DNA of 25,263 nucleotides, from IMG/VR virus record IMGVR_UViG_3300028189_000051, positions 1 through 25,263 of that record. One strand, given 5' to 3'. The stretch is from a virus. Below are positions 1 to 25,263 of this stretch, in pieces. Within the stretch, counting starts at the first letter, position 1; each line of letters opens with the position of its first letter. The position numbers and the translations under genes are program-made. The notes below the pieces were generated by a model that saw only the letters and a list, made by a program, of their open reading frames with translations, did no database searches and was not told the origin of the DNA.

Positions 1-187
1 GAACTACGTCCGTTCCATTAGTAGCTGCAAAGTCCGTAGTATTTATTTGTTTAACACCATTTACATATACATCTAAAAAACCAGGTTGGTAGCTAAATGA
101 AAATGTGGTTTGTCCAGATGTAGCGGTGTAAGTAACTCTACTCTGAATTGCCTCTGATAGAGGTTGCTTGCCTATGTAGCCTGCCAT
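1..187 (-). CDS. Tail fibre protein, N-terminal part (runs off the window)
   Basis: Only the first 62 codons are present; the gene continues past base 1. The protein begins MAGYIGKQPLSEAIQSR and continues with a TATSGQTTFSFSYQPGF stretch, then DVYVNGVKQ and ATNGTDVV. This pattern (a short adapter peptide, then a beta-rich module with a 'DVYVNGVK' strand) is one I associate with the N-terminus of marine phage tail fibre and particle-associated proteins. The start is supported by an AGGAGA ribosome binding site about 8 bases upstream. The opening resembles that of the 120-residue protein at 3530-3892 (MSGYIGRG), so the two may use the same attachment peptide. Exact role and receptor are unknown. 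Confidence 0.75.
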   Translation of the reverse strand, partial: MAGYIGKQPLSEAIQSRVTYTATSGQTTFSFSYQPGFLDVYVNGVKQINTTDFAATNGTDVV

Positions 188-491
188 TGTTTGTTTCTCC
201 TGTGTTTATCTATCTATATTCAAACCAATTCATTGAAAGGGCTTAGTACCTGTGGCACTTAGTTCCTCATAGGGGTTATATTCCCAGGAGTACTTTGTAT
301 TTCAGACCATTTTATCTGTCCTGATGGTTGCATTGCCATAATTTATTCTCCTGGTAGCTTAATTTATTGTATTTATACTGCAGTCAAACTTACAAAGGCA
401 GGGTCAACATCATCTTTAGGATTAGTAGTCCAGTGCATCAGCATATTGATATGTCTGTTAGACTCTTCAGTTTCAGTGCCATAAGTTTCAA
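188..491 (-). other. Low-coding stretch with decayed fibre-gene fragments
   Basis: About 300 bases lie between the chaperone gene and the next fibre gene, in a region where genes otherwise overlap or nearly touch. The stretch holds two good AGGAGA ribosome binding sites (one for the 26-codon ORF, one for the gene at 1-187) and a TATAAATA box at 370-377. It also holds a reading frame at 373-498 without a convincing start. No terminator hairpin was found in it. The mix of intact translation signals and broken frames suggests gene erosion after duplication or exchange of fibre modules. Confidence 0.4.
259..339 (-). CDS. Short 26-codon ORF, probably a remnant of a fibre gene
   Basis: This small ORF has a textbook ribosome binding site (AGGAGA at 347-352, 7 bases before the ATG) and starts MAMQPSGQIKWSEIQ. 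That start is like the N-terminal signature of many marine T4-like and related tail proteins, which usually continue with a glycine-rich turn and a longer adhesin. Here the frame closes after 26 codons. In the -1 frame the downstream bases read YNPYEELSATGTKPFQ before stopping, which looks like a continuation, and part of it matches the 120-residue fibre gene at nucleotide level (245-265 against 3749-3769, 20 of 21 bases). It may be translated as a peptide, but a truncated, frameshifted gene is the more likely reading. Confidence 0.45.
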   Translation of the reverse strand: MAMQPSGQIKWSEIQSTPGNITPMRN

Positions 492-498
492 CTATGGT
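373..498 (-). pseudogene. Open frame without a good start, possible gene remnant
   Basis: This 41-codon frame follows the chaperone stop codon and reads as plausible protein: VETYGTETEESNRHINML followed by MHWTTNPKDDVDPAFVS and a TAA stop at 373-375. The only ATG starts would be at 444 or 438, giving 23 or 21 residues, with no clear ribosome binding site. No canonical slippery heptamer joins it to the chaperone frame. I do not recognise the family. It could be the tail end of a gene whose start was lost, or a chance frame. Confidence 0.25.
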
Positions 499-884
499 TT
501 AGTCGGATATACTGGACTATCAACATCAACACTTGCTGGTAAATCTCTTAATGCTTGGCGATAAGTAATCATATCATCACTCATTGTTACATCTGATAAA
601 CCAGTCCAATCGGTGTCGGTTAATAATTGATTGCGTTTACCTCTAATCTCAATCATCTTTTCATCAGTAGTTTTATCTCTAACGGTAAATCTCACCCATT
701 CGCCATCAATCACCGAACCATCGTGCCAATCCATTGTTTGACCCTCTGTTAATGTTGGTGGGGTTGCTACTGGTGTTAGTTGTTCCAAATCCGCATACGC
801 TTGTCTTGGATAATTAATATCGTCAATAATAACGCTATTGCCTACATATTCGCCATTCATTACATAATCTGTATAATCTGTCAT
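492..884 (-). CDS. Phage tail assembly chaperone-like protein
   Basis: A 130-residue protein. Its second half (about residues 75-130) carries the hallmark pattern of the tail assembly chaperone family (Pfam Phage_tail_APC type): RGKRNQLLTDTDWT, then TYRQALRDLP and a proline-rich end, PVYPTKP. Family members are encoded next to tail fibre genes and are thought to assist folding or mounting of fibres. The N-terminal half (about residues 1-70) is less conserved and probably specific to its client. The ATG overlaps the stop of the 276-residue gene as ATGA, with an AGAGGA ribosome binding site 6 bases upstream, so translation is probably coupled. It sits just after the propeller adhesin and coiled-coil genes, which makes one of those or the next fibre a likely client (inference). 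Confidence 0.75.
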   Translation of the reverse strand: MTDYTDYVMNGEYVGNSVIIDDINYPRQAYADLEQLTPVATPPTLTEGQTMDWHDGSVIDGEWVRFTVRDKTTDEKMIEIRGKRNQLLTDTDWTGLSDVTMSDDMITYRQALRDLPASVDVDSPVYPTKP

Positions 885-1711
885 TTTTTGTCCTCTGGAA
901 TAAAAGTTAAATTTAAGTTTGTTTTTGGGTCAAACCCAAATATTTCTAATTGTAAATCAGCAACAGGTTCCAATTCTTCTGCGACTTTATCTAAAAAATC
1001 ATATAACAAAGTAGTATTGGTTGCGTGTTCTTCTTGCTTTAGATACTCAATGATTAGACCAAAGGCGTGAGTTACACATACACCTGACTGCTCAAGGTAT
1101 TCTTGATTACCAGTCTTGATACGCCCACACTCTCTAACTTCACGAATTGATTGTTGCATCGCTCGTTTGATGTGACCTTTGGTTTGTGCTTTCTCGAACT
1201 CTTCCTCGGTTATCTCACCAAGATGTTCTTTAAGTGAATCGTGCATACCTGATAGAGTTTGTACTTCTTTCAAAGCACCCTCAACCTTAACCATCACTTC
1301 CTGCATCTGAGATTCTAATTCCATTATCTCAACTTCAAGTAGTCTGTAGTTAGCAGGTGAAGCATCGTCCATCTCTTCACGTTTAACACCAATCTTCATC
1401 TTCTTTTTCAGATAACCAAACTTAGCCTCGTTGAGTGCCGTACGTTTACGACTCATCTCAGCACCAATCTGTCTTAGTCTTAACCAACCATCTGCTTGTG
1501 AGCAAGTTAGATGCTTTAACATCCACTGACTTCTGCTTCTATCCCATATCCTTTCGGTGTATTGAACATTAGCAATGGCTGTTTCAGCCTTCTCAATATT
1601 AACTGCTAGTGAGTTACCACCATAAGACTTAGAATCAGGGAACAAGTCCTTAATTGCTACCTGTTTAGTAGTTGCTTCTTGTAATTGTATTACTTTCTTT
1701 TGAGTATTCAT
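881..1711 (-). CDS. Coiled-coil protein of unknown function in the tail fibre cluster
   Basis: A 276-residue charged protein that I do not recognise. It is rich in Lys and Glu and has long heptad-like helical stretches around residues 80-165 (RKRTALNEAKFGYLKKKM; LLEVEIMELESQMQEVM), unlike the beta-rich Gly/Ser/Thr composition of its neighbours. Single cysteines are scattered (CSQAD, RECGR, GVCVTH). There is no signal peptide or membrane segment. The start overlaps the upstream propeller gene's stop as TAATG and the end overlaps the chaperone start as ATGA, so the three genes are likely translated together. Possible roles are a fibre assembly factor, a chaperone partner or a helical connector; none is shown by the sequence. 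Confidence 0.6.
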   Translation of the reverse strand: MNTQKKVIQLQEATTKQVAIKDLFPDSKSYGGNSLAVNIEKAETAIANVQYTERIWDRSRSQWMLKHLTCSQADGWLRLRQIGAEMSRKRTALNEAKFGYLKKKMKIGVKREEMDDASPANYRLLEVEIMELESQMQEVMVKVEGALKEVQTLSGMHDSLKEHLGEITEEEFEKAQTKGHIKRAMQQSIREVRECGRIKTGNQEYLEQSGVCVTHAFGLIIEYLKQEEHATNTTLLYDFLDKVAEELEPVADLQLEIFGFDPKTNLNLTFIPEDKK

Positions 1712-2637
1712 TAGTATTGGTGTCCTGCTAAGTTTCTAACATTAATTGCTAAATCTCCAACATTTGTGGCATTACCATCTGAGGTAAAACTAAACTTATC
1801 TATTATATTAAGAGTTGACCCATTATTACCTCCCGAGCAATAACCATAATTAGTTGAAGATTGACCAGAACTATAATTCCTACTAACTGTTAAATCTCCT
1901 ACATCTGAAGCAGTACCTTCTGATGAAAAACTCATTCTATCTATGACGTTAGAATAACCAGAACCACCTGCAGTAAATGCATAAGTTGTAGATGATTGAC
2001 CAGATGCACCACTCCTACTATCACTTAACGACCCAACATCTACAGAATTACCATCTGATGAAAAAGATACTTTCTCTGCTCTAGTGCTATGCATTAAATA
2101 ACCATTATCAGAAGATGAGTTCCCTCCGTTACCTCCAGAAATTGATGAAGACATACTACCAATACTAGAGGCATTACCTCCCGATGAGAATGAAAACTTA
2201 TCTAAAGATGTTCCACTACCCTCACCACCCAGAGTATATCCGTGAGTAGTAGAGGAGGCTCCACCACACATACCTCTTACTGCTGTTAAATCGCCCACAT
2301 CAGCAGTTGAGTTAAAGGAAGTAAATGAAAACTTATCAATAACATTTCTATACCAACCACCAGCACTACCAGAATAGCCGCCAGATGTATAACCGTATGT
2401 ACTTGATGATTGACCACACACGTCTTTTCTAGTATAGGTTATATCTCCCCAATCAGAAGCATTAGCATCTGAAGAGAATGAGAATCTGTTTATTTCATTC
2501 TTATCTGTATCACCTGGATAATACACACCCCCTGACGTAAACCCATAGTTACTACCAGGAAAGTGACTACTACCAGAATTACCCTCGTGACTACTACCAG
2601 CACTCGGAGTTAAACTTAACGCACCACTATTTAACAT
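1711..2637 (-). CDS. Six-blade Kelch-like beta-propeller tail adhesin (predicted)
   Basis: A 308-residue Gly/Ser-rich protein made almost entirely of six repeats of about 45-50 residues. Each repeat has a SSTYGYTSGG-like strand, an IDKFSF-like strand, and a DVGDLTxxR-like strand. The six KFSF positions read NRFSF, DKFSF, DKFSF, EKVSF, DRMSF and DKFSF. The C-terminus (RNLAGHQY) supplies the strand missing before the first N-terminal SNYGFTSGG, as in the velcro closure of a circular propeller. Similar 'GYxxGG...IdkFsF' repeats occur in marine phage tail proteins, probably as receptor-binding heads. The ATG lies 11 bases inside the end of the upstream fibre gene, with an AGGTG binding site there. 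Blade number and receptor are inferences. Confidence 0.7.
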   Translation of the reverse strand: MLNSGALSLTPSAGSSHEGNSGSSHFPGSNYGFTSGGVYYPGDTDKNEINRFSFSSDANASDWGDITYTRKDVCGQSSSTYGYTSGGYSGSAGGWYRNVIDKFSFTSFNSTADVGDLTAVRGMCGGASSTTHGYTLGGEGSGTSLDKFSFSSGGNASSIGSMSSSISGGNGGNSSSDNGYLMHSTRAEKVSFSSDGNSVDVGSLSDSRSGASGQSSTTYAFTAGGSGYSNVIDRMSFSSEGTASDVGDLTVSRNYSSGQSSTNYGYCSGGNNGSTLNIIDKFSFTSDGNATNVGDLAINVRNLAGHQY

Positions 2638-3514
2638 CTAACACCTGTGCAACATTATTCATATTAGTACCATCACTCACAAAAGTAAATACATCTTTAG
2701 CACTCGCATCTGTGGTTAATGTAGGTGCTGTTCCACCTGCCCATTTAAACACCGTATTCCACCCAGCAGTCCTTGAGCCAGTACCATCTTGAATAATAGT
2801 AATGACATAGACTGAACCATCTACTTGATTAGTGGGTGCATCAAAGGTTGTATTAGCCGTTAAGGTTAATTTACATACTTGATTTGTTGTTAAATCCCAA
2901 TCTTGAGTAGCATCAAAGGTTAGTGTTGTTGCGTTAAAGTTTTGTTGTGATGTCCATTCTTGAGCAGTGCTAGTTATTGCATTATTAGTAGGTGCAATTA
3001 AAGCCCTACCATCTGCTTTTGTATAACTAGTACATCTATAATCACCTGAAGCATACTCAACAAATTCAGCCTCATCTCCTGCCGCAGTAGTGATATTAGC
3101 ACCACCTGGTAAAATTAAATCAGTAGCGTGATGAGTCAATATTAAAATTGCATCAAAATGTAACTTGATTAGTGTTCCAGCACCACCAGTAGTATTTATT
3201 GAAGTAACAGTAGTAGTGCCAGTAACATCAAAATAGTTACCATCAGTCAATACAGGTAAAGCAGTAGCACTTACTACATCAGCACCTTTTGACCATTGTA
3301 TTTGAGCACCATTACAATCTAAGTCTCCACCTAACTGTGGGGTTGTGTCTGCCGCAACACTTGTAATTCCTGTGTCTACATCAGTAGCCCAGCTTAATAC
3401 TGCACTGCCATCTGTTTTTAATAATTGCCCTGCCGAGCCATCAGTTGTAGGTAAGGTTAAAGCAACACCGCTTGACCCACCTTTAATTTTATCGACCGTT
3501 AAAGTACTAGCCAT
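2627..3514 (-). CDS. Tail fibre-like structural protein
   Basis: A 295-residue beta-rich protein starting MASTLTVDKIKGG, an N-terminus I associate with marine phage fibre and particle proteins. It continues with GVALTLPTTDGSAGQLLKTDG, then SWATDVDTGI. The C-terminal half has alternating strands of the type NATTLTFDATQDWDL and KLTLTANTTFDAP, and ends with a domain around TIIQDGTGSRTAGWNTVFKW, a pattern common in phage-associated beta-sandwich or jelly-roll tips. An AAGGAGA site precedes the ATG by about 7 bases. It lies 15 bases after the 120-residue gene and its end overlaps the propeller gene by 11 bases, so it may be a shaft or carrier for that propeller. Specific function is not known. Confidence 0.7.
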   Translation of the reverse strand: MASTLTVDKIKGGSSGVALTLPTTDGSAGQLLKTDGSAVLSWATDVDTGITSVAADTTPQLGGDLDCNGAQIQWSKGADVVSATALPVLTDGNYFDVTGTTTVTSINTTGGAGTLIKLHFDAILILTHHATDLILPGGANITTAAGDEAEFVEYASGDYRCTSYTKADGRALIAPTNNAITSTAQEWTSQQNFNATTLTFDATQDWDLTTNQVCKLTLTANTTFDAPTNQVDGSVYVITIIQDGTGSRTAGWNTVFKWAGGTAPTLTTDASAKDVFTFVSDGTNMNNVAQVLDVK

Positions 3515-3529
3515 ATTGTTTTCTCCTTA

Positions 3530-3892
3530 TTAAATAATTTTTAATTCACCTGATCCAGCTACTGTCCAAGTAGCTGTTCCAGATACTGTTATATCACCTA
3601 TCAACATATGGTTCTTAGTAGTAACCAGTGTGGTTGTCACATCAGCACTAATGTCATTAGGGTTGTTGAAAGTATCTCCCACATCTAGGGAGGCTCCAGT
3701 TAGGGTTGCCCAACTATTATCTCCTCTCAAATAGGTAGATGAGCTAGCAGTACCTGTTGCACTTAGTTCATTAATACCGATGGCATCATCTGCCATTTTA
3801 GCGTTTGTTATAGCATTAGATACAATATCTGCTGCTTCTACTGAGCCATCTTCTACAGCTACCGGAGTACCTCTTCCAATGTACCCACTCAT
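3530..3892 (-). CDS. Small tail fibre or connector protein
   Basis: A 120-residue protein starting MSGYIGRGTPVAVEDGSV, followed by ADIVSNAITNAKMADDAIG and NELSATGTASSSTYLRGD, then NSWATLTG. The 'AIxNAKmADdAI' and 'TYLRGDNSW' phrases recur in marine phage fibre proteins, usually as a short helical repeat followed by a beta turn module. The rest is a short beta-rich domain ending GSGELKII. The ATG overlaps the preceding gene's stop as TAATG, with GGAG about 8 bases upstream. A 21-base piece of the ELSATGT coding segment recurs, with one mismatch, in the decayed stretch at 245-265. Likely a minor structural part of the fibre apparatus. Confidence 0.65.
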   Translation of the reverse strand: MSGYIGRGTPVAVEDGSVEAADIVSNAITNAKMADDAIGINELSATGTASSSTYLRGDNSWATLTGASLDVGDTFNNPNDISADVTTTLVTTKNHMLIGDITVSGTATWTVAGSGELKII

Positions 3893-4218
3893 TAGGTTAT
3901 CTCCATCACTGAAACTAATGTATCTAAGGAATTAGCTGCAGAGCTTTTTATTCTTATAGCATCTCCTGCGTGTAATACTATCTTCCCATCTACGAAACTT
4001 AAAGCAGTTCCTGAAGGGATCGGAGTATCTGTACCTGTTAAGCTGATTTCAGCAGTTCCGTCGTATACCACTACCGTAGTGTCTACCGTTACTCCAGAAG
4101 CAGTATTAGATACTACCCCTCCAATAACTACAGCTTTTGTGGCTGCTGGTACCGTGTAAACTGGAGTCAGTGTAGTTGGTACATTGTTATATGTAAATCT
4201 TTTAAATGTATTTGCCAT
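3892..4218 (-). CDS. Small beta-sandwich phage structural protein
   Basis: A 108-residue protein with an all-beta pattern: PTTLTPVYTVPAATKAVVIG, then a VSNTASGVTVDTTVVVYDG hairpin region, PIPSGTALSFVDGKIVLHAG and a final DAIRIKSSAANSLDTLVSV strand pair. Small proteins with this order (TVYTVPAGTT... LEAGDSIxVKSSAA... VSVLEI) are frequent in marine and other tailed phages and are normally annotated as hypothetical structural proteins. The start is supported by AGGAAA 6 bases upstream. It lies 14 bases after the large 1,326-residue fibre gene and is stop/start coupled to the next gene. It might decorate or terminate the fibre; that is inference. Confidence 0.65.
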   Translation of the reverse strand: MANTFKRFTYNNVPTTLTPVYTVPAATKAVVIGGVVSNTASGVTVDTTVVVYDGTAEISLTGTDTPIPSGTALSFVDGKIVLHAGDAIRIKSSAANSLDTLVSVMEIT

Positions 4219-4232
4219 TTTATTTTCCTATA

Positions 4233-7200
4233 TTATCCAAGAGCAATCGCCATAGCAATTACATCATCCATTGTGGCATACCCTGAGTGGGTGTGCGCGT
4301 CTACGTAAGCCTTAACAGACTGTTGTGTAGGTACCTTAGTGCTAGAGTCTGAAGATAAATTATCTTCATCTACAACGAAAGACATAGCAGCAGTTGTAGT
4401 ATCTGCTTCCATCACTGCACCAGCAGCTGCTACCGTTGTTGCATCTGTTACATCTGCTGAAGTATCAATGCCACTTAATTTAGTTTGTTCGGCATCACTA
4501 AATTCATTAGTATCTGCGTTAGCTTCATATGCAGTTTTAATCTCTGCAGCAGTTTGATCTGCGGTTGCAGAAGTTTCAATTCCACTTAATTTAGTTTGCT
4601 CTGCATCACTAAATTCATTAGTATCTGCGTTAGCTTCATATGCAGTTTTAATCTCTGCAGCAGTTTGATCTGCGGTTGCAGAAGTTTCAATTCCATCTAA
4701 TTTAGTCTTTAGTGTAGCTGTAAAGTTCTTTTCAGTTAAACCATTATCCCCTACAGTATATGTAGTATTAGTATAGTTATTAACATGAAGATTAGTAGCA
4801 CCTTGATCAGATGTCCAATCAATATGCTCATTAGCTACAAAATCACTAAGACCATCATGAGTAACCGTGACTGCCCCTGTATCTCCATTTACTGATAGTA
4901 CAGTATCTGTAGGAGTAGCTAATAACGTAAAGTCTGCCATTGTACCTGCAGTACCTGAATTTCTTACATAAGTTTTGTTCTCATCTGAACGAACTACAAC
5001 ATCACCTTCTTCTGTAGTTAATGCTAGCTGAGCTAATTCACTTGCTGCGGTTTGAACTGTAGTTAATGCAATAGCTGTAGTAGTTATTACATTAGCGCCA
5101 TCAATATTAATACCCGTACCACCTGTATAGGTTGTATCTGTATCTGTGTCTGTAGGAGTTGCCCAAGAACCATTGTATTGTAAAAACTGGCCTGATGTAC
5201 CTACTGAAGGTACAAGCCCTGAGTTACCTTCTGCAATTGCAGAGGTGTACTGTACATTAGGCTTGTTCTTAATATAATCATCTACACTTGTAGTAGCTTG
5301 ATTCCAGTCTGGCTGAACATTAACTTCTGCGGAAGCAGCTATGCCACTTAATTTAGTTTGCTCTGCATCACTAAATTCATTAGTATCTGCGTTAGCTTCA
5401 TATGCAGTTTTAATCTCTGCATTTGTTTGATCTGCGGTTGCAGAAGTTTCAATGCCACTTAATTTGGTTTGCTCCGCATCACTAAATTCATTAGTATCTG
5501 CGTTAGCTTCATATGCAGTTTTAATCTCTGCATTTGTTTGATCTGCGGTTGCAGAAGTTTCAATCCCACTTAATTTAGTCTTTTCAGCACCAGTATAATC
5601 ATTAGTAGATTTAACATAGGTTGAACCATTTGCAATATCATCTAAAGTACCTGATAATTCACTTAGAGCATCTTTACTAGCTACTTGAGAATCTACGTAA
5701 GCCTTAACAGACTGTTGTGTAGGTACCTTAGTTGCTAAGTCTGAAGTCATATTATCTTCATCTACAACGAAAGACATAGCAGCAGTTGTAGTATCTGCTT
5801 CCATCACTGCACCAGCAGCTGCTACATTAGTAGCATCTGTTACATCTGCAGAGGCTTCAATACCATCTAATTTAGTATGGTCTGCGTTAGTGAAGTCATT
5901 AGTAGTTAATCCGCCATCCCCTACAGTATATGTAGTATTATTATCAGGAACTGTTACTGTATCAGTAGTACCATCTGCTCGATTTAGAGTAATAGTATGC
6001 CCACTAATTGTCATAGCATTAGCAGAAGCTGATAATGCTTGCGCCGAAGTAGTGGCTACTTTAGTACCTAAAGCGGTTGTTACTGTGGCTGCGTACGACG
6101 AGTCATCATTAATTGATTGAGCTAACTCATTAAGAGTATCTAAAGCTCCTGGGGCTCCTCCAATTAGCTCAGTAATTTCTGTTTGTACATAAGCTGTTGT
6201 AGCTATTTGAGTAGTGTTAGTATTAGATACCGCGGTAGGGGCTACTGGAGTACCTGTTAAAGTAGGGCTTGCTAGAGGAGCTTTTAAATCTAAAGCTGTT
6301 TGTAATCCATCTACATTTGCTATAACATGGTTATGACTATCATCTGCAATAGTAGCAGTAATAGAAACATTACCTAAATTTGTCATTGTTGCCGAGCCGG
6401 TTACGTCTCCTGCAAGTGTTATAGTAGGGTCATTAACATCCAAATCTATAGTACCATCGGAGTCTTGATAAGTAACTGTAATACCTGATTCAGTATTACT
6501 AGAGAACATATCTCCTACTCTATCTTGTACCCATTCTGTGTCTACATTAAATGTTCTATCTGCAGCTAAAGTTCCTCCGCCAGTTAGGCCAGTGCCTGCA
6601 GTAATAGTAGTACTATCGTCTGCTTTGGCATCTAGAGCTGTTTGTAATCCATCTACATTTGCTATAACATGGTTATGACTATCATCTGCAATAGTAGCAG
6701 TAATAGAAACATCTCCACTAGCATCCATATTAGCTGAACCAGACACATCTCCAGTTAAAGCTATAGTAGTAGTTTGATTATCCCAACTATTTGTACCATC
6801 ATACACAAGAACTTGTCCTGCAGCTGGGGTAGAAATAACAGTATCCGTTAGTTCTGAAAGTTCGTTCATAGCTGCATGTTGTGCATCTACATACGCTTTA
6901 ATAGATTGTTGGGTAGCTAAATGACTAGCAGAGTCTGATATTAAGTCATCTTCATCTTTTATAGATGTACCAGATATAGCTCCCTCTAATACAGGGCTCG
7001 CTAAAGTTTTATTAGATAATACTTGACTTCCTGCTAAAGTGGCCACTGTGGAGTCTATATTAATAGTAACTGTGTTGCCTGAGCCTATAGAATCTAAACC
7101 GGTGCCACCTGCAATAGTTAGTGACTCTGAATCTAAATCAATAGCTAAAGCTCCTCCAGTGTCTCCTTGGAAGTCTAGATCTTGTGCTGTAGTAACCGAG

Positions 7201-8213
7201 TCTACATAAGATTTAGTAGCCGCATGATTTGCCCCCGTAGGTGCGCCACTTAAAGTCAGAAGACCTGTCATGGTGTCCCCGGCTTTAAGAACGTTTAAAC
7301 TTGCTGCTCCTGTTATAGTACCAGTTACATTACCAGTTACATTACCAGTTAAGTCACCGGTTACATCACCAGTTAAGTCACCGGTTACATTACCAGTTAC
7401 ATTACCCGTTATAGCAGCTTCAACTGTACTAGCTACGAAAGTCTCACTTCCCACAGTCCATTTATCTGCACTTTCATCCCACAATAATGTTTTATTAGTA
7501 GAAGTACCTCGTTCAATTTCTATACCACCATCTTGTGATGGAGTACCTGTCTCATTACTGTTAATTAGTACAATATTATCTGCTAAATTAATAGTTTCAG
7601 TATTGATTGTTGTAGTAGTACCACTTACAGTTAAGTTTCCACCTACTGTTAAATTATTAAATGTGGGGTCGTCTGTAGTGCCTACAGCCTGCCCAATAGA
7701 TATTGTAGCAGTAGAACCTTCTGAAGCAGTATGACTAACAGATACCCCTGTACCTGCTGTGACATCTGTCATGTAGTTACCTGTAGTATCTGTACCTAGA
7801 GCAACTGAATTTGCTGCTACTGTTGTAGTAATACTTACATTACCCAAGTCAGTCATAGTAGCTGAACCTGTTACGTCCCCTGTAAGGGATATAGTAGGGT
7901 CATTAACATTAAAATCTAATGTACCATCTGAATCTTCGTAAGTAACAGTAATACCACTTTCAGTATTACTAGAAACCATGCCACCTACTATATCTTGTAC
8001 GTTTTCTGTTGTAGGAGTGAATGTTGCCGGCTTATTAAGTAAAGTATTCCAATCCCCGTAAACGTAGGCTAAAGAATTCCATGCAGTTGTGCCATCTCCT
8101 ACTTTGAATTTATCAGTAGTTGTATTTAGTCCTAACTCTCCTTCTAGTAGAATTGGGTTATTAGAGGTCCAGTTAGTACCGGTGTCTCTTCTAAATTGAA
8201 TTTTTACTGCCAT
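4233..8213 (-). CDS. Giant repetitive tail fibre with Mtd-like N-terminal domain
   Basis: A 1,326-residue fibre. Residues about 1-50 (QFRRDTGTNWTSNNPILLEG, then ELGLNTTTDKFKVGDGTTAW) match the N-terminal domain of major tropism determinant-like phage fibres. A TVSGTTTTINTETI module follows near residue 195, then nine GNVTG-type tetrapeptides near residues 266-301. Next come duplicated DDSHNHVIANVDGLQTALD modules, and two pairs of a 37-residue repeat (SATADQTNAEIKTAYEANAD followed by TNEFSDAEQTKLSGIE) near residues 879-952 and 1170-1243. The C-terminus is SGYATMDDVIAMAIALG. Such repeats are widespread in marine phage fibres and probably form a long trimeric shaft. AGGAGA lies 8 bases before the ATG. 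No C-type lectin or peptidase tip domain was seen. Confidence 0.85.
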   Translation of the reverse strand: MAVKIQFRRDTGTNWTSNNPILLEGELGLNTTTDKFKVGDGTTAWNSLAYVYGDWNTLLNKPATFTPTTENVQDIVGGMVSSNTESGITVTYEDSDGTLDFNVNDPTISLTGDVTGSATMTDLGNVSITTTVAANSVALGTDTTGNYMTDVTAGTGVSVSHTASEGSTATISIGQAVGTTDDPTFNNLTVGGNLTVSGTTTTINTETINLADNIVLINSNETGTPSQDGGIEIERGTSTNKTLLWDESADKWTVGSETFVASTVEAAITGNVTGNVTGDLTGDVTGDLTGNVTGNVTGTITGAASLNVLKAGDTMTGLLTLSGAPTGANHAATKSYVDSVTTAQDLDFQGDTGGALAIDLDSESLTIAGGTGLDSIGSGNTVTINIDSTVATLAGSQVLSNKTLASPVLEGAISGTSIKDEDDLISDSASHLATQQSIKAYVDAQHAAMNELSELTDTVISTPAAGQVLVYDGTNSWDNQTTTIALTGDVSGSANMDASGDVSITATIADDSHNHVIANVDGLQTALDAKADDSTTITAGTGLTGGGTLAADRTFNVDTEWVQDRVGDMFSSNTESGITVTYQDSDGTIDLDVNDPTITLAGDVTGSATMTNLGNVSITATIADDSHNHVIANVDGLQTALDLKAPLASPTLTGTPVAPTAVSNTNTTQIATTAYVQTEITELIGGAPGALDTLNELAQSINDDSSYAATVTTALGTKVATTSAQALSASANAMTISGHTITLNRADGTTDTVTVPDNNTTYTVGDGGLTTNDFTNADHTKLDGIEASADVTDATNVAAAGAVMEADTTTAAMSFVVDEDNMTSDLATKVPTQQSVKAYVDSQVASKDALSELSGTLDDIANGSTYVKSTNDYTGAEKTKLSGIETSATADQTNAEIKTAYEANADTNEFSDAEQTKLSGIETSATADQTNAEIKTAYEANADTNEFSDAEQTKLSGIAASAEVNVQPDWNQATTSVDDYIKNKPNVQYTSAIAEGNSGLVPSVGTSGQFLQYNGSWATPTDTDTDTTYTGGTGINIDGANVITTTAIALTTVQTAASELAQLALTTEEGDVVVRSDENKTYVRNSGTAGTMADFTLLATPTDTVLSVNGDTGAVTVTHDGLSDFVANEHIDWTSDQGATNLHVNNYTNTTYTVGDNGLTEKNFTATLKTKLDGIETSATADQTAAEIKTAYEANADTNEFSDAEQTKLSGIETSATADQTAAEIKTAYEANADTNEFSDAEQTKLSGIDTSADVTDATTVAAAGAVMEADTTTAAMSFVVDEDNLSSDSSTKVPTQQSVKAYVDAHTHSGYATMDDVIAMAIALG
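4483..4704. repeat. Two tandem 111-base repeats in the giant fibre gene (distal pair)
   Basis: Two units, 4483-4593 and 4594-4704, are nearly identical and in frame, each coding one 37-residue SATADQTAAEIK...DAEQTKLSGIE repeat. The same unit occurs as a second pair at 5356-5577. Confidence 0.9.
5356..5577. repeat. Two tandem 111-base repeats in the giant fibre gene (proximal pair)
   Basis: Units 5356-5466 and 5467-5577 are nearly identical and encode SATADQTNAEIK...DAEQTKLSGIE. They differ from the distal pair mainly in one codon block (TNAEIK here, TAAEIK there). Exact 111-base spacing keeps the frame. Confidence 0.9.
6289..6370. repeat. 82-base direct repeat, copy 1 (copy 2 at 6631-6712)
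   Basis: The 82 bases here recur at 6631-6712 with a single mismatch. They encode the same NVSITATIADDSHNHVIANV module, continuing DGLQTALD, in the giant fibre. The copies are 342 bases apart and in frame. Confidence 0.9.
6631..6712. repeat. 82-base direct repeat, copy 2 (copy 1 at 6289-6370)
   Basis: Partner of the repeat at 6289-6370, with one base different across 82. The near-identity at synonymous positions points to recent duplication or gene conversion rather than selection on the protein alone. Confidence 0.9.
7309..7416. repeat. Nine-unit 12-base tandem repeat in the giant fibre gene
   Basis: Nine imperfect 12-base units of the type CCAGTTACATTA (plus strand) encode nine tetrapeptides ending TG: AITG, NVTG, NVTG, DLTG, DVTG, DLTG, NVTG, NVTG, TITG. 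Copy number change here would lengthen or shorten the shaft in four-residue steps without breaking the frame. Confidence 0.9.
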
Positions 8214-8225
8214 TTAATTTATCTC

Positions 8226-9035
8226 CTAACTTAAGTCGAATATAAGGTCAGCGAATCCGCTATCAGAGGAAGTGCTACTTCCCCCATCCATTGTGAAAAA
8301 AGAAACCCCCCAAGATGCGGTGGACCCATTAGTTGTTAAAACTTTTCCAGAGTGCCCCCCTTGACTTGGTAGACTCCCTGTACCTGCAGTTGTGGTGTCT
8401 AACCAAATATCTGAGGTTCCATTATTTACTCTCTTGTACAAAGTATTAGCTGTAATACTATACCATGAGTCTCCTATCAAAGGAGAGGACGGAGCTGTAT
8501 TAGCATCCGTATGAATAGCTCTAGCTTCCCAATTAGTGGTAGTAGAGTTATATCTTAGTATGTTATTATTCGCAACACTTGTGAGGTCTACATCACTGAG
8601 TTCCGACATACTTCCAGCACCTCCGCCATTTGCGGCTAAGGTGTGGGCTGTAGCGTGATTAGTGGCGATACCGGAGGCATTGAATAAAACAAAACCTTTA
8701 TCTGCGGCGCTATACTTAATAGTCACGTCATGTGTGTGAGCAGAAGTAGAACTAGACTTAGATGTAACAGATGTTACAACTCCTGCAATTAAATCTAGAG
8801 CTTGTTGTCCTGTAATTGATACAGAGTGAGCGTGAGAAGGGCTACCCCCAGCTACTAACTGGAAGGTAGGCCCCACGCCTAATTCTACTATACTAGCAAC
8901 TCCAGAGACTTCTTTCTTTACGAATAGTCTACCATCGTTAGTATTTAAGGCTACTTCACCTAAATTAAGGTCACCTACTCCCGGTAATTTACCGGGGGTT
9001 GCAGACCTTTTTAATAGAATCTTTTGGTTAGGCAT
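8226..9035 (-). CDS. Tail fibre protein with shared ILLKR attachment domain
   Basis: A 269-residue protein. Residues 1-52 (QKILLKRSATPGKLPGVGDL, then NLGEVALNTNDGRLFVKKE) form a short N-terminal module also seen in the 726-residue protein (NKILLKRRDGTDTTPTLEFG) and, more distantly, the 1,326-residue fibre (KIQFRRDTG). It probably anchors each fibre to the tail. The middle carries a histidine-rich turn (GGSPSHAHSVSITGQQAL and SAHTHDVTIKY), as in many phage fibre shafts that bind metal ions, and a MSELSDVDLTS segment. The end reads FTMDGGSSTSSDSGFADLIF. The gene lies 6 bases after the 726-residue gene with no strong binding site of its own, so it may rely on translational coupling. Confidence 0.7.
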   Translation of the reverse strand: MPNQKILLKRSATPGKLPGVGDLNLGEVALNTNDGRLFVKKEVSGVASIVELGVGPTFQLVAGGSPSHAHSVSITGQQALDLIAGVVTSVTSKSSSTSAHTHDVTIKYSAADKGFVLFNASGIATNHATAHTLAANGGGAGSMSELSDVDLTSVANNNILRYNSTTTNWEARAIHTDANTAPSSPLIGDSWYSITANTLYKRVNNGTSDIWLDTTTAGTGSLPSQGGHSGKVLTTNGSTASWGVSFFTMDGGSSTSSDSGFADLIFDLS

Positions 9036-9041
9036 ATTAGC

Positions 9042-11222
9042 TTACCAAGTACCGCCGTCAAGAGTGTCCGTAACTTGGAACTCGTATCCACCGCTACCGG
9101 CAGCTTTAACCATTAATAGCTTATCTAGGTCTGCTGCTACTAATGAATCTGGAGTACCGCCTGTATCTCCTACTGCGCTTGCCCAGATCTTATCATAAAC
9201 TTTCTGCCATTGAACATCTCTGTTAATAGTATCACTACCAATTCTAACATGGTTAGCTCTAAAGTCTGCGTAACTATTGATTGTTGTTGCGGACCCTGGG
9301 TTAGTGCTACCTAAGTCGTCAGAAATGATTATCTGGTCTGTAGATTCATCCCATACCATACCACCGTACTTGCGTACAAAAGAACCACCACTAGCAACTG
9401 CTCTAGCCCATGATACTCCGAAATCTGATACTGTAGCTGAGCTTGGAGCGGAGCTTACATCACCCAAGATTAGAATATTATCATCTACTTGAATAGTTTC
9501 TGTGTTAATAGTGGTTGTAGTACCATTAACAGTTAAATTTCCTGCAACAGTTAAAGCGCCTGTCTTAATATCAACATTACCTGATTTATCGATTTCAAAC
9601 TTACTAGTTCCGTAGCCCGTTTGTACTTTAAATAGGTTAGAGTCCCCATAGACCGCTTCACCAGTAGCCGTAGTAGTAGCATTAGAGCTTAATACTAAAG
9701 AACTATTGTTAGTTACAGAATCTACTTCATATGGAACACCATCAATTTTAATAGCATCCCCTGCTACTAACTCAGTATTAAATAAAGTTCCTGTACCACT
9801 TACTGCAGTACTACCTGTAGTTACTGCAACAGTACCTGTTAACGTTACATTTAATCCACCAGTAGAAGTAACTAAAGAATTGATTGTTCCGCCTGTTAAA
9901 ACAACGCCATCAATAGTACCAGAGTCAATATCTACTTTAGTAATGTTAACTTCGCCAGTACCTGCCGGAGTAAGATTAATGTTTCCATTAGCATCAAGAG
10001 AGGTAATAGTATTACCATCAATCTTAATGTTATCTACTTCTACTGCATCAGTAAACTTAGCGTAACCAGCAACTGTGAAGTCTGCATCGCCTGTAGCGCC
10101 ACCTGTATGTGGGAAACTAACATCTGCATCTGAAGCTACTATAATTGCGGAAGTTCCGTCTTGTTTAATATTTACGCCAGTCTTACCATCTACGGTAATA
10201 GCTCCAACACTAGTATTAAAGTTAGAAGCTGCTGCTGCATCTAAACTGATAGTTCCTGTAGTATCTACAAGTATACCCTTTGATCCAGCATCAATATCGA
10301 TTCCACCAGCCGCGTTAGACGCTTGAATTCGTACTGCATCAGCTGCATTTTCACCCCCAGAAATAGATACACTCTTAGTAGTTGCCGTTAGTGCAACGTC
10401 TCCAGCTGAAGAAGTAATATCGATTAATGCTGCTGCATCTACATCTACTCCACCAGTTGAATCAATGTTTATTGCTGAAGTACCTGTACCAGCTGAATTA
10501 ATTTCTACTGTAGTATCTGAATGAGAAGAGTCTGCATGTAATTTAACAGCTCCTGCACTTGATCCTTTACCAGTAATGGTTACCTTATCATTATTTGATG
10601 TAATAGTAACAGCTTTAGCTGATCCTGTAGCATCAATAGATACAGTACCCGCTGAATTAATATCTACCCCTTGAGAGCCAGCACTAATTTCTACACCTGC
10701 TCCGGTAGTATCAGCATCAATTATTACTTTACCTGTACCTGTAGTAATAAGCGTAACTCCGCCATTAGTGCCTGTAGGGGTTAATTTACCCCCGGACCCA
10801 TCAGTTTCTAATTTAATAGAGCCTGTTATAAATCCGTTATTTGCCCAAACTAAGTCTGTACTGTCTTGTACTTTAAGTTGGTCTGTCCATGTACCGCCAT
10901 CTAATGTAGCAATAACTAAATTGCCACCATCTTGGTACATCTTTGTTTTGTCCGCACTATTATCTTCAAAGAATAATGATTGCGATTTTGAAGCACTAGT
11001 GCCTCCAAGAATTATATCTTGAGATACTGTTTGACTACCTGCTACAGTAGATAGAGATAGGAAGGAGCCCTCGCCTGCAATCTCTAGTACACCCCCGCCT
11101 ATAGCGTTGGTACCAATGTATAATTTTTGTACGAGCTGATTCCAACCTAACTCACCAAATTCCAGGGTAGGGGTAGTATCCGTGCCGTCACGACGTTTTA
11201 GTAAAATTTTATTATAAGCCAT
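9042..11222 (-). CDS. Long beta-repeat tail fibre or filament protein
   Basis: A 726-residue protein. The N-terminus (KILLKRRDGTDTTPTLEFGE, then LGWNQLVQKLYIG) is the shared attachment module. Residues about 150-400 are a regular series of short strands (KVIIDADTTGAGVEISAGS, GVDINSAGTVSIDATGS, AITVDGKTGVNIKQDG) of the kind expected for a beta-helix or stacked trimeric shaft. Around residues 455-515 comes a VTTGSTAVSGTGTLFNTEL module, followed by GNLTVNGTTTTINTETIQVD, which is shared with the giant fibre. The C-terminus is YEFQVTDTLDGGTW. AAGGAA lies 5 bases before the ATG. It follows the 246-residue gene by 30 bases in the same unit. Function: structural fibre; receptor unknown. Confidence 0.8.
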   Translation of the reverse strand: MAYNKILLKRRDGTDTTPTLEFGELGWNQLVQKLYIGTNAIGGGVLEIAGEGSFLSLSTVAGSQTVSQDIILGGTSASKSQSLFFEDNSADKTKMYQDGGNLVIATLDGGTWTDQLKVQDSTDLVWANNGFITGSIKLETDGSGGKLTPTGTNGGVTLITTGTGKVIIDADTTGAGVEISAGSQGVDINSAGTVSIDATGSAKAVTITSNNDKVTITGKGSSAGAVKLHADSSHSDTTVEINSAGTGTSAINIDSTGGVDVDAAALIDITSSAGDVALTATTKSVSISGGENAADAVRIQASNAAGGIDIDAGSKGILVDTTGTISLDAAAASNFNTSVGAITVDGKTGVNIKQDGTSAIIVASDADVSFPHTGGATGDADFTVAGYAKFTDAVEVDNIKIDGNTITSLDANGNINLTPAGTGEVNITKVDIDSGTIDGVVLTGGTINSLVTSTGGLNVTLTGTVAVTTGSTAVSGTGTLFNTELVAGDAIKIDGVPYEVDSVTNNSSLVLSSNATTTATGEAVYGDSNLFKVQTGYGTSKFEIDKSGNVDIKTGALTVAGNLTVNGTTTTINTETIQVDDNILILGDVSSAPSSATVSDFGVSWARAVASGGSFVRKYGGMVWDESTDQIIISDDLGSTNPGSATTINSYADFRANHVRIGSDTINRDVQWQKVYDKIWASAVGDTGGTPDSLVAADLDKLLMVKAAGSGGYEFQVTDTLDGGTW

Positions 11223-11252
11223 TTTATTTCCTTTTTAAAAGTTGATAACCTA

Positions 11253-11993
11253 CTACCAGACTCCACCGTTTAAGATTTCATTGTCTGTACTAGCATAGGT
11301 AAAAGTGGAAGTAGTAGAGATGCCTTCTTCGACATAACCGGCTAAAGCGACTGGTCTCCAGTCTGCTATTGTCCAATAATGTCCAGCTCCCGTACATGCG
11401 GTTTCCGTTATATGTGTTGTTACTTTAGCTCCTGTAATTAAACTCCTGCAGTAAGCTTCCGAGGCAGGTACGTCTCCTGAATAGACAAATAGTTTGTCAT
11501 CATCGGTATCATACCATAAGTCACCAATATTTAACTCTTTCGCGTTATCTAGTGGGGCTTCGGGGGTTTGGTAAAAGTTATCTAACCTTGAAAGTGCAGC
11601 TTTTGCCTCTGCTGCGGCCCTGACTGCAGTATCTACTGCAGCTTGTCCATCGGACATGCCAGGGTATGGAGGAATTTGTGCAATATCTACTAAATTAGCA
11701 GCATTTTCTGTCACAGTTCCCATAATATCAAAATATGTATGTCCAGTATCGGGGTTTCTCGCTATAAAGCGGTACTGACTTTCTGTAGACCCTCGAGTAT
11801 TAGGCCACAAAGAAACTACCGAGACACCAGAAGCATTAGTAGTTGATACAACCTTAGCAGGAACTACATAAGTGTCCCCTGAGATTGTGTCAACTTCTGT
11901 GCGGTCTAAAACCACAACTATCAATGCTCCCTCAACATCATTACCGTTGCTATCTGTTACCTTAATAGTAATGTCGTAAGTTGGTAATGACAT
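11253..11993 (-). CDS. Tail protein with Ig/prealbumin-like beta-sandwich, first gene of second unit
   Basis: A 246-residue protein. Residues 1-105 (YDITIKVTDSNGNDVEGALI, followed by VVVLDRTEV, then STTNASGVSVVSLWPNTRG) look like a carboxypeptidase-regulatory or Ig-like sandwich, as found at phage tail tips. A short Ala-rich helix follows (AAVDTAVRAAAEAKAALSRL). Next is a GDLWYDTDDDKLFVYSGD module normally followed by a 'W' strand, here interrupted by a segment with two cysteines (AYCRSL, TACTGAGHYW). It ends STDNEILNGGVW. It is the first gene after the internal promoter, with an AAAGGA site 12 bases upstream of the ATG, which is rather far. Probably a structural or adhesin component; the exact role is not recognised. 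Confidence 0.65.
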   Translation of the reverse strand: MSLPTYDITIKVTDSNGNDVEGALIVVVLDRTEVDTISGDTYVVPAKVVSTTNASGVSVVSLWPNTRGSTESQYRFIARNPDTGHTYFDIMGTVTENAANLVDIAQIPPYPGMSDGQAAVDTAVRAAAEAKAALSRLDNFYQTPEAPLDNAKELNIGDLWYDTDDDKLFVYSGDVPASEAYCRSLITGAKVTTHITETACTGAGHYWTIADWRPVALAGYVEEGISTTSTFTYASTDNEILNGGVW

Positions 11994-12016
11994 ATTTTAT
12001 TTAAATCCTTTGAAAT

Positions 12017-12039
12017 ATGAAAATTATTAATAATTTCAT
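12017..12039. repeat. Palindrome in the leader of the second unit
   Basis: A perfect 16-base palindrome (AAATTATTAATAATTT, 12021-12036) is flanked by ATG and CAT, giving a 23-base near-perfect inverted repeat with one unpaired base. It lies just downstream of the predicted start of transcription and would form an AU-only hairpin at the 5' end of the mRNA. It could stabilise the message or bind a dimeric regulator. Confidence 0.7.
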
Positions 12040-12050
12040 TTATAGGGATA

Positions 12051-12079
12051 ATTATACACGTTCTTCTAAAAAATGTAAA
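12051..12079 (-). promoter_or_regulatory. Internal sigma70-type promoter for the second tail unit
   Basis: Minus strand: TTTACA (12074-12079), a 17-base spacer, then TATAAT (12051-12056). The -35 has one departure from TTGACA and the -10 is perfect. It lies between a terminator and the 246-residue gene in one of the few long intergenic gaps. A TATAAATG box just downstream (12037-12044) resembles a T4-type late promoter but is a weaker explanation. Confidence 0.8.
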
Positions 12080-12094
12080 CTAAAAATTTAGAAA

Positions 12095-12124
12095 AGTAAA
12101 AGGGGTGCCGAAGATACCCCTTTA
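12095..12124 (-). terminator. Hairpin terminator with C(UUCG)G loop after the 493-residue gene
   Basis: Read on the minus strand, AAAGGGGT pairs with ACCCCTTT around a centre that contains C(UUCG)G, a very stable tetraloop, with a small internal loop. TTTTACTTTT follows. It starts within a few bases of the stop codon of the fibre gene at 12128 and precedes the internal promoter, so it separates two transcription units. Confidence 0.85.
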
Positions 12125-12127
12125 ATT

Positions 12128-13609
12128 TTAACTCTGAGTACCTACGATGCTACCATCTGTATCCGAAGCAGGGGCTGAGTTTTTCATTCTTAAGTCCCCC
12201 GTAGCATCCACCCATAGGTGATATACCCCAAGAACTAAATGCCCGGTATTATACCCTCCACCATCAATCTCTACCGTACCATCATTTTTAATAGCCATCT
12301 TTTCAGTTGCCGCAGAACTAATTCTCTCGAAATAAGTAGTATCAGTATAATCACTAGTCAAGTCCTCAGTTAAAACTAAAATACTTGAGCTTGTAATAGA
12401 TTGGACTTCTTTTATTTCCCAAGTTCCACCGGCTGATGCTTTAATACGAATTACATCTCCTACCACTATATTACCTGAAGTAAACTTACTATCATGACTC
12501 TGTACTGTATTTAAAGTACCCGCTGCTACTGAGTATTGAGAAGTTGCCCCAAAGTTTACAGCTTCGGAAGCATTTCTGAAAGATGCGTGATCTTCGGAAG
12601 CCATTTTTGTTCCTTGAACAGTTCCGCTTGAGGTTACTTTAAAAGTAGAGACAACATCACTATTTGTAATACTTAAGAGATCAGCAGTATCTGTAGAATA
12701 CTGAGAAATAGAAACTGCAGGTACGGTACTTCCACTTGTAGTTTTTGTTACTGATAATTTTTTACCTTCTAAACTATCACTAACTATAGTGGTATTAAGA
12801 ATGTTAGGGATAGTAATAAATGAAGAAGCTGTAGTATGTGCTATACTTCCGGTAGTAATACTTATGCTCCCTACCTCTATTGAGGTCATTGAAGTCACTG
12901 TAGGGTTAGTAAAAGTACTATTTGATATAGTAACACTATCTAAGGTACCCCCTGTAGCTGCTATGGAACTACTGGCTTGAGTGGCTAAGGTACCTAGTCC
13001 TAGAGCTACTCTAGCACCAGCTGCTGTTGCAGAGCCTGTTCCTCCATATGCCAAGGGTATAGCTACTCCGTTCCAAGCTCCAGAAGTAATAGTACCTACT
13101 GTAGCTAGGTTGGTGGAGCCTACCCAAGAGTTTATAGATACGTTATCTACGTTACCCAGTCCAAGCGCTATCTGTGCGGCGCTTGCGGTAGTTGCTCCAG
13201 TACCCCCTTTAGCTACTGGGATGGCAGTGCCACCCCAACTTCCTACAGTAATAGTGCCTAAAGTAGTTACATTTGATGAGCCTCCCCAAGAGTTTATAGA
13301 TACATTATCAACATTATCCAAACTCCAAGCAGTTTTAGAAGCCGCAATACTTGTAGCCCCTGTGCCTCCTTGTACCTCTGATATAGGGGTAGAGAGAGAA
13401 GTAATAGTACCATTAGTAATGTAAATACTATCAGCTTCTATTTTAGATTGACTAAGTTTTAGTTTTGAGGCATTGCCTTCTCCATCATAAACTATCTGTC
13501 CTGTAGTTGCTGGTAGCCCTGTGCCAGAAGATATAAGAGTAGCTGTTCCTAAGTGCAGTACGTCTTTATAAGTATCTGCAGGTGTTTTATCTTGTAAATT
13601 ATTTGCCAT
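12128..13609 (-). CDS. Tail fibre with three GGTGAT repeats
   Basis: A 493-residue fibre. Three repeats start at residues 81, 135 and 189, exactly 54 residues apart: GGTGATSIAASKTAWSLDNV, GGTGATTASAAQIALGLGNV and GGTGSATAAGARVALGLGTL. The first two continue into DNVSINSW and a TLGTITVGSWGG-type stretch. This is the classic 'GGTGATTaadAr.aLGLg' repeat of phage fibre shafts. The middle (about residues 215-330) is Ser/Thr-rich beta structure, followed by an SSGNIVVGDVIRI-like module. The C-terminus, LVLGVYHLWVDATGDLRM followed by KNSAPASDTDGSIVGTQS, is a tip domain I have seen in marine phage proteins. AGGA lies 7 bases before the ATG. It is the last gene of the tape measure transcription unit. 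Confidence 0.8.
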   Translation of the reverse strand: MANNLQDKTPADTYKDVLHLGTATLISSGTGLPATTGQIVYDGEGNASKLKLSQSKIEADSIYITNGTITSLSTPISEVQGGTGATSIAASKTAWSLDNVDNVSINSWGGSSNVTTLGTITVGSWGGTAIPVAKGGTGATTASAAQIALGLGNVDNVSINSWVGSTNLATVGTITSGAWNGVAIPLAYGGTGSATAAGARVALGLGTLATQASSSIAATGGTLDSVTISNSTFTNPTVTSMTSIEVGSISITTGSIAHTTASSFITIPNILNTTIVSDSLEGKKLSVTKTTSGSTVPAVSISQYSTDTADLLSITNSDVVSTFKVTSSGTVQGTKMASEDHASFRNASEAVNFGATSQYSVAAGTLNTVQSHDSKFTSGNIVVGDVIRIKASAGGTWEIKEVQSITSSSILVLTEDLTSDYTDTTYFERISSAATEKMAIKNDGTVEIDGGGYNTGHLVLGVYHLWVDATGDLRMKNSAPASDTDGSIVGTQS

Positions 13610-13621
13610 ATTATTGTCCTA

Positions 13622-14422
13622 TTATGAGTATATTGCTGGGAATACTTGTTTCCAGCTACCCGTTCCTGAAGCTGTAGCAATACTAATAAGGGATCCATTT
13701 ACCCAAGTATCTCCTGCTTTAGTGGCTGTAGGAGTAGTACTTCCTGTGAAAACTTTAGCATATACAGAGTCATGTTCGTGACTATTCTTGAAAGTTCCTG
13801 AAGCCGATATATCACATACATCATTAAGCTCTGCTACTGTAGCTGTAATACCTAAATTAGATACTACTGTTGCAGTACTAGCAACATCACTTAGGTTGGA
13901 ACTAGCGTCTAAAAATTTAGTATCTGCAGCTAATTGAGTGTAGTAATCTCCTGCTGGGTCTAATGGTGCAGTGTCTCCAATGCCTCCAATAGATATACTC
14001 CAAGGATCTGAGGCCCCTCCATAGGAAGCCGCAGCACTAAACTTATTTCTGCTTCCTACATAGAACTCTAGAGATCCAGTTACAGGGTTGTATGTAGTTA
14101 CTGTACCGTCCAAAAAGCCGTCTAAAGTTGCTCCTGTATAGTGTGATACTCTTATAGGCTGCCCTGGGGCAAAAGTTTTATTTACACTAACTGTACTACC
14201 TGCTACTACTGTAGTAACAGAAGATACTAGTAAGGTAATTGTAGCGTGTCTTTCTGATGCTACTGTTGTTAAGTCAATAGCTTGTTCAGCTAAGCCAGAA
14301 TGAATTGATGCTGCGTGGGCGGCAAAATCTTCAAATGCGTCTGGCATTCCTGTTACATACGCAGTTCCTGCAAAATCATCTGCACTGTATACTCTACCAT
14401 TTAGTGTTACGGGCCATGCCAT
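13622..14422 (-). CDS. Tail tip-associated fibre protein
   Basis: A 266-residue protein. The N-terminus (PVTLNGRVYSADDFAGTAYV, then MPDAFEDFAAHAASIHSG) is a small helical and turn module that probably docks to the tail tip. Beta-rich segments follow: ERHATITLLVSSVTTVVAGS and TFAPGQPIRVSHYTGATLDG, then YVGSRNKFSAAASYGG. Near the C-terminus is a helical ATVAELNDVCDISASG stretch, then KNSHEHDSVYAKVFTG and TWVNGSLISIATASGTGSW, reminiscent of fibre tip modules. Its start is one base after the stop of the tail-tip gene, with GAGGAG in the end of that gene as its ribosome binding site. The position directly after the tip protein suggests it is the first fibre mounted on it (inference). Confidence 0.65.
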   Translation of the reverse strand: MAWPVTLNGRVYSADDFAGTAYVTGMPDAFEDFAAHAASIHSGLAEQAIDLTTVASERHATITLLVSSVTTVVAGSTVSVNKTFAPGQPIRVSHYTGATLDGFLDGTVTTYNPVTGSLEFYVGSRNKFSAAASYGGASDPWSISIGGIGDTAPLDPAGDYYTQLAADTKFLDASSNLSDVASTATVVSNLGITATVAELNDVCDISASGTFKNSHEHDSVYAKVFTGSTTPTATKAGDTWVNGSLISIATASGTGSWKQVFPAIYS

Positions 14423-14423
14423 C

Positions 14424-16958
14424 TTATAATAACTCCTCTATTGTATACGAACGACTCCAATATCCATCTATGTTATGTTTCATAGGGGATATTTTAGCTA
14501 TACGTCCATATATTGTTTGTTTAAATAATTTATGTGCAGGTGCTTTAGTATCTGTATAGATAAGTACATCTCCACTTGATCCTTTTGTTCTATCTAACTC
14601 TAGAGCATTTTCGAAAATCTCCTCTTCAGTTAGATATTTCAAATTAAATTTAACACTCCTATACTTATTAAGAGTATCTACATAGGTCTGACCGCCTAAT
14701 GACCGGGTAATCTTGGATGGATCTTTATATGTTAGAGTCCATCCTCGACTCATGTTTCTTGAAGGCTTCCAGGCCTTCCCTACTACTACACGCCCTACTT
14801 CGAAATAACTAGGGGATGCGGTATCTTGTATGTCTATTTTAATGAACTTAGCGGATACTGCTGTATCTAATAATAGATGTGAGGCGAAAGGTTTATAGCT
14901 TTCTAGTTGCTCTGCAGTAATATTTGTCCCCCATAAGAATACTCCGTAAGGTAGTGTGCCAAAGGAACCCATTGTAGGCCAAACATCCTGCCAATCTGTT
15001 TGGTGTACATAGCTCCATTTATTGACTATATTCCCCCATATACTAACAGTAGTGTTGCCCCAAGTTTTATTCGGCCAAGCCTCCATCTCTGCAGTTAAGT
15101 CTGTAGCAAAACGTACCCGCCATTTAGCGCCCCCAGAAAAGTTATGATTAAGTAAAGATAGGCTATCTATTAACTTCTGCCCTCCAAACTCAATCTGAAT
15201 ACTAGTAGTTTCTTGGTTGCCTTGATGCCCCTCTATAAAGCCGTTGCCGTGCTCCCAGCCCGCTTTAGTTTTATAATAGTACCCATTTCCATAAGGTAAA
15301 CTACTATCCCCAGGATAAGATGCTGTAGCTAGAACGTCATTCAAGGTTAAATGTATATGTCTATTATGTGCGGGGCCAGAAGTTGTATTACCTACACTAA
15401 CTGGGGGGCCCCCAATAACATAAGCTATAGATGTAGTTGGGGGAGTCCAATCTCTAGTAGGGCCACCAACACTTACATTTATTTCATCTCTAAATGTATA
15501 TATTGCTCCTGCGTCTGTTGCACTAACTCCATCCTCATAAGGAGCCCCTGATATAATGATACTGTCTGACGCAGCCATACTTAGCCCAAAATTATCATTA
15601 GCCTCTTCATCAGATGCTTCGACTTTTCGTATCTGTACTAAGTCATTATTGAATATATATAAAGCCCCTGCATCTGTATTACTTGTAGAATCTGATAAAG
15701 GGGAACCTACTACTATATTATTCGGGGATACAGCTACCGAAACCCCAAAATGATCCCCTGCAGTAGGGTCCGAGGGGAATAATTTAGTATAGGCACCTGA
15801 TAGCTCCATATCTAACTTATACGCTCCCCCAGAATCTACATTAGAACCATTATCCATATAAGGAGCTCCTACTACTACTTTACTGTCTGTACATGCTACA
15901 GAGTGCCCAAATTTTGCTCCATCATCTACATCTCCATCTAATACTCCGAAATGGAATTCGGCAAATGCGCCTCCTGCATCTGCTGCTATAAATCTGATAA
16001 CAGCGCCCACAGCTTTATTTACTCCTGCTATAGGTAGTACTCTGTCAGGTTGCCCTACGTATACGTCGCCTCCATTGGAAGCTAAAGAGTACCCCATTTT
16101 ATACGTAGTGCCTTCGGCTCTATAGGTTTGATATACGCCTGCGGGGGTATAAAAATGTACTGTTCCCTGATTTGTTCCTGCGCCAAGGTTTCCATGAGGG
16201 CCGCCAACTGCTATAATATTAGCAGATATTGTTACAGCCCAACCAAAGTTTGACCCCGCACTTCCCGTTGAAGGAAGTAGTTGAGTTTTCTGTACTCCGT
16301 CTATTCCAAATAAATATGCTACCCCAATATCTACTAGAGGAGACCCCCCACTATACAAAGTGGCATTAGGAGACCCAACAATTATTTGGGATTCGTGTAT
16401 AGCTACTGACCACCCAAACTTTGCTCCCGTCTCCGGGGTAGTAGGGACTATTTTTCTAATAAAAGTGCCATCTATATTGTATAAGTATACGGCTCCTGCT
16501 CCTGAGGATACTCCTGGGGCTCCTACTACAATATAGTTTCCATAAGTAGCTACAGAGTACCCAAAATGATTACTTGCTACAGCTCCCCCATCTTCCGTAA
16601 ATTTCTCTTCTCCACTCCCGCTAAAGTATCTGCTAATAACTTGCCAAATCTCTGCTACTGAATCATCGATGTCTGGCATAATCTTTATTACACGAGTAGT
16701 AGAATTGGAGCTACCAGTGCTTGTAAAAGTGAAACGAGCTGCAGTAGCTGAGGTTTCCCCTAACTCTATCCAGTCAGCAGTTGTTGGGTTACTTACTATA
16801 TGCAGGCCGCCATTAGCCGCCTGATCCCCAGTACGCCATACTTTTGTAATCTGTCTATCCTTTAGATTACCTGAAAGTAATGTAGACGCTTCAGACTCTG
16901 GTAGAATATAAGTATCTGAGCTATCTAAATAGTTATCACCAATAATAGCTAAACTCAT
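14424..16958 (-). CDS. Tail-tip protein with inserted seven-repeat FG-GAP propeller
   Basis: An 844-residue protein of clear mosaic structure. Residues 1-105 contain NLKDRQITKVWRTGD and a TRVIKIMPDIDD strand pair. Residues about 118-497 hold seven FG-GAP type repeats, each with an FG(x)S(V/M)A-like strand, a VVGAP/VVGSP strand and a GAxYxF strand, often preceded by acidic turns such as DVDDGAKFG. This is the number needed for a closed integrin-like propeller. Residues about 520-735 look like a discoidin-type module (LIDSLSLLNHNFSGGAKWRV; YFEVGRVVVGKAWKP), and the end, YWSRSYTIEELL, is typical of phage tail-tip proteins. A strong GGAGGT site and an ATGA overlap link it to the 622-residue gene. 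The propeller probably projects from the tip and contacts the cell surface. Confidence 0.75.
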   Translation of the reverse strand: MSLAIIGDNYLDSSDTYILPESEASTLLSGNLKDRQITKVWRTGDQAANGGLHIVSNPTTADWIELGETSATAARFTFTSTGSSNSTTRVIKIMPDIDDSVAEIWQVISRYFSGSGEEKFTEDGGAVASNHFGYSVATYGNYIVVGAPGVSSGAGAVYLYNIDGTFIRKIVPTTPETGAKFGWSVAIHESQIIVGSPNATLYSGGSPLVDIGVAYLFGIDGVQKTQLLPSTGSAGSNFGWAVTISANIIAVGGPHGNLGAGTNQGTVHFYTPAGVYQTYRAEGTTYKMGYSLASNGGDVYVGQPDRVLPIAGVNKAVGAVIRFIAADAGGAFAEFHFGVLDGDVDDGAKFGHSVACTDSKVVVGAPYMDNGSNVDSGGAYKLDMELSGAYTKLFPSDPTAGDHFGVSVAVSPNNIVVGSPLSDSTSNTDAGALYIFNNDLVQIRKVEASDEEANDNFGLSMAASDSIIISGAPYEDGVSATDAGAIYTFRDEINVSVGGPTRDWTPPTTSIAYVIGGPPVSVGNTTSGPAHNRHIHLTLNDVLATASYPGDSSLPYGNGYYYKTKAGWEHGNGFIEGHQGNQETTSIQIEFGGQKLIDSLSLLNHNFSGGAKWRVRFATDLTAEMEAWPNKTWGNTTVSIWGNIVNKWSYVHQTDWQDVWPTMGSFGTLPYGVFLWGTNITAEQLESYKPFASHLLLDTAVSAKFIKIDIQDTASPSYFEVGRVVVGKAWKPSRNMSRGWTLTYKDPSKITRSLGGQTYVDTLNKYRSVKFNLKYLTEEEIFENALELDRTKGSSGDVLIYTDTKAPAHKLFKQTIYGRIAKISPMKHNIDGYWSRSYTIEELL
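15468..16607 (-). other. Seven FG-GAP repeats (beta-propeller domain)
   Basis: Within the 844-residue protein. The repeat cores read HFGYSVA...VVGAPG, KFGWSVA...IVGSP, NFGWAVT...AVGGP, KMGYSLA...YVGQP, KFGHSVA...VVGAP, HFGVSVA...VVGSP and NFGLSMA...ISGAP. The fourth is the most degenerate. Repeat length is about 50-58 residues. Confidence 0.8.
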
Positions 16959-18823
16959 CCCCAGACCTCCATAGTTACCTCATTCTTTAAAGCATCTTCT
17001 TTTAATGATACAATTCTCATATTTTTTCCATCAGTTAATCCATACCGGTCAATTTTAACCATTATAGTATCGTTTAAATCTAACCCAAAAGGTTGTATTT
17101 TTACTTTTAAAACAAATAAATCTCTTTTTATTCCGTACAATTCCTGTCTACGCTTAGCTTCCTCGTGCCCCATACAGTTACAGGTTAAGTAAGTGTCTAC
17201 CTTCTCCCCATCCGCCGCAAGCAAATGCTTAGTAATAACTGTAGGGTCTTCAAATTTTTCATCTATAAACTCTTCTTCTAGTCTATACTTATACCCATTA
17301 TCACTTAATACTGCTCCTGCCATATCTCCTTCAGAGAATACTTTCCAGTGTTTTCTAGTTCCTATAGTTTGAGAAATAGAGGGGATACCTGTAGATCTTC
17401 TACTTATACTTCTTATTTCTACTTCAGTGAAGGTTTGAACGGGAGTAACTTCAGGCTCGGTCAATGCACCTAATACCATTTTCCCCGAGCGATCAAAAGT
17501 GTAAAACGCCCCCATAGATGATACCAGTGAGTCTAAAATATTAAGAATATTTTCTCCTTCCGGAACATAATACCCATGTATTCCATACTCGATTGCTGTA
17601 GTTGCTCTACTAAATGTACTAAAGGAATCAGTGTTTATATCGGTTAATTGTAGTCCACCTTTTGTCGAAATTATTCTTTTTACAATGCCCCCTAATGAAG
17701 AATCGTAAGTGGCTACAGCAGTAGAAAAAATATCTACTTCTTTAGACCCTTTAACATCTGCTGTTATTACATAATCTGCAGAAGACCCTCCCCCTACTGC
17801 TGCTGTAAGTGTAAACTTACCATTAGCTAAGTCTTCTGTAATACCTGTAGTAGTCCACGTCCCCATATCAGTTTCGCAATCAAAAGCATTGGTGTACGCG
17901 GGAGTTTTTATTATACTACAGCTACCCAGCTGGTTCCCCCCAGAGTACACGGCATCAATACTCTCTATTGGACCGTTGTGTACCTGGAAAATTCTATTGC
18001 TAGGGTCTACTTCTATTGGCTCGATGTGGGATACTTCTCCATAACATACGGGCTTTATCTTATTTTTTAATCTATCTGCCCCGTTGCTATGATCGAATAT
18101 TGTATAGATAGATGTAGCATCTGGAATATCTACCCAAGGGGTAGTGCTTTTAATTGTAGCATACTTAGAGGTACCATCATACTCATCAATTTTTCTCTTT
18201 TGTCCATAACCTTTTCCACCTGTAATCTCAAGATCCATATTACGATAGTAATGGTCCGTTGTGCTAGAACTTGGGTCTAGAATTATTAATGCAGTCCCTC
18301 CTCCTTGAGCCCTCTGATTCCAGGCTATTGAAGTTCCTACATAAACTTCTTCTTCAATAGGCTTATCTAATTTGTGTTGAAAATCCCTAATTTTTATTAG
18401 TACTTCAACAGCAGACCATTCAATTTGATCCATTGTACCTACAAAGATATTAAAAAAAGTATCGTAAGAGGAACCATCCCCAATCTTTACTTTAATATCT
18501 CTACCATTTAAACTGTAGTCGTTTAAAAAATCTAAATCTCCATCAGTATTCATTAATTTAATAGTACCAAAAGAGGGAATACTTCTTCCGCCTATGCTTC
18601 CAGGAGAGTACATATTTCTAGACATACTAAGGGCCGACTTAACTCTAGACTCATAGTATGTATTAGCAGGAGTATCTGTAGGGCTTGTAGTAAAACCCCC
18701 TGTAGAATAGTATAACGTTTCCAGTTTTTCCGTTGCTAGGTTATACGCGTCTAACTCTATTAAATAGTTCCTTTTAGCATACGCGTCCTGTAAGTACGCT
18801 AATTGAGTAGTTATTAAGGCCAT
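16955..18823 (-). CDS. Distal tail / hub-like protein (Dit-Tal type)
   Basis: A 622-residue protein directly after the tape measure gene, where siphovirus distal tail and hub proteins are encoded. The N-terminal part (YLIELDAYNLATEKLETLYY; IPSFGTIKLMNTDGDLDFLN; DYSLNGRDIKVKIGDG; EVLIKIRDFQHKLDKPIEEE) reads like a distal tail or baseplate ring protein. Residues about 380-520 (EGENILNILDSLVSSMGAFY, then FDRSGKMVLGALTEPE) resemble a gp27-like hub. The C-terminus is LNDTIMVKIDRYGLTDGKNM, then RIVSLKEDALKNEVTMEVWG. There is no visible peptidase motif. The ATG follows the tape measure stop with no gap, and the stop overlaps the tail-tip gene as ATGA. The assignment rests on position and pattern, and the split between Dit and hub roles is not certain. 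Confidence 0.65.
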   Translation of the reverse strand: MALITTQLAYLQDAYAKRNYLIELDAYNLATEKLETLYYSTGGFTTSPTDTPANTYYESRVKSALSMSRNMYSPGSIGGRSIPSFGTIKLMNTDGDLDFLNDYSLNGRDIKVKIGDGSSYDTFFNIFVGTMDQIEWSAVEVLIKIRDFQHKLDKPIEEEVYVGTSIAWNQRAQGGGTALIILDPSSSTTDHYYRNMDLEITGGKGYGQKRKIDEYDGTSKYATIKSTTPWVDIPDATSIYTIFDHSNGADRLKNKIKPVCYGEVSHIEPIEVDPSNRIFQVHNGPIESIDAVYSGGNQLGSCSIIKTPAYTNAFDCETDMGTWTTTGITEDLANGKFTLTAAVGGGSSADYVITADVKGSKEVDIFSTAVATYDSSLGGIVKRIISTKGGLQLTDINTDSFSTFSRATTAIEYGIHGYYVPEGENILNILDSLVSSMGAFYTFDRSGKMVLGALTEPEVTPVQTFTEVEIRSISRRSTGIPSISQTIGTRKHWKVFSEGDMAGAVLSDNGYKYRLEEEFIDEKFEDPTVITKHLLAADGEKVDTYLTCNCMGHEEAKRRQELYGIKRDLFVLKVKIQPFGLDLNDTIMVKIDRYGLTDGKNMRIVSLKEDALKNEVTMEVWG

Positions 18824-21800
18824 TTATGCTCTACTATACTTCATACTAGTAGACATTCTTTCCACTGAGGAACCAAATTCTTCATTACTATTCCTAAGTT
18901 CTACTATTTCCGCTTTTAAACCTATAATAGCATCTTGCATCTCCTCTCTTTCTTGAGAGCTAGTATTAATAGATACTTGCATTAAGGAGGCTTGCTGCTC
19001 TTTAAAGGCTTTTAATTCTTCTACCATAGGAGAGTTATTCTGAAGGACTGGAATACTAGTTCCATCTGGTAAAGGCACCACTGCTTCATTATACCTACCT
19101 TCTCCGATTAAACCCATTGTAGGGTTACTAACTATACCCCCAGAAGCAAAAGCTCTGAAGCCCCCTGATATTACTCCACCATTAGCAAAGCCCATTAAAG
19201 CACGGAAATCTTCTAACATCTTTAAGGCCCAGTCTCTATCTTTCATGAACTCGCCGACTCCACCAAACATAGACTTAGAAAGATCTATAAAGCTACTCAT
19301 AGTTTCCGCTAACTTTTCTCCTGCTTTAACGTTCCCTGCCATAGCGTCTGCAGCCAATTTCTCCGCTTCTGTCTTAAAGTGCCCATATTTATCTGCGTCT
19401 GTAAGGGAAGATAACTCTCCGTATTTCATCTCATCAATAAGACCAATAATGTCACCAAAAGCGTCTTTTAAATCGTCTGCAGAGTTAGTCATATCACCAA
19501 ATGCTTCGCCTAAGCGGATCATAGTAGCTAGTTTATCTGGATCATCAAAGAATCCAGTACCTAACTTAGACTCGTACCAAGTTCTAAAGTCATCAACACT
19601 AGTACCTGCTGCTAGTCCTAATTCTGAAAGGCCTGTACCTACTCTATTTTTGGCACTATCAAGAGCGAACTTTGCTAACTCGCCCTCACCGTATATAGCT
19701 TTAGAAAATTTCTCTAAAGAAGTTAAGAGACCTTTAATATCTCCGAAGCCACCTTTTTTAGATTTTAGAACGTTTTGCTGCCAATCTAATATATCTTCGA
19801 TTCCTGTAGCACTTAAGAAGTCTCCAGTAGTTAGCCCAATTCTATCGAAAGCTTGTTTAAACCCAAGCATATCACGATACACTCTAGATAAAGCCTCTAA
19901 GTACTCTTCTCCTGCGTATCTCCATTGTTCTACTGCGGGAATCATTTTCAAAGTAATATCATTAGCAATAGCGGATAAAGCGTTCTGTACTGCAGACGCT
20001 TGCTCCTCTGGACTTAAATCCTTTAAGTCTATATCTTGTACCGCTATTTCAAAATCTCTTAAGTTATCAATTAAGGCACTTCTAGCGTAACCTAAGTCCT
20101 CTCCTAGAGATAATACTGCGTCTCCAATATCAAATAATGTTTTAGCGAAAGAATTCTCTGCATCAGTATCAAAGTCTTTCCAGTTAGTTGTAGTAGAAGA
20201 ACTAGTGCCTCCGCCGAAACCTAAGAAGCCAGACTTAGTAGTAGTAGATTTAATCTTTTCCCATACTTTTAACTCTAAGTTTGCCCAAGAGCCTGCGTCT
20301 AGGTCAATTACATCTGCTAGTTTCTGGGCAACAATTTGAATACCTGCACCCATTAACTCCGTAGTAGTAGACTTACCTCCAAACAACCCTAAGAAAGCTG
20401 GTTTAACTGTTGTACCGAACCAATCTCCGAATACAGTTTCCATATCACCAATACTAAATGTACCTATGCCACCTAACGCCTGCATGCCTTTAATAATGTC
20501 AGTAGATAGTTTAGTCATACTATCATCAATTGAACGGAGGGCGTATAATACGTCCCAACCTTGTTCAAATGCTTTTATTTCAATTTCTTCAATATTAGCA
20601 AGAGCAGTCTTTAATGAATCTGCTTTTTCTTCAGGAGTCTCCAATGTCGCCGAGCTGCTGACCCTTTGGGTCTTTGGCGCAGCTGTACTAACTGATTTTC
20701 CGCCTCCGCCTAGTGCAGACATTGCTGCAAAAATAGCTAAACCTGTGGCAATTTTAGTATACGGGTTAGGGTCCTTGGCTGCTCCATCTGCGGCTGCTTC
20801 TGCTGCTTTAGGTAAAAGAGCTGCTAATGATTGTGCCATCTCTGCTGCCATCATAGCCATTTTTGCTAAATGCATCGCTTTTTCTATGGCGTGGAAGGCT
20901 TGCTGGGCCTTAGATCCCTCTTCCATCATATCACCCATACCACCAAACATGCCAGCAGCAGCACCTAGTTTCTCTTGGGCCTCTGCACTAGCTAATTTAG
21001 CGCTCTTTTTAGATTTAGCTTCTTCAAATTTTTCGAAAGAGAAATTTAGTCCCTCTGCTTTATCAAAATATTCTTCCTCAAAGTCCCCCATTACTTTAGT
21101 TCTACGTTTAGCCTGCTTAGCACCTAAGGTACTAAAAGACTGGAAGGCGGAGGTCATCTTACCTAGACCTTTAAGCTGCGTCATACCTACTTTCTCTGCG
21201 TAGCTCTCCCAGTGCATAGCCATAATATCAACAGTGCGTTGGTTTTCTTCAATTAACCAAACATTAAGCTCTGTCATAGTTTCTTTTTGAGCTTCAGCCC
21301 CTGGAGTACCTTCAAGCCCCCCATTTAGTCCTGCGTCTCCTGTTGCCGTTCCTGTATTGGCCAATACAGTAGGGGTGCCAAATGAGTTTACTTCTGTAAA
21401 AGTGCCTCTATTATCTGGTACAACATACTCCTGGGCCCCAGAACTAAGTTGTTCAGGGCCTTCTTTAGCCTTGTCAATATGAGCTTGTATAAGCCCTAAG
21501 TGCTTTTCATATTCAGCCGTTTGTTCTTTTAATCTGTCGGTTACAATTTCTTGGTATTCTTTAATTGCTTTAGTAGAAGCTTCTTGGTCTGCATAAATAC
21601 TACCCGCTTCTACAGCAAATAAATCATCGGCTAAAGAATCTCCTGAAATCCCCTTTTGAAAGGCTTTAACCCTTTTAAATACGTCATCTGCCCCGGAGGC
21701 ATCTACCATAGCCTGCTTTTGCTTTAGCTTTAAGATTTCTTTCTCTGCTGCGTGCCTAGCATCTAGTACTTTTGTTAGCTGCTCGGCTTGCTGTACTTCA

Positions 21801-24800
21801 ACTTGGGCTGCTTTTACTAAACTCTTTTTATGGGATACTTGACCTTCTAAGTCCTTTTTTGTTACCCCCTCACTAGGGGCCTTTGCTTGTAACTCAACTA
21901 ATTCTTTCGCTAATACTAATTCGAGTTTGCGTTTACTAACTAGATCTCTGTTATTCTTATTTAGTGTTGTAGCCTGGGATAGCTCTAGTTTCTGTATATC
22001 CAGTTTACCCAAAGCTTGTTGGTGAGCTATTTTTCCAACTAAGGTATCCTCTTTACTTATGTCTAGTAAAGACTTTTTGAACCCTATCTGAGTACTAACC
22101 TCTTTACTAGCTAATTCTACCTGCTTTAAATATAAAGCACTTTCAGCATTCCAAGCTTCTAAATCCACTCTAATATCAGAAGTTGTTATAGCTAAACGGT
22201 TATACTGTCGTACTATATTGGCAATGAGTGCCTTCTGTGCCTTATACTCAGGAGTCTGGGAGTCTTGCATACTATTTAATTTAGTTACTGCCAGCTGTCT
22301 CTGGGTAGCTAAATTATCTAAGTTTAGTTTATTTATACTCTGTTGTAGTTCAAAGTGCCCCGCTAGTGCAAGGTTACTGTCTTTTATTAATTTAAAGTCT
22401 TGCTGTCTTCCCTTAGATACCTCTAGGCTTACCTTGTTATCTCTTACTCGAGTTTGTAGTAGGGAAATTTCTGCATAAAACTCTTTTACTTTTTTAATAG
22501 CTCCTACAACAGGATCTACTATCCCATAAGCTTTCGCGATGGTAGCTACAGTCTTAGAAACTAAAGAGTCCTTTTCTGCAGTTAACTTACTTATTTGCTT
22601 TCTACCTGCGGCTTGAGCATTCTTACTCATCTCTGGAGTAACTAACTGTGCAATTTTTTTATTGTGCTCTACTTCAATACTCTGAATTACAGCACTAGAG
22701 GCATAAGCTATTTGCTCCATGCCTGCAATATACTCTTTCTTGGCCTTATCCAGGGAGGCTTGGTCTACCCCCACTACTAAGCGAGCAGACGCGGTCATGT
22801 TATCAATAGTAGATAACATTTCGGTCATAGATAGTACCCCGTCCTCAGATAACTTATTAATTTTACTTGTTGCAATATCTAAGTCCTGCACCATCTTATC
22901 GAAAGGTGTCTTGACTTTAAACTCATCCCCAAATTTCTTAAAGTTATCTGAGAACGACTTAAAGGTACTAGCTAAGCTCTCAAGCTGCCCTTGCATATTT
23001 TTCTGTTTTCTAGACTGCTCGTCTAGTAAAGGGCCTAAATCCTTCAGCATGTTTGCGAAGGCATCAGGGTTTTTCTCTAAATTAGCTACTAAAGTGCTTA
23101 AGTTTAGGTTATTTTTTGATAAAGCTGTATCTATTGCCTTATTAACCCCTGCGTCACCTAATTTTTTATAGGTCTCTAAAAGGTTCTTAATGTCAGTAGC
23201 GTTACTTTTTAAATCTGTAATACTTAGGCTACCTAAGTCGAAATTCTTTAAGGCGGTCGCTGCGTCATCTGCTTGACTCTTAAAGTCTTTCAGTAAGTTG
23301 CCTATTACCTCATGTTTATGTATATAGTCTGATGAAGTGCTAAGTCCAGCCTTCATGAAGTCATTGTACTTGGCCTGTGCTTTAGTAGCGTTTTCTAAGT
23401 TAGAGGCTATAGTATCGAAGGCGCTGTCTACGGCTTTTGAACCTTTATTTAGTAGGCCCAACCATTCCCCAAATTCAACTATGTAGTCCCCTACAAACGC
23501 CATAATAGTTAGTATCCACGTAGCAATTTTACCTACTTTACCTAAACCTTTTCCAATTGCCCCCATAGCGCTCATACTAGCTTGTTTAAGTCTAGATATA
23601 CCCTGCTGTACTGAGGCTAAAGCTACCACAGCTTGCTTTTTCATTCCTGTCCAAGACTTCCACCAAACACCTTCGATATGCTTAATTACTTTTACCTGGG
23701 CCTTCTCATAGCTCTTCATTTGGGTTCTAAGAGCTAGGAACTGTTTTTTTGTTACATTAGGGAACTGCTTAGTAAAGGCTTGAAAAGCTTTCTTAGTATC
23801 TTTTTGCCCCAACCTTAAACGTTTTTTCATCTGAGTAATATAAACTTTTGCGTCACCCTTAGCTAAGTCTTTCATAGACTTAGAGTCCGGCTTAAGGGCT
23901 ATACCTGCAGTAATTGCCGAGGACTGCAAAGACTTCTTAGCCTTTGAAGCCTCAGCTTCTTTAACTTTCCTTAAAGCCGCAGATTTTCGGTCCAGAGCTG
24001 CTGTGGTAGCTTTTACTCTATCAGCATAGGCGGCTTCTGACTTAGTAATCTTTTCCGCCATTGTTTTACCAAAATCATTAAGGGCGGGCATGGCTTTTTT
24101 AGCTAAGAACGTAGTCATTACTGCAAAGCCTGCTACTAAAGCCATTTTATTATTTGCAAAGAAATTAGCTATAGGGCCGAGGCCTTTATTAATTAGCTCT
24201 AGTATTTGGAAAGACAGATCCGCCACTTCACTAGCCAGCCTATTAAAAGGGTTAGTCTCTAACTTATCATTCAGCTCCCCATACTTTCTAATACCTTGAT
24301 CAATTGTTTCATTAGCAAAAGCTTGTTGTTTTTCGTAGGCAGTTAGTTCCGTTACTTTCTTACCAATTGTTTTAGCATACTTCCTAGAAGCTTCATCTAC
24401 TCGTACAATTAGGCCTAATTCGTCTAAAATTTCAGGCTCCAGCTTTACAACACCTCGAGTCAATCTATCTACAGCGTCCCCAACATCTCTGCCTAAGGCT
24501 AGTGCGGCTCCTCGAGCTACCTTACCTAAGTCTTTAATCTTATCCCCTGTCATTCCCGCAGAAGACGCAAAAGCTACCGTACGCATTGCTTCCGCAGTAC
24601 TTACTGCGGCACCTGTTACATCTCTAAAGTCTTTCGCCATTAACTTCAGGTTATTACCCGAAGTTGCTCCCATCTCTTCTAGGCCTCGGATCATAGTAGA
24701 GGTATCCATAGCACCTTTCAGTATTTCGAAAGCAGCACTTAACGCAAATGCATGAGCAGCTAAAGTAGCATATACGTGAATGAAGCCACCCATTCCGGCA

Positions 24801-25105
24801 GCCATATTACCCATATCTTTCCCGGCCTTTCCAGAAGACCCTGAGATGCCACGATTTGAGTTATATACCTTACCCGCAGAATCATTATAGTCTTTATTAG
24901 CTTTAGTACCCTCTTTAGTAGCTTTAGTGTTCTTTTTTGTATTCTTAGAAGTGTCCTTCCCTGGAGCGCCCGCTCCCGATCCGCCCCCTATGCCTACCGT
25001 TTTAGACCCGATATTATTTAAGACTTTCTCAAGTTCCTTAGCTGTCGCCAGTACTTCTTTTAACCCTTGGTCGGTAACTTTGATTACTACGGACTTCTCT
25101 GCCAA
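18824..25105 (-). CDS. Tail tape measure protein
   Basis: A 2,093-residue protein with a TTG start, chosen because AGGAGA lies about 7 bases upstream and no ATG start exists upstream in the frame. Residues about 130-270 match the tape measure N-terminal pattern (MRTVAFASSAGMTGD; ILDELGLIVRVDEASRKYAK). Hydrophobic segments lie near 101-133, 308-340, 515-545 and 1405-1475, with long coiled-coil stretches between. Near 1970-2022 is the C-terminal signature FANGGVISGGFRAFASGGIV, then MGLIGEGRYNEAVVPLPDG, followed by a coiled-coil end. It sets tail length and probably enters the cell envelope during DNA delivery. At about 0.15 nm per helical residue the length would suggest a tail of very roughly 300 nm, an inference only. 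It is the first gene after a perfect promoter. Confidence 0.92.
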   Translation of the reverse strand: MAEKSVVIKVTDQGLKEVLATAKELEKVLNNIGSKTVGIGGGSGAGAPGKDTSKNTKKNTKATKEGTKANKDYNDSAGKVYNSNRGISGSSGKAGKDMGNMAAGMGGFIHVYATLAAHAFALSAAFEILKGAMDTSTMIRGLEEMGATSGNNLKLMAKDFRDVTGAAVSTAEAMRTVAFASSAGMTGDKIKDLGKVARGAALALGRDVGDAVDRLTRGVVKLEPEILDELGLIVRVDEASRKYAKTIGKKVTELTAYEKQQAFANETIDQGIRKYGELNDKLETNPFNRLASEVADLSFQILELINKGLGPIANFFANNKMALVAGFAVMTTFLAKKAMPALNDFGKTMAEKITKSEAAYADRVKATTAALDRKSAALRKVKEAEASKAKKSLQSSAITAGIALKPDSKSMKDLAKGDAKVYITQMKKRLRLGQKDTKKAFQAFTKQFPNVTKKQFLALRTQMKSYEKAQVKVIKHIEGVWWKSWTGMKKQAVVALASVQQGISRLKQASMSAMGAIGKGLGKVGKIATWILTIMAFVGDYIVEFGEWLGLLNKGSKAVDSAFDTIASNLENATKAQAKYNDFMKAGLSTSSDYIHKHEVIGNLLKDFKSQADDAATALKNFDLGSLSITDLKSNATDIKNLLETYKKLGDAGVNKAIDTALSKNNLNLSTLVANLEKNPDAFANMLKDLGPLLDEQSRKQKNMQGQLESLASTFKSFSDNFKKFGDEFKVKTPFDKMVQDLDIATSKINKLSEDGVLSMTEMLSTIDNMTASARLVVGVDQASLDKAKKEYIAGMEQIAYASSAVIQSIEVEHNKKIAQLVTPEMSKNAQAAGRKQISKLTAEKDSLVSKTVATIAKAYGIVDPVVGAIKKVKEFYAEISLLQTRVRDNKVSLEVSKGRQQDFKLIKDSNLALAGHFELQQSINKLNLDNLATQRQLAVTKLNSMQDSQTPEYKAQKALIANIVRQYNRLAITTSDIRVDLEAWNAESALYLKQVELASKEVSTQIGFKKSLLDISKEDTLVGKIAHQQALGKLDIQKLELSQATTLNKNNRDLVSKRKLELVLAKELVELQAKAPSEGVTKKDLEGQVSHKKSLVKAAQVEVQQAEQLTKVLDARHAAEKEILKLKQKQAMVDASGADDVFKRVKAFQKGISGDSLADDLFAVEAGSIYADQEASTKAIKEYQEIVTDRLKEQTAEYEKHLGLIQAHIDKAKEGPEQLSSGAQEYVVPDNRGTFTEVNSFGTPTVLANTGTATGDAGLNGGLEGTPGAEAQKETMTELNVWLIEENQRTVDIMAMHWESYAEKVGMTQLKGLGKMTSAFQSFSTLGAKQAKRRTKVMGDFEEEYFDKAEGLNFSFEKFEEAKSKKSAKLASAEAQEKLGAAAGMFGGMGDMMEEGSKAQQAFHAIEKAMHLAKMAMMAAEMAQSLAALLPKAAEAAADGAAKDPNPYTKIATGLAIFAAMSALGGGGKSVSTAAPKTQRVSSSATLETPEEKADSLKTALANIEEIEIKAFEQGWDVLYALRSIDDSMTKLSTDIIKGMQALGGIGTFSIGDMETVFGDWFGTTVKPAFLGLFGGKSTTTELMGAGIQIVAQKLADVIDLDAGSWANLELKVWEKIKSTTTKSGFLGFGGGTSSSTTTNWKDFDTDAENSFAKTLFDIGDAVLSLGEDLGYARSALIDNLRDFEIAVQDIDLKDLSPEEQASAVQNALSAIANDITLKMIPAVEQWRYAGEEYLEALSRVYRDMLGFKQAFDRIGLTTGDFLSATGIEDILDWQQNVLKSKKGGFGDIKGLLTSLEKFSKAIYGEGELAKFALDSAKNRVGTGLSELGLAAGTSVDDFRTWYESKLGTGFFDDPDKLATMIRLGEAFGDMTNSADDLKDAFGDIIGLIDEMKYGELSSLTDADKYGHFKTEAEKLAADAMAGNVKAGEKLAETMSSFIDLSKSMFGGVGEFMKDRDWALKMLEDFRALMGFANGGVISGGFRAFASGGIVSNPTMGLIGEGRYNEAVVPLPDGTSIPVLQNNSPMVEELKAFKEQQASLMQVSINTSSQEREEMQDAIIGLKAEIVELRNSNEEFGSSVERMSTSMKYSRA

Positions 25106-25108
25106 ACC

Positions 25109-25150
25109 TTATCTCCTAAAATGCCTTCTGGGAATATAAAAATTCCTCAT
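25109..25150 (-). CDS. Possible 13-codon leader ORF before the tape measure gene
   Basis: The leader contains ATG...TAA coding MRNFYIPRRHFRR, whose stop lies within the tape measure's ribosome binding region. Its ATG is only about 4 bases from the predicted transcription start, so it would be nearly leaderless. No good binding site of its own is present. It may be chance. Confidence 0.2.
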   Translation of the reverse strand: MRNFYIPRRHFRR

Positions 25151-25160
25151 CTATGCCACC

Positions 25161-25189
25161 ATTATACGCTATAATGCCCTAAATGTCAA
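25161..25189 (-). promoter_or_regulatory. Perfect consensus sigma70 promoter for the tail unit
   Basis: Minus strand: TTGACA (25184-25189), exactly 17 bases, then TATAAT (25161-25166). Both hexamers match the bacterial housekeeping consensus. It follows a strong terminator and precedes the tape measure gene by about 55 bases, so host RNA polymerase could transcribe this unit without a phage factor. A small hairpin (GGAAT...ATTCC) lies in the leader. Confidence 0.92.
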
Positions 25190-25209
25190 GTGAAAATTTT
25201 CAATAGACG

Positions 25210-25249
25210 AAAAAAAGAGTACAATAACGGTTAGTTATTGTACTCTTTT
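25210..25249 (-). terminator. Strong terminator closing the upstream transcription unit
   Basis: A perfect 16-base-pair stem (25213-25228 with 25234-25249) around a 5-base loop. Read on the minus strand it is followed by a run of seven T, the classic form of a factor-independent terminator. On the plus strand the T run is only four, so it works best for minus-strand transcripts. The gene it ends lies beyond the right edge. Confidence 0.92.
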
Positions 25250-25263
25250 CCAGGTTAAAAACC

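Follow-up and report, generated by a model that had tools for sequence, protein, structure and literature searches.

A phage tail protein that carries FG-GAP repeats in the number needed to close an integrin-like propeller raises the question of how such a domain came to be there, and what it might do for the virus. The case considered here comes from a viral stretch of 25,263 nucleotides (IMG/VR record IMGVR_UViG_3300028189_000051), referred to below as the window. The initial annotation of this DNA placed a complete propeller at 15468-16607, which corresponds to residues 118-497 of an 844-residue tail-tip protein, and proposed that it had been inserted into that protein. The virus is known from metagenome contigs only. 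The features discussed in the text are collected in Table 1.

Table 1. Features of the tail module and of the 844-residue protein (positions in the window).
Feature	Position	Strand	Evidence
Tail-tip protein gene with FG-GAP propeller, 844 aa	14424..16958	(-)	ORF; phrog_8610 E 1.9e-33; FG-GAP_2 E 2.4e-50
Hub (name used here), 622-aa upstream tail protein, phrog_8917	16955..18823	(-)	ORF, PHROG match
Tail length tape measure protein	18824..25105	(-)	phrog_3779, E 8.9e-48
Tail-fibre-like protein, downstream of the 844-aa gene	12128..13609	(-)	phrog_11393 tail fiber, E 2.5e-7
Ancestral tail-tip start, residues 5-47	16818..16946	(-)	hmmsearch, hhalign
First-layer insert, upstream half, residues 48-112	16623..16817	(-)	alignment; common to the ~471-aa relatives L019, L020, L023, L024
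Predicted seven-bladed FG-GAP propeller, residues ~117-489	15492..16610	(-)	AlphaFold2; PDB structure matches
FG-GAP repeat 1, residues 132-180	16419..16565	(-)	Pfam, motif, viral repeat profile
FG-GAP repeat 2, residues 181-237	16248..16418	(-)	Pfam, motif, viral repeat profile
FG-GAP repeat 3, residues 238-287	16098..16247	(-)	Pfam, motif, viral repeat profile
FG-GAP repeat 4, degenerate, residues 288-349	15912..16097	(-)	motif and strands in model
FG-GAP repeat 5, residues 350-403	15750..15911	(-)	Pfam, motif, viral repeat profile
FG-GAP repeat 6, residues 404-456	15591..15749	(-)	Pfam, motif, viral repeat profile
FG-GAP repeat 7, residues 457-489, completed by N-terminal strand 117-120	15492..15590	(-)	motif, model, viral repeat profile
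First-layer insert, downstream half, residues 498-580	15219..15467	(-)	alignment and minimal-homologue comparison
Remaining ancestral tail-tip protein, residues 581-844	14427..15218	(-)	phrog_8610; hmmsearch i-E 3.5e-61 and 2.1e-9

The tail-tip gene and its propeller

Judged by gene order and annotation rather than by a solved relative, the 844-residue protein is a minor tail protein at the tip of a siphovirus-like tail. The placement follows from the order of the genes, which runs from the tape measure through the hub to this gene and on to the fibres. The tape measure gene lies directly upstream of the hub gene, whose stop overlaps the start of the 844-residue gene by 4 bases; the hub is present in all relatives examined, in the same order of tape measure, hub and tail-tip gene. 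Homologues in Microcystis and Leptolyngbya phages carry the annotation minor tail protein. The C-terminal third of the protein is phrog_8610, with the conserved ~240 C-terminal residues of that family present, and the gene stands where the family expects it, directly after the hub and downstream of the tape measure. The protein exceeds the family length of ~254-295 residues, which is typical of the family and not a strict requirement for membership.

The claim of seven FG-GAP repeats is borne out. The open reading frame is real, and within it FG motifs begin at seven places, residues 132, 181, 238, 288, 350, 404 and 457, seven being the number that closes a propeller. A profile search against FG-GAP families, which the initial annotation had suggested, matched Pfam FG-GAP_2 (PF14312) over six stretches with 169 bits, and in the genome search six places scored above the curated cut-off of 23 bits, as expected of a member of this repeat family. 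Repeat 4 (MGYSLASNGGDVYVGQP), a degenerate copy, scores below the Pfam cut-off and is recognised from its motif and in the structure model alone. A profile made from the propeller repeats of other viruses scored six of the seven repeats at 15-52 bits, whereas 200 shuffled versions of these residues reached 6.4 bits at best.

Full-length alignments that combined scaffold rows with propeller rows placed some repeats wrongly, and the two parts were therefore modelled separately. AlphaFold2, given residues 113-497 and 31 viral relatives, returned an all-beta model (pLDDT 89.8, pTM 0.91) whose top 50 PDB matches were all integrin alpha chains (Z 38.6-40.8); VIA-align to integrin alpha-4 gave a Z of 40.8 over 344 residues with an rmsd of 2.7 Å. 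A closed seven-bladed, integrin-like propeller is thus strongly predicted, in agreement with the fold proposed initially. The last repeat contributes three strands (348-351, 356-360 and 372-377 in model numbering) and the N-terminus adds one (5-8). We read this N-terminal strand, residues 117-120 of the protein, as closing a shared last blade, which fits the strand positions of the model, though it was read without inspection of coordinates; as the strand belongs to the propeller in the model, the domain is taken to begin at residue ~117. The scaffold model was poor (pLDDT 42.7) and was left out of the fold search.

Two layers of insertion

The comparison of close phage relatives, also suggested at the outset, turned up versions of the protein lacking the propeller. 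Four contigs (L019, L020, L023 and L024) have the same gene order as the window and hubs that are 63-69% identical to its hub, and their tail-tip proteins of ~471 residues, ~70% identical to the window protein over the shared columns, are propeller-free. Where these relatives read SGE-VDD-LDIN, the window protein reads SGE-[propeller]-RDEIN; the propeller sits in what is a short acidic linker. No FG-GAP repeats were found anywhere on the four contigs, which are possibly incomplete. These syntenic relatives confirm that the propeller was inserted, and that the insertion is recent relative to the tail-tip family. Propeller-bearing sequences of the phrog_8610 family come solely from near-identical contigs of one virus (three in all, counting the window), and a whole-protein search of viral contigs for relatives with the propeller recovered the same virus alone.

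The history of the scaffold was traced by scanning viral contigs for the hub and reading the gene downstream of each. Among the 54 distinct homologues so obtained (63 members in total), 49 are minimal proteins of 254-295 residues, four carry a first insert (472-473 residues as called in the survey) and one, of 844 residues, carries the propeller. An hmmsearch profile built from the minimal proteins aligns to the window protein in three pieces: residues 5-47 (profile 6-46), 581-623 (44-86) and 648-844 (87-283). In the ~471-residue relatives, the second match of this profile begins at ~210. For the ancestral start, the i-E is 1.6e-6 in the window protein; of the four ~471-residue relatives, one gives 3e-8 and the other three 5.6e-7 to 1.3e-9. 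With hhalign the same start is found with a probability of 97.2% and E 4.7e-11. The segment that separates this start from the rest in the ~471-residue proteins is missing in all 49 minimal homologues.

These alignments indicate nested insertions: a segment of ~165 residues opened an ancestor of ~284 residues at position ~45 in one clade, and the propeller of ~373 residues then entered that segment. The direction would be gain, by parsimony, because all of the more distant homologues examined are without either layer. One part of the initial annotation has to be redrawn accordingly. Residues 1-105 had been described as an N-terminal tail-type module. They are not an independent unit by either hmmsearch or hhalign; the ancestral protein starts at residues 5-47 and resumes at 581, so the supposed module consists of the first ~45 ancestral residues and part of the first insert.

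The discoidin-like part that had also been claimed is plausible, at a level below threshold. F5_F8_type_C matches appear in 3 of 20 minimal homologues (best E 0.019), and this family is not among the Pfam matches of the window protein. The start of the minimal protein has a single PDB match, 4a3z (E 0.69, residues 6-66), which we take to be a CBM32 module. There is thus a hint, in sequence comparisons, that the ancestral protein begins with a beta-sandwich of the discoidin, F5_F8 type C or CBM32-like kind. If this reading is true, both inserts occupy a loop of a carbohydrate-binding-type domain.

The same tail-tip family has been extended differently in Azospirillum phage Cd, whose gp49 (L003:3721-6468) has ~610 additional, unrelated residues before the ancestral start; a Pfam search of this extension gave no match. 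A scan of genome contigs with the ~471-residue family likewise gave no match, hence no link to a host or prophage. As to where the propeller came from, 73 propellers were placed in a tree, in which the window sequence has a very long branch and falls among mostly phage sequences, with one bacterial sequence beside it; the support is weak, the meeting of long branches calls for caution, and no donor is claimed.

FG-GAP propellers in integrins and in other viruses

The window propeller and the integrin alpha chains (alpha-4, alpha-V, alpha-5) both have seven FG-GAP blades, and the predicted fold is alike over the whole domain, with Z ~40. In sequence the likeness is weak: the match to integrin alpha-4 has E 7.5e-4, and identity to integrins is ~20%. 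The integrin chains carry calcium-binding loops of the DxDxDGxxD type between strands A and B, whereas the A-B turns of the window propeller have ~4 residues (for example FGYSVATYGNYIVVGAP) and so leave no room for such loops; a motif of this type was sought after each FG and none was found. The integrin-type family PF01839 is absent from the Pfam matches of the protein, among which only PF14312 appears. Finally, integrin alpha pairs with a beta chain, which is not expected in a phage. The closest propeller sequences found are those of phages, at ~35-39% identity.

By profile the window propeller is a clear member of the bacterial and viral FG-GAP_2 propellers. With a degenerate DNA pattern, FG-GAP repeats were located in at least 65 stretches of viral contigs, of which two belong to the virus of the window; as the pattern favours well-conserved repeats, such counts give minimum numbers, not a census. 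Where the repeats could be counted, seven was the commonest number, the same as in the window. In one contig the propeller is fused to the C-terminus of a neck protein Hc2 (L062:10028-12310, phrog_460 E 6.5e-185), and in others to a baseplate wedge protein (L072), a collar-fibre-type protein (L077) or a major tail/sheath-like protein (L047), or it is part of giant virion structural proteins (L056, L074). Four contigs (L041, L069, L080, L086) have arrays of three or four adjacent stand-alone genes of ~410 residues with seven repeats each, and in the last three of these a tail-fibre-type gene lies directly upstream; the array genes might be tail-fibre tips or adhesins that are swapped as cassettes. 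In view of such fusions, FG-GAP propellers in phage virion proteins are less unusual than had been assumed initially. In BFVD, the propeller matched a virion protein of S-TIM5 and many giant viruses, and the phage records with FG-GAP include Vibrio phage nt-1 and S-MbCM6.

Beta-propellers are also familiar from other phage proteins with an established or presumed host-facing position, including the receptor-binding protein of phi11 with five blades, P2 of PRD1 and gp131C of phiKZ with seven blades (PMC4901313). None of these is described there as FG-GAP or integrin-type, or as having propeller-free syntenic relatives. The FG-GAP proteins of cyanophages and vibriophages (the S-TIM5 family virion protein, the S-MbCM6 baseplate wedge gp8 and the protein of nt-1) do share the repeats, and some are annotated as virion proteins; they are, however, either stand-alone genes or part of the virion in other kinds of phage, and have ~24-30% identity to the window propeller. 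Thus propeller-bearing phage tail proteins and FG-GAP proteins in phages are both known. No other PF14312 propeller was found within a phrog_8610 tail-tip protein. In the literature searched, subscription journals excepted, FG-GAP repeats in phage tails were not described, nor was a comparable insertion into a phrog_8610 tail-tip protein, one with a nested history and with syntenic relatives as controls.

It is tempting to see a broader pattern, one we put forward tentatively and with some doubt: FG-GAP propellers could serve environmental tailed phages as mobile adhesion cassettes, entering unrelated virion proteins and forming arrays behind tail fibres, the integrin-type head being reused repeatedly for cell binding. 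The window would then be a fresh insertion caught together with its propeller-free sisters.

What the propeller may do at the tail tip

For the window protein itself, we consider the following course of events probable. The ancestor was the compact tail-tip protein, probably starting with the discoidin/CBM32-like sandwich. In one clade, the first segment entered a loop of it, and in the lineage of the window a whole propeller then went into the acidic linker inside that segment. With the N- and C-terminal strands lying in one blade, the two ends of the propeller are adjacent, and the domain could be placed in a loop without disturbing the fold around it. The propeller would thereby have added an outward-facing adhesive surface, binding a protein or glycan of the host cell early in adsorption. 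That the propeller is exposed and binds the host, and what sort of ligand it would bind, we infer from the host-facing position, the classical binding-head fold, an insertion site that tolerates extra domains, and the different extension found in phage Cd gp49. The stand-alone propeller genes behind tail-fibre genes in other viral contigs, and the phage propellers known or proposed to bind receptors, fit this reading.

What counts against an adhesive role is the presence of FG-GAP modules away from the host-facing tip, as on the neck protein Hc2, which leaves room for general surface decoration or for a structural role. The missing space for integrin-type calcium loops, the poor scaffold model, which gives no reliable view of exposure and geometry, and the confinement of the propeller to one virus within the family also weigh against a firm claim. 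As decoration, the propeller would be a promiscuous surface domain, like the Ig-like domains of phages, making weak and broad contacts with glycans or extracellular matrix and recognising no specific receptor. The generic nature of the repeat unit and its occurrence on so many unrelated virion scaffolds speak for this view; we nevertheless regard it as unlikely, given that the window propeller is in the tail tip and the arrays elsewhere lie behind tail fibres, both favouring the host-facing end, and that just one of the 54 distinct family members has a propeller.

Less probable still is a structural or assembly role, in which the propeller would serve as a platform for a fibre next to it or make the tip stiffer, with no contact to the host. 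There is precedent for structural seven-bladed propellers in phage tails, as in SU10, where the nozzle propeller lines the channel and is the docking site of tail fibres (PMC9509320), and fibre genes do lie downstream of the 844-residue gene. Yet two of the syntenic relatives, L023 and L024, have the corresponding downstream genes (225-267 and ~495-504 residues) and manage without a propeller. A chimeric contig or other assembly artefact, for which no point in favour was found, can be rejected unless the assemblies share reads, since the two further contigs are 99.9% identical to the window across both junctions, the reading frame is unbroken, and the G+C content of the insert (43%) is close to that of its flanks (40%), so that base composition gives no foreign mark.

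The case gains its interest from how unusually clean the comparison is. A tail tip has gained a whole, foreign-looking binding domain while the gene order stays the same and the scaffold remains ~70% identical with and without it; such a pair makes the effect of one added domain on host choice directly testable.

Some other genes of the window deserve mention. On the minus strand, 1711-2637 encodes a 308-residue protein of phrog_19111, a family of unknown function, with several repeats of ~45 residues (GYTSGG ... DKFSFTSDGNATDVGDLT); it is possibly a second, kelch-like propeller, and it had no Pfam or PDB match. Three consecutive fibre-like proteins are encoded on the same strand at 4233-8213, 8226-9035 and 9042-11222. 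Their starts are similar (KIQFRRDT.., KILLKRSAT.. and KILLKRRDG.., followed by GELG or LGEVALN), and the first of them matches the Major tropism determinant N-terminal domain with E 8.2e-13.
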